From Sodalis ligni (GTDB lineage: Bacteria > Pseudomonadota > Gammaproteobacteria > Enterobacterales > Enterobacteriaceae), in NCBI RefSeq assembly GCF_016865525.2, contig NZ_CP075169.1:4278337-4342336 (forward strand): DNA of 64,000 nt. The letters run 5' to 3'. The first letter of the stretch is position 1. Every line of letters begins with the position of its first letter. The notes under the pieces were generated by a model. It had not been told where the DNA came from and did no database searches. It was given only the letters and a program-made list of their open reading frames with translations. Below, piece by piece: positions 1 through 64,000 of this stretch. Both the position numbers and the translations under genes were made by a program.

Positions 1-212
1 CCGGCCAGATACTCGGACCGGCGTTTGCGCGCCGCGCCGGCGATGGAAGGCGGCAGCGGAATGTCATGCAGGCCGTAATCGGCATCCCGATAGCTCAGGG
101 TATCGAACCGGCAGTGCCAGAGGCTCAGATGCAACGCCGGATCGACAAGATCGGCAGGACCGAACGGCAAGCCTTCGGCCAGAGACAGGATATACGGCGC
201 AGGAAGAACCAT
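1..212 (-). CDS. 4'-phosphopantetheinyl transferase, EntD-like (partial, C-terminus off window)
   Basis: Only the first 70 codons are in the window; the gene runs off the left edge. The reading frame starts at an ATG at 212 and is open to base 1. It ends in a segment reading LPPSIAGAARKRRSEYLAG, which matches the EntD-type motif where an arginine-rich stretch leads into the AGR turn. EntD-type enzymes transfer the phosphopantetheine arm of CoA onto carrier proteins of siderophore or peptide synthetases. AGGA lies 12 bases before the ATG, which is rather far. The gene follows eutC by 66 bases on the same strand, so co-transcription is possible, but no functional link is evident. The family call rests on a short N-terminal piece. 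Confidence 0.6.
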   Translation of the reverse strand, partial: MVLPAPYILSLAEGLPFGPADLVDPALHLSLWHCRFDTLSYRDADYGLHDIPLPPSIAGAARKRRSEYLA

Positions 213-278
213 AAAATAAAAACGTCCTCAAAATCACCTGGAGATATTCACCAGTATATCTGTCATCTTGATCCATCA

Positions 279-1130
279 TCACAATTTCGCCGGCGGAAGA
301 TGCGGTTCCTCCTGGCCGAACAGCGGTTTGACCACACCGTACAGCGCCGGGTTGTCGCTTTCATCCTTAAGCCCGATGCCCGATAAACGACGATGCCGGG
401 ACTGCTCCAGCAGCCACGCCAGCTTGAAGGCCGCCTGGGGATAATCCAACCCCTCGGGCCGGATATTGGAAATACAGTTGCGCTCCGATTCCAGGCGCCG
501 GGTATTGGGTCCCCAGGTAAAATAGATCCCCAGGCTGTCCGGCGAGGACAGGCCGGGGCGTTCGCCGATAAGTATCGCCACCGTTTTGGCCCGGAGGCAC
601 TCGCCGATGTCATCCCCCAATGCCACCCGCGATTGATGCGCCAGCACCACCGGCGCCGGCTTGAGGCCGAGGACAGCCAGATAGGGCAGCAATGCCCGGA
701 TAAACGGCACCGCCTGCCGGTGAACGGCCTTGGAAGATAGGCCGTCCCCCACCACCAGCAGCAGGTCGGCCTCTTTATCAGGATATTCCAGCAGCATTCG
801 CCGACTGTCATCGCCCAGCCTGCGGCCGAGATCGGGCCGGCATAAAAAAGTCTCCCGGCTAGTGGCCGCGCTGTGCACCGTCAGGGTAGTCAGGCCGTCC
901 GCCGCCAACCGGGCCGCCAGCGCCTCGCTATCGAAGGGTTGGTGCACCGCATCGCGGGCCTGGGCATGGGCCAGGCCGAACTTCAGTACTTCCCGCGTCG
1001 GCAGGCTGGCGCCGGCGCGGCCCAGGGCGATACGGGCCGCGGTGAATTCCCGCAGGCTTTCCCATGGATTATCGTGAATCACATTACCCACCGGAAATTT
1101 GCCGGCCAAGGGCGGATCGATTTTACTCAT
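279..1130 (-). CDS. eutC: Ethanolamine ammonia-lyase, small subunit
   Basis: This 283-residue protein is the light chain of the adenosylcobalamin-dependent lyase that splits ethanolamine into acetaldehyde and ammonia. The N-terminal half carries the family pattern TAARIALGRAGASLPTREVL, and the C-terminal half carries the conserved segments VAILIGERPGLSSPDSLGIY and CISNIRPEGLDYPQAA. The length is close to that of E. coli EutC (about 295). Its ATG overlaps the eutB stop by four bases (ATGA), so the subunits are translationally coupled. No microcompartment shell genes, reactivase (eutA) or aldehyde dehydrogenase are seen in the window, which fits the short, shell-less ethanolamine modules of many Proteobacteria. 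The fate of the acetaldehyde is not shown here. Confidence 0.95.
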   Translation of the reverse strand: MSKIDPPLAGKFPVGNVIHDNPWESLREFTAARIALGRAGASLPTREVLKFGLAHAQARDAVHQPFDSEALAARLAADGLTTLTVHSAATSRETFLCRPDLGRRLGDDSRRMLLEYPDKEADLLLVVGDGLSSKAVHRQAVPFIRALLPYLAVLGLKPAPVVLAHQSRVALGDDIGECLRAKTVAILIGERPGLSSPDSLGIYFTWGPNTRRLESERNCISNIRPEGLDYPQAAFKLAWLLEQSRHRRLSGIGLKDESDNPALYGVVKPLFGQEEPHLPPAKL

Positions 1131-2524
1131 AGCTCACTCCCGCCGCCCAGATGGGGTAAATGCTGCAATAGCGGATGCCGGCTGCCGGTATCGCGCAGCC
1201 GCCCGTCGGCATCGATGATTTGCATGCGTTTCAGCCAGTCGGAAAATTCCGGCGCGTGCTTGAGTCCGAGCAGTTCACGTATATACAGCGCATCGTGAAA
1301 CGACGTGCTCTGGTAGTTGAGCATAATATCGTCCGCCCCCGGCACGCCGATTAAAAAGGTCAGCCCGGCGGCCCCCAGCAGCGTCAGTAAGGTATCCATG
1401 TCATCCTGATCGGCTTCGGCATGGTTGGTGTAACAGACGTCGCACCCGAGGGGAACCCCCAGCAGTTTACCGCAGAAGTGATCTTCCAGCCCGGCGCGGA
1501 TGATCTGCTTGCCGTCATAGAGGTATTCCGGCCCGATAAATCCCACCACGGTATTGATCAGCAGCGGCTTGAAGCGCCGGGCGATGGCGTAGGCCCGTGC
1601 TTCGCAGGTCTGCTGATCGACACCGTGATGGGCATTGGCGGACAGGCAGCTGCCCTGCCCGGTCTCGAAATACATGACGTTATCACCCAGGGTGCCGCGC
1701 CGCAGGCTTAACGCCGCCTGCCTGGCCTCCTCCAGCAGTGCGAGGTTGATACCGAAGCCGGCGTTGGCCGCCTCGGTTCCGGCAATGGACTGGAAGACCA
1801 GATCCACCGGCGCCCCGCGCTCAATCAGCTTGATGGTATTGGTGACATGGGTCAATACGCATGACTGGGTGGGAATGGCGAAGTGGCTGATCACATCGTC
1901 GAGCATATAGTTGAGTTTTTCCAGCAGCGGCAGGCTATCGCTGGCCGGGTTGATACCGATTACCGCGTCGCCGCAGCCATACAGCAAACCGTCCAGCATG
2001 CTGGCGGCGATTCCTTTCAGGTCGTCGGTGGGATGGTTGGGCTGCAGCCGCACGCTCATATGGCCGGGTAGACCGATGGTATTGCGAAAGCGGGTGATCA
2101 CCCGGCATTTTTTCGCCACCAGAATCAAATCCTGGTTGCGCATGATTTTGCTCACCGCCGCCGCCATTTCCGGCGTTATGCCGGGCGCCACATAGGCCAG
2201 GCGGGCGCTGTCGGTGCGCTCGGATAGCAGCCAGTCGCGAAAATCCCCCACCGTCAGATGGGAAACCGGGGTGAACGCCTCCTCGTCATGGCTGTCGATA
2301 ATCAGGCGCGTGACCTCATCCTCTTCATAGGGGATCAGGGGTTGCTGCAAAAAAACGCGCAGCGGCAAATCCGCCAGCGCAATACGCGCCGCCATACGCT
2401 CTTCGGCGCTGGCGGCGGCAATCTCCGCCAGATAATCGCCGGAGCGCGGCGGCGACGCCTTGGCCATCAGGTCCCGTAAATCGGCGAAACGATAATGACG
2501 ATGGCCTAATGTGGCTTGAAACAT
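1127..2524 (-). CDS. eutB: Ethanolamine ammonia-lyase, large subunit
   Basis: This 465-residue heavy chain carries the TIM-barrel active site of ethanolamine ammonia-lyase. It is full length (E. coli EutB is about 453) and retains family stretches such as GLPGHMSVRLQPNHPTDD, YFETGQGSCLSANAHHGVDQ and FIGPEYLYDGKQI. The ATG at 2524 follows a strong GGAGGA ribosome-binding site. The gene lies 13 bases after the permease gene and overlaps eutC by four bases, so permease-eutB-eutC forms one transcription unit. The enzyme needs adenosylcobalamin; no cobalamin genes are visible in the window. Confidence 0.96.
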   Translation of the reverse strand: MFQATLGHRHYRFADLRDLMAKASPPRSGDYLAEIAAASAEERMAARIALADLPLRVFLQQPLIPYEEDEVTRLIIDSHDEEAFTPVSHLTVGDFRDWLLSERTDSARLAYVAPGITPEMAAAVSKIMRNQDLILVAKKCRVITRFRNTIGLPGHMSVRLQPNHPTDDLKGIAASMLDGLLYGCGDAVIGINPASDSLPLLEKLNYMLDDVISHFAIPTQSCVLTHVTNTIKLIERGAPVDLVFQSIAGTEAANAGFGINLALLEEARQAALSLRRGTLGDNVMYFETGQGSCLSANAHHGVDQQTCEARAYAIARRFKPLLINTVVGFIGPEYLYDGKQIIRAGLEDHFCGKLLGVPLGCDVCYTNHAEADQDDMDTLLTLLGAAGLTFLIGVPGADDIMLNYQSTSFHDALYIRELLGLKHAPEFSDWLKRMQIIDADGRLRDTGSRHPLLQHLPHLGGGSEL

Positions 2525-2537
2525 CGCTCCTCCCGGA

Positions 2538-3923
2538 TTACTCCGTTAACGTCAACTGTGCATCCGGCGCCGCCCGGTCGCGGGCGTGGCGGGTCAGGCG
2601 GAAATAAGCATAACCCAGCAGCATCATGACGGCGAAAATCATGAACAAGAGCTGGTTATAATAAATCATGGCCACCAGGCAGATGACCGCCATCACCAGC
2701 GCGAACGCCGGCGCCAGGGGGTACATGGGCGCCCGGAACGGCCGGGTCAGCCGCGGCTCCAGACGGCGCAGCCTGAATAGCGACGCCATGGAGATAATGT
2801 ACATCACAATAGCACCGAATACCGACATGGTGACGATGTTTGCCGTCAGGGGCTGGCCGCCGATAATAATCAGCGAATCGGAAAATATTGCCGCGATACC
2901 CACCACGCCGCCGGCGATAATGCCCCAATGGGGCGTGCGGAACCGGCGGTTGACCCTGGAGAGGGGTTTTGGCAGATAACCGGCGCGCGCCAGGGCAAAG
3001 ATCTGCCGCGAATAGCCCATGATGATACCGTGAAATGAAGCGATAAGACCGAACAATCCCAGCCACACCAGCATATGCAGCCAGCCGCTGCTGCCGCCGA
3101 CAATGATTTTCATCGCCTGGGGCAGCGGGTCGTTGATGTCGGCAAGCTTGGACCAGTCGCCGACGCCGCCGGCAAAGATCATAACGCCAAGAGCCAGCAC
3201 CGTCAGGGTTAAAATACCGCCGATAAATGCCCTTGGAATGGTGCGCTGGGGGTCTTTCGCTTCCTCCGCCGCCATGGACGCCCCTTCTATGGCTAAAAAG
3301 AACCAGATGGCAAAGGGAATGGCGGCGAAAATACCGGAAATCGCGCCGACGCTGAAGTGTTCCGCGCCGGCCCAGCCGCCGCGGGTAAAATTGGCAAAAT
3401 CGAATCCCGGCGCCACGACGCCCATAAAGACCAGCAGTTCGAATATGGCCAGCAACGTGACCAGCAGCTCAAAGGCGGCGGCGATACCGACGCCGAGTAT
3501 ATTGAGTATCATGAACACAACGTAGGCCCCCACCGCCACCCATTTGGGCTCCACCGCCGGAAACTGGACGTTGAGATAGGCGCCGATTGCCATGGCGATG
3601 GCCGGCGGGGCGAAAACGAATTCCACCAGGGTGGCGAAGCCGGCGATAAAGCCGCCGGTGGGGCCGAAGGCACGGTGGGCATACGCGAAAGGACCGCCGG
3701 CGTGGGGAATGGAGGTGGTCAATTCGGTGAAACTGAAAATAAAGGCGCAGTACATGGCGGCGATGGCCAGGGCGGTAATCAGGAACCCCAGCGTCCCCGC
3801 CTGGGCCCAGCCATAGCTCCAGCCGAAATACTCACCGGAAATAACCAGACCGACCGCGATACCCCAGAGATGAAAACTCCCCAGCGTGCGTTTCAGTCCG
3901 GGTACCGTTTTGTTGTTTTCCAT
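2538..3923 (-). CDS. Ethanolamine permease, APC superfamily (Eat-type)
   Basis: This membrane protein of about 461 residues has the amino acid-polyamine-organocation fold: about twelve hydrophobic segments, and an N-terminal helix region with GIAVGLVISGEYFGWSYGW. The motif GGPFAYAHRAFGPTGGFIAG is typical of the Eat/ethanolamine subgroup. It imports ethanolamine for the EutBC lyase encoded directly downstream. I chose the ATG at 3923 because AAAGGA sits seven bases upstream; an in-frame ATG at 3962 would fall inside the putative sigma-54 promoter. First gene of the eat-eutB-eutC unit. Confidence 0.9.
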   Translation of the reverse strand: MENNKTVPGLKRTLGSFHLWGIAVGLVISGEYFGWSYGWAQAGTLGFLITALAIAAMYCAFIFSFTELTTSIPHAGGPFAYAHRAFGPTGGFIAGFATLVEFVFAPPAIAMAIGAYLNVQFPAVEPKWVAVGAYVVFMILNILGVGIAAAFELLVTLLAIFELLVFMGVVAPGFDFANFTRGGWAGAEHFSVGAISGIFAAIPFAIWFFLAIEGASMAAEEAKDPQRTIPRAFIGGILTLTVLALGVMIFAGGVGDWSKLADINDPLPQAMKIIVGGSSGWLHMLVWLGLFGLIASFHGIIMGYSRQIFALARAGYLPKPLSRVNRRFRTPHWGIIAGGVVGIAAIFSDSLIIIGGQPLTANIVTMSVFGAIVMYIISMASLFRLRRLEPRLTRPFRAPMYPLAPAFALVMAVICLVAMIYYNQLLFMIFAVMMLLGYAYFRLTRHARDRAAPDAQLTLTE

Positions 3924-3957
3924 GGCGATGTCCTTTGATACGTAAGTATTTGTAAAT

Positions 3958-3974
3958 TGCAAAGGTCATACCAA
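3958..3974 (-). promoter_or_regulatory. Candidate sigma-54 (-24/-12) promoter for the ethanolamine operon
   Basis: Read on the minus strand the site is TTGGTATGACCTTTGCA. It keeps the invariant GG and GC pairs with exactly ten bases between them and matches 11 of the 13 defined positions of YTGGCACGRNNNTTGCW. Transcription would begin near 3947, leaving a leader of about 24 bases with AAAGGA before the ATG at 3923. Sigma-54 control would suit a nitrogen-source operon, but no activator-binding site was recognised. Established consensus plus inference. Confidence 0.5.
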
Positions 3975-4184
3975 TTTAGGCAATGATAAGACAACCGGCT
4001 GATTTAATAGAATTTTCAATATGATAATAGCATACTTCACCGTTTTGACCGTCGGGCGATAACAAGACCGCCCTGTTCCGGTGCGTCATTTTACCCTTAA
4101 CCAGCGTCAATGGCCTGCGGCGGTGCACGCAAAGCAAAGACGACCGTCGCCGCGCGGGGGATCAGCATGGTTCCCCCTTGCTGA

Positions 4185-5696
4185 TTACAGTTTTTCGGTA
4201 TCTTCCAGGGTGAAACGGCCCAGGGGATTTTGATCAAAATTCTTGATGTTCTTGCGGCTGACGTTGCGGTACGGGCTGTAAAGATCGATCCAGTTCACAT
4301 CCGCTTTCGCCATTTTTTGCAGATCGATGTACATCTGCTTGCGCTGGACCATATTCATTTCCACCCGGGCGGCGGCCACCAGGGCCTTCACCTTTTCATT
4401 ATGATAACGGGTCATATAGTTCATATTGGCGTCATGCCCCAGCACAAAGGTGGTCTTCTGATCGGGATCGAGAATATCGTTGGTCCAGTACATCACCGAA
4501 ATATCATATTCCCCCGCCACCAGCATGTCCCAGCTCTGGCTGGGATCGACTTTTTGCAGGTCTACCGTCACCCCGGCCTTTGCCAGTTGCTGTTGCAGCA
4601 GAATGGCAATCTGTTCATCCACCTCGTCGCCGGCGTTTACCACATATTTCAGCTTAAGGTCCGACGCCCCGGCGTCTTTGAGCATCTGTTTGGCTTTGGC
4701 CGGATCATAGGGGCGGCTGAGATTGTCGGCATAATGGTATAGCGCGCCCTCGGGAATATAGGAGTTGGCTATGGTGCCGAAACCGAAGGTGACGGTATCG
4801 ACAATGGCTTTTTTGTCGATGGCGAAATCCAGCGCCTGACGAACCTCTATCTTGCCCAGCGCGCCGTGCTCATGGTTAATCAGCAGATGGTCCTCGCGGG
4901 TTGAGCGATCCAGATGAACGTCCAGATTGGGATCTTTTTGCAGCGACGTAATGCGCGAGAATGGCACCGATAGGGCGGCATCCAGTTCCCCCGCCTGCAC
5001 CTTCAGCATACGGGTATTGTCATCCGGCAAGGTGAGCCACTCGACGCCATCCAGCTTGACGCGATCCGCCTGCCAAAAGTAGGGATTTTTCACCAGGACC
5101 ACTTTCTCGCCGCGGTTCCACTCCTTCACGCTGAAAGCCCCCGAGCCGACGGGTTTTTCCGCAAAGGCCTCCTCCCCCATGGATTTGACGATCTTTTCCG
5201 GCAGTACCGACACATTGGGCAGGGCCAGCTGCGACAGGAAAGGAGCCGACGGGGTTTTCAGCGTCACCACCAGCGTATGGGGATCCGGCGCTTCGGCTTT
5301 GTCGATGATGCTATAGGAATCGCGCCATAACGATCCTTCGTTGTCGCGAATGCGCAGCAGGCTGAATACCGCATCCTGGGCGGTCACCGGCGATCCGTCC
5401 GAAAATTTGGCGTCGCGTAGTTTAAAGGTATAGACCTTGCCGTCCGCGGAGATTTCCCAGCTTTGCGCCAGTCCCGGCTCCAGCCGGGTGCCGCTTTTAT
5501 CCACCCGCACCAGCACATCGAACACATTGGAGAATACCCAGTTATCGGCGTTTTGCGCCGACTTGATGGGATCAAAGGTGGTGCTGTCCTCGCGACGACC
5601 GATGGTGAGGACACCGGCGGCTTCGGCCAGCTGGCTTACCGCGCTCAGCGCCAGAAGTACCCCGGCGGCGACGATAGTAAAATGCTTACACTTCAT
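4185..5696 (-). CDS. Peptide-type ABC transporter periplasmic binding protein (SBP family 5)
   Basis: This 503-residue exported protein has a Sec signal peptide of about 26 residues (MKC..., hydrophobic core, cleavage near AEA) followed by the family 5 fold. Visible family features are the start TIGRREDSTTFDPIKSAQNA, the LAQSWEISADGKVYTFKLR block, the PVGSGAFSVKEWNRGEKVVL block and a late VRQALDFAIDKKAIVD segment. It would capture a small peptide or peptide-like amide in the periplasm and hand it to the permeases encoded upstream. It lies 11 bases after the second ATPase gene and is the last gene of the six-gene operon. The actual ligand cannot be read from the sequence. Confidence 0.92.
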   Translation of the reverse strand: MKCKHFTIVAAGVLLALSAVSQLAEAAGVLTIGRREDSTTFDPIKSAQNADNWVFSNVFDVLVRVDKSGTRLEPGLAQSWEISADGKVYTFKLRDAKFSDGSPVTAQDAVFSLLRIRDNEGSLWRDSYSIIDKAEAPDPHTLVVTLKTPSAPFLSQLALPNVSVLPEKIVKSMGEEAFAEKPVGSGAFSVKEWNRGEKVVLVKNPYFWQADRVKLDGVEWLTLPDDNTRMLKVQAGELDAALSVPFSRITSLQKDPNLDVHLDRSTREDHLLINHEHGALGKIEVRQALDFAIDKKAIVDTVTFGFGTIANSYIPEGALYHYADNLSRPYDPAKAKQMLKDAGASDLKLKYVVNAGDEVDEQIAILLQQQLAKAGVTVDLQKVDPSQSWDMLVAGEYDISVMYWTNDILDPDQKTTFVLGHDANMNYMTRYHNEKVKALVAAARVEMNMVQRKQMYIDLQKMAKADVNWIDLYSPYRNVSRKNIKNFDQNPLGRFTLEDTEKL

Positions 5697-5707
5697 GAAT
5701 CATTACC

Positions 5708-6721
5708 TCAGTCAAAAGGAACGGCCGCCTCGCCGGTATTTCTGTCCAGCACACAGGCAAAGGCATGATCGGCAAAATGCCGGGTTTCGGGTGTCGGACC
5801 GTGCCGGCACGACGGTCGGGCATAAGGACAGCGGGGATGAAATGCACATCCCGCCGGAATCGCAATGGGGCTCGGCGGTTCGCCGCCGAGGGGCTCCGCC
5901 GGCAGCGGCAGATCGGGGTCAATATCCGGGATGGCCGCCACCAGGGCGGCGGTATAGGGATGGCGCGGCAGGCTGAATACCTGTTCGGCGGGCCCCTCCT
6001 CCACAATCCGGCCCAGATACATCACCGCCACCCGGTCACACAGGCGGCGGACAATCGCCAGGTCATGGGCGATAAACAAAATCGCCAGCCCCATTTTTTC
6101 CCGCAGGTCCATCAGCAAATTAATGATTTGTCCCTGGATGGACACATCCAGCGCGGCGACGCACTCATCCGCCACCATCAGCCGGGGCTCCACGGCCAGG
6201 GCGCGGGCGATGCCGGCCCGTTGGCACTGCCCGCCGCTCAGGGCTCCGGGACGGCTGTCCGCCTGTTCGGGGGCCAATCCCACCAGGGCCAGCAGCTCGG
6301 ATACCCGCGCCGCAACGGCCGTCTCCGGCACCTTGCGGTGAACCCGCAAGACCTCGGCGATGGCCGCGCCAATGGTCTGGCGCGGATTGAGCGAGGCCAA
6401 GGGATCCTGGAAAATCATCGCCGTTTGCCGGCGCAGACGCTGTATATCGCTGGTCAAGCCATGGGTGACCTGAAGGCCGTCAAAGCGCACGGCGCCGCCG
6501 CTGCTTTTTTCCAGTTGCAGGATGGCACGGCCCAGCGTGCTCTTGCCGCTGCCGGACTCCCCCACCAACCCCAGGGTTTCACCGGGATAAATGCGCAATG
6601 AGACGCCGTTTACCGCATGGACCCGCGGCCGGTTCCAGCGCAGCGGATTGCCGCCGGACAGCGGGAAGGACACCTTGAGGTCATCCACCTCCAATAGCGG
6701 ATAAGGTTTGCCGGTCATCAC
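5708..6721 (-). CDS. Peptide-type ABC transporter ATPase (DppF/OppF-like)
   Basis: This 337-residue cytoplasmic ATPase has Walker A (GESGSGKSTLGR), Q-loop (QDPLASLNPRQT) and signature LSGGQCQRAGIARAL. The Walker B reads LMVADECVAALDVSIQGQII, with Cys in place of the usual Pro-Thr region (DEPTSALD in most homologues becomes DECVAALD). The C-terminal oligopeptide extension shows the CAFHPRCPYARPSC cysteine cluster seen in Dpp/Opp ATPases. It starts one base after the stop of the upstream ATPase, so the two are coupled and probably form the heterodimeric motor of this importer. Confidence 0.93.
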   Translation of the reverse strand: MMTGKPYPLLEVDDLKVSFPLSGGNPLRWNRPRVHAVNGVSLRIYPGETLGLVGESGSGKSTLGRAILQLEKSSGGAVRFDGLQVTHGLTSDIQRLRRQTAMIFQDPLASLNPRQTIGAAIAEVLRVHRKVPETAVAARVSELLALVGLAPEQADSRPGALSGGQCQRAGIARALAVEPRLMVADECVAALDVSIQGQIINLLMDLREKMGLAILFIAHDLAIVRRLCDRVAVMYLGRIVEEGPAEQVFSLPRHPYTAALVAAIPDIDPDLPLPAEPLGGEPPSPIAIPAGCAFHPRCPYARPSCRHGPTPETRHFADHAFACVLDRNTGEAAVPFD

Positions 6722-6722
6722 T

Positions 6723-7712
6723 TCACTCCTCCCACCGGGTTAACGGATAAAACGGCATATGGCAGGCGGCCTGATGCCCGGCATCGTCCCGCATCGGCAA
6801 CAGCGGCGGCTGCTCCGTCCGGCAGGCGCTAACGGACCTGGGACAGCGGGGATGGAAACGGCAACCTTGCGGGAAATTGTTTGCCGACGGCGGCTGGCCG
6901 ACAATGGTATTTAGCCGTCCGTCGCCACCGGTGCCGGTAGGCTGGCAATCAATCAATCCGCGGGTATAGGGATGCAGCGGCCGGCTCAATACCGACCGCT
7001 TGGCGCCGACTTCGCACAGCCGGCCGCCATACATCACCGCAATGCGATCGCAGGTCTGGGCGACGATGCCGAGATCGTGGGTGATCATGATAATGGCCAG
7101 GCCGAGGCGGTCGCGCAGATCCATCAGCAAGCGCAGAATCTGCACCTGTACCGTCACATCCAGGGCGGTGGTGGGCTCGTCGGCTATGAGGATTTGCGGC
7201 TCGCAGGACAATGCAACGGCAATCATCGCCCGCTGACGCATGCCGCCGGAAAATTCATGTGGATAGTGGTTAACCCGCCGCTGCGGATCCGGAATACCCA
7301 CCTGACGCAATAAATCCACGGCTTTTTCCCGCGACTCGCGGCCGCCGGCGCCAAAAAAGCGTCGGCGGCTTTCGGCGATTTGCTCGCCGATGGTCATCAC
7401 CGGATTGAGGTGGCTGGCCGGGTTCTGGAAAATCATCCCCAGCCGGTGGCCGCGAACGGCGGACATCCGCCTGTCGTCCAGGGTCATGATATCGGTCTGG
7501 CCAAGCCACACCTCGCCGCTTTCCTGAACCAGCCCTTCCCCCGGCAGCAGGCGCAGCAACGCACGGCAGGTAACGGTCTTGCCCGAGCCGCTCTCCCCCA
7601 CCAGCCCGAGCATCTCGCCGGCGCTGAGATCGAACGATACCCTATCCACCAAACGGATCCCCTGCCTGTTAACCACGGTCAGGTTGCGCACCCGGAGCAC
7701 CGGCGCCCTCAT
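6723..7712 (-). CDS. Peptide-type ABC transporter ATPase (DppD/OppD-like)
   Basis: This 329-residue ATPase is the partner of the DppF-like protein. Walker A reads GESGSGKTVTCR, the signature region FSGGMRQRAMIAVAL, and Walker B ILIADEPTTALDVTVQ; the H-loop segment is MITHDLG. The C-terminus carries the CRFHPRCPRSVSAC cluster typical of peptide importers. Its ATG overlaps the stop of the DppC-like permease gene by four bases. All catalytic motifs are intact. Confidence 0.94.
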   Translation of the reverse strand: MRAPVLRVRNLTVVNRQGIRLVDRVSFDLSAGEMLGLVGESGSGKTVTCRALLRLLPGEGLVQESGEVWLGQTDIMTLDDRRMSAVRGHRLGMIFQNPASHLNPVMTIGEQIAESRRRFFGAGGRESREKAVDLLRQVGIPDPQRRVNHYPHEFSGGMRQRAMIAVALSCEPQILIADEPTTALDVTVQVQILRLLMDLRDRLGLAIIMITHDLGIVAQTCDRIAVMYGGRLCEVGAKRSVLSRPLHPYTRGLIDCQPTGTGGDGRLNTIVGQPPSANNFPQGCRFHPRCPRSVSACRTEQPPLLPMRDDAGHQAACHMPFYPLTRWEE

Positions 7713-8554
7713 GGCCGTTCCCCCAGCTTATCGCCCAGTCCGTCCGCCAGCAGGCTAAAGCCCATGGCAAGCAGCACAATGGCCAGCCCGGGGAAAGCGG
7801 TAATCCACCAGGCGGTGGTAATGAAGCTTTGTCCTTCGGCGATCATCACCCCCCACTCCGCCACCGGCGGCTGCACGCCCAGACCCAGATAACTCACCGC
7901 CGCGCCGTTCAGCAGCACCAGGACGCAATCGGACATGGAAAACACCACGGAGCCGGTTAAGGCGTTGGGCAGCAGATGACGGAACAGGATGCGCCGGTGA
8001 CTGAAACCGAGGCTGCGGGCCGCCAGCATAAAATCGCTGTGTTTCAGGATCAGTACCTGCGAGCGCACCAGACGGGCATAAGAAACCCAGCCCACCAGCG
8101 CCATGGCAATATAAAAGCTGCCCAGTCCGGGGCCGATAATGGCAATGATCGACAACATCAGCACCAGGAAGGGAAACGCCAGCACAATATCGATGATGCG
8201 CATGATCAGGGCATCCAGCGGGCCGCCGGCATAACCGGCGACGGCCCCCGCCACCGTACCGATTAAAAACGGGAACAGCACGCCCACCAGGCAGATTTGC
8301 AGATCCACCCGCGCCCCCCAGATCACGCGCGCCAGGATATCGCGGCCAAAATTATCGGTGCCGAAGAGATGGGGCCAGCCGGGGGCCAGCAAACGGGCCG
8401 CCGGGTCCTGGTATTGCGGATCAAACGGCCCGACCCAGGGAGCCAGTATCGCCAGCAATAGCCAGAATGACAGCATGGCCATACCGACCCGCAGCGCGGT
8501 GGGTTTTGACAGCCACCGGCCCGGCAGATGCTGCAACGTCGCGGCAAGCGTCAT
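7709..8554 (-). CDS. Peptide-type ABC transporter permease (DppC/OppC-like)
   Basis: This 281-residue inner-membrane permease begins with the N-terminal helix and the conserved LAPWVGPFDPQYQDPAARLL region and FGTDNFGRDILARVIWGAR, the hallmark of DppC/OppC proteins. The inner-membrane coupling motif is YARLVRSQVLILKHSDFMLA. I set the start at the ATG at 8554, which overlaps the stop of the DppB-like gene (ATGA). A longer open frame extends upstream but runs through dppB out of frame and shows no family similarity. Confidence 0.93.
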   Translation of the reverse strand: MTLAATLQHLPGRWLSKPTALRVGMAMLSFWLLLAILAPWVGPFDPQYQDPAARLLAPGWPHLFGTDNFGRDILARVIWGARVDLQICLVGVLFPFLIGTVAGAVAGYAGGPLDALIMRIIDIVLAFPFLVLMLSIIAIIGPGLGSFYIAMALVGWVSYARLVRSQVLILKHSDFMLAARSLGFSHRRILFRHLLPNALTGSVVFSMSDCVLVLLNGAAVSYLGLGVQPPVAEWGVMIAEGQSFITTAWWITAFPGLAIVLLAMGFSLLADGLGDKLGERP

Positions 8555-9489
8555 AATTTCACCCTCGGGTCCAGCGCCACGGTCAGTAAATCCGCCAGCA
8601 GATTCACCGCCACGGTGGCCAGGGCAAATACCATCACCACCCCCTGCACGACCATATAATCGCGGCTGAAAATCGCCTTCACCAGCAGCTGTCCCATGCC
8701 GGGAATCGCAAATACGCTCTCGATGACCACGGTACTGCCGATAAGCCAGCCGATATTCACCGCCAGCAGGTTTACCGTGGGCACCAGGGAATTGGGCATC
8801 ACGTGGCGCCAGAAAATCCGCCCCTCTTCCTGACCGCGCGCCCGGGCGGCGGTGACGTAATCCGCTTTCAGCTCCGCCAGCAGGCTGGCGCGCAGATTGC
8901 GCGTCAGTACCGCCGACAGGGCTAGCGCCACGGTTAAACAGGGCAAGACCATATGATGAAGTTGTTCGAGCCAGTCGCTGCCGTAACCGGATACCGGAAA
9001 CCAGCCCAGCGTGACGCTGAACAGTAAAATCAGCATGATGCCGAGCCAGAAAGCCGGAAAACCCAGCCCGGCGGTGGACAGCAGCCGGATCAGCTGATCG
9101 GCTGCCTTGCCCCGTTGCCGGGCGGCCGCGGCCGCCAGCGGCACGGTCAGCAACAGCGCCAGCAGCACGCTGCCCAGGATCAGATACAGCGTCGGCTCGA
9201 TACGGGACAGAATCAGCTTGCCGGTATCGACACGGTAAACAATGGAACGCCCCAATTCTCCCTGCAGCAGGTTTTTCAGGAAATAACCGTATTGCACCCA
9301 CAGCGGCTGGTCGAGACCGTACTGTGCGCGAATACGGGCGATGGCCGCCGGCGTGCTGCGCACCCCCAGCAGGATCCTGGCGGGGTCGCCCGGAATGGCC
9401 CGTACCAGCATGAACGTGACGATGCTGATGCCCAGCAATACCGGTAGCAGTTGCAGCGGACGGAATAGGACAAATCGGTAACGATACAT
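8551..9489 (-). CDS. Peptide-type ABC transporter permease (DppB/OppB-like)
   Basis: This 312-residue permease opens with the typical DppB helix and RAIPGDPARILLGVRSTPAA, followed by YGLDQPLWVQYGYFLKNLLQGELGRS-like features. It contains a late coupling segment with LLAELKADYVTAARARGQEE and ends DPRVKL, as DppB proteins usually do. It forms the membrane channel with the DppC-like partner. It begins nine bases after the stop of the iminopeptidase-like gene, so hydrolase and transporter are probably co-transcribed from the lux-box promoter at 10483-10502. Confidence 0.93.
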   Translation of the reverse strand: MYRYRFVLFRPLQLLPVLLGISIVTFMLVRAIPGDPARILLGVRSTPAAIARIRAQYGLDQPLWVQYGYFLKNLLQGELGRSIVYRVDTGKLILSRIEPTLYLILGSVLLALLLTVPLAAAAARQRGKAADQLIRLLSTAGLGFPAFWLGIMLILLFSVTLGWFPVSGYGSDWLEQLHHMVLPCLTVALALSAVLTRNLRASLLAELKADYVTAARARGQEEGRIFWRHVMPNSLVPTVNLLAVNIGWLIGSTVVIESVFAIPGMGQLLVKAIFSRDYMVVQGVVMVFALATVAVNLLADLLTVALDPRVKL

Positions 9490-9498
9490 AGGATTGCC

Positions 9499-10398
9499 CT
9501 ACTCCCCGCCGCGGTTTTGCTGCCGGCGGAGAAAATCCAGCAACACCGGGTAATAGGCCTGCGGCTCTTCGTAGAACGGCATATGGCTGCTATTGGGGAA
9601 AACATGCAGTTCCGCCTGCGGCAAACCCTGTTTCATCCTCATGGCGCAGGCCGGGGTCAATTCGTCGTGCTGGCCGGTGGTTATCAGGCAGGGCACCTTG
9701 ATGGACGGCAAATCCGCCGTGCGGTTCCAGTCTTTTAGATTGCCGGTATACAGGAATTCATTGGGTCCCTGCATGGCGACATAGGGCGCCATGTTCCAGT
9801 CCGACAGCGATCGGGCAACGGGGGCCGGCCACTTATCGAGACGGCAGACGTGGCGATAGTTGAGCAGGGTAATGGCCGCTTGGTAGGCGGGATGTTCCAA
9901 GGTGCCCATGGCTTCATGCCTGAGCATCATCGCCACGGTCTCAGGCCCGAGGGAAGCCCGCAGACGATGTAACTCCTGGATGAGATGGGGCATATCCGCC
10001 GCGGTATTTTCCAGGATCAGGCTCTTGATTGCTTCGGGATGGTGCAAAACCACCTCAATACCCAGCCAGCCGCCCCATGAGTGACCAAGCAAATGCACCT
10101 TGCCCAGATTCAGTGCCTGCATGACGCTGTACACTTCTCGTACGTATCGCGCCATGTCCCACAAAGCCGGTACATCGGGACGATCGGATTGCCCGGTGCC
10201 CAATTGATCAAACGCCACCACCCGGTAGCCATGAAATTTCAGGCAGGAATGCGCCTCGCGCAGATAATCGCAGGGCAAGCCGGGGCCACCGTTCAGGCAC
10301 AGCACCACGTCGTCGCCTTCGCCGAATTCATAAGCCGCCACGTGGTAGCCGTCGACTGCGATCCTATGCTGTTTATCCGGTGCCAGTTCGCGCCACAT
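9499..10398 (-). CDS. Proline iminopeptidase-like alpha/beta hydrolase (first copy)
   Basis: This 299-residue cytoplasmic hydrolase has no signal peptide. The nucleophile elbow GHSWGG gives Ser107; Asp245 (GQHDEL) and His272 (SSHMPF) complete the expected triad. The oxyanion motif, normally HGGPG in the proline iminopeptidase family, reads NGGPG at 36-40. This family removes N-terminal proline or cleaves related amides. Homologous pip genes are the usual neighbours and targets of plant-responsive LuxR solos. The gene is first in the hydrolase-dppBCDF-binding protein operon and lies divergent from the luxR-type gene. The true substrate is uncertain; an amide other than a prolyl peptide is possible. 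Confidence 0.88.
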   Translation of the reverse strand: MWRELAPDKQHRIAVDGYHVAAYEFGEGDDVVLCLNGGPGLPCDYLREAHSCLKFHGYRVVAFDQLGTGQSDRPDVPALWDMARYVREVYSVMQALNLGKVHLLGHSWGGWLGIEVVLHHPEAIKSLILENTAADMPHLIQELHRLRASLGPETVAMMLRHEAMGTLEHPAYQAAITLLNYRHVCRLDKWPAPVARSLSDWNMAPYVAMQGPNEFLYTGNLKDWNRTADLPSIKVPCLITTGQHDELTPACAMRMKQGLPQAELHVFPNSSHMPFYEEPQAYYPVLLDFLRRQQNRGGE

Positions 10399-10482
10399 AC
10401 TTCCCTCCGGTATGATTTTCGTCGGCCAAAGCCGCGCCGTCCGATGTTTCTTTTACGCTACGCATAAGCCGCCGGGCTGAAC

Positions 10483-10502
10483 AGTTAGTAAAAATGCTAG
10501 GT
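10483..10502 (-). promoter_or_regulatory. lux-box-like operator of the hydrolase-transporter operon
   Basis: On the minus strand the site reads ACCTAGCATTTTTACTAACT. It is 18/20 identical to the element upstream of the second hydrolase gene (11387-11406) and has the size and ACCT/AGGT-like ends of a lux box. It lies 84 bases before the hydrolase ATG, in the divergent intergenic region shared with the regulator gene (ATG at 10615). It could therefore act on both directions. CTAG-containing dyads are rare in enterobacterial DNA, which makes chance recurrence unlikely. Confidence 0.7.
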
Positions 10503-10614
10503 TTCACCGGCGGCCGTGGCACCCTAATTGCATCATGCCCTCTACGGCAATACCGGGTTTGCACGATCCATGCCCGTCTTTTTACTCACGGGTGATTTCG
10601 TAAAGGGTGAACCA

Positions 10615-11373
10615 ATGAATATGATATTTGAAAAACCGGGACAAACGGCCCGGCAGCAGGACAGCCTTGATGCCGCCTTCGACGGCTTGTTTGCGCAAAG
10701 CGCCCGGCTGGGTATGGAAGCATTGATTTATGATTACACGCCGGTACCGCGCTCGCTGGAAGGGGAACTTATCACGCCGTCGCTGCTGCGTATGAGCAAT
10801 GTCCCGGCGGATATGGGGCGGTTGTGGTGTGAAAGCGGTTATTACCAGGTGGACCCGGTGCAATTGTATGCGCTGGATACCTGCGCGCCGTTTGTCTGGT
10901 CCTATCAGCGCCCCGATCGCACCTCGCTGCGCGGCATCATTAGCGAACGGCACCAGCCGGTGACCCATTACATGTGCGATAACAATATGCCCTGCGGCGC
11001 CACGGTGCCGCTGCACCTGCCCCGGGGCGGTTTCGGCACCCTTACCGGCATCGTTGGCCAGGCCGGCCATGAGCGCGATCTGTCCCATGTATTGGCGGAT
11101 TTAAGCCTGCTGGCGCATACCTTCCAGGAGCAGATTTATCCGCTGTTCGATCAGCAGATCCTGACCTGCCGTTTTGTCAGACTGACCAAACGGGAACGGG
11201 AATGCCTGAGCTGGTCAGCGGAGGGATTGACCGCCAAAGAGATCGCCCGCAAACTCTCCCGGTCTATTGCCACCGTTACCTTGCATCTCAATTCGGCGGC
11301 ACGCAAGCTGGGCGCCGGTAACCGGGTCCAGGCGGTGGTCAGGGCGATGCATTACCGGTTGCTGGACAGCTAA
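10615..11373 (+). CDS. LuxR-family 'solo' regulator, plant-associated (OryR/PsoR/PipR) type
   Basis: This 252-residue protein has an N-terminal autoinducer-binding domain (about 20-170) and a C-terminal GerE helix-turn-helix (about 185-248, LTKRERECLSWSAEG, ITVxxHLNSAARKLGAGNR pattern). Aligning the invariant Asp80-Pro81 (VDPV) and Trp95 with TraR Asp70-Pro71 and Trp85 puts Met67 and Trp71 where acyl-homoserine-lactone receptors have Trp57 and Tyr61. That Met/Trp swap is the signature of the plant-associated subfamily, which does not respond to ordinary AHLs. No luxI synthase is nearby, and the gene sits between two pip-like genes, again as in that subfamily. The ATG at 10615 is chosen for its AAGGG site; an upstream in-frame ATG at 10528 lacks one. 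Confidence 0.92.
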   Translation: MNMIFEKPGQTARQQDSLDAAFDGLFAQSARLGMEALIYDYTPVPRSLEGELITPSLLRMSNVPADMGRLWCESGYYQVDPVQLYALDTCAPFVWSYQRPDRTSLRGIISERHQPVTHYMCDNNMPCGATVPLHLPRGGFGTLTGIVGQAGHERDLSHVLADLSLLAHTFQEQIYPLFDQQILTCRFVRLTKRERECLSWSAEGLTAKEIARKLSRSIATVTLHLNSAARKLGAGNRVQAVVRAMHYRLLDS

Positions 11374-11386
11374 CCCCGCCGGCACA

Positions 11387-11406
11387 ACCTAGCATTTTTT
11401 CTAGCT
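11387..11406 (+). promoter_or_regulatory. lux-box-like operator of the second hydrolase gene
   Basis: The site ACCTAGCATTTTTTCTAGCT has half-sites ACCTAG and CTAGCT, which match as an inverted repeat at five of six positions with an eight-base spacer. It begins 14 bases after the regulator stop and ends 60 bases before the second hydrolase ATG. With the 10483-10502 copy it defines a two-member regulon that the LuxR-type protein plausibly controls. Confidence 0.72.
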
Positions 11407-11466
11407 ATCCCCCGGCGAGCGGGCTGTTTTACCCTAGGTTATCCCCGACCGACAGGTAAAACAGCC

Positions 11467-12366
11467 ATGTACAGCGTCACCGAAGGCTTTGCGCCATTTA
11501 GACAATACCAAACCTGGTACCGCATCTGCGGTGATCTCCATAACGGCCAGACTCCGCTGGTGGTGGCCCACGGCGGCCCCGGCTGCACCCATGACTATGT
11601 GGATGCCTTCCGCGATATCGCCGGCAGCGGACGGGCGGTTATCCATTACGATCAGTTGGGTAACGGACGTTCCACCCATCTGCCGGGGGCGGATCCCGCC
11701 TTTTGGCAAGTCGCGCTGTTTCTGGATGAATTGGATAACCTGCTGGACCATCTGGCCATCAAGGACAACTATGCGTTGCTGGGGCAGTCCTGGGGCGGCA
11801 TGCTGACGGCGGAACATGCGGTGCGACGTCCGGCCGGGCTGAAAGCGGCCATTATCGCCAACTCGCCGGCGTCGATGGAACTGTGGCTGCAGGCGGCGGC
11901 CCGTTTACGCGCCGGGTTGCCCGGCGAGGTTCAGGCCTGTTTATCGGCCCATGAGGCCGCCGGCACCCTGGACAGCGAAGAGTACCGCCAGGCCACCCAG
12001 GTATTTTATCAGCGCCACGTTTGCCGCCTGGCCCCCTGGCCCGAAGAGGTGAAACGCACGTTTACCGCCATGGATGAAGATCCTACGGTGTACCATGCCA
12101 TGAACGGACCGACGGAATTCCATGTCATAGGCACCATGAAGTCCTGGAGCATTATCCCGCGGCTGAACCGGATCCAGGTTCCCACCCTGTTGATATCCGG
12201 TCGCTACGACGAGGCGGCGCCGGAAGTGGTGCAGCCCTTTATGGATCATATTGCCGACGCCGAATGGGTCATTTTCGAGCACTCCAGCCACATGCCCCAT
12301 GTGGAGGAGCGCGCCGCGTGCATGGCGGCGATTAACGGTTTTCTCAGCAGACGCCTGGCGTCCTAA
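11467..12366 (+). CDS. Proline iminopeptidase-like alpha/beta hydrolase (second copy)
   Basis: This 299-residue hydrolase has the canonical proline-iminopeptidase oxyanion motif HGGPG (35-39), nucleophile Ser108 in GQSWGG, Asp248 (SGRYDE) and His275 (SSHMPH). Both copies share the later pattern [20 protein letters not shown] and [12 protein letters not shown], so they are related, but they are clearly diverged rather than a recent duplication. The gene stands alone behind its own lux-box-like element, co-directional with the regulator gene. It most resembles the pip gene normally linked to plant-responsive LuxR solos. The natural substrate is not deducible. Confidence 0.9.
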
Positions 12367-12485
12367 CACCAGGCCGGATGTATAGCCGCCCACCGGCGGC
12401 GCAAAATATTTACTCCCCCGCCCTACTTTCATCCTGTTCCCCGAAAGCGCATGATATTGCGCGCTGAACGGTGTGGACATCCCCC

Positions 12486-12917
12486 TTAATCCGGCCGGCA
12501 GGCCACAGATCCGGCAAGGCTTGCACAGGTGAGGGCAATCGATTGCGGACGTTCTCCCCGCCCGGTGGGCAGGATAACCTCGCTGCGGGTTTGCCAGGAT
12601 TGACCTTCGGCGCCGCACCAGATGCGCTGCACCGGCATCCGGTCCTGATGCTCGTTAAGGATAATCACTTCGCCGCTGGCGAGATTTTTCCATAGCGGCG
12701 CGGAGATTTTTTTGCCGGCCGCCACCCGGCCCAGATCCAGGGAATACCAGTGGGCGGTGGTAGCCTGGCAATCCAAGGGGGATGTGCCGCCATTGCCGAC
12801 GGTAAGTGAAAAAGGCAGCAGGCCCTGGGCGCCGCGCTGGCTTTCAGCCGGTTCACCGGCATAGATTGCGGTGGTGAAAAATAAAAAACAGGACAATACT
12901 AGCCCCTTTGCTTTCAT
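12486..12917 (-). CDS. Small secreted protein of unknown function, four cysteines
   Basis: I do not recognise this 143-residue protein. From the ATG at 12917, preceded by GAGG at a good distance, it starts MKAKGLVLSCFLFFTTAIYA, a clear Sec signal peptide with cleavage likely after YA-G. The mature part has four cysteines (near the PLDC, IWC, ALTC and VAC positions), which would allow two disulfides, and a lysine/tryptophan-rich middle. It lies alone on the minus strand between the second hydrolase and the divergent BMP-family operon, 96 bases from the latter. A periplasmic location is likely; no function is proposed. Confidence 0.6.
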   Translation of the reverse strand: MKAKGLVLSCFLFFTTAIYAGEPAESQRGAQGLLPFSLTVGNGGTSPLDCQATTAHWYSLDLGRVAAGKKISAPLWKNLASGEVIILNEHQDRMPVQRIWCGAEGQSWQTRSEVILPTGRGERPQSIALTCASLAGSVACRPD

Positions 12918-13013
12918 TGCATCCTCGTGTAAGAACTGGTCTGCCGGACGGAAAGCAACAGGAAAGAGCGTATTCGCTGCGTTGTCAATCATATTATTTA
13001 TTAAGGAAAAAGC

Positions 13014-14045
13014 ATGATGGTGAAGAGGTGGTTAAAATATGCAACCCTGGCGTCGGCCATGATAGCGGGGTGTCCGGCGACGTTCGCTGCGCAAATCAGT
13101 TCCATTGCGATATTAACCCCCGAACCCGGCACCGATTTCGTCTGGAATCAGCAGGGGATCGCCGCCGCCAAGGCGGCGGGCGCCAAAGAGGGCGTAAAAG
13201 TCCAGGTGGCGGAGAATCTCGGTTACGGCGATGTGCGGCCCACTCTGCGCGATTTGGCGGATGACGGGGCGCAGCTGATTATCGCCCATGCCAGCGGCTA
13301 CAACCAGGCGGCGCCGGAAATCGCGGCGCAAACCAAGATTGCGGTGGCGGTGACAGACAGCCCGTCGTCCCTGAAAGCCGGCAAAGTAGCGGACTATACC
13401 GTCAGCGGGCAGGAAGGAGCCTATCTGGCCGGCACCCTGGCGGCTAAAATGTCCCGCAGCGGCATTGTCGGCATCGTGGTGTCCGGCGAACCGCCCGCCT
13501 GGAACGCTCAGGCCACGGCGTTTATCCTGGGGGCCCGTGCGGCCAGGAAAGACATCAAAATCCGCTATGCGGTCATCGGCCCGGCGGCCTACAGCGATGC
13601 CGCCGGCGGCAAGCGGGTCACGGCATCGGTTATTGCCGCCGGAGCGGATATCATCTTCGGCCAAGGCAACGGTTCCAGCTTCGGCATGCTGCAAGCGGTG
13701 GAAACCACCCCGGCGGCGGACGGCGGTAAAGTCTATTTCATCGATGTGGTGGGCGATAAATCCAGCATTGATAAAGGCAATCTGCTCAGTTCGGTATTAT
13801 GGAATTTAACGCCGGTCTTCACCGCCATGATTGAAGACCTCAAGCAGGATAAATTCGGCACCCACAACTATAAAACCTCCCTGGCGGACGGCTCTATCAG
13901 TCTGTTGAAAACCAAACATATCCCCGAGGACATCTGGCAAAGCGTCAATCAGGTGCGCGACGAGATAATCAGCGGGAAAATCACCGTACCGGCGGATTAC
14001 GACGCTAAAACGCTACACGACCTGCTGGCGGCAAAAAGCGAATAG
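13014..14045 (+). CDS. BMP-family ABC transporter substrate-binding protein
   Basis: This 343-residue exported protein has a signal peptide ending ATFAA and the basic membrane protein (PnrA/Med) fold. Visible features are the first strand AILTPEPGTDFVWNQQG, the IIAHASGYNQAAPEIA block, VSGQEGAYLAGTLAAKMS and the IIFGQGNGSSFGMLQA segment. Family members bind nucleosides or related ligands and feed a permease pair like the one encoded downstream. It is the first gene of the binding protein-ATPase-permease-permease operon. AAGGAAAAAGC precedes the start. Confidence 0.9.
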   Translation: MMVKRWLKYATLASAMIAGCPATFAAQISSIAILTPEPGTDFVWNQQGIAAAKAAGAKEGVKVQVAENLGYGDVRPTLRDLADDGAQLIIAHASGYNQAAPEIAAQTKIAVAVTDSPSSLKAGKVADYTVSGQEGAYLAGTLAAKMSRSGIVGIVVSGEPPAWNAQATAFILGARAARKDIKIRYAVIGPAAYSDAAGGKRVTASVIAAGADIIFGQGNGSSFGMLQAVETTPAADGGKVYFIDVVGDKSSIDKGNLLSSVLWNLTPVFTAMIEDLKQDKFGTHNYKTSLADGSISLLKTKHIPEDIWQSVNQVRDEIISGKITVPADYDAKTLHDLLAAKSE

Positions 14046-14099
14046 CCCTGTTGCGGAACGTGCCATCCGCCGCGCTCCGGCCAATTAACAAAAGAGAGC

Positions 14100-15798
14100 A
14101 TGATGAGCCAGAACCTGCCGGCAACGGCATCTCCCGTTGTGACCGTCCATCGGCTCACCAAGCGATTCCCCGGTATCGTCGCCAATGATGGCATCGATTT
14201 GGCGTTATGGGCCGGGGAAGTGCACGTGCTGCTGGGAGAGAACGGCGCCGGCAAATCCACCCTGGTGGCGATGCTGGCCGGTTTGCAACGGCCGGATGAG
14301 GGCCATATCGCCGTTAATGGCCGGAAAGAAGTCCTACACTCCCCGCGCCGGGCGCTGGCGCTGGGGATCGGCACGGTATTTCAGCATACCATGATGGTGC
14401 CCGGTTTAAGCGTGGTGGACAACATTGCCCTGGGCGATCCCTGGTGGCGGCGGCCGGCCCGCGGTTTTTACGCCGGCCGGGTCGGGCAGATAGCCCGGGA
14501 TATCGGGGTGCGGGTAAACCCGTTCGCCCTGGCGGGGTCGCTGTCGCTGGGAGAGCAGCAGCAGGCGGAGATCGTCCGCTCCGTGCTGCGGGGCAGTCGG
14601 GTACTGATACTGGATGAGGCCACCGCCATGCTGACGCCGAAGAACGCCGATGAACTGGGTCAACTGATGCGGCGGCTGGTGGCGCAGGGTCTGGCGGTGG
14701 TGTTTATTACCCATAAGCTTAACGAGGCCCTGGCCTGGGGCGACCGGATATCGGTGCTGCGCCGGGGACGCAAGGTGGGAGAAATCCCGCCTCAGCGCCT
14801 GAAAAACCTGCCCCCGCAACAGGTCACCGGCGAAGTGATGCAACTGATGTTCAATTTATCCGCCGATGACGGCGACACTACCCCTGTTGGTTCTCCCTCG
14901 AGTACCGGGAACGGTGCAATCCTTGACGGCTCCTCGGCAAATGAGATGCCGACTGCTGCAAGCCGCCTCGCGGCCATCGGGAACGATGATACCGCTTACG
15001 ACGCGCGCGCCGGGAAAAATGCCGATACCAAGGACACATTCGACGTCCATGTCGCCGCCGGGCCGGTGCTTGCAGTCCAGGCACTGGCGGTGAACGATGC
15101 GTTGGTTCCCCTGAGGGACATTAATCTTGAGGTGGCCGCCGGGGAAATCGTCGGCATTGCCGGTATTGACGGCAACGGACAAAAACAGCTGGCGGAGGCG
15201 CTGGCGGGTCAGCGCCCTGGCCGGCGGCCGGATTTTGCTGGCGGGGAAGCCATTGAACAGCTAAGCATCGGCCAGCGGCGCAAGCTCGGCCTGCGATATG
15301 TCACCGACGATCGGCTGGGTGAAGGCACCGTGGGGTGTTCCCGGTGTCTATCAACCTGCTGTTGAAACAAATAGGCGAAGCGCCTTTCTGGCGACGGGGC
15401 ATTGAACAGCCGGAGGACATAGCCCGCCATGCTCGTGAGCGTATTGCCGAATATGATATCCGCACCCCGGGAGTTGATACCCCATCGGCAAATTATCCGG
15501 CGGCAATATTCAGAAAGCGCTGCTGGCCCGGGAACTCGGCGGCCCGGCCCGGATGGTAATATTTGCCAAACCCACCCACGGACTGGACGTACGGAATATG
15601 ACGGCGGTCCGCGAGCGGATACGCCGGTCGGCCCGCGCCGGAATGGCGGTCATTCTGATCTCCACCGATATGGAGGAGTTACTGGGGCTGGCGGACCGCA
15701 TCGGGGTGATGTCCGGCGGCAGAATTGTCGGCATGGTGGCCAAGGGACCCCGCGCCCGCAGCCAAATCGGCGAACTGATGAGCGGAATAACGCTATGA
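14100..15798 (+). pseudogene. Nucleoside/sugar-type ABC ATPase (two-domain), frameshifted
   Basis: The first domain is intact: Walker A GENGAGKSTL, signature LSLGEQQQAEIVRSVL, Walker B VLILDEATAMLTP. The second domain is broken. The first frame ends at 15365, sense continues in a second frame to about 15480 (FPVSINLLLKQIGEAPFW...) and in a third to 15798 (FAKPTHGLDVRNM...). Each shift fits one missing base in a run of five (G near 15332, C near 15480); the second restores the signature LSGGNIQK. Within the first frame, 15219-15258 reads sensibly only one frame over (LAGGRILLAGKP), implying a compensating insertion and deletion. The stop overlaps the next gene (ATGA). Real decay or consensus errors cannot be told apart here. 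Confidence 0.82.
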
Positions 15799-16892
15799 GC
15801 GGCCAATCCGAAGGTGCTCGTGCGCTGTCCCGCCGCGGGCCGGCGCTGGCCCGGTTGAAAAATGTCTTGGCCCAGGTCGGCTGGTCTGTGGGACCGGTCA
15901 TTATCGCCCTGCTGATCACCGGCGGCCTGCTGCTGCTCATGGGCGTCAATCCCCTGGAGTATTATGGTTTTATCCTGCGCAAAGGGCTGCTGACCCCGGT
16001 GGGATTCCAGGCCACGCTGACCCGCATGGGGCCGCTGCTGCTGATCGGCGCCAGCCTGATTGTCGCGTTTCGCGCCGGATTGTGGAACCTCGGCGGCGAC
16101 GGGCAGTTTTTATTGGGAGCGGTTCTGGCCTCGGCGCTGGCGGCGCCACTTGATAGCCTCGGCTCGCCGGTCTGGCTGACATTGACAGCGGGGCTGGCGG
16201 TAGGAGCGGTGATGGGGGCGCTGTGGTCGTTATTGCCCGCCATGCTCAAAGCCTGGCAGGATATTAACGAAATCATCACCAGCCTGATGATGTCATTTTT
16301 AGGCGTTTCCCTGGCGAACGTGCTGGTGAAACTGGTGTTTTTCGATGCCGGCACCACGGTGCCGGAGACCCGAACCCTGCCCTACGGGCATCGTCTGCCG
16401 CCTTTATTCGGCACGGACATTTCCAGCGGCCTGCTTATCGGTCTGGCGGCGGTTATCGCGGTACACGCCCTGATGAGCCGCACCGCGTTCGGTTTACAGC
16501 TGCGCACTATCGGCGCCAATCCTCGGGCGGCGAAACATGCGGGCTTGCCGCTGGGGCTTCTGACCATGGCGGTGTTCGCCCTGTCAAGCGCCCTGGCCGG
16601 CCTGGCGGGGGCGGTGGAAGTGCTGGGCATCGAGGGCAATGTGCGGGCGGACTGGAACCCGGCTTACAGTCTGGTGGTGGTACCGCTGGTATTTCTGGCC
16701 CGGTTCAACGGTTACGGCACCATCGCCTTTGTGTTTGTTTTTTCGGTGCTGTCTATCGGCAGCGAGAGCGCGGCGCGCCGGATGGGCGTACCCAACCATT
16801 TTACCCTGGTGACGGTCGCCATCCTGCTGTTCGTGTTCGCTCTGCTGGAGATGGCGGCGCAGCGGCGGCGCGACAGGGACGGGAGTCTGTGA
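15795..16892 (+). CDS. BMP-type ABC transporter permease, first subunit
   Basis: This 365-residue inner-membrane protein has eight to ten hydrophobic helices and family patterns GVNPLEYYGFILRKGLLTP, FRAGLWNLGGDGQFLLGAV, and the coupling loop AWQDINEIITSLMMSF followed by RTIGANPRAAKHAGLPLG. This arrangement matches YufP/NupP-type permeases of nucleoside-family importers. The start ATG overlaps the ATPase stop by four bases. A longer frame upstream lies inside the ATPase gene out of frame and is discarded. Confidence 0.9.
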   Translation: MSGQSEGARALSRRGPALARLKNVLAQVGWSVGPVIIALLITGGLLLLMGVNPLEYYGFILRKGLLTPVGFQATLTRMGPLLLIGASLIVAFRAGLWNLGGDGQFLLGAVLASALAAPLDSLGSPVWLTLTAGLAVGAVMGALWSLLPAMLKAWQDINEIITSLMMSFLGVSLANVLVKLVFFDAGTTVPETRTLPYGHRLPPLFGTDISSGLLIGLAAVIAVHALMSRTAFGLQLRTIGANPRAAKHAGLPLGLLTMAVFALSSALAGLAGAVEVLGIEGNVRADWNPAYSLVVVPLVFLARFNGYGTIAFVFVFSVLSIGSESAARRMGVPNHFTLVTVAILLFVFALLEMAAQRRRDRDGSL

Positions 16893-17824
16893 TGGATCTA
16901 CTGAGTCAGGGGTTTTGGAGTTCACTGCTGCTGGGGGCCATTGTCGCCGGCGTGCCGCTGCTGCTGGCGGGGCTGGGGGAACAGTTGTCCGAAAAGGCCG
17001 GGGTGCTGAATATCGGCCTGGAAGGCATGATGCTTACCGGCGCGTACCTGGGGTTTTATATTGCCTGGCATACCCAGTCCATGAGCCTGGGTCTGCTGGC
17101 GGGCGCCCTGGGCGGTATGGGCGTCGCCGCGTTGATGTCCCTGTGCTGCGTCTGGCTGCGCCTTAATCAGATTGTGATCGGCATCGCCCTCACCCTGGGG
17201 GCCGAAGGGGCCACGGCCCTGCTGCAATATATCCAGTTCAGCCGCACCTATCCGCGGCTGGGAAGCGTCGATACCCTGCCCCTGCCCCTGCTATCCCATA
17301 TTCCCTTTATCGGCCGGATACTCTTCAATCAGCCGCCCATTGTCTACCTGGCCATCGCCGCCGTGGCGCTGTTCGCCCTGATCTACCGTTATACCAACCT
17401 GGGATTGTCCCTGCAGGCCGCCGGCGAAAAACCCGTCGCCCTGGATGCCGCCGGGGTGGATGTGCTATGGATCCGCACGCTGGCGGTGCTCACCACCGGC
17501 CTGCTGGCGGGCGCGGGCGGCGCGTTTATGTCGCAAATCGGGGCGGGGATATTTGTGCCTTACATGACGCAGGGCAACGGTTTTATCGCCATCGTGCTGG
17601 CGATGCTGGCGCGCGGCAGGCCGTTATGGGTGCTGGGAGGGGCATTATTATTCGGCGCCTGTTTATCCCTCACCACCGCCCTGCAGGTCCTGGGCGTGGC
17701 GGTGCCCACCGATGTTATCCAGATGCTGCCGTTTATTGCGGTGATGCTGGTACTGTTAATCTTCGGACGACGGGCCAATCTGCCCAGCGCGCTGGGTACT
17801 CCGTATATCCGTGGATCTCGCTGA
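16892..17824 (+). CDS. BMP-type ABC transporter permease, second subunit
   Basis: This permease of about 310 residues is the partner subunit (YufQ/NupQ-type). It shows the family start VPLLLAGLGEQLSEKAGVLNIGLEGMM-like features, RLNQIVIGIALTLGAEG, and the late coupling region LQAAGEKPVALDAAGVDV. Eight or so hydrophobic segments are visible. The ATG at 16892 overlaps the previous stop (TGATG); a GTG one codon upstream is the alternative. It closes the four-gene importer operon. Confidence 0.9.
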   Translation: MDLLSQGFWSSLLLGAIVAGVPLLLAGLGEQLSEKAGVLNIGLEGMMLTGAYLGFYIAWHTQSMSLGLLAGALGGMGVAALMSLCCVWLRLNQIVIGIALTLGAEGATALLQYIQFSRTYPRLGSVDTLPLPLLSHIPFIGRILFNQPPIVYLAIAAVALFALIYRYTNLGLSLQAAGEKPVALDAAGVDVLWIRTLAVLTTGLLAGAGGAFMSQIGAGIFVPYMTQGNGFIAIVLAMLARGRPLWVLGGALLFGACLSLTTALQVLGVAVPTDVIQMLPFIAVMLVLLIFGRRANLPSALGTPYIRGSR

Positions 17825-17913
17825 GGCAAGGGGAGTTGCGGGCACTGAGACGCCGTATTCATTGCAGGGTCGCGGCTCGGTTTTTCACCGTACATTGTCT
17901 GCCGCAATTTAAT

Positions 17914-18828
17914 TTACCGCGATGTATTGTCCTGCGCCAGGCGGGATAACGTCTCATTAATCGTGGCGGTCATGGCATCAAGGGTTTTGGTCAGGCTCCC
18001 CAATCCATTCACATGCACCAGGCAAAGGCTTATCGGCTGCAAAAAATCCTGCACATCAACGATACTGACCTCGTATTTGCCTGTCCCATGGTAAAGAAAT
18101 TCCCGCGATATCAGGCCCAGCCCCAGGCCGGAGGCGATAAAACGCAGCTGTTCGTCAATGCTCTGCGATTCGACGCAGATACGCATATCAACGCCGCGGC
18201 TATGCATCTCGCGGACAAACGCATCCCGGTAGCCGCAGCCTTTGGCGTTCAAGATCCAATTTTGTCCGCTCAGCCCGGCCAGGGTGGCTGAACCGGTAAA
18301 GGCCGGGGCTTTCCTGCTTTGAATAACCACGGCATGCAGGGTGGCCAGGGATCGGACCTCAAGGTAAGCGGGAGGGCGGACACCGGCGGCGAACATCACC
18401 ACAGCGGCGTCCACCTGGGCGGCATCGATTTTCTGCAGCAGGCCGGCGGTCCAGTCAGAACACAATTGCACATCAAGGGCGGGAAATTCGGTTTTTAATC
18501 GGGTCAATAACGACAGCGAAACCACATCGCCGATGGCGTGAGTCACACCGAGCCGCAATGTGCCGGTTGGCTCGCTCTCCACGTTGGCCAGCGCAAACAG
18601 CTCCTCGGCGTTACGCAACAGTTCCCATGATCTGGCATGGATACGATGAGCCGACGGTGTCGGTTTAAGGGGCTTGCTTGACCGATCGAATAATGCGCCG
18701 CCGAGCGTGACTTCCAATTGTTGAATGCGCCGCGACACGGCGGACTGTGTCAGCGACAGCTTATCCGCCGCCTTACTTAACGACTGCCCTTCGAATACCG
18801 CTAAAAACGCCCTCAAGCCATCAATCAT
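17914..18828 (-). CDS. LysR-family transcriptional regulator
   Basis: This 304-residue regulator has an N-terminal winged helix-turn-helix (LRAFLAVFEGQSLSKAADKL, LTQSAVSRRIQQLEVTLGG) and a C-terminal effector domain from about residue 90 (TGTLRLGVTHAIGDVV). It is transcribed divergently from the MFS transporter gene with 165 bases between, the usual layout for LysR control of a neighbouring transporter. An inverted repeat lies just before its start codon. It does not correspond to E. coli yfeR in detail, so no symbol is given. Confidence 0.9.
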   Translation of the reverse strand: MIDGLRAFLAVFEGQSLSKAADKLSLTQSAVSRRIQQLEVTLGGALFDRSSKPLKPTPSAHRIHARSWELLRNAEELFALANVESEPTGTLRLGVTHAIGDVVSLSLLTRLKTEFPALDVQLCSDWTAGLLQKIDAAQVDAAVVMFAAGVRPPAYLEVRSLATLHAVVIQSRKAPAFTGSATLAGLSGQNWILNAKGCGYRDAFVREMHSRGVDMRICVESQSIDEQLRFIASGLGLGLISREFLYHGTGKYEVSIVDVQDFLQPISLCLVHVNGLGSLTKTLDAMTATINETLSRLAQDNTSR

Positions 18829-18835
18829 TATGCTT

Positions 18836-18853
18836 ATCTCGAATATTAGAGAT
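18836..18853. promoter_or_regulatory. Inverted repeat at the LysR gene start
   Basis: ATCTCGAATATTAGAGAT has five-base perfect arms (ATCTC/GAGAT) around an AT-rich centre. It lies 7 bases from the LysR start codon and overlaps its probable ribosome-binding site. A position like this suits autorepression and control of the divergent MFS gene. It does not show a clean T-N11-A spacing. Confidence 0.4.
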
Positions 18854-18993
18854 GAAAATCTTACGCTTGATTCATATTAGTATCAACCTTACCTTGAATG
18901 GGCGACGTTTGACGCTGCCTGGGGGTGCAAATAGACCCTCTTTAACAATACGGATTCATAACGGTTTTCAGCCATTCCTTAGGACACAATAGT

Positions 18994-20220
18994 ATGCCGA
19001 CTCAGACGATGTCCCATACCCCCGGCCGAAAAACCATCGGGGGTTACATATTTTCAGGCTTATGCGCCAGTTTGGTGAGCATCGGACTAGCCCGTTTCGG
19101 CTACGCGCCGCTGCTTCCGGTCCTTATCCAGCAGCATTGGTTTCCCGCCGGAGACGCCGCTTACCTCGGCGCCGCGAATTTGGCCGGTTATTTATTGGGC
19201 GCGCTGGCGGCCCATCGATTGATCGGCCATGTGTCCAATGTCACCGCGCTGCGCCTGATGATGGTGTTGGCCACGGTTGCATTCCTGGCCTGCGGGTTTC
19301 CGGTATCGGTGGCGTGGTTTTTTGGCTGGCGGCTTCTGTCGGGCGTCGCCGGCGGCATCATTATGATACTGGTGACCGCCACCATACTTCCTCATGTCCC
19401 CGGCACGCGCAAGGGATTGGCAAGCGGCGGGATTTTTCTCGGGATGGGACTCGGCATCGCCGGCTCCAGCACCCTGATTCCGTTTTTACTGCACATGGGA
19501 TTACGGGAAGCCTGGTTCGGACTGGCGGCGCTGTCCGCGCTGTTTACCGCGGCGAGCTGGTTCGGCTGGCCGCCCTCGTCGCCGCTGACCTTAAACAGTT
19601 CGGGGAAGAACGCCAAGACTCACGGCCCGCATCGTTCCAACGCCGCTTTTCGCCTGTTCTACCTGGAAACCGCATTAATGGCCGCCAGCCTGGTTCCGGG
19701 GACGGTATTTCTGGTGGATTTCATCACGCGGGAACTGGGCGCCGGGGCCGGGGCGGGAGCTCGTTTCTGGATGTTATATGGCGTCGGCGCAATTTTCGGT
19801 CCGCCGTTGTACGGAGTACTCGCCGACCGTATGGGGATCCGTATATTTACCCGGCTGGTTTTGCTGCTTCAGGGGCTGGCTGCCGGCTGCCTTTACCATA
19901 CCGGCAGCTATACGGTGATTGCCTTATCAACCCTGGTCATCGGCAGCTTCGCCACCGGCGTGGTGCCGGTATTTCTGGCCAGGACGCACGATTTGATCCC
20001 CCACGACACCGGAACGCAAAATGTCGTCTGGGCCCGGGTGACCATTGTCACCGCAGCATCCATGGCCGCTGCCGGCTACGCCTGCTCGGGGATCCTCAGC
20101 ATCTCCGGAGACAACCATCGGCTGCTGTTCCTGAGCGCCGCCATCACGCTGCTGCTGGCGTTGGTCATCGGCCCGCTGGTGAAAAGCCTCAGGCTCATTC
20201 CGTTGCTATTTCCGTTTTAG
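18994..20220 (+). CDS. MFS transporter, YbfB/YjiJ family
   Basis: This 408-residue inner-membrane protein has about twelve hydrophobic helices. The start GLCASLVSIGLARFGYAPLL and the AANLAGYLLGALAAHRL loop are the hallmarks of the YbfB/YjiJ branch of the major facilitator superfamily. Further landmarks are FGWRLLSGVAGGIIMILVTA and the central GPPLYGVLADRMGIR motif. The substrate is unknown. Its 3' end overlaps the convergent ypeB gene by 15 bases. Likely controlled by the divergent LysR gene. Confidence 0.88.
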   Translation: MPTQTMSHTPGRKTIGGYIFSGLCASLVSIGLARFGYAPLLPVLIQQHWFPAGDAAYLGAANLAGYLLGALAAHRLIGHVSNVTALRLMMVLATVAFLACGFPVSVAWFFGWRLLSGVAGGIIMILVTATILPHVPGTRKGLASGGIFLGMGLGIAGSSTLIPFLLHMGLREAWFGLAALSALFTAASWFGWPPSSPLTLNSSGKNAKTHGPHRSNAAFRLFYLETALMAASLVPGTVFLVDFITRELGAGAGAGARFWMLYGVGAIFGPPLYGVLADRMGIRIFTRLVLLLQGLAAGCLYHTGSYTVIALSTLVIGSFATGVVPVFLARTHDLIPHDTGTQNVVWARVTIVTAASMAAAGYACSGILSISGDNHRLLFLSAAITLLLALVIGPLVKSLRLIPLLFPF

Positions 20221-20421
20221 CGGCTTGATAAGCCCCTCCAGCCCCTCGATTTTAATCGCCAGGGTGATGGACATCAGCTCACCCAGCCGGCCGGCGGGAA
20301 ATTCGCCCTGCCGGGCGAACCACAGCAGGTACGGCTCGGGCAAATCGATAAGCGCCCGGCCCTGGTATTTACCGAAGGGCATTTCGGTATTGGCAATGGC
20401 GACCAGATCTTCTTTTTCCAT
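20206..20421 (-). CDS. ypeB: DUF3820 family protein YpeB
   Basis: This 71-residue cytoplasmic protein has the DUF3820 core MPFGKYQGRALIDLPEPYLLW and the tail LAIKIEGLEGLIKPL. In E. coli the homologous gene also sits directly beside ligA, which supports the call. Its role is not established. The gene lies 20 bases downstream of ligA on the same strand and its end overlaps the MFS gene. Confidence 0.9.
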   Translation of the reverse strand: MEKEDLVAIANTEMPFGKYQGRALIDLPEPYLLWFARQGEFPAGRLGELMSITLAIKIEGLEGLIKPLKRK

Positions 20422-20441
20422 TTTCCCCTCCCGGCACCGCG

Positions 20442-22475
<2,034 letters not shown>

Positions 22476-22486
22476 TCACCGTCAGC

Positions 22487-22512
22487 GAAAAAAACCCCCG
22501 CAAGCGGGGGTT
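22487..22512 (-). terminator. Intrinsic terminator downstream of zipA
   Basis: On the minus strand the stem AACCCCCGC-TTGC-GGGGGTT runs into a T-tract, between the zipA stop and the ligA start. It is a textbook rho-independent terminator for zipA. Confidence 0.9.
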
Positions 22513-22563
22513 ATTATGACCGAATCGTTAAAACGTAAAAACCGGCTCGAAAACCTCTTAACC

Positions 22564-23541
22564 TCAGGCGCCGTTCTTCACCTCAAGCACCTCGCGGATC
22601 CGCGCTTTGTACGTATCCAGCTTCTGCGGCGTCAGCATGCGGCGCTCATCATCCAGCACCACGCCGCCGCAATCATCGGCGATACGCTGCGCCGATTGCA
22701 GCATGAGTTTAAAGTTCTGATTAGCGTCGCCGTAGGAAGGCACCATCATGAACATCGACACGCCGGGAGTGGTGAAGGAGCCCATTCCTTCCGGATCGAA
22801 AGACCCCGGTTTCACCATATTCGCCAGGCTGAACAGTACCGGGCCGCTGCCCGCCGGATTGAGGTGGCGGTGGAAAATATTCATTTCACCGAACTGCAAT
22901 CCCGACTGCAGTATGCTTTGCAGCAGCTCCTCGCCGCCTATGAGCGTGCCGTTGTGAGCGGCGACATGCAGCACCAGCACCGTCTCTTTGCGTTTAACCG
23001 GTTCCGCCGGCTCCTGCGGCGAACGGCGCTCTTCCCCGGCGGGGACCGATGCCGACGACGTGGGGACATGCCTGAGGTCATCGTCGCCGAACAGCTCCGG
23101 CTGATGGGCCGAAGCCGCCGGCTCCTCGGCGCGGGCCGATGCGCGCTTGGCGAAAAAGGATTTATGGCGGGGTCTCGGCGCGGCCGCGGGCTCTTCGTCT
23201 TCTTCCGACGCGTCATCCAGCAGGGGATCGAAATCCGATCTGGAACGCGCCGGCGTTTTTAACACCTCCGGCGGCCTGGAATCATGTTCAGGGGTATCAA
23301 ATTGCCCAAACGAAGGTTCGTCGGTTCGCAGCTTGGTAACCCGAACCTCGCCCACACCTTCGTCACGCTCTTCAAGCGGAGGCTCGTCCTGTTCCTGACG
23401 ATCTTGTTTCAGTCGTTTAACCGGTCGATCGCGAAAAACCGATGAGCGCTCTTTACGGCTGGTCCACAGGCCGTGTAATAGCAACGCTATGATAGCGATC
23501 GCACCAACAACGATTAATATCAGACGCAAATCCTGCATCAT
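22564..23541 (-). CDS. zipA: Cell division protein ZipA
   Basis: This 325-residue protein anchors FtsZ to the inner membrane. The N-terminus [20 protein letters not shown] is the single membrane anchor, nearly identical to E. coli ZipA. It is followed by a charged stretch and a proline/acidic linker (about 60-185). The C-terminal FtsZ-binding domain starts near [20 protein letters not shown] and contains the HFxxPNG-like and [16 protein letters not shown] segments. I set the start at 23541 by homology; an ATG two codons upstream is also in frame. Divergent from cysZ, as in E. coli. Confidence 0.96.
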
Positions 23542-23762
23542 TGCCATCTCAGTTGTTCTAATTCATTGCCAACGCGGCAAACATTTACTCTCTTAACTCT
23601 ATTTGCCTGCGTAGACAAGTGCAAGTCCGCACGGTACTTTCTGACAATAAAGATAGCGTCAGCACATTTTTGCTGTTTTTCGAACAAAAGTCCCAAAACA
23701 GCAGAATTTCATGATAACCCATACACCAATTTTTCTTTTATCGGTGAGAAAACGGCGAAAAA

Positions 23763-24524
23763 ATGCTTAACGACATAAAATCCCGTAGTGGCTTCCATTA
23801 TTTTGTCCGCGGATGGCGATTGATTACCCTGCCCGGCATCAGGCGATTTGTCATTCTGCCGCTGCTGGTGAATATTTTACTGCTGGGGGGCGCTTTCTGG
23901 TGGCTCTATTCCCGTCTGCACCTGTGGATCCCGCAATTGGTGGAACATATGCCCGCCTGGCTGCACTGGCTGGGCTATATCATCTGGCCGCTCTCCATTC
24001 TGGCGGTGGTTCTGATCTTCAGCTATTTTTTCAGCACCGTGGCCAACGCCATCGCCGCCCCGTTCAGCGGCATGCTGTCGGAGCAGTTGGAGGCGCGGCT
24101 GACCGGCCGGCGACTGCCCGACAGCGGGGTGGTGGCGCTGCTCAAAGACTTGCCCCGGGTCATGCTCCGCGAATGGCTGAAGCTGCGCTATTACCTGCCG
24201 CGGGCGCTCATACTGCTGATTCTGCATTTTATCCCTGTTTTCGGCCAGACGGCGGCGCCGGTGCTGTGGTTTTTTTTCGGCGCCTGGATGATGACCATAC
24301 AATATTGCGACTATCCTTTCGATAATCACAAAGTCGGTTTCGCGGCCATGCGCCATGCGCTGCGGCGCCATAAAATCCGCAATATGCAGTTCGGCGCCAT
24401 GGTGGGGATTTGCACGGCGATTCCGGTGCTGAACCTGCTGATTATGCCGGTGGCGGTTTGCGGCGCCACCGCCATGTGGGTGGAGAGCTATCGTGACGAA
24501 TTCACCAAACCCATGGGACAGTGA
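23763..24524 (+). CDS. cysZ: Sulfate transporter CysZ
   Basis: This 253-residue inner-membrane protein moves sulfate into the cell for cysteine synthesis. The conserved features [44 protein letters not shown] and [20 protein letters not shown] [14 protein letters not shown] are all present. It is divergent from zipA and upstream of cysK, as in E. coli. The N-terminus is slightly different from E. coli; the ATG at 23763 is used. Confidence 0.95.
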
Positions 24525-24650
24525 ACCTGTTCTTAAAACTTATGTCTTAATAACATATCGATATACTTTTCTTTCACTTCCGTCATCAACCTGAAAGGGT
24601 ATGCTCTGATTATCATTCCCTAGATTGGCATAAACAGTAAAGGATCGGTC

Positions 24651-25709
24651 ATGAGCAATATTTACGAAGATAATTCCTATACCATCGGCCACACCCCGCT
24701 GGTACGTTTGAACCGCATCGGCAACGGCCGCATCCTGGCCAAAGTGGAATCACGCAATCCGAGCTTCAGCGTGAAATGCCGTATCGGCGCCAACATGATC
24801 TGGGACGCGGAAAAGCGCGGCGTCCTGAAACAGGGTGTGGAACTGGTTGAGCCCACCAGCGGCAATACCGGTATCGCGCTGGCTTATGTCGCGGCGGCGC
24901 GGGGTTATAAACTCACCCTGACCATGCCGGAAACCATGAGTATCGAACGTCGTAAATTGCTCAAGGCGCTGGGTGCCAACCTGGTGCTGACCGAAGGCCC
25001 GAAAGGGATGAAAGGGGCCATTGCCAAGGCCGAAGAAATCGTCGCCACCGATCCCAAGCGTTACCTGATGCTGCAGCAGTTCAGTAACCCGTCCAATCCA
25101 GCCATTCATGAACAAACCACCGGCCCGGAAATCTGGGAAGACACCGACGGCGACGTGGATGTCTTTATTGCCGGGGTAGACACCGGCGGTACCATCACCG
25201 GCGTGAGCCGCTATCTGAAGAACACCAAGGGCAAAAAGGTGATTTCCGTGGCGGTCGAGCCCACCGATTCACCGGTGATAAGTCAGGCGCTGGCAGGCGA
25301 AGAAATCAAACCCGGTCCGCATAAAATCCAGGGCATCGGCGCCGGATTCATCCCCGACAATCTCGATTTGAGCCTGATTGACCGCGTCGTCAAAATCACT
25401 AACGACGAAGCCATCAGCACCGCGCGCCGCCTGATGGAAGAAGAAGGCATCCTGGCGGGTATCTCCTCCGGCGCCGCCGTGGCCGCTGCCCTCAAGCTTC
25501 AGGAAGACGAAGCGTTCGCCAACAAAACCATCGTGGTGATCCTGCCCTCTTCCGGCGAACGTTATCTGAGCACCGCGCTTTTGCGGATCTGTTCACAGAA
25601 AAGAACTACAGCAATAAGTGTACGGCTCTTTGCCCACAATCCACCTCTAATAAGCACCCTTCCGGGTGCTTTTTGTGGACTGGATCATATTTTGCCCCTG
25701 CATAACTGA
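24651..25709 (+). CDS. cysK: Cysteine synthase A, C-terminus frameshifted
   Basis: CysK makes cysteine from O-acetylserine and sulfide. The PLP lysine is Lys42 (SVKCRIG), and the cofactor-binding [16 protein letters not shown] and [14 protein letters not shown] loops are intact. After [14 protein letters not shown] the frame departs from the family sequence and runs 30 residues past the old stop to 25709. Two missing bases explain this (one in the T run near 25580, one in the A run near 25600). Putting both back restores the [16 protein letters not shown] end with the stop at 25615-25617 and a length of 322. The extension even reads through the transcription terminator, so it is not a genuine tail. 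The catalytic core is untouched. Confidence 0.93.
25653..25674 (+). terminator. Intrinsic terminator downstream of cysK
   Basis: A seven-base stem AGCACCC-TTCC-GGGTGCT is followed by TTTT, 36 bases after the ancestral cysK stop at 25617. It lies inside the frameshifted cysK extension, which argues that the extension is not natural coding sequence. Confidence 0.88.
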
Positions 25710-26024
25710 TTTTGTTGGCTCTGCCTTGTATTTAAGCGGACAATTATTTCGATGTATGAAATTAATCAGGCTATTAATTGTTCTTGTAGCTGAATCGATT
25801 AATGCCCTATAGATTTTGATTAAAAACGGCATAATGATCGGTAGCGTAACGGCATAACAAAGCCTTCACAAGATTTAGCCAGAAATGCTTTTATACCGTT
25901 TTTGCTCGCATACATCTTCGCCTTTGTAACATACTCAGGCACTAACCATATAGGCTAAAGTCCGCCTTTAAGCTAAACTTTAGCCCCACAACATTGATAT
26001 CATCTAATAAGTTGGGGAAACATA
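25675..26024. other. AT-rich intergenic region upstream of ptsH
   Basis: No gene is seen. The stretch is much more AT-rich than its surroundings and must hold the pts operon promoters. An eight-base perfect inverted repeat GGCTAAAG/CTTTAGCC with a 17-base loop lies at 25953-25985, about 40 bases before the ptsH ATG, and could be an operator or a leader stem. GGGG followed by AAACATA precedes the ATG at 26025. Confidence 0.5.
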
Positions 26025-26278
26025 ATGTTCCAGCAAGAAGTTACAATTACTGCACCTAACGGTCTTCATACCCGCCCCGCCGCACAATTTGTAAAGAAGC
26101 CAAAGGCTTCGTTTCCGACATCACGGTTAGTTCCAACGGTAAAGCGCCAGCGCCAAAGCCTGTTCAAATTACAAACCCTCGGCCTGACTCAGGGCACCGT
26201 CGTTTCCATTATCGCCGAAGGCGAAGACGAACAAAAGCGGTTGAACACCTGGTTAAATTGATGGCAGAGCTTGAGTAA
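26025..26278 (+). pseudogene. ptsH: Phosphocarrier protein HPr, multiply frameshifted
   Basis: HPr relays phosphate from enzyme I to the sugar-specific PTS enzymes. Residues 1-24 are perfect, including the phosphorylated His15 (NGLHTRP). Three missing A's, each in an AAAAG context (about 26093, 26142 and 26156), scramble residues 25-44; the frame then recovers for [28 protein letters not shown] fourth missing A (near 26235) truncates the product. As written the frame stops at 26261 (78 residues). Restoring the four bases gives exactly 85 residues ending MAELE with the stop at 26276-26278, the E. coli length. Consensus error is the simplest cause; real recent inactivation is possible. Confidence 0.93.
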
Positions 26279-26331
26279 TCCCGGCTCGGTCTTTTAAGTC
26301 AACGCGAGATATGAGTGAGTAAGGTAGGGTT

Positions 26332-28058
26332 ATGATTTCAGGCATTTTAGCATCACCGGGTATCGCCTTTGGTAAGGCGCTCCTCCTGAAGGAAGATGAG
26401 ATTATCATCAACCGGAAGAAAATTCCTGCCAGCCAGGTTGAGCAGGAAATCGAGCGTTTTCTGGCCGGGCGTGCCAAAGCATCCGCACAGCTGGAAGCAA
26501 TTAAAACCAAAGCCGGCGAAACCTTCGGTGAAGAAAGGAAGCAATCTTCGAAGGCCATATCATGTTGCTGGAAGACGAAGAGCTTGAGCAGGATATCATA
26601 GCCCTTATCAAAGACGAACTCGCGACGGCGGACGCCGCCGCTTATAACGTTATCGAGACCCAGGCCAAGGCGCTGGAAGAACTCGACGACGAATATCTCA
26701 AGGAGCGCGCCACCGATGTCCGCGATATCGGTAAACGGCTGCTGAGGAATATCCTCGGCATGCCGATCATCGATTTAAGCTCGATCAGCGAAGAAGTCGT
26801 GCTGGTGGCCACCGATTTGACGCCGTCGGAAACCGCCCAGCTCAATCTTGATAAGGTGCTGGGGTTTGTCACCGACCTGGGCGGCAGGACCTCTCATACC
26901 TCCATTATGGCCCGTTCCCTCGAACTGCCGGCAATCGTGGGCACCGGCAGCGTCACCAAGTCAGTGAGCAATGGTGATTATCTGATTTTGGACGCGGTGA
27001 ATAACCAGGTCTATATCAATCCGACGCCGGAAAAAATCGAAGAACTCAAGGCGCTCTACAGCCAGTATGTGCAGGAAAAGACCGAACTGGCCAAACTCAA
27101 GGACCTGCCCGCCATTACCCTTGACGGCCATCAGGTGGAAGTCTGCGCCAATATCGGTACCGTGCGTGATGTGGCCGGGGCGGAACGCAACGGCGCCGAA
27201 GGCGTCGGCCTGTACCGCACCGAGTTCCTTTTTATGGACCGCGATACCCTGCCCAGCGAAGAAGAACAATTCCAGGCTTATAAAGCCGTGGCGGAATCCC
27301 TGTCCACCGGCTCCATCATTGTGCGGACCATGGATATCGGCGGCGATAAAGATTTGCCCTATATGAACCTGCCCAAAGAAGACAATCCTTTCCTCGGCTG
27401 GCGCGCCATCCGCATCGGGCTGGATCGCAAGGAAATGCTGCATGCGCAGCTGCGCGCCATTTTGCGGGCCTCCTCGTTCGGCAAGCTGCGTATCATGTAC
27501 CCGATGATCATTTCGGTAGAGGAAGTGCGCGAACTGAAAGGCGAATTGGATCTGCTGAAAGATCAATTGCGCGGGGAAGGCAAGACGTTTGATGAAGAAA
27601 TAGAAGTAGGCGTTATGGTGGAAACACCGGCCGCCGCCACCATTGCCCACCATCTGGCTAAAGAAGTGGATTTTTTTAGTATTGGAACAAATGACTTAAC
27701 GCAATATACTCTGGCGGTGGATCGCGGTAACGAATTAATTTCGCATCTTTATAACCCAATGGCTCCCTCCGTGTTGACATTGATCAAACAGGTTATCGAC
27801 GCATCCCACGCGGAAGGTAAATGGACCGGTATGTGCGGCGAGCTGGCAGGTGACGAACGTGCTACACTACTGTTATTAGGGATGGGACTGGATGAATTCA
27901 GCATGAGTGCTATCTCTATCCCGCGCATCAAGAAAATTATACGTAATACAAATTTTGGTGATGCAAAAGCGTTAGCAGAGGAAGCTTTAGCTCAGCCTAC
28001 CGCGGAAGAGCTGATGAATCTGGTGAATAAGTTCATTGAAGAAAAAACGCTCTGCTGA
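26332..28058 (+). pseudogene. ptsI: PTS enzyme I, one frameshift near the start
   Basis: Enzyme I starts the PTS cascade by passing phosphate from phosphoenolpyruvate to HPr. The N-terminal frame ([20 protein letters not shown]) breaks after GETFGEER because one A is missing from an AAAAGG run near 26535. The rest is open from there to 28058 and carries the active-site histidine ([13 protein letters not shown]) and the PEP-binding domain with the catalytic Cys region [14 protein letters not shown]. Restoring the single base gives 575 residues, equal to E. coli enzyme I. A downstream ATG at 26562 could start a shortened protein, but this would lack about 75 residues. Confidence 0.94.
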
Positions 28059-28099
28059 TTTCACGACGCTGACCCGATATAAATGCTTAGGAGAAGATC

Positions 28100-28645
28100 A
28101 TGGGTTTGTTCGATAAACTGAAATCTCTGGTTTCCGATGATAAGAAAGACACGGGAAGCATTGAAATTGTTGCACCACTATCAGGTGAAATAGTTAACAT
28201 TGAAGATGTGCCAGATGTCGTTTTCGCTGAAAAGATCGTCGGCGACGGTATTGCCATTAAGCCCAGTGGGAACAAAATGGTGGCACCGGTGGACGGCACC
28301 ATTGGTAAAATTTTTGAAACCAACCATGCTTTTTCCATCGAATCGGACAGCGGCATCGAGCTTTTTGTCCATTTCGGCATCGATACCGTTGAGCTAAAGG
28401 GCGAAGGATTCAAACGTATCGCCCAAGAAGGTCAGCGCGTGAAAAAAGGCGACGTGGTTATCGAGTTTGATCTCCCGCTGCTGGAAAAAAAAGCAAAACC
28501 CACTCTGACACCGGTGGTCTTTTCCAACATGGATAAAATCAAGAAACTGATCAAATTATCCGGTAGCGTCGTAGTAGGCGAACCCCCGATCATCCGCAAT
28601 AAAAAAAAACCGCCGGCAACCGGCGGGTTAACAGCAACGTTGTGA
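28100..28645 (+). CDS. crr: PTS glucose-specific enzyme IIA, extended C-terminus
   Basis: This soluble protein takes phosphate from HPr and also regulates permeases and adenylate cyclase. The sequence is nearly collinear with E. coli IIA(Glc) (169 residues), with the active-site region [23 protein letters not shown] intact. It reads on to 181 residues: after [10 protein letters not shown] the family ends IKK-stop, but here an A-rich stretch leads into [11 protein letters not shown], which is translated from a terminator-like hairpin (28610-28626). A one-base change in the nine-A run at 28601-28609 would explain the lost stop. Third gene of the ptsHI-crr operon; GGAG precedes the ATG. Confidence 0.95.
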
Positions 28646-28660
28646 AATCTTGACCAGCGG

Positions 28661-28702
28661 CGGCACTCACTATAATCACAGTGAGTGCCGTTTGCGTTTT
28701 TG
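28661..28702 (+). terminator. Intrinsic terminator after the pts operon
   Basis: A ten-base perfect stem CGGCACTCAC/GTGAGTGCCG with a ten-base loop is followed by a T-rich tract (TTTGCGTTTTT). It separates crr from the convergent sensor kinase gene and may work in both directions. Confidence 0.85.
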
Positions 28703-28713
28703 CATGTGCATGG

Positions 28714-30048
28714 CTAACGCCAATGGGGAATGCGGATAAGGATCAACAGCCCGCCGCCGGGTTCGTTATGCGCTTCCACCTGTCCGCCATGAGCCAGCGC
28801 CACTTTGCGCGTGATGGCCAGTCCCAGACCGTAGCCTTTGCCCGCCTGGGGGGAATTCACCCTGACAAAGGGGTCGAAGATGCTGGACAGTTTGCTCTCA
28901 TCCACCCCTGGGCCTTGATCGCTCACCGTCACCACCAGCCAAGCATCTTCCCGGGTCAAGGTTACCGTGACCTGCTGACCCTGGGTGGAAAAACGCAGCG
29001 CATTGCGCACGATATTTTCCACCCCGCGCCGCATCATTTCCGCATTACCTTTGACGGTATAATCCTCCGGCTGATGGGCTATCAGCCGGATTTCCACTCC
29101 AGGGACCTGCGCCTCGTAGCGGGCGTCATTCACCACCGCCTCAAGCAGGCCCAGCAGGTCAAAATAGTCTTCCCCCGGCGTGCCCTGGTTTTCCGCACGG
29201 GACAGCGCCAGCAGTTCGCCGATCATCCGGTCCAGCCTGCCGGCTTCATGTTCAATGCGATCCAGCGAAGAGCCGACATTTTTCGGATTCTGGTGCGCCA
29301 GTCCGATAGCCAGCTGCAACCGGGCCAGCGGCGAGCGTAGTTCATGGGAGACATCGTGCAGCAGGGCCTCCCTGGCGCTCACCAGCACGTGCAGCCGCTC
29401 GGCCATGGCATCGAAATCCCGGGCCACATCGGTTATCTCATCATGGCGGCGGCGCATCACGGGATATAAACGCACCGTTAGATCTCCCTGGGCCACCCGG
29501 GCAAAGGCCCGGCGCAACTGCCGCATCGGCCGCGTCAGGTTCCAGGCCAGCAATAGGCTGAACAGCAATCCCACCGCCATGCCCAGCCAGAACAGCGGGC
29601 TGGGCATATGTAAAATGCTGCCGCGCGAACCGGGATGGGAGGACCGGCGCAACGATTGGATATCGTAGCGCAGTTGATACGCCCGGCCGTCGGGCAGCGT
29701 CACCTGCCGGGTAATGAAAGGCTCGGAAAAACGGCTTTGCTCCGATGGCGCGACGTCTGTGCCGGCAGCCGGACTTAAGCCGGGAGCCGGGCCGAATGAA
29801 AAGAATTGCCGCTGTGGGGCCGGCCAGTCGGCCATCAGGGCGTTCAGCGCCGGCAAACCGCCGCGGGCCATAACCGAGGCCGCCGAAGCTAACTGAAGCT
29901 CAGCCATGCGCCTGGCCATGCTCTCTTCAGGGGGTTCATGATGGCTGCCGTACAATGAAAAGCCCGCCCACAGCAGCTGGGTTATCAATAAAAATATCAG
30001 CCAGAATCCCAGCAGGATTTTCCAGAATAACCGTCCGCGGGTGCTCAT
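28714..30048 (-). CDS. Two-component sensor histidine kinase, CpxA-like
   Basis: This 444-residue inner-membrane kinase has a first transmembrane helix at about 8-30, a periplasmic loop of about 120 residues, a second helix at about 150-170, and a HAMP linker (about 171-222). The dimerisation box HDVSHELRSPLARLQL has phospho-acceptor His235. The ATP-binding domain shows the N box (NIVRNALRFS), G1 (VSDQGPGVDES) and G2 (GKGYGLGLAI). The domain order and H-box resemble CpxA/RstB-type kinases, but the periplasmic loop shows no clear match. Its ATG overlaps the regulator stop (TAATG). The pair is absent from this place in E. coli. Confidence 0.9.
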   Translation of the reverse strand: MSTRGRLFWKILLGFWLIFLLITQLLWAGFSLYGSHHEPPEESMARRMAELQLASAASVMARGGLPALNALMADWPAPQRQFFSFGPAPGLSPAAGTDVAPSEQSRFSEPFITRQVTLPDGRAYQLRYDIQSLRRSSHPGSRGSILHMPSPLFWLGMAVGLLFSLLLAWNLTRPMRQLRRAFARVAQGDLTVRLYPVMRRRHDEITDVARDFDAMAERLHVLVSAREALLHDVSHELRSPLARLQLAIGLAHQNPKNVGSSLDRIEHEAGRLDRMIGELLALSRAENQGTPGEDYFDLLGLLEAVVNDARYEAQVPGVEIRLIAHQPEDYTVKGNAEMMRRGVENIVRNALRFSTQGQQVTVTLTREDAWLVVTVSDQGPGVDESKLSSIFDPFVRVNSPQAGKGYGLGLAITRKVALAHGGQVEAHNEPGGGLLILIRIPHWR

Positions 30049-30728
30049 TAACGGATCCGGTATCCTATGCTGCGTACCGTTTCAATGCTCAGGCTGCTGT
30101 CAGCCAGCAGCGCAAGCTTCTGCCGGATATTGCTGATATGCACATCCACGCTGCGATCGTAAGCCTCGCGGCGGCGCCCCAGCCCTTTTTCCGATAAATC
30201 GTCTTTCGATACCACGCGATCCGGCGTGCGCATCAGCAATTCGAGCAAATTGAATTCCGACGCGGTAAGGTCGAACGACTTGCCCTGCCAATGGCTGCTG
30301 CGCGTGGCCGGGTTTAACACCAGGTCGCCGTAAACCACCGCGCCCGCATCGGCCGGTTCCTCATGCTGCTCGTCAAAACGGCGCAGCACCGCCCGCAGGC
30401 GCGCCACCAGTTCACGGGGATAGCAGGGTTTGGGCATATAATCGTCGGCGCCCATTTCCAGCCCGATCACCCGGTCGATATTGTCCCCTTTGGCGGTCAG
30501 CATGATGATGGGGATTCGGCTGTCTTTACGCACCAGCCGCAGCACATCGGTGCCGCTCATGTCCGGCAGCATGATGTCCAGGATCATCGCGGTATAGTCA
30601 CCTGACAACGCGCCCGACACGCCCTGTTTTCCCGTCGGGACCCATGACGTGGCAAACCCCTCGGCGGTAAGATAATCGCTCAGCATCTTGCCCAGTTCCT
30701 TGTCATCATCAACCAGTAAGATATTCAT
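30048..30728 (-). CDS. Two-component response regulator, OmpR family (CpxR-like)
   Basis: This 226-residue regulator has a receiver domain with acidic pocket Asp7-Asp8-Asp9, phospho-acceptor Asp51 (LDIMLPD), Thr78 and Lys100. The C-terminal winged helix (about 130-226) includes LTASEFNLLELLMRTPDRVV and RSVDVHISNIRQKL. The sequence is closest to CpxR among the OmpR regulators I know, but a cpxRA pair is normally elsewhere in the chromosome, so this may be a paralogue. It is transcribed first, with the kinase gene directly after it. Confidence 0.9.
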   Translation of the reverse strand: MNILLVDDDKELGKMLSDYLTAEGFATSWVPTGKQGVSGALSGDYTAMILDIMLPDMSGTDVLRLVRKDSRIPIIMLTAKGDNIDRVIGLEMGADDYMPKPCYPRELVARLRAVLRRFDEQHEEPADAGAVVYGDLVLNPATRSSHWQGKSFDLTASEFNLLELLMRTPDRVVSKDDLSEKGLGRRREAYDRSVDVHISNIRQKLALLADSSLSIETVRSIGYRIR

Positions 30729-30965
30729 ATTCGTTCTCCATTGAAGCCGCGACTGATTAAGGTATGCCCCGGCACAGCATAAATAACCAGAGTGTATGCT
30801 ATGACCTGATAATGGCGCCGGCGTTCCAGGGATTATAGACTTCCTGTTACAATTATCGCGGTAATTACATTATTGTGGGCAGACATCATTTTTCCGCCGC
30901 CACGTCAATGGCGGCATGAGGGTATTACCGGGAGCGTGCGGGGGATACAGCAGCGACGTTGCTCA

Positions 30966-31844
30966 TTAAAACACGCCGGTGGAAAGGTAACGATCGCCGC
31001 GATCGGCAATGATGGCCACAATCAGGCCGCCCGGCCGCTCGGCGGCAATCCTCAGCGCTCCCGCCACCGCGCCGCCGGAGCTGACCCCGCAAAAAATACC
31101 CTCTTCACGGGCCAGCAGGCGCATGGTCTCTTCGGCTTCGGATTGTCCGATATCCAGAATCCGGTCCACCAGTTCCGGACGGAATATTCCCGGCATATAG
31201 GACGGCGGCCAGCGGCGAATACCGGGTATGGCGCTACCCTCCTCCGGCTGCAGCCCGATGATCTGCACCTCGCCGCGCCGGCTTTTCAGAAACCGGGCGA
31301 CGCCGGTGATGGTGCCGGTGGTACCCATGCTGGAAACAAAATGCGTTACCTTCCCCTCGGTTTGCCGCCAGATTTCCGGCCCGGTGGCCGCGAAATGCGC
31401 AAAGGCGTTGTCCGGGTTATTAAATTGATCCAATACGCGGCCCTCGCCCCGGCGCTGCATCTCCTGCGCCAGATCCCGCGCGCCCTCCATGCCCTGTTCC
31501 CGTGGCACCAGTATCAATTGAGCGCCATAGGCCCGCATGGCCGACTGCCGCTCCATGCTCATATTATCAGGCATCAGCAGCGTCATCCGGTAACCTTTCA
31601 AGGCGGCGATCATCGCCAGGGCGATACCGGTATTGCCGCTGGTGGCCTCGATAAGCCGGTCGCCGGGAATAATTTCGCCGCGCAGCTCCGCCTGTTGAAT
31701 CATCGCCAGCGCGGCGCGATCTTTCACCGACCCGGCGGGGTTATTCCCTTCAAGCTTGACCCGGATATCACAGCCGGTTTCCCGCCCCAGGCGCTGTAAT
31801 GCCACCAGCGGGGTATTGCCTATGCATTGCTCTAGTGTTGTCAC
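30966..31844 (-). CDS. cysM: Cysteine synthase B
   Basis: CysM makes cysteine (or S-sulfocysteine, using thiosulfate). It carries the PLP lysine in NNPAGSVKDRAAL, the [19 protein letters not shown] loop and SSMGTTGTITGVARFL. I use the GTG at 31844 because it aligns with the E. coli start (S/TTLEQ.IGNTPLV); in-frame ATGs at 31874 and 31925 would add unlikely N-terminal residues, and no start has a strong ribosome-binding site. The protein ends at YLSTGVF, about ten residues short of E. coli CysM. It lies upstream-reversed beside the cysPTWA operon as in E. coli. Confidence 0.93.
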   Translation of the reverse strand: MTTLEQCIGNTPLVALQRLGRETGCDIRVKLEGNNPAGSVKDRAALAMIQQAELRGEIIPGDRLIEATSGNTGIALAMIAALKGYRMTLLMPDNMSMERQSAMRAYGAQLILVPREQGMEGARDLAQEMQRRGEGRVLDQFNNPDNAFAHFAATGPEIWRQTEGKVTHFVSSMGTTGTITGVARFLKSRRGEVQIIGLQPEEGSAIPGIRRWPPSYMPGIFRPELVDRILDIGQSEAEETMRLLAREEGIFCGVSSGGAVAGALRIAAERPGGLIVAIIADRGDRYLSTGVF

Positions 31845-32002
31845 GGCCGAATTCCGATAAAGACCAGCGGCCATCGGGCCGCATTGAAGGGAGTGGGCAG
31901 ATCGCGAAAAATCATGAGTTATCAATAATTCATAAAATACATCAATTTTTATAATATCAGATTATATATAAAATAAAACCGGTCCCGATGGCGCGGCCCC
32001 GG

Positions 32003-33094
32003 TCAGGCGCTTTCGGCCAGCGCCATGGATTGCAGGGCCTTATCGCCGACGTACAGACGGGCGTTCCGGCCGCTCAGATAATAACGTTCGCCTCTGTGCG
32101 GCGGCATGGTGCCGGCCAGCGGCAATACCACGCTCAGGGGCTCATGATGCCAGCCCGCCGGCTGGACAATGAGCTGCCAGTAATGGCCGCGGGGACTGAT
32201 ATCGCTCACCACTACCGGCAGTTGGCAGTGTTCACCGGGCTGCGAGCTGATTTCCATCTCCCAGGGGCGCAGGAACAGGTCTATTTTGCCCTGGTATGCC
32301 GGCGTATAGGACAACGGCCAGTGGTAGCCGCCCACATGGATTTGCGACCCGCGGATCTCCCCGTCAAGGCGGTTCACCTCTCCCATGAACTCCAGCACAA
32401 ACCGGCTGGCCGGTTCGCGCCACACTTCCGCCGGCGTACCCACCTGCTCGATATTGCCCTGGCTCATCACCACCACCCGATCCGCCACTTCCATGGCTTC
32501 TTCCTGATCGTGGGTTACAAAAACGCTGGTGAATTTCAGATCGTCGTGCAATTGGCGCAGCCAGCGGCGCAGCTCTTTGCGCACCTGGGCATCCAGCGCG
32601 CCGAAAGGTTCGTCCAGCAACAGCATCTCCGGCTCCACCGCCAGCGCGCGCGCCAGGGCGACCCGTTGTTTTTGCCCGCCGGAGAGCTGCGAGGGGTAGC
32701 GATTGGCCAAATGGCCCAGTTGCACCATCTCCAGCAGCCGGGCCACCTTTTGCCTGATGGCGGCGCCATTAGGACGTTCGCGACGCGGCAGGACGGTCAG
32801 GCCGAAGGCGATATTGTCGGCGACGGTCATATGGCGGAACAGCGCATAGTGCTGGAAAACAAATCCCACCTTGCGATCCCGGGCGTGAATATGGCTGACG
32901 TCCCGGCCGCCGAAGCGCAGGTAACCGCTGTTATGATGCTCAAGCCCGGCAATGATGCGCAATAAAGTGGTTTTGCCGGAACCCGACGGCCCCAGCAGCG
33001 CCACCATTTCGCCGGTCGAGATATCAAGGGAGATGTCGTTCAGCACTTTGGTGCTGTCGAAATATTTGCTGATGTGATCAATCTCGATACTCAT
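32003..33094 (-). CDS. cysA: Sulfate/thiosulfate ABC transporter ATPase
   Basis: This 363-residue ATPase drives CysPTW-mediated sulfate and thiosulfate uptake. It shows Walker [13 protein letters not shown], signature [15 protein letters not shown], Walker [13 protein letters not shown] and the H-loop [16 protein letters not shown]-terminal regulatory domain follows from about 235. The ATG at 33094 overlaps the cysW stop by four bases; an upstream in-frame start falls inside cysW. Last gene of cysP-cysT-cysW-cysA. Confidence 0.96.
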
Positions 33095-33960
33095 TGAGGA
33101 TCCTCCTGTTGAAGATGGGCCTGCTGGCGCGCCAGGCGCCACTGCATGCCGCTCTTGAGGAATAACGTCACCATTGCCATCAGCGTCAGCAGCGCGGCGG
33201 CGGTAAACGCCCCGACGGTGTTGTAATCCTGATGCAGCAATTCAATCTGCAGCGGCAAAGTATAGGTTTCGCCGCGAATGGAACCCGATACCACCGCCAC
33301 CGCCCCGAATTCGCCAATGGTGCGGGCATTGGTCAAAACCACGCCGTACAACAGCGCCCAGCGGATATTGGGCAGCGTGACGCGGCGGAACATTTGCCAG
33401 CCGGACGCCCCCAGCAGGATCGCCGCTTCATCCTCCTCGCTGCCCTGGCTAAGCATCACCGGCACCAGTTCACGTACCATAAAGGGGCAGGTCACAAAGA
33501 TGGTGACCAATACCATGCCCGGCCATGAAAACATCAGCTGGATATTATGATTCTCCAGCCAGCCGCCAAGAGGGCCGTTGACACCGTAAAACAGCAGGCA
33601 CAGCAAGCCGGCCACCACCGGCGATACCGCAAAGGGAATATCCAGCAGGGTCAGCAGCAATTGCCGGCCGCGAAAGTTAAAACGGGTCACCAGCCAGGCC
33701 AGCAGCGTACCGAACAGGATATTCACCGGTACGCAAATCAAGGCTATCAATACCGTTAGCCAAATAGCGTGCAGCATGTCCGCGTCACGCAGATTCTTCC
33801 ACACCGCCACCAGCCCGTCCCCCAGGGCGGAGATAAAGATAAAGCCCAGCGGAATCACCAGTATCAGCAGCGAAATCACCACGCCGGTGCCTATCAAGGC
33901 CCACTTGGCCCAATTGGTGCGGGCGCGCACGGCGCCGTTGAAGACGGGCATATCGGCCAT
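33091..33960 (-). CDS. cysW: Sulfate/thiosulfate ABC transporter permease CysW
   Basis: This 289-residue inner-membrane subunit has about six helices. The coupling loop is [20 protein letters not shown], followed by [30 protein letters not shown] features ([15 protein letters not shown]), all typical of CysW. The start ATG shares a base with the cysT stop (TGATG). Confidence 0.96.
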
Positions 33961-34796
33961 CAGTGTCCTCCCAGGCGTCGGCCAAAGCGTGACTGTAATA
34001 CGTTGATGCCGAACAGCAGGATCAGCGACGCGGCCAATATCACCGACGCCACGGCGCTGGCGGCGGGATAATCGAATTCCTGCAGACGGATGAAAATCAT
34101 CAGCGAGGTGACTTCCGTCTTCCAGGCAATATTGCCGGCGATAAAGATCACCGCGCCGAATTCCCCCAGGCTGCGGGTAAATGAAAGGGCGGTCCCGGCC
34201 AGCAGCGCCGGCGCCACTTCAGGCAACACCACCCGGCGAAAGGACTGCCAGCGGCCGGCCCCGAGGGTTTCCGCCGCCTCTTCGTATTCCGGTCCCAGTT
34301 CTTCCAGTACCGGCTGTATGGTACGCACCACAAACGGGATACTGGTGAACGCCATGGCCACGGCGATACCGAGCCAGGTGTAGGATACTTTAATGCCGAA
34401 CTGCGCCAGCCAGGCGCCATACCAGCCGGTGGTGGAAAACAGCGTCGCCAGGGTCAGGCCGGCCACCGCAGTGGGCAGGGCAAAGGGCAAATCAATCAAT
34501 CCGTCCAGCAGCCGTCGCCCCGGAAACTCGTAGCGGGTGAGGATCCAGGCCATCAACATGCCGAACAGCGCGTTAAACAGCGCGGCGACGCCGGCGGAAA
34601 GCAGCGTCACCTTATAGGCGGCAACCAGCTGCGGACCGGTTATCACCTGCCAGTATTGCTGCCAGGTCATTTGCGCCAGCTGCATCACCAGCGCGCTCAG
34701 CGGCAGTAATATAATCAGGCAGACAAACAGCAGACTGCTGCCCAGGCTCAGACCGAAGCCGGGCAGCACGCGTTTGCCGGGCATGGACAATATCAT
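33960..34796 (-). CDS. cysT: Sulfate/thiosulfate ABC transporter permease CysT (CysU)
   Basis: This 278-residue permease is the partner of CysW. Visible are the [14 protein letters not shown] segment, the coupling loop [20 protein letters not shown], and [20 protein letters not shown]. It overlaps cysP by four bases and cysW by one, so the four genes are tightly coupled. Confidence 0.96.
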
Positions 34797-35818
34797 TGCC
34801 GGTGCCCTGCCGCGATCAGGCTATCCAGCTCGCCGCCGTCGCCAAAGTGGGTCTTCATCACCTGCGGCCAGCCGCCGAACTGATCTTCCACCCGGAAAAG
34901 CTGCACATCGGGGAATTTGTCCTTGGCGGCCGCCATGATGGCCGGGTCGTTGACCCGATAATAGAAACTGGAGATGATCCGCTGCGCCGCCGGGCTGTAG
35001 AGATAGTTCAGATACTCCTTGGCGGCCTGTTCGGTGCCGTTTTTCTCAACATTCTTATCCACCCACGCCACCGGGAACTCCGCCAGGATATTGGTCTTGG
35101 GGATAATGACCTCGTACTTGTCGTCACTGTACTGATGGCGGATATTGTTCACTTCCGACTCAAAGGAAATCAGCACATCGCCCTGGTTGCGCTCGGCAAA
35201 GGTGGTGGTGGCGCCGCGGCCGCCGGTATCGAATACTTCGACATTGGCGAGAAATTTCTGCATCCAGGCGCGGGTTTTCGCCGCATCGCCGCCGTCCGCC
35301 AGATTGGCGGCGCCCCAGGCCCCGAGATAAGCGTACCGGCCATTGCCGGAGGTCTTCGGATTCGGGAACACCAGCTTCACATCCCCGCGCGCCAGATCGC
35401 TCCAGTCATGAATGTTTTTCGGATTACCCTTGCGCACCAGAAAACCCATGGTGGAATAGAAAGGAGAGCTGTTGTGGGGCAAACGGCTTTGCCAGTCGGC
35501 GGGGATCAGGTTGCCGCGATCGTGCAAAATCTGCACGTCGGTAACCTGGTTATAGGTGACCACATCGGCCCTTAATCCCTGCAGGATAGCCAGCGCCTGT
35601 TTGGACGATCCGGCATGGGATTGCTTGATGGTCAGCGTATCCCCCGGATGTTCCTTTTGCCATTGCTGCTCGAACGGCGGGTTCAGCGCCACGAACAGCT
35701 CCCGCGCCACGTCATAGGAGCTGTTAAGCAGCTCGGTGGACTGCGCCGGAACACAAGCCAGCAATAATGCCGCGATACCGCCCTTTATTGCACGGCCTGT
35801 AAACAGCGTTCGATTCAT
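34793..35818 (-). CDS. cysP: Thiosulfate-binding periplasmic protein
   Basis: This 341-residue exported binding protein starts with a signal peptide ending near [18 protein letters not shown]. It matches E. coli CysP closely along its length ([52 protein letters not shown]). CysP rather than Sbp is chosen on that similarity and on the operon. First gene of the unit; the operon is expected to be CysB-activated from the upstream AT-rich region, but I did not define the site. Confidence 0.95.
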
Positions 35819-36028
35819 TCTATGCCTTAGTCGGAGTGATGCGGATAGGGTCTTTGAGGGTTAGTTTATTTATAACTGGGGTATAACCTGTAACGGTTTT
35901 ATATATCCTTTTGTGCTTTGGCAGCATGAAAAGCTATAAGCCCCCGGATGGTGCAAAAATATGACAAACGGCGTGTCCGTTATCGGGGTAAAGCGGCGGC
36001 GTTTAACGGCCCATAATCAATGAAGGCG
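35819..36028. promoter_or_regulatory. Upstream region of cysP (promoter-bearing)
   Basis: No gene is seen. The first 120 bases before cysP are AT-rich and contain several TATA-like tracts (for example around 35865-35915), which fits a CysB-controlled promoter. The region beyond 36029 is the intergenic repeat listed separately. Exact promoter and operator positions were not determined. Confidence 0.45.
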
Positions 36029-36111
36029 AGCTTGTTGACAAAGTGCTCGGTCGGGGCAAGCTGCCGGATCGTAAACACGCCGTAAATACTTCCTTGTAGG
36101 CTCGATCCGCG
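36029..36111. repeat. Dispersed intergenic repeat, copy A
   Basis: This segment resembles 60310-60403. Shared blocks are AGCTTG-TG-AAAGTGCT at the left, GCCGGATC in the middle and GTAAAC-GCCGT-AA-AC-TCC followed by GGCTCGATCCGCG at the right. Both copies lie in gaps between genes. A hairpin GGCTACC-CTCCCT-GGTAGCC follows at 36119-36138. It looks like a dispersed enterobacterial intergenic element, family unnamed. Confidence 0.6.
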
Positions 36112-36179
36112 CGATTACGGCTACCCTCCCTGGTAGCCTGCGCCGCCTTATTGACTCCGAGTATGTTTGTCAGCAATCT

Positions 36180-36205
36180 GGCGCCACCGTTCCGGTGGCG
36201 CCATT
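36180..36205 (-). terminator. Probable terminator downstream of yfeY
   Basis: A GC-rich stem TGGCGCCACC-GTT-CCGGTGGCGCCA lies three bases beyond the yfeY stop. The flanking T-tract is short, so it may depend on both the stem and context. Confidence 0.6.
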
Positions 36206-36207
36206 TA

Positions 36208-36798
36208 TTATTGTGCGGCGTTAGCCTGCCAGACGATTTTGCTTATCTGCCAGTCTTTCAGGGTGTCGTCGGCGGGCATCAGCGAATCGGGTCCGTGCCA
36301 GCTGCCGGTAAAGACGTAGCTCACGTGCGCACTTTGCGGCGCGGCGCAGACCACGCCGTCCTGATCCTCATCCGTGCCCTTGCGGCAGGCGCCGAAGGCT
36401 TTACTGTAGAGCGAACTGAAACGGTCGCCGATCTTGACGCCCCATTCGGTGGGCACGGTCTTATCCGCTACCACCACCCGTTCAACCCGGCCGGCGGAAG
36501 AACCGTATACCGTCAGTTTCACCTCGTTGTCCTTTACCGCCTGGTAAAACGACCGGATACCGCCGTTATGGGTTTCCATACCGTTGCGCAAACGGTAATC
36601 GTTGTTCAACGCTTTATTCAGCGCCTGCTGGTCCAGCGCAGTGCCGGCGTTGATGCCCCCCACCCCGCTGTCCTTAACGGTGACCGCGCTGCCGAACCAG
36701 TTAAACGGCGACAGGCTCGACCATGAGAAGTCGGATAGGGTAGAACAACCGGCCAACAGGATGGGTAGCCCGATGACTAACGGGCGTAACTGCTTCAT
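36208..36798 (-). CDS. yfeY: RpoE-regulated lipoprotein YfeY
   Basis: This 196-residue outer-envelope lipoprotein has the lipobox LLAGC (Cys18). It follows E. coli YfeY along its length (NWFGS, DYRLRNGM, GVKIGDRFSSLYSKAFGAC, DDTLKDWQISKIVW). In E. coli it belongs to the sigma-E regulon; function is unknown. GGAGA precedes the ATG. The location near cysP and ypeA agrees with the E. coli map. Confidence 0.92.
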   Translation of the reverse strand: MKQLRPLVIGLPILLAGCSTLSDFSWSSLSPFNWFGSAVTVKDSGVGGINAGTALDQQALNKALNNDYRLRNGMETHNGGIRSFYQAVKDNEVKLTVYGSSAGRVERVVVADKTVPTEWGVKIGDRFSSLYSKAFGACRKGTDEDQDGVVCAAPQSAHVSYVFTGSWHGPDSLMPADDTLKDWQISKIVWQANAAQ

Positions 36799-37000
36799 AT
36801 TTTCTCCTTAAAAACGGCAAAGACGGCATGGATTTCCACGCACCGCCATTGGATACCGCCGGGGCCAAAAAGTGCCATAATTTCACATGCGGCGCCGGCG
36901 GTGCGTTAATGTCTGATTTACCCAAAGTTTTTCCTGAAAACTCGCAAACCCTGCCCGCTGTGCCATGCTTAACCTGGCTGAGACAAAGAGAGGATACGGG

Positions 37001-37393
37001 ATGAAAAAATGGGCTATGGCCGCGCTGATTGCGTTTTTTGGACTGCCGGCATTGGCGCAATCCGGCGGCTTTCACGGCGATGAACCGCCTCCGCCGCCGA
37101 ATAAGCAGGAAAGCGGCTATCGGGGAACCGTGGACGCCAGGCACACCAGCATCGCTTCGGCCAAACGAATGAAGACAAATGCCTGGGTTACGCTGGATGG
37201 TCATATCGAAAAAAAGATCGGCAATGATAAATATTTTTTCCGCGACGCCACCGGTACCGTTCTCCTGGAAATTAGAGGGGATAAATGGAACGGCCAGGAA
37301 ATCAAGCCCAAAGATCTGATCAGCATCAGCGGACGCCTGTTGAAAGATCGCCACGGAACCCATATCAACGTCGGGCGAATTCTGAAACAATAA
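37001..37393 (+). CDS. Periplasmic BOF-family (YgiW/YdeI-like) protein
   Basis: This 130-residue protein has a signal peptide (MKKWAMAALIAFFGLPALAQ) and a bacterial OB-fold core (about 45-130) with NAWVTLDGHIEKKIGNDKYFF, EIRGDKWNGQEIKPKDLISI and the family end GRLLKDRHGTHINV. YgiW/YdeI relatives are periplasmic stress-tolerance proteins. The ATG at 37001 is chosen for the signal peptide and the AGAGAGGATACGGG leader; the frame opens earlier at 36965. Confidence 0.88.
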   Translation: MKKWAMAALIAFFGLPALAQSGGFHGDEPPPPPNKQESGYRGTVDARHTSIASAKRMKTNAWVTLDGHIEKKIGNDKYFFRDATGTVLLEIRGDKWNGQEIKPKDLISISGRLLKDRHGTHINVGRILKQ

Positions 37394-37431
37394 TGTTATC
37401 CCGCCGGGGCCCGCAGCACTGCGGCCCCCGA

Positions 37432-37857
37432 TTAATATTCCTGATCCACAATCAACCGCTTACCCAGCGTCACGCTGTCCACCAATTCGTAGTCCAGCTT
37501 TTCATACATACCAATCACCGCTTCGTTATCCTCCCGCACCATCAGCTGGATTTTCGGGCAACCGCGGGCGATAAGTTTTTTCTCCAAACGGCTGATGAGC
37601 GCATTGGCAATACCGCGCCCGCGAAAATCCGGATGTACGCCGAGATAATAAGCTGAACCGCGATGGCCGTCGTAACCGCCCATGACGGACCCCACCACTT
37701 CTCCCGCCACTTCGGCGACCATAAACAAATCGGGATCGTAATTCAATTTCCGTTCAATATCCATTTCCGGATCGTTCCAGGGGCGCAATAAATCACAGCG
37801 TTCCCACAGCGTAATCACTTCTTCAAAATCGTCTTGGCGAAATACACGGATTTCCAT
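37432..37857 (-). CDS. ypeA: GNAT-family acetyltransferase YpeA
   Basis: This 141-residue protein matches E. coli Ype[21 protein letters not shown] at the start, the acetyl-CoA loop [20 protein letters not shown], and the end segment [17 protein letters not shown]. The substrate is not established. It sits convergent to the BOF-family gene and upstream of amiA, as in E. coli (ypeA-amiA-hemF). Confidence 0.94.
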
Positions 37858-37891
37858 AGCTGACCGCCGTTATCTCAGATAATAAACTTAC

Positions 37892-38009
37892 TATACCCTT
37901 AATAATTCGAGTAGCAGGAAGGCGGCGACGCAGCGGCCCCGAAGGGGCGAAGCCCATGGAGGGGCCGAGTATTGCCAACGCGCCTGCAACTTGAAGTATG
38001 ACGGGTATA
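37892..38009. repeat. MITE-like intergenic element with imperfect terminal inverted repeats
   Basis: The left end TATACCCTTAATAATTCGAG and the reverse complement of the right end TATACCCGTCATACTTCAAG match as about 20-base imperfect inverted repeats, with GCAGG continuing on both sides. The inside is GC-rich with no coding potential. The right-end motif is a common intergenic repeat of enterobacteria. Only this copy is seen in the window. Confidence 0.72.
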
Positions 38010-38192
38010 AATTGAATATCACGTTATTTCCCATAAAGGCAAATAACATTATCCCGCGCAAGACCTTTTACCGCCGGGGCAATTAAAGCGACCGGGCAAT
38101 AGATGGACATAGTTCCTTTGTCGCTCCTTTCGCGGGACTATGTTATACCCTAACATTTCCGGCCTGTTTTCAGTGAACTATCCCTCATTATT
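38010..38192. other. Upstream region of amiA
   Basis: No gene is seen. The stretch after the repeat element is AT-rich with a run of TATGTTATACCC-like sequence near 38138, which may carry the amiA promoter. Nothing more specific can be supported. Confidence 0.35.
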
Positions 38193-39074
38193 ATGGTAAT
38201 GAACAAAAATCATCGCGAATCCCTGCTTACTGTTCTACAGAGCCGCCGTCGGCTATTGCTGTCCGGCCTGGCCATGTTCGCCATGGCTAACCGTTCGGTC
38301 ATGGCGGCGGACGGCCTGCTGCGCACCGGCCAGCCTCAGCGGAAAGACGCCGGCAGGCCCCGCTGCGTCATGATAGATCCCGGCCACGGCGGCATCGACC
38401 CCGGCGCAATCGGCCATCTGGGTATCGAGGAAAAACACGTGGTATTACGCATTGCCAATAAGGTTCGGGCCAACCTGGCGATGCAGCCTCATATTCAAAC
38501 CAGACTGACCCGTGAACAAGACGAGTTCATTCCCTTATTTCGACGGGTCGAACTGGCGCAGGAACACCGGGCGGATCTTTTTGTCTCCATCCATGCCGAT
38601 GGCTTTACCGACGCTTCCGCAGCCGGCGCATCGGTTTTTGCCCTGTCCAACCGCGGCGCCAGCAGCGCCATGGCCGCCTACCTTTCCAATCGGGAAAATG
38701 CCGCCGACGACGTGGCGGGAGCAAAATACAAACAACAAGATAATTACCTACAGCAGGTCCTGTTCGATCTGGTGCAAACCGACACCATCAAAAACAGCCT
38801 GACGCTGGGCCGCCATCTGCTCAACCATATCCGCCCGGTCCACCAGCTGCACAGCCAGCATACCGAGCAGGCGGCTTTCGCCGTGCTCAAATCCGCATCG
38901 ATGCCCTCGGTGCTGGTGGAAACGTCTTTTATTACCAACCATCGGGAAGAGCAGTTGCTGGAAACCACTGATTTTCAGGATCGTATCGCCCTAGCCATCA
39001 GCAAAGGAATAATGGATTTTTTTGACTATTACGACGCTCATGAACGCCATTTCACCAGTAATAGCGGAGGTTGA
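38193..39074 (+). CDS. amiA: N-acetylmuramoyl-L-alanine amidase AmiA (Tat-exported)
   Basis: This 293-residue periplasmic amidase cuts the peptide stems of septal peptidoglycan during daughter-cell separation. The N-terminal SRRRLLLSGLAMFA is a twin-arginine signal, as in E. coli AmiA. The Amidase_3 domain (about 58-280) shows the zinc ligands in MIDPGHGGIDPGAIG, SIHADGF, and the ETSFITN segment with the catalytic glutamate. It is upstream of hemF, with 94 bases between. Confidence 0.96.
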   Translation: MVMNKNHRESLLTVLQSRRRLLLSGLAMFAMANRSVMAADGLLRTGQPQRKDAGRPRCVMIDPGHGGIDPGAIGHLGIEEKHVVLRIANKVRANLAMQPHIQTRLTREQDEFIPLFRRVELAQEHRADLFVSIHADGFTDASAAGASVFALSNRGASSAMAAYLSNRENAADDVAGAKYKQQDNYLQQVLFDLVQTDTIKNSLTLGRHLLNHIRPVHQLHSQHTEQAAFAVLKSASMPSVLVETSFITNHREEQLLETTDFQDRIALAISKGIMDFFDYYDAHERHFTSNSGG

Positions 39075-39168
39075 CCGGCGTTACCCATTAGGCATGGCCC
39101 CAGCAGAAGGTTATACTGGATACCGTTTATAACGTATAACGGCGCGCCATCAACCATGAGTGAGTTGA

Positions 39169-40091
<923 letters not shown>

Positions 40092-40092
<1 letters not shown>

Positions 40093-40541
40093 TGGCTATT
40101 TGGGTTGACGCCGATGCTTGCCCCAAAGTCATCAAAGAAATCTTGTTTCGCGCCGCACAGCGCGAATCCATCCAGACCACGCTGGTGGCCAACCAGACGC
40201 TGGCGGTACCGCCGTCACCCTTTATCCGCACCCTGCGCGTAGGCGCCGGGTTTGACGTAGCGGACAATGAAATCGTCCGACGCGTCGGCGTGGGCGATCT
40301 GGTGATCACCAGCGATATCCCGCTGGCGGCGGAGGTGATGGGGAAAGGCGCGGTGGCGCTCACTCCCAGGGGAGAACGCTACCGGCCTGAAACCATCCGT
40401 GAACGCCTCACCATGCGCGACTTTATGGACACCCTGCGCGCCAGCGGCATCCAGACCGGCGGGCCCCCGCCCCTCAGCCAGCGGGAACGCCAGGAATTCG
40501 CCCGGGAATTGGATCGCTACCTGCAGCAGTCAAGAGGATGA
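40092..40541 (+). CDS. yaiI: UPF0178 (YaiI/YqxD) family protein
   Basis: This 149-residue protein begins [18 protein letters not shown] and contains [12 protein letters not shown] and [14 protein letters not shown], the UPF0178 core, and the C-terminal [12 protein letters not shown]. The DUF188 fold is PIN-like, with acidic residues (Asp6, Asp8) suggesting a nuclease, but no function is proven. In E. coli yaiI is elsewhere, so coupling to hemF here is a local arrangement. Confidence 0.93.
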
Positions 40542-40687
40542 TCGTTATAAGCGACCCGCCATCGGTTTCAACCATCAAAATAATCAGAAAAAGCGCATTT
40601 CATTCTCCGTCTTGTTGAGGCAGTGTTATCCTTTAGTTAACTCTTCCTTCAACAAGATGTACCATATCTTCCTTCATGGAGTTGAGA

Positions 40688-41638
40688 ATGAACCAGCTAG
40701 AAGCGCTAAAACAATTCACCACCGTTGTGGCCGACAGCGGCGATATCGATTCGATCCGCCATTACACCCCGCAGGACGCCACCACCAATCCGTCATTGAT
40801 CCTCAAAGCCGCCAGCCTCACCGCCTATCAGCCGCTGTTTGAAGACGCGCTGGCCTACGCCCGCAAGCAGGGCGGCACGCGGGAAACCCAAATTATCAAT
40901 GCCAGCGACAAGTTAGCGGTGAATATCGGCGTGGAGATCCTGAAAAGCGTGCCGGGGCGAGTCTCCACCGAAGTGGATGCCCGGTTATCGTTCGATCGCG
41001 GCATGTGCGTCGCCAAAGCCCGCAAGCTGGTAGGCCTATACCATGAACAGGGGATCGATAAATCCCGCATCCTGATTAAGCTGGCGTCCACCTGGGAAGG
41101 CATCAAAGCGGCGGAAGAGCTGGAGCGCGAAGGCATCAACTGCAACCTCACCCTGCTGTTCTCCTTCGCCCAGGCCCGCGCCTGCGCTGAAGCCGGGGTT
41201 TATCTTATCTCCCCCTTCGTCGGCCGCATCTATGATTGGTATAATCAGCGCAAGCCCCTGGACCCCTACGATGTTGAACAGGATCCGGGCGTAAAATCGG
41301 TGCGTGCCATCTATGAATATTATAAACAGCATCGCTACCAAACGGTGATCATGGGCGCCAGCTTCCGTAAAACCGAACAAATCCTGGCGCTGGCCGGCTG
41401 TGACCGTTTAACCATTTCCCCGGCGCTGCTGGAAGAGTTGCACAAAAGCGACCTGCCGGTAGAACGCAAGCTCACGCCGTCCACCACCGGGCTGCATCAG
41501 CCGGCGCCGCTGTCCGAACCCGAGTTCCGCTGGGAACACAATCAGGACCCGATGGCGGTGGACAAGCTGGCCGAAGGCATCCGTCAATTTGCGGTAGATC
41601 AGCAGAGCCTGGAAGATCTCCTCTCGGCAAAACTCTAA
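40688..41638 (+). CDS. talA: Transaldolase (TalA)
   Basis: This 316-residue pentose-phosphate enzyme carries the Schiff-base lysine in [19 protein letters not shown]. Other landmarks are [35 protein letters not shown] and [12 protein letters not shown]. TalA rather than TalB is chosen because it directly precedes a transketolase gene 14 bases away, as talA-tktB in E. coli. Ribosome-binding site GGAG lies upstream of the ATG at 40688. Confidence 0.96.
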
Positions 41639-41652
41639 TTCGCGGAGCCTGT

Positions 41653-43647
41653 ATGACTACACGTAAAGTACTGGCCAACGCCATCCGCGCATTAAGCATG
41701 GATGCGGTGCAAAAAGCCAATTCCGGCCACCCCGGCGCGCCGATGGGCATGGCCGATATCGCCGAAGTCCTCTGGCGAGACTTTCTGCAGCACAATCCCG
41801 CCAATCCGAAATGGATGGACCGGGATCGTTTCATCCTCTCCAACGGCCATGGCTCGATGCTGCTTTACAGCCTGCTGCATCTTACCGGCTATAACCTGCC
41901 GATGTCCGAACTGCAAAACTTCCGCCAGCTGCACTCCAAAACGCCGGGCCACCCGGAATACGGCTACACCGATGGCGTTGAAACCACCACCGGCCCCCTC
42001 GGGCAGGGCATCGCCAACGCGGTGGGTATCGCCATCGGCGAACGTACCCTGGCGGCGCAGTTCAACCGTCCGGGCCACGATATCGTCGATCATTATACCT
42101 ATGTCTTTCTCGGTGACGGCTGCATGATGGAGGGGATCTCCCACGAGGTTTCCTCTTTGGCCGGCACCATGAAACTGGGCAAGCTGGTGGCGTTCTACGA
42201 CGACAACGGCATTTCCATTGACGGCCACGTGGAGGGCTGGTTCACCGACGATACCGCCAAACGGTTTGAAGCCTACGGCTGGCACGTGGTGCGCGGCGTG
42301 GACGGCCATGACAGCGACGCGGTAAAGAGCGCCATTGAACAGGCCAAGGCCATTACCGACAAACCCTCGCTGCTGATGTGCAAAACCGTTATCGCCTTCG
42401 GCTCGCCGAACAAGGCCGGTACCCATGGCGCCCACGGTGCGGCGCTGGGTAACGACGAAGTAGCCGCCACCCGCCAGCATTTGGGCTGGACCTCGCCGCC
42501 GTTTGTTATCCCGCAGGAGATTTACGACGCCTGGGACGCCAAAGCCGCCGGCGCCGCCCGCGAGGCCGCCTGGAACGAAAAATTCGCCGCCTACGAACAG
42601 GCCTACCCGGAGCTGGCGGCGCAGTTCAAGCGCCGCACCGAGGGTCGACTGCCCGATGACTGGCAGCGGCAAAGCCAAGCCTATATCGAAAAGCTACAGG
42701 CCAACCCGGCCAAGATAGCCAGCCGCAAGGCATCGCAAAACGCCCTGGAAGCATACGGTCCGCTGCTGCCGGAGCTGTTGGGCGGTTCTGCCGATCTCGC
42801 CCCCAGCAATCTGACTATTTGGTCGAAGTCGGTTCCCCTGGCGGAGGATCCGGCGGGCAACTATATCCACTACGGCGTGCGCGAGTTCGGCATGACCGCC
42901 ATCGCCAATGGTATCGCCCATCATGGCGGCTTCGTACCCTATACCGCCACCTTCCTGATGTTCGTGGAGTACGCCCGCAACGCGGTGCGTATGGCGGCCC
43001 TGATGAAAGCACGGCAGATTATGGTCTATACCCATGACTCTATCGGCCTGGGGGAGGACGGCCCAACCCATCAGCCGGTGGAACAACTGGCCAGTCTGCG
43101 TCTGACGCCGAATATGAGCACCTGGCGGCCCTGCGATCAAGTGGAAACCGCGGTGTCCTGGCAGCAGGCCGTTCAGCGCCATAACGGCCCCACCGCGCTG
43201 ATTCTTTCCCGGCAGAATCTGGCCCAGCAGGAACGTACGCCGCAGCAGTTGTCGGATATTGCCCGCGGCGGCTATATCCTCAAAGATGCCGACGGCGCCC
43301 CTGAGCTGATTATCATCGCCACCGGTTCGGAAGTTGAACTGGCGGTATCCGCCTGGGAAAAGCTGAGTAAGGAAGGCCGGAAGGTGCGGGTGGTATCGCT
43401 GCCCTCCACCGATGTATTCGACCTGCAGGATGCGGCATATCGCGAAGCGGTGCTGCCGGGTACGGTATCGGCGCGGCTGGCCATTGAAGCCGGTATCGCC
43501 GATTACTGGTATAAATATGTGGGATTGAAGGGGGCCATCGTCGGTATGACCACGTTCGGCGAATCGGCACCGGCCGAGGCGCTGTTTGAAGCGTTTGGCT
43601 TTACCATTGAGAATGTCATGGAAAAAGCCCGCTCCCTGCTGCATTAA
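41653..43647 (+). CDS. tktB: Transketolase
   Basis: This 664-residue thiamine-diphosphate enzyme transfers two-carbon units in the pentose-phosphate pathway. It shows the [17 protein letters not shown] start, the ThDP-binding [18 protein letters not shown] loop, the pyrimidine domain with [20 protein letters not shown], and a C-terminal domain ending in [16 protein letters not shown]. The symbol tktB is given by context (talA neighbour); the sequence alone does not separate TktA from TktB. Confidence 0.95.
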
Positions 43648-43651
43648 GGCG

Positions 43652-44359
43652 CTATGCCACCGCGCCCCGCAAGCTTTCAGCCAGATACTCGGCCCACAGG
43701 CCGGCTATCCACTTCACCCCCTTTACGGTGAAGCGCGTCTGGGAAAAGGGATGGCGGCTTTCACTGGTGCCGGTATGGACTTCAAAACGTCCGGCATCCA
43801 GGTGCTGCCGATGAGGGGTCAGCACGCCGCCTAGGCGGTACATGATTTGGCGCTCCAGCAGGAACCGCCGAAAATCCGCCTCTTTGACCTTCAGCAGCTT
43901 GCAGACCTGGCGAAAGCCCATAGCCTCTTCCACCACGACATAGCGATCAAAAAAATCCGCTTTCGGCGCGATGAGGGCCACACGCCTTTCCAGGGCCTGG
44001 CGCCGCTCATACTCCTCGGCCCAGGCACGGGCGGCCACCGCCGGATTGGTAAAATCGGGCAGGTCGTGCTGCAACTCCCGTTCATGCCAGCGGTCGAGGA
44101 CCAACGGCGTGAAGGACGGGGACAAACGCGCGATGACCATCAGCGAATCCCTCTTGTTCAACTGATATTCCTGACGGATTTTCCCCTCCCGCTGATAGTC
44201 CGATGTACATAACGGCTGGGGGAATCGCCGGCTGGTTTCCAGGCTTTTGATCAGGCGCGTCACTTCGCCATGAGGGGTCCCGGTCAAGTCGGCCAGTTCA
44301 CGGCTGCTCATCGAGACCGTTTGATGAAGGGTTTCAAAACCCGCTGCGGATATCTTCAT
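43652..44359 (-). CDS. Phage antirepressor-like protein (Rha-type N-terminus, KilAC/ANT C-terminus)
   Basis: This protein of about 235 residues has an N-terminal Rha-type domain (MSSRELADLTGTPHGEVTRL, then YQLNKRDSLMVIARLSPSFT and LDRWHERE). The C-terminal ANT/KilAC domain shows PKADFFDRYVVVEEAMGFRQ, VCKLLKVKEADFRRFL, IMYRLGGVLTPH, DAGRFEVHTG and RFTVKGVKWI. Such proteins counter phage repressors. No other phage genes surround it, so it is a remnant or a captured gene. It runs tail to tail with tktB, five bases apart. The ATG at 44359 is used; GTGs upstream are alternatives. Confidence 0.85.
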   Translation of the reverse strand: MKISAAGFETLHQTVSMSSRELADLTGTPHGEVTRLIKSLETSRRFPQPLCTSDYQREGKIRQEYQLNKRDSLMVIARLSPSFTPLVLDRWHERELQHDLPDFTNPAVAARAWAEEYERRQALERRVALIAPKADFFDRYVVVEEAMGFRQVCKLLKVKEADFRRFLLERQIMYRLGGVLTPHRQHLDAGRFEVHTGTSESRHPFSQTRFTVKGVKWIAGLWAEYLAESLRGAVA

Positions 44360-44371
44360 CTCGTTCACCAC

Positions 44372-44609
44372 TTAGTGTCGGAAAGCTACAGCTCCTCATA
44401 GGGAGTTGGTTAAATATACAACACTACTGTGTATATATCCAGCACTGCGTTACAGGTTCAGGTAATCCCTGTGCATTGTCCATGGGTGCCAAGCGCAGGC
44501 ACCGAGGGCTTTACGGGCTATAACGCACAGGTTTGATCATGTTTGAACAAGGTATTGATAGCGATTTACCCAATCATCATTCAGACAATAATCCCAACGG
44601 GACGCTGAC
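44372..44609. other. Intergenic gap between antirepressor gene and nudK
   Basis: No gene is supported. The part next to the antirepressor gene is AT-rich and holds its probable promoter. A small inverted repeat GTGCC-AAGCGCA-GGCAC lies near 44487-44503. No attachment-site duplication was recognised. Confidence 0.3.
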
Positions 44610-45188
44610 TTATGCCTTTAACCACCCCTTTAATTGGGCATGCTGCAACAGCATGATGGTTTTTCCGTCCCGGATGCGTCCGTCCCGCACCATTGCCAGG
44701 GCTTCGCCAAAGGTCAATTCCACCACCTCAATATCCTCATCCTCAATGCCGCCGCCCTCATTATCGCGGCTGGACTCGTCATATTCAGCGGCGAAGAAAT
44801 GCACAATTTCGGTTACGCCTCCGGGGGACATATAGGCGGAGAACAATTTCTCCACTTTACCCACGGCGTAACCGGTTTCTTCTATCGCCTCGCGCCGGAT
44901 GCACTCTTCCGGCGAATCGTCATCCAGCAAACCGGCGCAGGTTTCCAGCAGCATCCCGGTGGGATTGCCGTTCATATAGGTAGGCATACGGAATTGGCGA
45001 ATCAGCACCAGCGTATTTTTCAGGCTGTTATACAACAAAATAGTGGCGCCATTGCCCCGGTCATAGACTTCGCGCATCTGCTGTACGGCGGTGCCGTCTT
45101 TTTTTTGCAGGCTGAATACCAATTTGCGCAGTACGAACCAGTGATCGGATAACAACTTATTTTCCAGTATTTTAATTTTCAACGGCAT
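44610..45188 (-). CDS. nudK: GDP-mannose pyrophosphatase (Nudix)
   Basis: This 192-residue Nudix hydrolase cleaves GDP-mannose. The Nudix box reads [22 protein letters not shown] (Glu-rich metal site intact). The [17 protein letters not shown] and [14 protein letters not shown] segments match E. coli NudK (191 residues). I set the start at the ATG at 45188, after AGAGGGCGCT; the open frame extends upstream without family similarity. Confidence 0.94.
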
Positions 45189-45490
45189 AGCGCCCTCTAT
45201 AATCCGACAGAATGCGATGTAAGTGTGATCGGGATCATAACTCAATGTCCAGCATAGACGGGAGCGATTCACGGCAAAATCATCAACCGGGTTGAGTAAT
45301 ATAAGAAATAACGGCTTTACCGGGCGGGTATTAGTGACAAAGGAAGATAATGTGCGTTGATCACTTTTTACACTATCTCCTTTTTTCTCCACGTTTTCTC
45401 ACGTACTAACGCGTAAAGTACTACGGCGATGGCGCCTCGCATGCATGTCGCCTCACAATAACAGACCAGTCGCCTTGAGGTTTAGATTGA
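45189..45490. promoter_or_regulatory. Shared divergent promoter region of nudK and acrD
   Basis: No gene is seen in these 302 bases. The region must hold divergent promoters for nudK and acrD. In E. coli acrD is activated by CpxR and BaeR, but I could not identify a convincing site here. Confidence 0.4.
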
Positions 45491-48400
45491 ATGGCTAACT
45501 TTTTTATTGATCGCCCGATTTTTGCCTGGGTTTTGGCAATCATTGTCTGTTTAACCGGTACATTGGCCATTTTTACGCTGCCGATCGAGCAATATCCCAA
45601 ATTGACGCCGCCTACCATCCGCATCACCTCCAAATATCCCGGTGCTTCCGCCAAGACGCTGGAAAATACCGTCACGCAAATTATCGAACAAAATATGACG
45701 GGCCTGGATAATTTGCTTTATATGGCGTCCCAAAGCAGTAACTCCGGACAGGCCACCACCACGCTGACGTTTGAGGCGGGGACCAATCCCAACGAAGCCA
45801 TGCAGGAAGTGCAAAACCAACTGCAGGTTGCGCAGCACCGCTTGCCCCAGGCGGTTCAGACCCAGGGGATTACCGTCACCAAAACCGGCGACAGCAACCT
45901 GATGATGATAGCGTTTGTGTCCACCGACGGCTCCATGAACAAAGCCGATATTGCGGACTATATGGTGAGCCATCTGCAGGAACCCCTTAGCCGGGTCAAC
46001 GGCGTCGGCGAAATCGACGCCTACGGTTCGCAATTCTCCATGCGTATCTGGCTAAATCCAGACAAGCTAAACAGTTTTCAACTCACGACCGACGACGTCG
46101 TGACGGCCATCGAGTCGCAAAACAGCCAGGTGGCGGTGGGTCAGCTCGGCGGTACGCCATCGGTGGACAAGCAGGCACTGAACGCCACCATAAACGCCCA
46201 GTCGCAGTTACAGACCCCGGAGCAGTTTCGCGCCATTACCCTTAGGGTTAACAGCGACGGTTCGGTGGTTACCCTTGGCCAGGTGGCGGATATCGAGCTG
46301 GGCTCGGAAAACTACGATTACCTCAGTACCTATAACGGCATGCCCGCCGCCGGCATGGGGGTGAAACTGGCCTCCGGCGCCAATGAGCTGGAAACCAACG
46401 TCAATGTCAAAAAGCGGCTGGCGGAGCTGGCTCCCTACTTTCCACGCGGTCTGAAAGCCGAAATCGCTTATGAAACCGCCCCCTTCGTCACCGCCTCCAT
46501 TGAAGATGTGGTGAAAACCTTGCTGGAAGCCATTCTGCTGGTATTCCTGGTCATGTACCTGTTCCTGCAGAATTTCCGCGCCACGCTAATTCCCACCATC
46601 GCCGTGCCGGTGGTGCTGCTGGGCACCTTTGCCATACTGGCCTCCTTCGGTTTTACCATCAATACCCTGACCATGTTCGCCGTGGTATTGGCCATCGGCC
46701 TGCTGGTGGACGATGCCATCGTGGTGGTGGAAAACGTGGAACGGGTAATGAGCGAGGAATATTTATCGCCGCGGGACGCCACCCGAAAATCCATGGGACA
46801 AATCCAGGGCGCCCTGGTGGGTATCGCCTTGGTGCTGTCGGCGGTGTTTGTGCCCATGGCGTTTTTCGGCGGCACCACCGGGGCGATTTACCGGCAATTC
46901 TCCGTGACCATCGTCTCGGCGATGGTGCTCTCGGTTTTGGTGGCCCTGATTTTAACCCCCGCCCTGTGCGCCACGTTGCTAAAACCGGTGAAAAAAGAGG
47001 ATCACCACGAGAAGAAGGGCTTCTTCGGCTGGTTTAACCGCTGGTTCGACAAAGGGGCCAACCGTTACCAGCGCGGCGTTACCAATATCCTCCAGCGCAG
47101 CGCCCGCTGGCTGCTGCTGTATGCCCTGTTGCTCGGCGGCATGGTGCTGCTGTTCCTGCACCTGCCCACCTCGTTTCTGCCCACGGAAGACCTCGGGGTA
47201 TTAATGGCCCAGGTGCAGCTTCCCACCCAGGCCACCCAGCAACAGACGTTAAAAGTGGTGGGCAAGGTAGAACAGTATTTCCTGACCAAGGAAAAGGACA
47301 ACGTCCTGTCGGTATATTCCACTATCGGCACCGCGCCCGGGGGCAATGGACAAAACGTCGCGCGGATGTTTATCCGGCTAAAACCCTGGGATGAGCGGGC
47401 CAGCAGTTCGACGCGCTCCGCCGCCGCCATCATCGAACGGGCCACCAAGGCCTTCGCCAAAATCCCGGAAGCCCAGGTGCTGGCCAACAACCCGCCGGCC
47501 ATCTCCGGTCTGGGCAATGCCGCCGGCTTTGATATGGAACTGGAAGATCATGCCGGCCTGGGGCACGCTCAGCTGATGGCGGCTCGGGATGAGCTGCTGG
47601 CCAAGGCCAACGCCTCGCCTCTGCTTACCCGTATGCGGCATAACGGTCTGGATGACAGCCCCCAGCTGCAAATCGATATCGATCAGCGCAAAGCGCAGAC
47701 ATTGGGCGTTTCCATTGATGATATTAACGACACGCTGCAAACCGCCTGGGGGTCGACCTACGTTAATGACTTTATCGATCGTGGGCGTATCAAACGCGTT
47801 TATGTGCAGGCGGCGGCGGAATACCGGATGTTGCCCGGCGATATCAACCACTGGTATGTCCGCAATGGCAGCGGCACCATGGTGCCCTTTTCCGCCTTTG
47901 CCACCTCACATTGGGAATATGGTTCACCTCGTCTGGAACGCTATAACGGCCTCTCCTCGCTGGAAATCGTCGGTGAGGCCGCCGCGGGCGTCAGTAACGG
48001 TACGGCGATGGATCTGATGGAAAAACTGGTGGCGCAATTGCCCACCGGCTTTGGACTGGAGTGGACGGCAATGTCCTACCAGGAACGCCTCTCCGGATCG
48101 CAGGCGCCGGCGCTGTACGCCATCTCCCTGCTGGTGGTATTTCTGAGCCTGGCGGCGCTGTATGAAAGCTGGTCCATTCCTTTCTCGGTCATGCTGGTGG
48201 TGCCGTTGGGGGTAATCGGCGCGCTGCTGGCCACCTGGCTGCGCGGTCTGGAAAACGATGTTTATTTCCAGGTAGGATTACTCACCGTTATCGGCCTGTC
48301 GGCGAAAAACGCCATATTGATTGTCGAGTTCGCCAATGAGCTGCATATCAGAGGCCAGGGGCTGGTGGAAGCAACGCTGCACGCTTCGCGCATGCGCCTA

Positions 48401-48658
48401 AGACCCATCCTGATGACCTCGATGGCTTTTGTCTTCGGGGTCATGCCGATGGCGCTCAGCACCGGCGCGGGGTCCGGCAGTCAGCACGCGGTGGGGACCG
48501 GGGTTATCGGCGGCATGCTTTCCGCCACCATCCTGGCCATCGTGTTTATCCCGCTGTTTTTCGTTTTGATTCGCCGGCGCTTCCCGTCCCATACGCAGCC
48601 GCATCCCGAGTCAAACATTCAGCTGTTAACGGAAAGCAGCGAGCATCCGGAGCCGTAA
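45491..48658 (+). CDS. acrD: RND multidrug efflux pump, aminoglycoside type (AcrD)
   Basis: This 1055-residue inner-membrane proton antiporter exports aminoglycosides and other amphiphiles through AcrA and TolC. It is collinear with E. coli AcrD (1037 residues), from [20 protein letters not shown] on. The first half has the proton-relay aspartate pair ([20 protein letters not shown]) and the second half the helices around [20 protein letters not shown]. The C-terminus is about 18 residues longer. It stands alone with its own terminator; no membrane-fusion gene is nearby, as in E. coli. Confidence 0.96.
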
Positions 48659-48686
48659 GCTGAAAAAGCGTGGACGTAGAAATGAT

Positions 48687-48713
48687 AAAGGCCGCTCCGA
48701 TGGGGCGGCCTTT
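48687..48713 (+). terminator. Intrinsic terminator downstream of acrD
   Basis: The stem AAAGGCCGCTCC-GAT-GGGGCGGCCTTT with flanking T's lies 28 bases after the acrD stop. It is a strong rho-independent terminator. Confidence 0.9.
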
Positions 48714-49554
48714 ATTCTAGAGATGTTATTTTCAAGGTGTTCAAAATTACATAAATATAAAATTGGGGCCTTGTTTTCGGCATATGTTTACTTGCGTAAC
48801 ATTGCTTCAATAAAATCTTACCAGTTACCTAACTCTGTATCAATCATCACTGCCTCTCTGTTCTTGTGCGCTTATTATACAAATGCGCCGTGAAAAGAGA
48901 AGAGCCGTCGGGATAATTTTAGTATATTTCTCGAGCTGCTTCACAAAACGAATTTGCATATTAGAATTAATGCACTATCCTGATGCATTTTCATCATCCA
49001 GGTTACAGAACATATCACTACGGGTTAAGACTATGCTGCCGCAAACCCCATTGGCCGGTCAGTGTCAGCACGCGTATGCCGGGCTTCGGACCGCGTTTCC
49101 CGATAAAAACAGAGGGAGTGTATACATTGGCCCGATGAATGTCAGGCATTTGCCCTAAGGCGGTTATATTAATATTTCTAATCGAATGCCAAATTTACGC
49201 GTTTTTATTAACAATAAACAGCATTAATGAAAGTTATTTCATCTCCGTTTGCCGCGGCGGCCGATTTATGCGAAAAGCGACAATTATATTCCCTTACCTT
49301 TTATTACCTGATTAATAACACCACCGCCTGGCGGGGAAATATCATTGTATTTAATAAGGTCATTAGCGGGATTATGCCTGATGTAGGAATTAAATCAGTT
49401 TAAAACCCTGGTTATGACTCTTAGCGAAAGGCTATTGTCCTGAGAAAGACTTCTCCCCATTGACCGTCGAAAGCCGAGAGGTTCACCCTTGTCTGGATTC
49501 ATACTCCGTTTTCACGCATTATGAAGGTCATTCTGATAAAGGTAGCCTTTCCCC
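48714..49554. other. Long intergenic gap upstream of yffB
   Basis: No gene is supported in these roughly 840 bases. The AT content is high, as in promoter or lost-gene DNA. A frame at 48883-49158 exists but lacks a ribosome-binding site and family features. E. coli has only the tiny gene ypfM between acrD and yffB; I did not find its equivalent. Small RNAs cannot be excluded from sequence alone. Confidence 0.4.
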
Positions 49555-49932
49555 ATGCATGAGCAAGATGTCTCATTAACGATCTACGGAATTAAAAACT
49601 GCGATACGATGAAAAAGGCCCGACGCTGGCTCGACGAGGCGCAGCTTCCCTACCGGTTTCATGATTACCGGGCCGACGGCGTAACCGGCGAACTGCTGCA
49701 GGGCTTTATCCGGCGGACCGACTGGCGAGTGCTGTTGAATACCCGCGGCACCACCTGGCGCAAGCTCAGCGAGGAGCAGCGCAGGCAGGCCGAAGATGCC
49801 GCCGGGGCGTTGGCATTGATGTTAAGCCAGCCGGCCATTATCAAACGTCCGGTTTTGCAGCGGCAGGACGGCGCCCTGCTGGTGGGTTTTGACCCGGCGG
49901 AGTATCAGAAATTTACCGGCCGGGGGGTATAA
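49555..49932 (+). CDS. yffB: ArsC-family reductase-like protein YffB
   Basis: This 125-residue thioredoxin-fold protein shows [20 protein letters not shown], the family Cys in KNCDTMKK, and [12 protein letters not shown]. It belongs to the ArsC/Spx group, but YffB is not a proven arsenate reductase. It is two bases from dapE, and this pairing is the same as in E. coli. Confidence 0.94.
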
Positions 49933-49933
49933 T

Positions 49934-51061
49934 ATGGCCTGTCCGGTTCTGGAATTAACCCAACAGCTTATCAGGCGACCTTCCCTGAGTCCCGATGATG
50001 CGGGCTGCCAGGCGCTGCTGATATCCCGTCTTCAGGCTGCCGGTTTCACCGTTGAGCCGATGCCGTTCGGCGATACCCTGAACTTTTGGGCCTGGCGCGG
50101 CGAGGGGCGGACCCTGGCCTTTGCCGGCCATACCGACGTGGTTCCGGGCGGCAACGGGGAGCACTGGTTTACGCCTCCCTTCGAACCTGCCCTGCGCGAC
50201 GGTATGCTATACGGCCGGGGCGCCGCCGATATGAAAGGTTCGCTGGCCGCCATGACCGTGGCCGCCGAGCGCTTTGTCGCCCAGCATCCGGATCATCGGG
50301 GACGGCTGGCGTTTCTTGTCACCTCCGATGAGGAAAGCACCGCCGTCAATGGCACGGTAAAGGTGGTGGAAGCACTGATGGCGCGCGGAGAACATCTGGA
50401 TTATTGCCTGGTGGGAGAACCTTCAAGCCACCGGCATGTCGGGGATATCGTGAAAAACGGCCGGCGGGGTTCCCTGACCGCCAATCTGGTGGTCCAGGGT
50501 ATCCAGGGCCATGTGGCCTATCCGCAATTGGCGGATAATCCGGTGCATCGCGCCATACCGGCGCTGAATGAACTGGTATCCACCGTTTGGGATCGGGGCA
50601 ATGCGTTTTTCCCCCCCACCACGATGCAGATTGCCAATATCCAGGCCGGCAGCGGCAGCAATAACGTGATCCCCGGTGAGCTCAAGGTGCAGTTTAATTT
50701 CCGCTTCAGCACCGAGCTGACCGACGGACAAATCCGATCCCAGGTGGAGGCCTTGCTGCAGCGCCACGGCCTGCGCTACAGCCTTGACTGGTGGTTATCC
50801 GGCCAGCCTTTTCTTACCGCCCGCGGCGAACTGGTGGAGGCGGTGGTCAACGCGGTGGAGCATTACCAGGAATTCACCCCTTCCCTGGAAACCACCGGCG
50901 GCACGTCGGACGGCAGATTTATTGCCCGCCTGGGCGCCCAGGTGGTGGAGCTGGGGCCGGTGAACGCCACCATCCATAAAGTGAATGAGTGCGTCAGCGC
51001 CGCCGACCTGCAATTGCTGAGCCGAATGTATCAGCGCATTATGGAGCAATTGGTCCTATGA
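49934..51061 (+). CDS. dapE: Succinyl-diaminopimelate desuccinylase
   Basis: This 375-residue zinc enzyme of lysine and diaminopimelate synthesis has the same length as E. coli DapE. It shows the metal-binding [25 protein letters not shown], and [12 protein letters not shown] with the catalytic glutamate pair, plus [12 protein letters not shown] near the end. The ATG at 49934 is preceded by a G-run. The stop overlaps the M15 peptidase gene start. Confidence 0.97.
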
Positions 51062-51732
51062 TGACCCCGGATATGCTTACCGGCCAAACCGACCGGCATG
51101 TGATCCTCCTTTCCGAGGGGCATCGTCTGCAATCGGAGGCCGCGGCCGCGTTTAACGGCCTGCGGCAGGCCGGCAGATTGCAGGGATTCAATCTGCGGCC
51201 CGCCAGCAGCTTTCGCGATTTTGACCGGCAATTGGCTATCTGGAATGGAAAATTTCACGGTCGGCGACCATTATTAGATAAAGAGAGCCGTCCGCTGGAC
51301 AGTCAAAGCCTGAGCGTACCGGAGCGTTGTGAAGCCATATTGCGCTGGTCGGCCCTGCCCGGCACCAGCCGCCACCATTGGGGCAGCGACGTTGACGTTT
51401 ACGATCCCGATCTGCTGCCCGCCGGCCGCACATTGCAATTGACCCCGGCGGAGTATCAGCCCGGGGGCTATTTCGCCCCGTTGACCGAGTGGTTAACCGA
51501 ACATATGGCGGACTATGGTTTTTATCGTCCTTACGCCCGCGATCGCGGCGGTGTCGCCATAGAACCCTGGCATCTGAGTTATCGTCCGCTGGCCTGCCAG
51601 GCCGAATGCTTGTTAACGCCGGACATTGTGTCGGCGTCATGGAAAGAGTATGAAGTGGCGGGGTCAACGTGGATTATTCCGCAGTTACCGGCCATTTTTC
51701 GCCGTTATATCGGCAATGTCGATAAGGAGTGA
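51058..51732 (+). CDS. M15-family (VanY-type) D-Ala-D-Ala carboxypeptidase-like protein
   Basis: This protein of about 224 residues has the VanY/M15 core: [20 protein letters not shown], then the zinc-site region [16 protein letters not shown], and [10 protein letters not shown] for the last histidine. No signal peptide is seen, which suggests a cytoplasmic role or a non-classical location. Members cut D-Ala-D-Ala peptides. Start ATG at 51058 overlaps dapE by four bases. Similar dapE-linked M15 genes occur in enterobacteria. Confidence 0.85.
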
Positions 51733-51736
51733 TATC

Positions 51737-51922
51737 ATGGAATGGTTGGCGAAATATTGGTGGATCATCTTGATTCTGCTGGCGGGCATGCTGATTTCCG
51801 GCATCAAGGAACTGCGCCGGGTGGATGTCAAGCGCTACCTTAAAGACAAGCCGGAGTTGCCGCCCCATCGGGACAATAACGCCAAATGGGATGAGGACGA
51901 TGACTGGCCGAAAAAGAAATAG
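51737..51922 (+). CDS. ypfN: UPF0370 small membrane protein YpfN
   Basis: This 61-residue protein has one N-terminal membrane helix ([20 protein letters not shown]) and the conserved tail [20 protein letters not shown], which is diagnostic of YpfN. Function is unknown. AAGGAGTGATATC before the ATG is a good ribosome-binding site. It starts four bases after the M15 gene stop. Confidence 0.95.
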
Positions 51923-51950
51923 CCGCCGGCCGGGGAACCACCAGGACCTT

Positions 51951-54149
51951 TTAGATATCGCTTACGTCTGCCAGGTAGCCGCCGGGTTCACTTACCCGTC
52001 GCCAGATGCCGCAGGTTTTTTCATCCAGCGACAGCAGCGCCGCCGCGGTTTCCTCCCGCCGGCGGATCAATAACGCCTTTTTGCCGGTAACGCCGATGCG
52101 GGCCACCATCTCGGCGTCGCCGAGCCGCTGCTCCAACTCGCCGCGCAGGGCCGGCAGCGGCAGCGGGGAGAGCCGCAGCAGACGCAGCAACGCGGCCCGG
52201 CAGGCTTCCGGCGGCCGGTGGGCAAAGGCAAAACCGGCCAGATCCCGCCAGTCGCCATCATCCAGTTCCCATCCGCCATCATCAGTCGATAGCCTCTGTG
52301 CCCGGGCGAATCTCACCTCTGCCCGCTGCGTCATTCGCTGCCCGGCGGCGCTGAGGGGCAGCAGCGCCATGGCGCTATAGCATCCGCTGCTGGCCTCAAG
52401 ACGGGATCCGATATGGACTAACCGAAATCCGGACGCCTGCCAGAATTGCCGCAACTCATCGGTGAGGCCGAAACTCACCGACAGGAAATCCAGGCCGTCT
52501 TCCGCCGCCCGCATACGCGCCTGGCGCAATAATTCCCGCCCCACGCCCCGGCGACGGTGAGCGGCGGCCACCGCGATCCGGCTTACCCGGCGGGATAGCA
52601 GCTGCGCCGCGGTCCGGATGCCGCCATGGGCCGCCAGGGACTGCGCCACCAGATTGCCCGGCGGGCGGCGTCGTCCCGCCCAAACCTCATGGGCCATCTC
52701 GGGCGTTAAACCGCCCTCGTCCACCGTCCATAGCCCGCCAATCACTGCATCCTGTCTACGTGCGACAATAAAATGCTGGCCGGGAGCATCCATCAGGCGG
52801 CGCAGATCCAGCGGCGAGGTGCGGTAGTGGGCGCCGGTAAGCAAATCGTAAAACGCCCTCAGGGCCTGCGGATGCCGCTCCCAGCTCTTCTGCCCCGGCT
52901 CGCTAAAAGACGGCGCGCCGCCATAATATCCGGATGAACGGTCTTGCGCCGGCTCGTCGCCATGATGATGTAGTGACGGGTCTTGCGCCGGCTCGACGCC
53001 ACCAGGTTCCTGCGGAGTCGGGATGGGCACAGGTCCGGCGGAGTCCGGCGGGTTACACGATAAGAGAGGGTTGCCGCCGCCCCCGGATGAAACGGGATCC
53101 AGCAGCAGCGCCTCCGCCAGCCAGGATTCCAACGGATCGGCGGCGGCCCAGCGCAGCGGCTGTTGTAGTGTCAGACTGTGCCACTGCGGCAGCGAGGCGC
53201 AGAACTTCAGCAGAAACCCGCGGCCGGTGCCTTCGTAGCCCTGTACCGTGGTGGTCAGCAAGACCCGTGGAAAATAGCTTATCAGCTGCCGCAATAACGG
53301 CAGAGGAATGGCGGCGGCCTCATCCACCAGCAGCCAGTCCGCGGCCGGATGGGTGCGGCAGTGCTCCAGCAGCGCGTCGGGCGAGAAAAACCTGGCCCGG
53401 TTCGCCGCGTATTGCGCCAGCACATCGGCGGCCTGCCTGGCCGGGGCCGCCACCCAACAGCGTGCCTTGGTCCCGGCCGCCAGCATGCCGGCCAGGGTGG
53501 ATTTGCCGCGCCCGCGCGGGGCGGTCAACACATAAATGCCGCTCTGCGCCGCCAGGAGCCGTTCCAGCAGGGCTTGTTGTTCAACCGTCGGTCCACCCTT
53601 GGGCGGCTGCCACCGGGGCCGCGCCGCCCACACCGGCAGCGAGGGGGTTTGATGCTGCCTAAACAGCGCCGTTTCATGGCAGTGCTGCAGGCTGTGCTGG
53701 AAATGATGAATAAATGAGGGGGTGGCGATAGGCTCGGGCTGTTCGCTCCAGCGCAGGGAATCCCGGTCGGGCAGAAAGGGCCAGTCATCCCAGGGGGGGG
53801 TGAGCAAAACCAGCCAGCTGCCGGCGGTGAGCATCCCGGCCAATGCCGCCAGGGCGTCCGCCGCCAGACCGGTGCGGGCGTCGAAGACCCCATGCTGAAA
53901 CTCGCGTCCCAGCAGGGATTTAATGGCGGCCGGGGTAGCCGTGATACCGGCGCCGTCTTCCGCCCGGCCAACCCAAAGCCAATCGCCGGGCAACAGCAGG
54001 CGCAGCTCGCGGACCAGCGAAGCGCTCCAAAGCGGGTCGCCGCTTAATACCAGCAGCCGCCGGATGCCGGAACGGCGCATGGATGCCGCGGTCTCGGCCA
54101 ACCAGTCCGCCATAGCAGGCGACAGGCCGGGCATATCAATGTTTGCCAA
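51951..54149 (-). CDS. tmcA: tRNA(Met) cytidine acetyltransferase TmcA, with an unusual insert
   Basis: TmcA acetylates the wobble cytidine of the elongator methionine tRNA. The helicase domain has Walker [17 protein letters not shown], Walker [13 protein letters not shown], and the GNAT domain carries [20 protein letters not shown] for acetyl-CoA. At 732 residues it is about 60 longer than E. coli TmcA (671). The excess sits at about residues 352-425, a Gly/Pro/Ser-rich stretch containing EPAQDPS and EPAQDRS, encoded by direct repeats. The core domains around it are intact. The gene overlaps the YeaL-family gene by 14 bases. Confidence 0.93.
52941..53002. repeat. In-frame direct repeat inside tmcA
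   Basis: The 22-base unit GTCTTGCGCCGGCTCGTCGCCA recurs 39 bases downstream with one mismatch (GTCTTGCGCCGGCTCGACGCCA at 52980). The 39-base offset keeps the frame (13 codons). This is a likely source of the extra tmcA segment. Confidence 0.7.
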
Positions 54150-54588
54150 TCACTAATGACAAAAGACCGGCGGCAATCAACGGGCCTACCGGCACGCCGC
54201 GCAGCAGCGCCACCCCAAGCACCGTGCCCACCAGCAGGCCGGCCACCACCGAAGGCTGGCTCGACATCAGGGAAACACCGCGGCCGCCCAGCCAGGAAAC
54301 CAGCACCCCGATCAAAATGGCCAGCAGGGATTTCCAATGCAAAAAAGAGTGCATGACGCTGCTGGCGGAAATCGTGCCGCTGGCTATGGGGGCCATAACA
54401 CCGATGGTCAGGATGATAATACCGAGGGTCAGTCCCTGCTTTTCCACCCAGGGAAAAAAATGGCTCAACGGGGTCAGACGGACGATAAGCAAGAACAGGA
54501 TGGCCACTGTGACGGTGTTGTTATGGCTGATAATGCCCAGTGCCGCCAGCGCCAGTAAAATCAGTAGCGTCGGATCCAAAAAAGTCAT
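54136..54588 (-). CDS. UPF0756 (YeaL/DUF441) membrane protein
   Basis: This 150-residue protein has four or five hydrophobic helices and matches Yea[52 protein letters not shown], and [11 protein letters not shown] followed by [15 protein letters not shown]. Function is unknown. The ATG at 54588 is chosen by homology, with GGGATGAA upstream; an earlier in-frame ATG (54612) is possible. It overlaps the tmcA start. Confidence 0.9.
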
Positions 54589-54736
54589 GAGAATTTCATC
54601 CCGGATTATCATTCAGGGCAAAACGCCGCCAGCGCGGCGGCAACGGCCCGTCACTCTTGCTCTCCCGCCCGCCGGCGGGTCTGTTTATGCCGGTACCCGC
54701 CGGGGGAGCGCTGGGCTCAACGCGCCGGCGGTACCA

Positions 54737-55489
54737 TTACGCCGCCTCACAGAGGGAGAGGGGAAAGAATGCGCGTCCGTCCCGCTCTACGCCGCTACGG
54801 TGTGCGACTTTCCCATAGGCTTCAATCACGCCGCCCAGACTTTGACGGAAACGATCCTTGTCCATCTTATTGAGAGTGGCTTTATCCCACAAACGGCTGC
54901 CGTCCGGTGAGAATTCATCACCGAGCACCACCTCACCCTGGAACAAACCGAATTCCAGCTTGAAATCCACCAGGATCAGGCCCGCATCGTCAAAAATCTT
55001 GCTTAAAACGTCATTGGCCTGATAGGTCAACTGCTTCATACGGGCCAGATGCGCTTCGCTCGCCCAGCCGAAGGTGGCGCAGTAAGATTCGTTAATCATC
55101 GGATCGTGCATGGCGTCGTTCTTCAAAAACATATCGAACAGCGGCGGATTGAGGATCTCGCCTTCTTTGATGCCCAGACGCTTCACCAGGGATCCGGCCG
55201 CGCGGTTGCGCACGACGCACTCTACCGGAATCATGGATAATTTTTTAACCAGTACCTCGGTATCCGACAATAGGCGGACCATTTGCGTGGGAATACCGGC
55301 TTCGGCGAGTTTGGTCATGATAAAATAGTTGAATTTATTATTAACCAAGCCCTTACGCTCGAATTGTTCAATACGTTGGCCATCCAATGCTGACGTATCA
55401 TTGCGGAATTCTAAAATCAGCAAATCCGGATCCTGGGTGGTATAGACCGTTTTCGCCTTTCCGCGATACAACTCAGCTAACTTTTGCAT
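54737..55489 (-). CDS. purC: SAICAR synthetase
   Basis: PurC joins aspartate to CAIR in purine synthesis. It is nearly collinear with E. coli PurC (237 residues): [62 protein letters not shown] and [12 protein letters not shown]. It runs to 250 residues: after GVERD, where the family ends, it goes on through [13 protein letters not shown]. The extra 12 residues may be natural or a lost stop. It lies downstream of bamC after a terminator. Confidence 0.96.
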
Positions 55490-55524
55490 CTTGATTCACT
55501 CCAATTGCAAATAACGCTTAACGA

Positions 55525-55552
55525 TAAAAAAAGGGGCGCCGGCCCCTTTTTT
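55525..55552 (-). terminator. Intrinsic terminator downstream of bamC
   Basis: The stem AAAAAAGGGGC/GCCCCTTTTTT lies between the bamC stop and the purC start. A and T tracts on both sides make it work on either strand. Confidence 0.9.
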
Positions 55553-55555
55553 GGA

Positions 55556-56605
55556 TTAGTGGGTAGACGACTTGCTGAGAGCCGCCTGGAATACCTGCAC
55601 CAGGGCGTCGTTTTGCGACTGGGTGAGGGTATGGCCTTTTGGATCGGTAAACTGCAGGGTGCTGCGGTTGCCCAGATCTCCCACCTGCAGCTTGTAATCG
55701 CCGTTAACCAGGCCGGGGTCTTTGGCGCCCAGGTCATCCCAGGTACCGCTGCTCGGAGAATCATAGGTGACGGAGATGGTCCCCAGCGGACGGCTGGTAT
55801 CCTTCACCTTCATGCCGATCTTATCCAGCGCCGACGGCAGATGCTGCCACACCACCGCATAGGATGAGCGCACCACCAGCAGCGGCAGACCGGAGTCATC
55901 CGCCCCGCTTTCAACGCTTAAATCGGCGGTCTGGCCGGATATCCGGCTCTTGTCCTGATCCTCGTTGAGCTGTTCGAGCCCCTGCGCCACGCTGTTCAGC
56001 ATCGACACGGTGTAACGCTGGACCATGGCCGGCGCCGCCACCGGGTTGTTTTGCTGTTCAAGCGCCAGTGATTTCACCATCAGCGAGGTTTGATAACCCT
56101 CGGTACGCAGGCTCACCTGGTAGCGGCCGCGATATTGCACATCCTCGTCGGCACGGGACCATTGCACCCAATCGGTGTTTAATGTCTGGTCGGCGTCCTG
56201 GCGGGAGGCGATGGTGTAGCCCTTGCTTTGCACCACACCCACGACCCGCGACCACAAATCACGGGCCTGCGCGCTGTTTTCAATCTGGATGACCGCGGTA
56301 TCGCCGCTATACTGCGAACGGGAACCGTCCAACAAAGCCAATGGCTGCGCCGGCGGCCGGACATCCAGTTCCTTGCCTACCTGGCCTTTCAGCGATCCGG
56401 GGGGTACTTCGTAATCCCCGTTCTCAACGGGCAGAATCATACCGGATGGACTGTTAAGCGCGCTAAGTGCCGGTGCCTGCAGGTAATCTTCATTGCCGTT
56501 TACCTGACGTTTATAACGCTGATCGCTGGTACAGGCCGCAAGCAGCATGAACAACGACGCGCCCACCACTTTTGCCACCACCGACTTTTGTAATGAATAA
56601 GCCAT
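55556..56605 (-). CDS. bamC: Outer-membrane assembly lipoprotein BamC
   Basis: This 349-residue lipoprotein is part of the BAM complex that inserts beta-barrel proteins. The lipobox LLAAC follows MAYSLQKSVVAKVVGASLFM. The N-terminal stretch includes RYKRQVNGNEDYLQAP, followed by two helix-grip domains with VQYRGRYQVSL and the C-terminal GDYKLQVGDLGNRSTLQF, LTQSQNDALVQVFQAAL. Start is set at 56605 by homology. It sits 18 bases after dapA, as in the E. coli dapA-bamC operon. Confidence 0.96.
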   Translation of the reverse strand: MAYSLQKSVVAKVVGASLFMLLAACTSDQRYKRQVNGNEDYLQAPALSALNSPSGMILPVENGDYEVPPGSLKGQVGKELDVRPPAQPLALLDGSRSQYSGDTAVIQIENSAQARDLWSRVVGVVQSKGYTIASRQDADQTLNTDWVQWSRADEDVQYRGRYQVSLRTEGYQTSLMVKSLALEQQNNPVAAPAMVQRYTVSMLNSVAQGLEQLNEDQDKSRISGQTADLSVESGADDSGLPLLVVRSSYAVVWQHLPSALDKIGMKVKDTSRPLGTISVTYDSPSSGTWDDLGAKDPGLVNGDYKLQVGDLGNRSTLQFTDPKGHTLTQSQNDALVQVFQAALSKSSTH

Positions 56606-56623
56606 CAATTCTCCCTAACAGAG

Positions 56624-57502
56624 TTACAGCAAACCGGCATCCGTTAACGCTTGTTCAACAACACGGCTATCATTCTCGGTCAGCGGCGTCATCGGCAAAC
56701 GTAACGTATCGGTTGCCATTAATCCCAATGCTTTACAGGCCCACTTAACGGGAATTGGGTTGGATTCTATAAATAATTTCTGATGCAACGGCATCAGGCG
56801 CTGATTCAACCGGCGCGCTTCAAGAAAATTGCCCTGCGCCGCCAGCGCGCACATTTGCGCCATTTCGCGGGCGGCGACGTTCGCCGTGACGGAAATCACG
56901 CCCCTGCCGCCCAGTTGCATGAAGTCCAGCCCGGTGGAATCGTCCCCGCTGAGCAGGATAAAATCATCATCAACCAGCTCTTGGATCTGGCTGACACGGT
57001 TTAAGTTCCCCGTGGCTTCTTTTACCGCGACGATATTTTTAATTTTGGACAAACGCGCAATCGTGGGCGGCAACATATCACAACCGGTACGCGACGGCAC
57101 ATTATACAGGATTTGCGGCAAGTCTGTGTGTTCGGCGATCGCCTTGAAATGCTGGAACAGGCCTTCCTGGGTCGGTTTGTTGTAATAAGGCGTCACCGTC
57201 AGGCATCCCACCACGCCGCTGTTGTTAAAACGCTGCGTCAGGCAAATCGCTTCCGAGGTTGAATTGGCGCCGGTGCCGGCGATCACCGGGATACGGCCGT
57301 CGCTCAGTTCCAAGGTCCGCATCACCACTTCGCCATGCTCATCGTGGCTCAGGGTGGATGACTCGCCGGTGGTGCCGACTGAGACTATCGCCGACGTTCC
57401 GCTGGCGACATGATAATCGATTAATTTTTTTAAACTCGCCCAATCGACGGCACCCTTGTCATCCATTGGTGTAACCAGTGCAACTATGCTTCCCGTAAAC
57501 AT
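56624..57502 (-). CDS. dapA: 4-hydroxy-tetrahydrodipicolinate synthase
   Basis: This 292-residue enzyme condenses pyruvate with aspartate semialdehyde in lysine synthesis. It has the E. coli length and motifs: [28 protein letters not shown], and the Schiff-base lysine in VAVKEATGN. The start [10 protein letters not shown] at 57502 follows GGAGGGG; the open frame reaches 57520. Divergent from gcvR, as in E. coli. Confidence 0.97.
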
Positions 57503-57648
57503 TGACCATCCCCTCCACAAACAGGTTATTCATGGTACTTTTGTCACCTATCCAAAAGCAAGCAAACATCGGTCATGTAAGCCCTTGGCAGCAGGTTTTT
57601 TTTAGGGTTACCATGTAAATCACATCTCGCTGGACAGGAAGCGCAATT

Positions 57649-58200
57649 TTGCCGCAGCAACAACAACATTATCTGGTCATCACCGCGCTGGGCACCGACC
57701 GTCCCGGTATTGTCAATACCATCACCCGGCATGTCAGCGGGTGTGGCTGTAATATTGAAGATAGCCGCCTCGCCATGCTGGGGGAAGAATTCACGCTGAT
57801 CATGTTGTTATCCGGCAGTTGGAACGCCATCACGCTTATCGAATCCACCCTGCCCCTCCAGGGTGTCGACCTGGATTTGCTTATCGTGATGAAACGAACC
57901 GTCGCCAGTGAACAAAAAGAGACGCCCACCACGGTCTGGGTTAAGGTGGAAGTGGAGGATTCCCCCCACCTGATTGAGCGTTTTACCGATTTGTTCGACA
58001 GCCATCATATGAATATCGCCGAGCTGGTTTCCAAAACGCAGCCGGCTCAGGGTGAACATCCGCCGCGGCTTTATATCCAGATTACCGCCCATGGCTCGTC
58101 GGATCGGCCGGTGGGAGAGATCGAAGATACGTTTCATCAACTCTGTACAGAACTGAATGCGCAAGGCAGTATTAGTGTTGTGAATCATCCACAGAATTAA
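57649..58200 (+). CDS. gcvR: Glycine cleavage system transcriptional repressor, TTG start
   Basis: This 183-residue ACT-domain protein antagonises GcvA. It is collinear with E. coli GcvR: HYLVITALGTDRPGIVNTIT, GCNIEDSRLAMLGEEFTLI, and the second ACT domain DSPHLIERFTDLFDSHHM. The start codon is TTG, with AGGAAG seven bases before it; no ATG lies near. Divergent from dapA, with bcp directly downstream. Confidence 0.94.
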   Translation: MPQQQQHYLVITALGTDRPGIVNTITRHVSGCGCNIEDSRLAMLGEEFTLIMLLSGSWNAITLIESTLPLQGVDLDLLIVMKRTVASEQKETPTTVWVKVEVEDSPHLIERFTDLFDSHHMNIAELVSKTQPAQGEHPPRLYIQITAHGSSDRPVGEIEDTFHQLCTELNAQGSISVVNHPQN

Positions 58201-58220
58201 TAGATAGATGGAGTATTGCA

Positions 58221-58688
58221 ATGACGCCACTGAAAGCCGGTGATACTGCGCCGAAATTTAGCTTGCCCGATCAGGACGGTGAACAGGTTAGTCTGACCGA
58301 CTTCCAGGGACAAAAAGTATTGGTTTACTTTTATCCCAAGGCCATGACTCCTGGCTGTACCGTGCAAGCCTGCGGGCTGCGTGATAATATGGACGAACTG
58401 CATAAATCGGGCGTGGAAGTTCTCGGCATCAGCACCGACAAACCGGAAAAGCTGTCGAAATTCGTTGAGAAAGAGCTGCTTAATTTCACCCTGTTGTCCG
58501 ATGCCGATCACAGCGTGGCCGAAGAATTCGGCGTATGGGGTGAAAAATCCTTTATGGGTAAAACCTATGACGGCATACATCGCATTAGCTTCCTGATCGG
58601 ACTCGACGGCAAGATTGAGAAGGTGTTCGACGACTTCAAAACCAGTAACCATCACGATATCGTGCTGGCCTACCTTAAAGGCGCCTGA
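58221..58688 (+). CDS. bcp: Thiol peroxidase (peroxiredoxin) Bcp
   Basis: This 155-residue peroxiredoxin reduces peroxides. The peroxidatic Cys46 and resolving Cys51 sit in AMTPGCTVQACGLRDN. ISTDKPEKLSKFVEKE and SFMGKTYDGIHRISFLI are also conserved. It begins 20 bases after gcvR; the order gcvR-bcp is the E. coli order. Confidence 0.96.
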   Translation: MTPLKAGDTAPKFSLPDQDGEQVSLTDFQGQKVLVYFYPKAMTPGCTVQACGLRDNMDELHKSGVEVLGISTDKPEKLSKFVEKELLNFTLLSDADHSVAEEFGVWGEKSFMGKTYDGIHRISFLIGLDGKIEKVFDDFKTSNHHDIVLAYLKGA

Positions 58689-58810
58689 TTCATCATGCCG
58701 GCCATGATTGTCCGGCCTGCGGGCCGGTCGGTACTTGCCGGCGCGAAAAAAGCCAGAACGCTTAGTTGCCGTCGCTGTCAAAGACTGTATCGCTACGGCT
58801 CAGGTAGAGG

Positions 58811-60292
58811 ATGGAGTTTATGCTACCAAGGATGAAAAACAGCCTTATCGCCGGCCTGCTGGCCGCCATGGCCCTGACCTATTGCCCGTTTCTGTTGGCT
58901 GATGATTCGGACCAGCTGCCCGATATGGGCACCACGGCCGGCAGCACGCTGAGCATCGGCCAGGAAATACAGATGGGGGATTTTTATGTCCGTCAGTTGC
59001 GCGGCAATTCGCCCCTGATTAACGACCCCCTGCTCGAGGCCTATATCAACCATCTGGGCAACATTCTGGTGTCCCATGCCCATTCGGTGAATTTCCCGTT
59101 TCACTTCTTCCTGATCCGCAACGACGAACTGAACGCCTTTGCCTTTTTCGGCGGCAACGTGGTGGTGCATTCGGCAATATTCCGCTATACCGATAACGAA
59201 AGCCAGCTAGCCTCGGTGCTGGCCCATGAAATATCCCATGTGACCCAGCGCCACCTGGCGCGCGCCATGGAAGATCAAAAACGCAGCGCGCCTCTGACCT
59301 GGGCCGGCGCGCTGGGGTCCATATTGCTGACCATGGCTAACCCGCAGATGGGCATGGCGGCGCTCAGCGGTACCCTCGCCGGGACGCAGCAGGGAATCAT
59401 CAGCTTTACCCAGGGCAATGAGCAGGAAGCGGATCGCGTCGGCATTCAGGTGTTGCAGCGCTCCGGTTTTGATCCGCAGGCCATGCCTGATTTTTTGCAA
59501 AAGCTGGCGGACGATACCCATTATTCCACTACCCCGCCGGAAATGCTGTTGACCCACCCCCTGCCGATGAGCCGCCTGGCGGATATCCGCAACCGGGCCA
59601 ACCAGATGCGGCATGTGGTGATGGATTCGTCACAGGACTTTTATCTGGCCAAGGCGCGGATTCTCGGCATGTACAGCACCACCAACAACGTCCTGGGGGA
59701 CGACACCCTCACCCGCTGGAAAAAGGGCAACGCGCGTCAGCAAATCGCCGCGCAATATGGTGAAGCGGTGCTGTTTCTAGAGGCGAAAAAATACGACGAT
59801 GCCCGCCGATCCCTGCAACCGCTGCTCAGCAAACAGCCGGCCAGTATCTGGTTCGTGGATTTGATGACCGATATCGACCTGGCGCAGCAGCGCGCGCCGC
59901 AGGCCATTGCCCGGCTGGAGGCGCTGGTAAAGGTACAGGACAATTCCGCCAATCCGGTTTTGCTGCTTAATCTGGCGAACGCTTACGTGGAAGGCCATCG
60001 TTATAATGATGCCATCCATCTTCTTAACCGTTACACCTTCAATCATCAAGACGATACCAACGGCTGGGATCTCCTGGCGCAAGCCTGCGCCGGCTTGGGA
60101 ATGAGGGATCAGGAACTGGCGGCGCGCGCGGAAAGCCTGGCGCTGAACGGCCAGCTCGATCAGGCCGTCCGGGCATTAAGCAATGCCAGCTCGCTGGTGA
60201 AATTGGGCAGTCTGCAACAGGCCCGTTACGATGCCCGGATCGATCAACTGCGGGATTTGGAAAAACGCTTCAAGCCTTACCAGAAATCCTGA
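58811..60292 (+). CDS. bepA: Periplasmic metalloprotease/chaperone BepA
   Basis: This 493-residue M48 protease supports outer-membrane protein assembly and clears misfolded LptD. A signal peptide (about 30 residues) is followed by the catalytic domain with HEISH (139-143) and the third-ligand segment [10 protein letters not shown] (about 202-211). A C-terminal TPR region follows from about 310 ([20 protein letters not shown]). An ATG three codons downstream is possible. In E. coli perM lies beside bepA; that gene is not seen here. Confidence 0.95.
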
Positions 60293-60309
60293 GCGCTGAA
60301 CACGGCCTG

Positions 60310-60403
60310 AGCTTGCTGCAAAAGTGCTTGCACGGATCAGGCCGCCGGATCCTGGCCATACGGTAAACCTGCCGTGAACACGTCCCTGCCGGCTCGATCC
60401 GCG
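60310..60403. repeat. Dispersed intergenic repeat, copy B
   Basis: This segment resembles the element at 36029-36111 in the same order of blocks, ending with GGCTCGATCCGCG. It occupies the whole gap between bepA and hda, where E. coli has yfgD. A gene lost here could have been replaced by this repeat. Confidence 0.6.
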
Positions 60404-60409
60404 CCACGT

Positions 60410-61111
60410 TTACAAGTGAAGAATCTCTTTGACAAAGGGAATGGTCAGCTTGCGCTGGGCACTGATGGAGGCGTGATCGAGCTGATCCAGGGTTTGTGAC
60501 AAGGTTCTCATATCCCGCTCCAGCCTTTTAAGCAGAAAACGGCTGACGTCTTCCGGCAGCTCGAAACCACGCAGTTTGGCCCGCAGCTGCAGGGCGGCGC
60601 CTTTCTCCTCGTCGGACAAAGGCTGAAGCCGGTAGATTTGTCCCCAATCCAGACGCGAGGCCAAATCCGGCAGGTTCAGTTTCAGCTGGCGCGGCGGGCA
60701 GTTGCCGCTGATGATGAGACGGGTTCGCCCGGTTTCCTGTATCCGGTTGTAGAGATTGAAAATAGCCATTTCCCAAGGCTCGTCACCGGCGATGCATTCA
60801 ATATTATCGATGGTGACCAGCGCCAGTTGCTCCATGCCGTCCATTACCTCCGGCACGAACCAGGTCCGTTTATCCAGCGGCACATAGCCGACGGCTTCCC
60901 CGCGGCCGGAGAGTTCGGCGCAGGCGGCGTGCATCAAATGGCTGCGCCCGCCCCCCGTGCGGGACCAGAAGTAAAGATAACTCCCGTGCTCTTCGGTTAA
61001 CATGCTGTGCAATGCCGCCAGCAGCGACAGATTTTCACCCGCATAAAAGCTGGCGAACGTTTCGTCATCTGGCAGATAAAGCGGTAAAGAGAGTTGTGCC
61101 GGCGTAGTCAG
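60410..61111 (-). CDS. hda: DnaA regulatory inactivator Hda, CTG start
   Basis: Hda with the beta clamp triggers ATP hydrolysis by DnaA and so limits re-initiation. The 233-residue frame starts at CTG (61111-61109), which aligns with E. coli, whose start is also CUG and whose product is also 233 residues. The clamp-binding start [18 protein letters not shown] sits upstream of the first ATG-like codon, so any later start would remove it. GAGG lies six bases before the CTG. The AAA+ domain has [32 protein letters not shown], and [18 protein letters not shown]. Confidence 0.94.
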
Positions 61112-61510
61112 AATTACCTCAATGCAAACAGGCAGGATAACAGGTTTAGTTTAACATAAAATTCAAAAGGGGATAATATGGAAAGGACGGCTTGGCAAAG
61201 TTAATTTGCCTGATACATAATCCGTTTTTCCATAAGTAACTAGAAATCTTTTTTTATCATAACGCTCATTGGGAACGGCAAACCTCGTTTGTTCCGTGAC
61301 AGGGGAGGCTTATCGTTCCCAGGGGATATAAATGTAATTGAAGTTTTTTAAAAACCATCCGATTAGCTATTTCAATGAATATTGCAGGGAGTGAAGAACA
61401 TGAAACATCAGCCGTTGGAGTGCTCGAAAATCATAAATAACTAAAACAATCAGCCCACAGCGGCCGGCGCCCCGCCGTTATTAACGGTATTAATTATCCG
61501 GCTTGCCTAC
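61112..61510. other. Intergenic gap upstream of hda
   Basis: No gene is seen. The stretch is AT-rich around 61141-61260 and holds the probable hda promoter. A small inverted repeat is suggested by GGGAACG near 61270 and CGTTCCC near 61314. Nothing more can be supported. Confidence 0.35.
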
Positions 61511-61762
61511 GTGAGCGGACATAGCAGGGAAGAGGTTGCCGCACTACTGCTTAAGCCGTATAAACAAGGGTTTATCAATACGAATGATGCTGAAAATATA
61601 ACCCGGCATTTTCCGTTTTTAGAAAAGGTCGCCCTGAAACTGGATTTGATTAATTATACTATTACATTAATGGCCGCTTATATGGAAATAGAGGTGGCTT
61701 ATGCCAAAGGAATAATCCTGCCAAGAAATATAGTGACGAATATTATGACAAGTTATCATTAA
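61511..61762 (+). CDS. Hypothetical small protein in AT-rich DNA
   Basis: I do not recognise this 83-residue frame, which uses a GTG start with no clear ribosome-binding site. The product is rich in hydrophobic helix-forming residues (LEKVALKLDLINYTITLMAA). Base composition is much more AT-rich than the neighbours, which suggests either a foreign origin or a non-coding spacer that happens to be open. The open frame extends upstream to a stop at 61444, so the true start is unclear. Low confidence. Confidence 0.3.
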   Translation: MSGHSREEVAALLLKPYKQGFINTNDAENITRHFPFLEKVALKLDLINYTITLMAAYMEIEVAYAKGIILPRNIVTNIMTSYH

Positions 61763-61971
61763 TGGTCAGTCTGATAAAAGAATGAGTAATGTTTTATTCG
61801 ACGACGGGCGAACGTAATGCCGTCAAGATACTGCATTCGTTCATGCGTTTTTGCCGGTAGCGGCGACGTAGCTCATAAAGCTTTATTTCCGGCACCGCCG
61901 GTGGGCTAATCCTTTCCTGCACCACGGCAAGATGCCGCTCCAGCGGAAAATCAATATCAGAACAGGCGCGC
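61763..61971. other. Gap between small ORF and tandem array
   Basis: No gene is seen. The composition changes from AT-rich to GC-rich across this stretch. It ends where the 103-bp tandem units begin. Confidence 0.3.
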
Positions 61972-62632
61972 TCCCTTTAACATGTCCGCTTCACGCACGG
62001 TGATCGCGGGCCTACCGCGCCATGGGGCGCTCCGGCCGCCGCCGGACGGCGGCTTCGACCCCATTGTCACGGTCTCCCTTTAACACGTCCGCTTCACGCA
62101 CGGTGATCGGGGGCCTACCGCGCCATGGGGCGCTCCGGCCACCGCCGGACGGCGGCTTCGACCCCATTGTCACGGTCTCCCTTTAACACGTCCGCTTCAC
62201 GCACGGTAATCGGGGGCCTACCGCGCCATGGGGCGCTCCGGCCACCGCCGGACGGCGGCTTCGACCCCATTGTCACGGTCTCCCTTTAACACGTCCGCTT
62301 CACGCACGGTAATCGGGGGCCTACCGCGCCATGGGGCGCTCCGGCCACCGCCGGACGGCGGCTTCGGCCCCATTGTCACGGTCTCCCTTTAACATGTCCG
62401 CTTCACGCACGGTGATCGCGGGCCTACCGCGCCATGGGGCGCTCCGGCCGCCGCCGGTCGGCGGCTTCGACCCCATTGTCACGGTCTCCCTTTAACATGT
62501 CCGCTTCACGCACGGTGATCGGGGGCCTACCGCGCCATGGGGCGCTCCGGCCGCCGCCGGACGGCGGCTTCGGCCCCATTGTCACGGTCTCCCTTTAACA
62601 CGTCCGCTTCACGCAGGGTGATCGGGGGTCTA
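61972..62632. repeat. 103-bp tandem repeat array, six full units plus a partial
   Basis: Identical TCCCTTTAACA starts recur at 61972, 62075, 62178, 62281, 62384, 62487 and 62590, each exactly 103 bases apart. Units differ at only a few positions. Each contains a GC-rich dyad (GCCGCC-GGAC-GGCGGC in most). The period is not a multiple of three, so no long frame is kept. On the minus strand each unit offers AAAGGGAG followed nine bases later by ATG and a frame of about 51 codons. The last partial copy merges into the uraA stop, and the unit also resembles the end of uraA. It is not a CRISPR: units are uniform with no variable spacers. Confidence 0.9.
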
Positions 62633-63943
62633 GCGTTCCGGCTTTTCCAGATTGGCGGCGTCAAGGACCGGCGTGCTGTCAGCGTCGATTATCACTTCTT
62701 CACCGCGGACCAGGGTAATCACCTTGAATAGCAGGCTCAAGCCGATACCCACGACGGTAGCCAGGGCCATGCCCTTCAGTTCGGCGGCGCCGATATGTAT
62801 TTTCGCGCCGCTGACGCCGATAATCAGGATGACCGAGGTCAGGATGAGATTTTGCGGCTTGTTATAATCCACCTTCGATTCAATCAGTACCCGGATCCCC
62901 GAGGCGGCAATCACCCCGTACAGCAGCAGCGAGACACCCCCCATCACCGGGACCGGCACCGCCTGGATCGCCGCAGCAAGCTTGCCGATACATGACAGTA
63001 GGATGGCGAATATCGCCGCGCCGCCGATTACCCAGGTGCTGTAAACCTTGGTGATGGCCATGACGCCGATATTCTCGCCGTAGGTGGTGTTGGGGGTGGA
63101 GCCGAAAAAGCCTGAAAGCATGGTGGAAACGCCATTGGCGAACATTGAACGATGCAGGCCGGGATCGCGCAGGAGATCGCGCTTGACGATATTGGCGGTG
63201 ACCACCAGATGGCCGATATGCTCGGCAATCACCACCAGCGCCGCCGGCAGGATGGTCAGAAAGGCCACCCATTCAAAACGCGGTGTGTAAAAGGTCGGCA
63301 TGGCAAACCAGTGCGCGGCCGCCACCGGCGATAAGTCTACCGCGCCCATAAACCAGGCCGGGGCATAACCCGCCAGTACCCCGATAAGGATCGGGATAAT
63401 CGCCAGGAAACCGCGGAACAGTACGGACCCCAGCACCGTCACCGCCAGGGTCACCATGGAAATGATGACGGTGGAGTGATCAACGCTTGCCCCGTCGGCA
63501 GGCAGCAGCCCCGCCATATTGGCCGCAACGCCCGCCAGCTCCAGGCCGATAACCGATACGATGGCTCCCATCGCCGCCGGCGGGAATACCACCCCGATCC
63601 AGCCGGTGCCGGCCACTTTGACAATCCATGCCACGATGCAAAACAGCGCGCCGCAGGCGATAAAGCCCCCGAGGGCCGATTCGTATCCCATCGGCGGCAG
63701 CAGCAGCACCGGCGATATAAAGGCAAAGCTTGACCCCAGATAGGCCGGGATTTTTCCTTTGCAAATGAACAGATACAGCAGGGTGCCGATGCCGTTGAAC
63801 AACAGCACGGTGGCGGGATTGATTTTGAATAAAATCGGAACCAGGACGGTGGCGCCGAACATGGCGAACAGGTGTTGTAAGCTCAATGGGATGGTTTGCA
63901 GTAACGGCGGGCGTTCATCCACTGCGATGGCGCGACGGGTCAT
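62630..63943 (-). CDS. uraA: Uracil permease (UraA)
   Basis: This 437-residue inner-membrane proton symporter imports uracil. It is almost collinear with E. coli UraA (429 residues): RRAIAVDERPPLLQTIPLSL, FGATVLVPILFKINPATVLL, AYLGSSFAFISPVLLLPPMG, and the substrate-binding VVIAEHIGHLVVTANI and GSTPNTTYGENIGVMAI. The C-terminus differs from E. coli and ends within the tandem array. It follows upp (off window) with a terminator-like hairpin between. Confidence 0.97.
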   Translation of the reverse strand: MTRRAIAVDERPPLLQTIPLSLQHLFAMFGATVLVPILFKINPATVLLFNGIGTLLYLFICKGKIPAYLGSSFAFISPVLLLPPMGYESALGGFIACGALFCIVAWIVKVAGTGWIGVVFPPAAMGAIVSVIGLELAGVAANMAGLLPADGASVDHSTVIISMVTLAVTVLGSVLFRGFLAIIPILIGVLAGYAPAWFMGAVDLSPVAAAHWFAMPTFYTPRFEWVAFLTILPAALVVIAEHIGHLVVTANIVKRDLLRDPGLHRSMFANGVSTMLSGFFGSTPNTTYGENIGVMAITKVYSTWVIGGAAIFAILLSCIGKLAAAIQAVPVPVMGGVSLLLYGVIAASGIRVLIESKVDYNKPQNLILTSVILIIGVSGAKIHIGAAELKGMALATVVGIGLSLLFKVITLVRGEEVIIDADSTPVLDAANLEKPER

Positions 63944-63963
63944 GTGAGTTCCTCAATTTAAAA

Positions 63964-63987
63964 TCAAAAACCGACCCTTCCGGTCGG
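63964..63987 (-). terminator. Terminator-like hairpin upstream of uraA
   Basis: On the minus strand CCGACC-GGAAG-GGTCGG is followed by TTTTTGATTTT, 20-odd bases before the uraA ATG. It lies inside the expected upp-uraA operon and could act as an attenuator or as the upp terminator. Confidence 0.75.
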
Positions 63988-64000
63988 CTTGATGTTATTT

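Follow-up and report, generated by a model that had tools for sequence, protein, structure and literature searches.

A LuxR solo cassette of the Pip type beside a short ethanolamine locus in Sodalis ligni, with a sigma-54-type promoter pattern before each

In Sodalis ligni, a cassette encoding a plant-responsive type of LuxR solo, two iminopeptidase-family hydrolases and a peptide-type importer is joined to a complete ethanolamine locus, eat-eutB-eutC. Judged from the sequence, the explanation which we favour, with somewhat better than even confidence, is that two known modules lie here side by side behind one type of gate, namely a Pip system whose luxR has a sigma-54-type promoter and a short eut locus which has a promoter of the same type. 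This gate, common to the sensor and to ethanolamine catabolism, is probably nitrogen limitation, and the best reading is that the cue would control import and the peptidases and not eutBC. If this is true, plant sensing would be tied to nitrogen hunger and to the use of ethanolamine, and a reason would be given for the puzzling iminopeptidases. No described precedent for eutBC beside such a regulator was found in the literature searched, outside whose scope two key PNAS papers lay.

Gene content of the locus

The window, i.e. the whole stretch of DNA that was analysed, comprises 64,000 nt of Sodalis ligni (GCF_016865525.2, contig NZ_CP075169.1, positions 4,278,337 to 4,342,336, forward strand). 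A gene and domain scan of the window placed the system at 279-12366, the range quoted in an earlier note on this DNA being corrected because eutC fell outside it. All genes named in that note, i.e. the LuxR solo, two iminopeptidases, the importer and permease-eutB-eutC, are present, with eutB and eutC scoring far above curated cut-offs.

On the reverse strand, eutC (279..1130; ethanolamine ammonia-lyase small subunit; PF05985 302 bits, NF003971 320 bits at a cut-off of 230), eutB (1127..2524; large subunit of the short-locus type; PF06751 740 bits, NF011649 739 bits at a cut-off of 554) and the ethanolamine permease gene eat (2538..3923, with 3923 as the most likely start; TIGR00908 645 bits at a cut-off of 382) are grouped without shell genes, as seen from the domain scan of the three and from flanking frames read by eye. 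This is the known 'short' eut locus. EutB shows 91–97% identity within the genus, and roughly 50% when compared with the family's second EutB type. According to published accounts (PMC11101070, PMC5821096), the short eut loci of Klebsiella pneumoniae and Pseudomonas aeruginosa likewise combine eat, eutB and eutC with a -24/-12 promoter. As at the K. pneumoniae locus, no dedicated regulator gene was seen beside that of Sodalis ligni; the P. aeruginosa operon includes an acetaldehyde dehydrogenase gene, unlike that of Sodalis ligni, and a LuxR solo cassette lies alongside only in the latter.

The reverse strand further carries the gene for a periplasmic binding protein of SBP family 5, a homologue of AapF (4185..5696; 775.9 bits to AapF of PDB 7kz8/7kz9, 338 of 477 residues or 71% identical), those for two importer ATPases of the OppF type (5708..6721) and the OppD type (6723..7712), each with PF00005 and PF08352, those for permease C (7709..8554; PF00528 101 bits, PF12911 27 bits) and permease B (8551..9489; PF00528 140 bits), and the hydrolase gene pip1 in the position of GM79 aapA (9499..10398; TIGR01250 261 bits at a cut-off of 168). 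On the forward strand lie luxR (10615..11373; 252 aa; PF03472 80 bits, PF00196 59 bits) and, in the position of GM79 pipA, pip2 (11467..12366; TIGR01250 260 bits at a cut-off of 168), such that the two genes which TIGR01250 assigns to the 'proline iminopeptidase-family' flank luxR, one per side. The luxR start at 10615 is the most likely one, since a longer TTG start would overlap the promoter.

The LuxR protein consists of Autoind_bind and GerE domains (PF03472 and PF00196, both above cut-off). Counted from the ATG at 10615, Met67 and Trp71 align with W60 and Y64 of LasR, in agreement with the earlier placing of these residues at the Trp and Tyr positions of AHL receptors; they correspond to TraR positions 57 and 61, where Met and Trp are a trait of PAB/OryR-type LuxR solos. 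No luxI lies near luxR, as had been noted: a genome-wide search for luxI-type frames found one that is open, at a distance of about 0.95 Mb, and another, divided between two frames, at a distance of about 3 Mb or more. Both domains, the Met/Trp pocket, a neighbouring pip gene preceded by an inverted-repeat box and the lack of a cognate luxI are thus the traits of the PAB/OryR type that are present. A trait of the GM79-type Pip system is present too, namely a five-gene peptide-type importer that includes an AapF-like SBP and shares an operon with a hydrolase gene. On these traits, the luxR-pip-importer cassette is the known Pip/PAB system, and the proposed pairing of a PipR/OryR-type regulator with pip genes and a GM79-like importer holds.

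The PipR/AapA-F/PipA system of Pseudomonas sp. GM79 (PMC4981722) has the same layout, in which the genes for a hydrolase and the five importer components point away from luxR and a second hydrolase gene, and shares the AapF-like SBP; the Sodalis ligni system differs from it by Met67 instead of Trp and by eat-eutBC next door. OryR, XccR, NesR and PsrR (PMC10134790, PMC7301841) are described with the Met/Trp pocket, an adjacent pip gene and no cognate luxI, as in Sodalis ligni, while eutBC linkage and a sigma-54 promoter were noted for the Sodalis ligni locus alone and not in the available parts of the accounts of these solos. The analogy with PipR therefore stands for the layout of the system and its AapF-like SBP, but it is weakened for the ligand: GM79 PipR has Trp at TraR position 57 (PMC7301841), a residue replaced by Met67 in Sodalis ligni and found as Trp67 in 5/5 Pseudomonas homologues aligned, and PsrR, which shares the Met/Trp pocket, is reported to respond neither to HEHEAA nor to ethanolamine (PMC7301841).

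The LuxR-Pip part could also be a peptide scavenger for which ethanolamine is irrelevant, a serious contender that nevertheless falls somewhat short of being probable. The importer is of the peptide type, the hydrolases belong to the iminopeptidase family, and PipR is reported to respond to Ser-His-Ser and peptone, with aminoacyl substrates cleaved by both GM79 peptidases (PMC4981722), whereas the import of HEHEAA has been attributed to AapF (PMC10134790).

Promoters and LuxR boxes

The pattern TGGYAYN5TTGCA has only two matches in the 64 kb (0.19 expected; a count reached in 2 of 100 shuffles), one before eat-eutBC (3958..3973, reverse strand, TGGTATGACCTTTGCA) and one before luxR (10517..10532, forward strand, TGGCACCCTAATTGCA), both matching in sequence a sigma-54-type (-24/-12) promoter, a kind that often serves in nitrogen starvation. 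Upstream of luxR the sigma-54 pattern was found in 21/23 loci of a first set, in 19/23 loci of a family search and in 33/39 non-redundant loci after merging of near-identical ones (37/43 when identical strings alone were removed), the background being 253 of 20000 random segments (1.3%). It is absent before luxR in 4/4 genomes of one enterobacterial genus in the family search and in the two rhizobial luxR genes examined. Upstream of eat, all 14 loci that hold eat have the pattern, a count which omits five eutB loci beside which no eat gene was detected (L090, L091, L093, L094 and L098); the promoter also occurs in two congeners without an adjacent cassette and in other genera.

The genome contains the gene for RpoN. 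The short eut locus of K. pneumoniae is described as NtrC-dependent with an RpoN site, an rpoN mutant being without growth on ethanolamine as nitrogen source, and that of P. aeruginosa as dependent on RpoN and EatR (PMC11101070, PMC5821096). In the window no NtrC dyad above background was found, the best having 8 of 12 positions at luxR and 9 of 12 at eat; among the 39 non-redundant loci, dyads upstream of luxR reach 11–12 of 12 positions in 4 and at least 10 in 11. NtrC is thus a candidate activator only. The literature searched yielded no report of sigma-54 control of such luxR genes. For some plant-responsive LuxR solos, reporter tests without response have been described, for reasons called unknown, and the Kosakonia authors suggested that psrR may itself be regulated and its expression too weak (PMC7301841); a sigma-54-type promoter before luxR could explain the apparent silence of one such sensor in laboratory tests.

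The pip1-importer operon has a LuxR box at 10485..10500 (reverse strand, CTAGCATTTTTACTAA), centred 94.5 bp before the pip1 ATG, and pip2 has an exact match at 11389..11404 (forward strand, CTAGCATTTTTTCTAG), centred 70.5 bp before its ATG, both within 3 bp of the box centres reported for GM79 (aapA -91.5, pipA -71.5; PMC4981722). The pattern CTAGCATTTTTNCTA was derived from these same loci, and its two matches in the 64 kb with up to 3 mismatches, both exact and located at pip1 and pip2, correspond in number to chance (2.82 expected). In a scan at 2 mismatches, both cassette boxes were present in 10/10 genomes. At eat, LuxR boxes were found neither in the window at 3 mismatches nor in the 10 genomes (the window and nine others) at 2 mismatches, and direct control of eutBC by LuxR was rejected as the main reading for this reason. 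The earlier suggestion that the regulator governs ethanolamine catabolism is thus not supported, the boxes being at the two pip promoters and eat having a sigma-54-type promoter of its own. Matches elsewhere in the genomes at 2 mismatches are indistinguishable from chance, so that further LuxR targets are possible.

In the arrangement we propose, the importer would take up a small cue of plant or peptide origin; on binding it inside the cell, the LuxR solo would activate pip1-importer and pip2, upon which more of the cue would be imported and then degraded. Eat, EutB and EutC would serve to take up ethanolamine and split it into acetaldehyde and ammonia. Scarcity of nitrogen would, most likely by way of NtrC, bring about expression of both luxR and eat-eutBC, so that the plant sensor and the ethanolamine nitrogen pathway would be deployed together, and the cue by itself would not induce eutBC. 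A wider proposal is more tentative, and we lean slightly against it: throughout the Enterobacterales, the plant-responsive LuxR solo may belong to the nitrogen-limitation regulon (RpoN, probably NtrC) and form an AND gate, the receptor being made only at nitrogen shortage and the plant cue then inducing uptake and cleavage of an ethanolamine-type amide, and in this genus the adjoining ethanolamine-degrading genes with the same kind of promoter would complete a plant-sensing nitrogen-scavenging island.

Occurrence of the linkage in other genomes

Among six genomes of the genus, the whole linkage is found on one contig in three and across two contigs in one; in another the site is empty, and in the last the modules lie on different contigs. 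The importer and the complete eat-eutBC locus are contiguous in four of the six, and three of these four also carry luxR on that contig. The linkage is therefore not the accident of a single genome and not absent from all relatives, but it is confined to one genus among the genomes searched. In the near relative G629 the cassette stretch (3988..12408) is missing between syntenic flanks: locus L080 matches window positions 317-3987 and 12409-14949, and about 320 bases of different sequence separate the two matches. G629 thus retains eut but lacks the cassette, and in Rahnella and G630 a eut locus without the cassette lies at the same chromosomal site. The linked relative L010 has a broken pip1, and several relatives lack the gene.

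Outside the genus, family genomes tend to contain both modules, not as neighbours; none of the 16 other family genomes holding both has the luxR cassette and eut on one contig at a distance of 20 kb or less. The survey of co-occurrence that had been called for showed that luxR is over-represented among genomes carrying short-type eutB (20/30 versus 52/362 genomes and 10/14 versus 14/140 genera, kinship being ignored), with 10 of the 30 luxR genomes lacking short-type eutB, but adjacency in one genus only. A class-wide search for comparison loci of Xanthomonas and Pseudomonas returned the own genome as the sole match among 369, and an order-wide search matched 2 of 247 genomes. PF20410, used as a marker of the Xanthomonadaceae, gave no match in 143 genomes and none in the controls, and no relative turned up when viral contigs were scanned twice with LuxR proteins of Pseudomonas and Xanthomonas.

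It appears rather unlikely that the modules are chance neighbours, the Pip cassette having landed, in one genus and without a functional link, by an ordinary eut locus. The restriction to that genus and the eut loci of Rahnella, G630 and G629 would fit such an event, whereas the sigma-54-type promoters at both luxR and eat and the over-representation of luxR alongside short-type eutB speak for the two modules sharing a gate.

Possible read-through into eat-eutBC

We consider it improbable that a single pathway runs through the locus, in which LuxR would sense an ethanolamine-derived amide, the importer would take up the amide, the Pip hydrolases would cleave it and eat-eutBC would consume the ethanolamine, with eutBC raised by LuxR via read-through from the pip1-importer operon: the separate, conserved promoter of eat without a LuxR box, the Met67 pocket, the unresponsive PsrR, the broken pip1 in L010 and a close AapF homologue of another species reported as unable to bind HEHEAA (PMC10134790) all argue against it. 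Read-through as such is possible given the weak terminator evidence, as the importer and eat lie on the same strand with a gap of about 260 bp which has weak terminator-like sites only (2 found, 0.9 expected) and which folds no more stably than shuffles in three of four species, 13 of 200 shuffles being as good in the fourth. The similarity of the SBP to the HEHEAA-binding AapF would also suit such a pathway, as would the over-response of GM79 peptidase mutants, which would fit degradation of the cue by these enzymes (PMC4981722). Moreover, HEHEAA has as its acyl part an N-substituted glycine, which like proline is a secondary amine, so that on chemical grounds cleavage by an iminopeptidase, freeing ethanolamine, would be plausible. 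Beside Xanthomonas oryR, the transporter described is of the APC family (PMC4981722).

Gene content of the locus

The window, which begins at position 4278337 of a single 6.44 Mb contig of the genome G000, carries pip1, two permeases, two ATPases, a binding protein, the ethanolamine permease (eat), eutB and eutC on its minus strand, and luxR and pip2 on its plus strand. The genes named in the earlier note are all present; eat was identified as an ethanolamine permease (TIGR00908, 645 bits with a cut-off of 382), and EutB and EutC scored well above their cut-offs in a profile search. The Met67 and Trp71 reported for the LuxR protein were confirmed when reading from the ATG at 10615, and they align to the pocket positions of Trp60 and Tyr64 in LasR. 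Within an alignment of 18 LuxR proteins, position 67 is Trp in the five from Pseudomonas and Met in those from enterobacteria, Xanthomonas and rhizobia. It also holds that luxI is absent near luxR, as a genome search placed one open luxI-type frame at 5239456, roughly 0.95 Mb off, and a split one farther away. The split gene (G000:C1:821864-822264) is broken across two frames and adjoins a LuxR-type gene at 822575, and the two are perhaps a decayed AHL pair. Some genomes have two PAB-type LuxR genes (genome G816; loci L020 and L022).

LuxR boxes and sigma-54-type promoters

The wiring of the earlier note, which joined sensing, import, cleavage and ethanolamine catabolism, has to be redrawn, as LuxR boxes in the window were found only at the importer and hydrolase promoters and sigma-54-type promoters stand before luxR and eat. 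By its boxes the sensor appears to control its own importer and hydrolases, and predicted sigma-54-type promoters precede both the sensor gene and ethanolamine catabolism. Only weak terminator-like sites lie between the importer and eat, so that LuxR may additionally raise eutBC through read-through.

The LuxR box CTAGCATTTTTNCTA, a pattern derived from these same loci, has two matches within three mismatches in the window, both exact and upstream of pip1 and pip2; since 2.82 matches are expected by chance at three mismatches, the argument rests on exactness and position. Allowing two mismatches, both cassette boxes were present in the window's genome and in all nine others compared, and none of the ten had a box near eat. 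Every genome also has additional matches; as these were in all ten cases fewer overall than with a reversed-pattern control, extra LuxR targets are indistinguishable from chance. The box centres in the window, -94.5 (pip1) and -70.5 (pip2), agree with the positions given for Pseudomonas sp. GM79 in PMC4981722, namely -91.5 for aapA and -71.5 for pipA. The window's binding protein matches AapF of GM79, for which structures are solved (7kz8/7kz9), with 775.9 bits and 338 of 477 residues identical.

For Kosakonia, a pip box at -19 to -39 has been proposed (PMC7301841). Across the loci compared such a box looks poorly conserved. What they do conserve is CTAGCATTTTTGCTAG, some 70 bp ahead of pip2 (window 11389-11467), and the published Kosakonia position may need revising.

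The element TGGTATGACCTTTGCA precedes eat and TGGCACCCTAATTGCA precedes luxR, and both fit the sigma-54 -24/-12 form. The pattern TGGYAYN5TTGCA matches nowhere else in the 64 kb; 0.19 matches are expected, and two were reached in 2 of 100 shuffles. The wider pattern [CT]GG[CT]A[CT]N5TTGC[AT] was found upstream of luxR in 21 of 23 loci, in 19 of the 23 that the family search gave and, after merging loci sharing 200 identical bases, in 33 of 39, counts which come from related sequences and are not independent trials; the background is 253 of 20000 random 450-base segments of the loci. Of the six luxR regions lacking it, L049 and L050 are on rhizobial plasmids and L115-L118 come from four genomes of a single genus. 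At eat it occurs in 14 of 14 loci, including two congeners without an adjacent cassette; this count, too, comes from related sequences, and five eutB loci were left out of it because no eat gene was detected there. In L115-L118, two tandem LuxR boxes stand before luxR in place of the sigma-54 pattern, and no EutB match was found in these four genomes. The luxR leader contains a conserved element like TTTGCAnnATCCATGCCCG (window 10558-10576), downstream of the sigma-54-type promoter and ahead of the start codon, seen in many aligned loci (L008-L048).

Candidate activators and ligand

In Klebsiella pneumoniae the short eut locus has been shown to be NtrC-dependent, with RpoN and NtrC sites, and an rpoN mutant does not grow on ethanolamine as nitrogen source; in Pseudomonas aeruginosa the short eut locus uses EatR with RpoN (PMC11101070, PMC5821096). 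RpoN is present in G000, and inspection of the reading frames beside the window's eut locus revealed no EatR-like gene. Of 39 non-redundant regions upstream of luxR, 4 hold an NtrC dyad matching at least 11 of 12 positions (95 of 20000 random segments) and 11 hold one matching at least 10 (553 of 20000). Sigma-54 control of luxR and eat is thus well supported as a sequence feature, and NtrC is a candidate activator only, because the window's own dyads score 8 at luxR and 9 at eat (of 12), which equals background. A literature search covering few subscription journals gave no report of RpoN or NtrC control of such LuxR regulators, nor of their link to ethanolamine ammonia-lyase, and LuxR does not appear in the accessible part of PMC3224663.

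PsrR, a Met-type homologue from Kosakonia, did not respond to HEHEAA, an ethanolamine-derived amide, or to ethanolamine, and its authors considered that psrR expression was possibly too low in the assay (PMC7301841). We infer that an iminopeptidase might cut HEHEAA, since the acyl part of this amide, like proline, is a secondary amine.

Distribution of the cassette and its linkage to eat-eutBC

The importer-luxR-pip2 cassette occurs widely, among others in Rahnella, Brenneria, Hafnia, Prodigiosinella and Rhodoferax, and is also found on plasmids of Klebsiella, Rhizobium and Neorhizobium. Less constant is pip1, which is full length in the window, in L008 and L011 and in the three plasmid loci read (L048-L050). 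In L083/L084 it is divided between contig ends, and in the loci of Rahnella, Hafnia, Prodigiosinella and Rhodoferax no pip1 was found adjoining luxR. In Acerihabitans arboris (L010, 9460-9723) it is broken, with the remaining linked cassette and eat-eutBC retained. Importer genes were not found in three of four Trabulsiella loci (L021, L022, L024).

Importer and eat-eutBC are contiguous in four of the six genomes of the window's genus (G000; G628, L008; G632, L010; G631, L083), with luxR on the same contig in G000, G628 and G632. In G631 luxR lies on a separate contig which ends in pip1 (L084), and this contig presumably joins the one with importer and eat-eutBC. The two modules sit on different contigs in G630, whose LuxR is more distant (68%); in G629 eut is present and luxR has no match. 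Outside the genus, luxR and eutB never lay within 20 kb on one contig in the 16 genomes of the family draw with both; they were on different contigs in nine and on the same contig in seven, with distances of about 28 kb for the closest pair (G719) and 216 kb for the second closest. In G655, a genome 49% complete, eat-eutBC and the Pip cassette are both fragmented (L096, L097) and lie about 243 kb apart.

Co-occurrence was counted in 392 family genomes, G000 included, calling luxR at E up to 1e-60 and short-type EutB at 78% identity or more. The former was found in 30 and the latter in 72 (four of them partial matches). Short-type EutB was present in 20 of 30 genomes with luxR versus 52 of 362 others, a background that takes in genomes of 0.5-2 Mb (Fisher 1.2e-9, kinship uncorrected), and, by genus, in 10 of 14 versus 14 of 140 (Fisher 8.8e-7, kinship likewise uncorrected). 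The ten luxR genomes without it represent four genera.

History of the site

G629, with an EutB 97% identical to that of the window and with syntenic flanks, lacks about 8.4 kb (window 3988 to 12408) and has about 320 other bases instead. In Rahnella and G630 eat adjoins the counterpart of window 20205 onward; the eut locus therefore occurs at this site without the cassette. Loss of the cassette from G629 would be the most economical account, because G629 pairs with the window in the eat plus eutB tree (support 100) while three other members of the genus carry the cassette. G630 takes different positions in the two trees built, so that more than one count of gains and losses is possible.

A second block (window 12409-20204) separates the cassette from the older flank and has no counterpart at the site in G630 and the Rahnella loci; by eye it contains a BMP-type binding protein with ABC genes, a LysR regulator and a transporter. 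Beside a gltX-like gene in L079, an open frame (4002-4784) repeats a unit of roughly 57 residues four to five times, nearly unchanged, and these are possibly tandem non-coding repeats.
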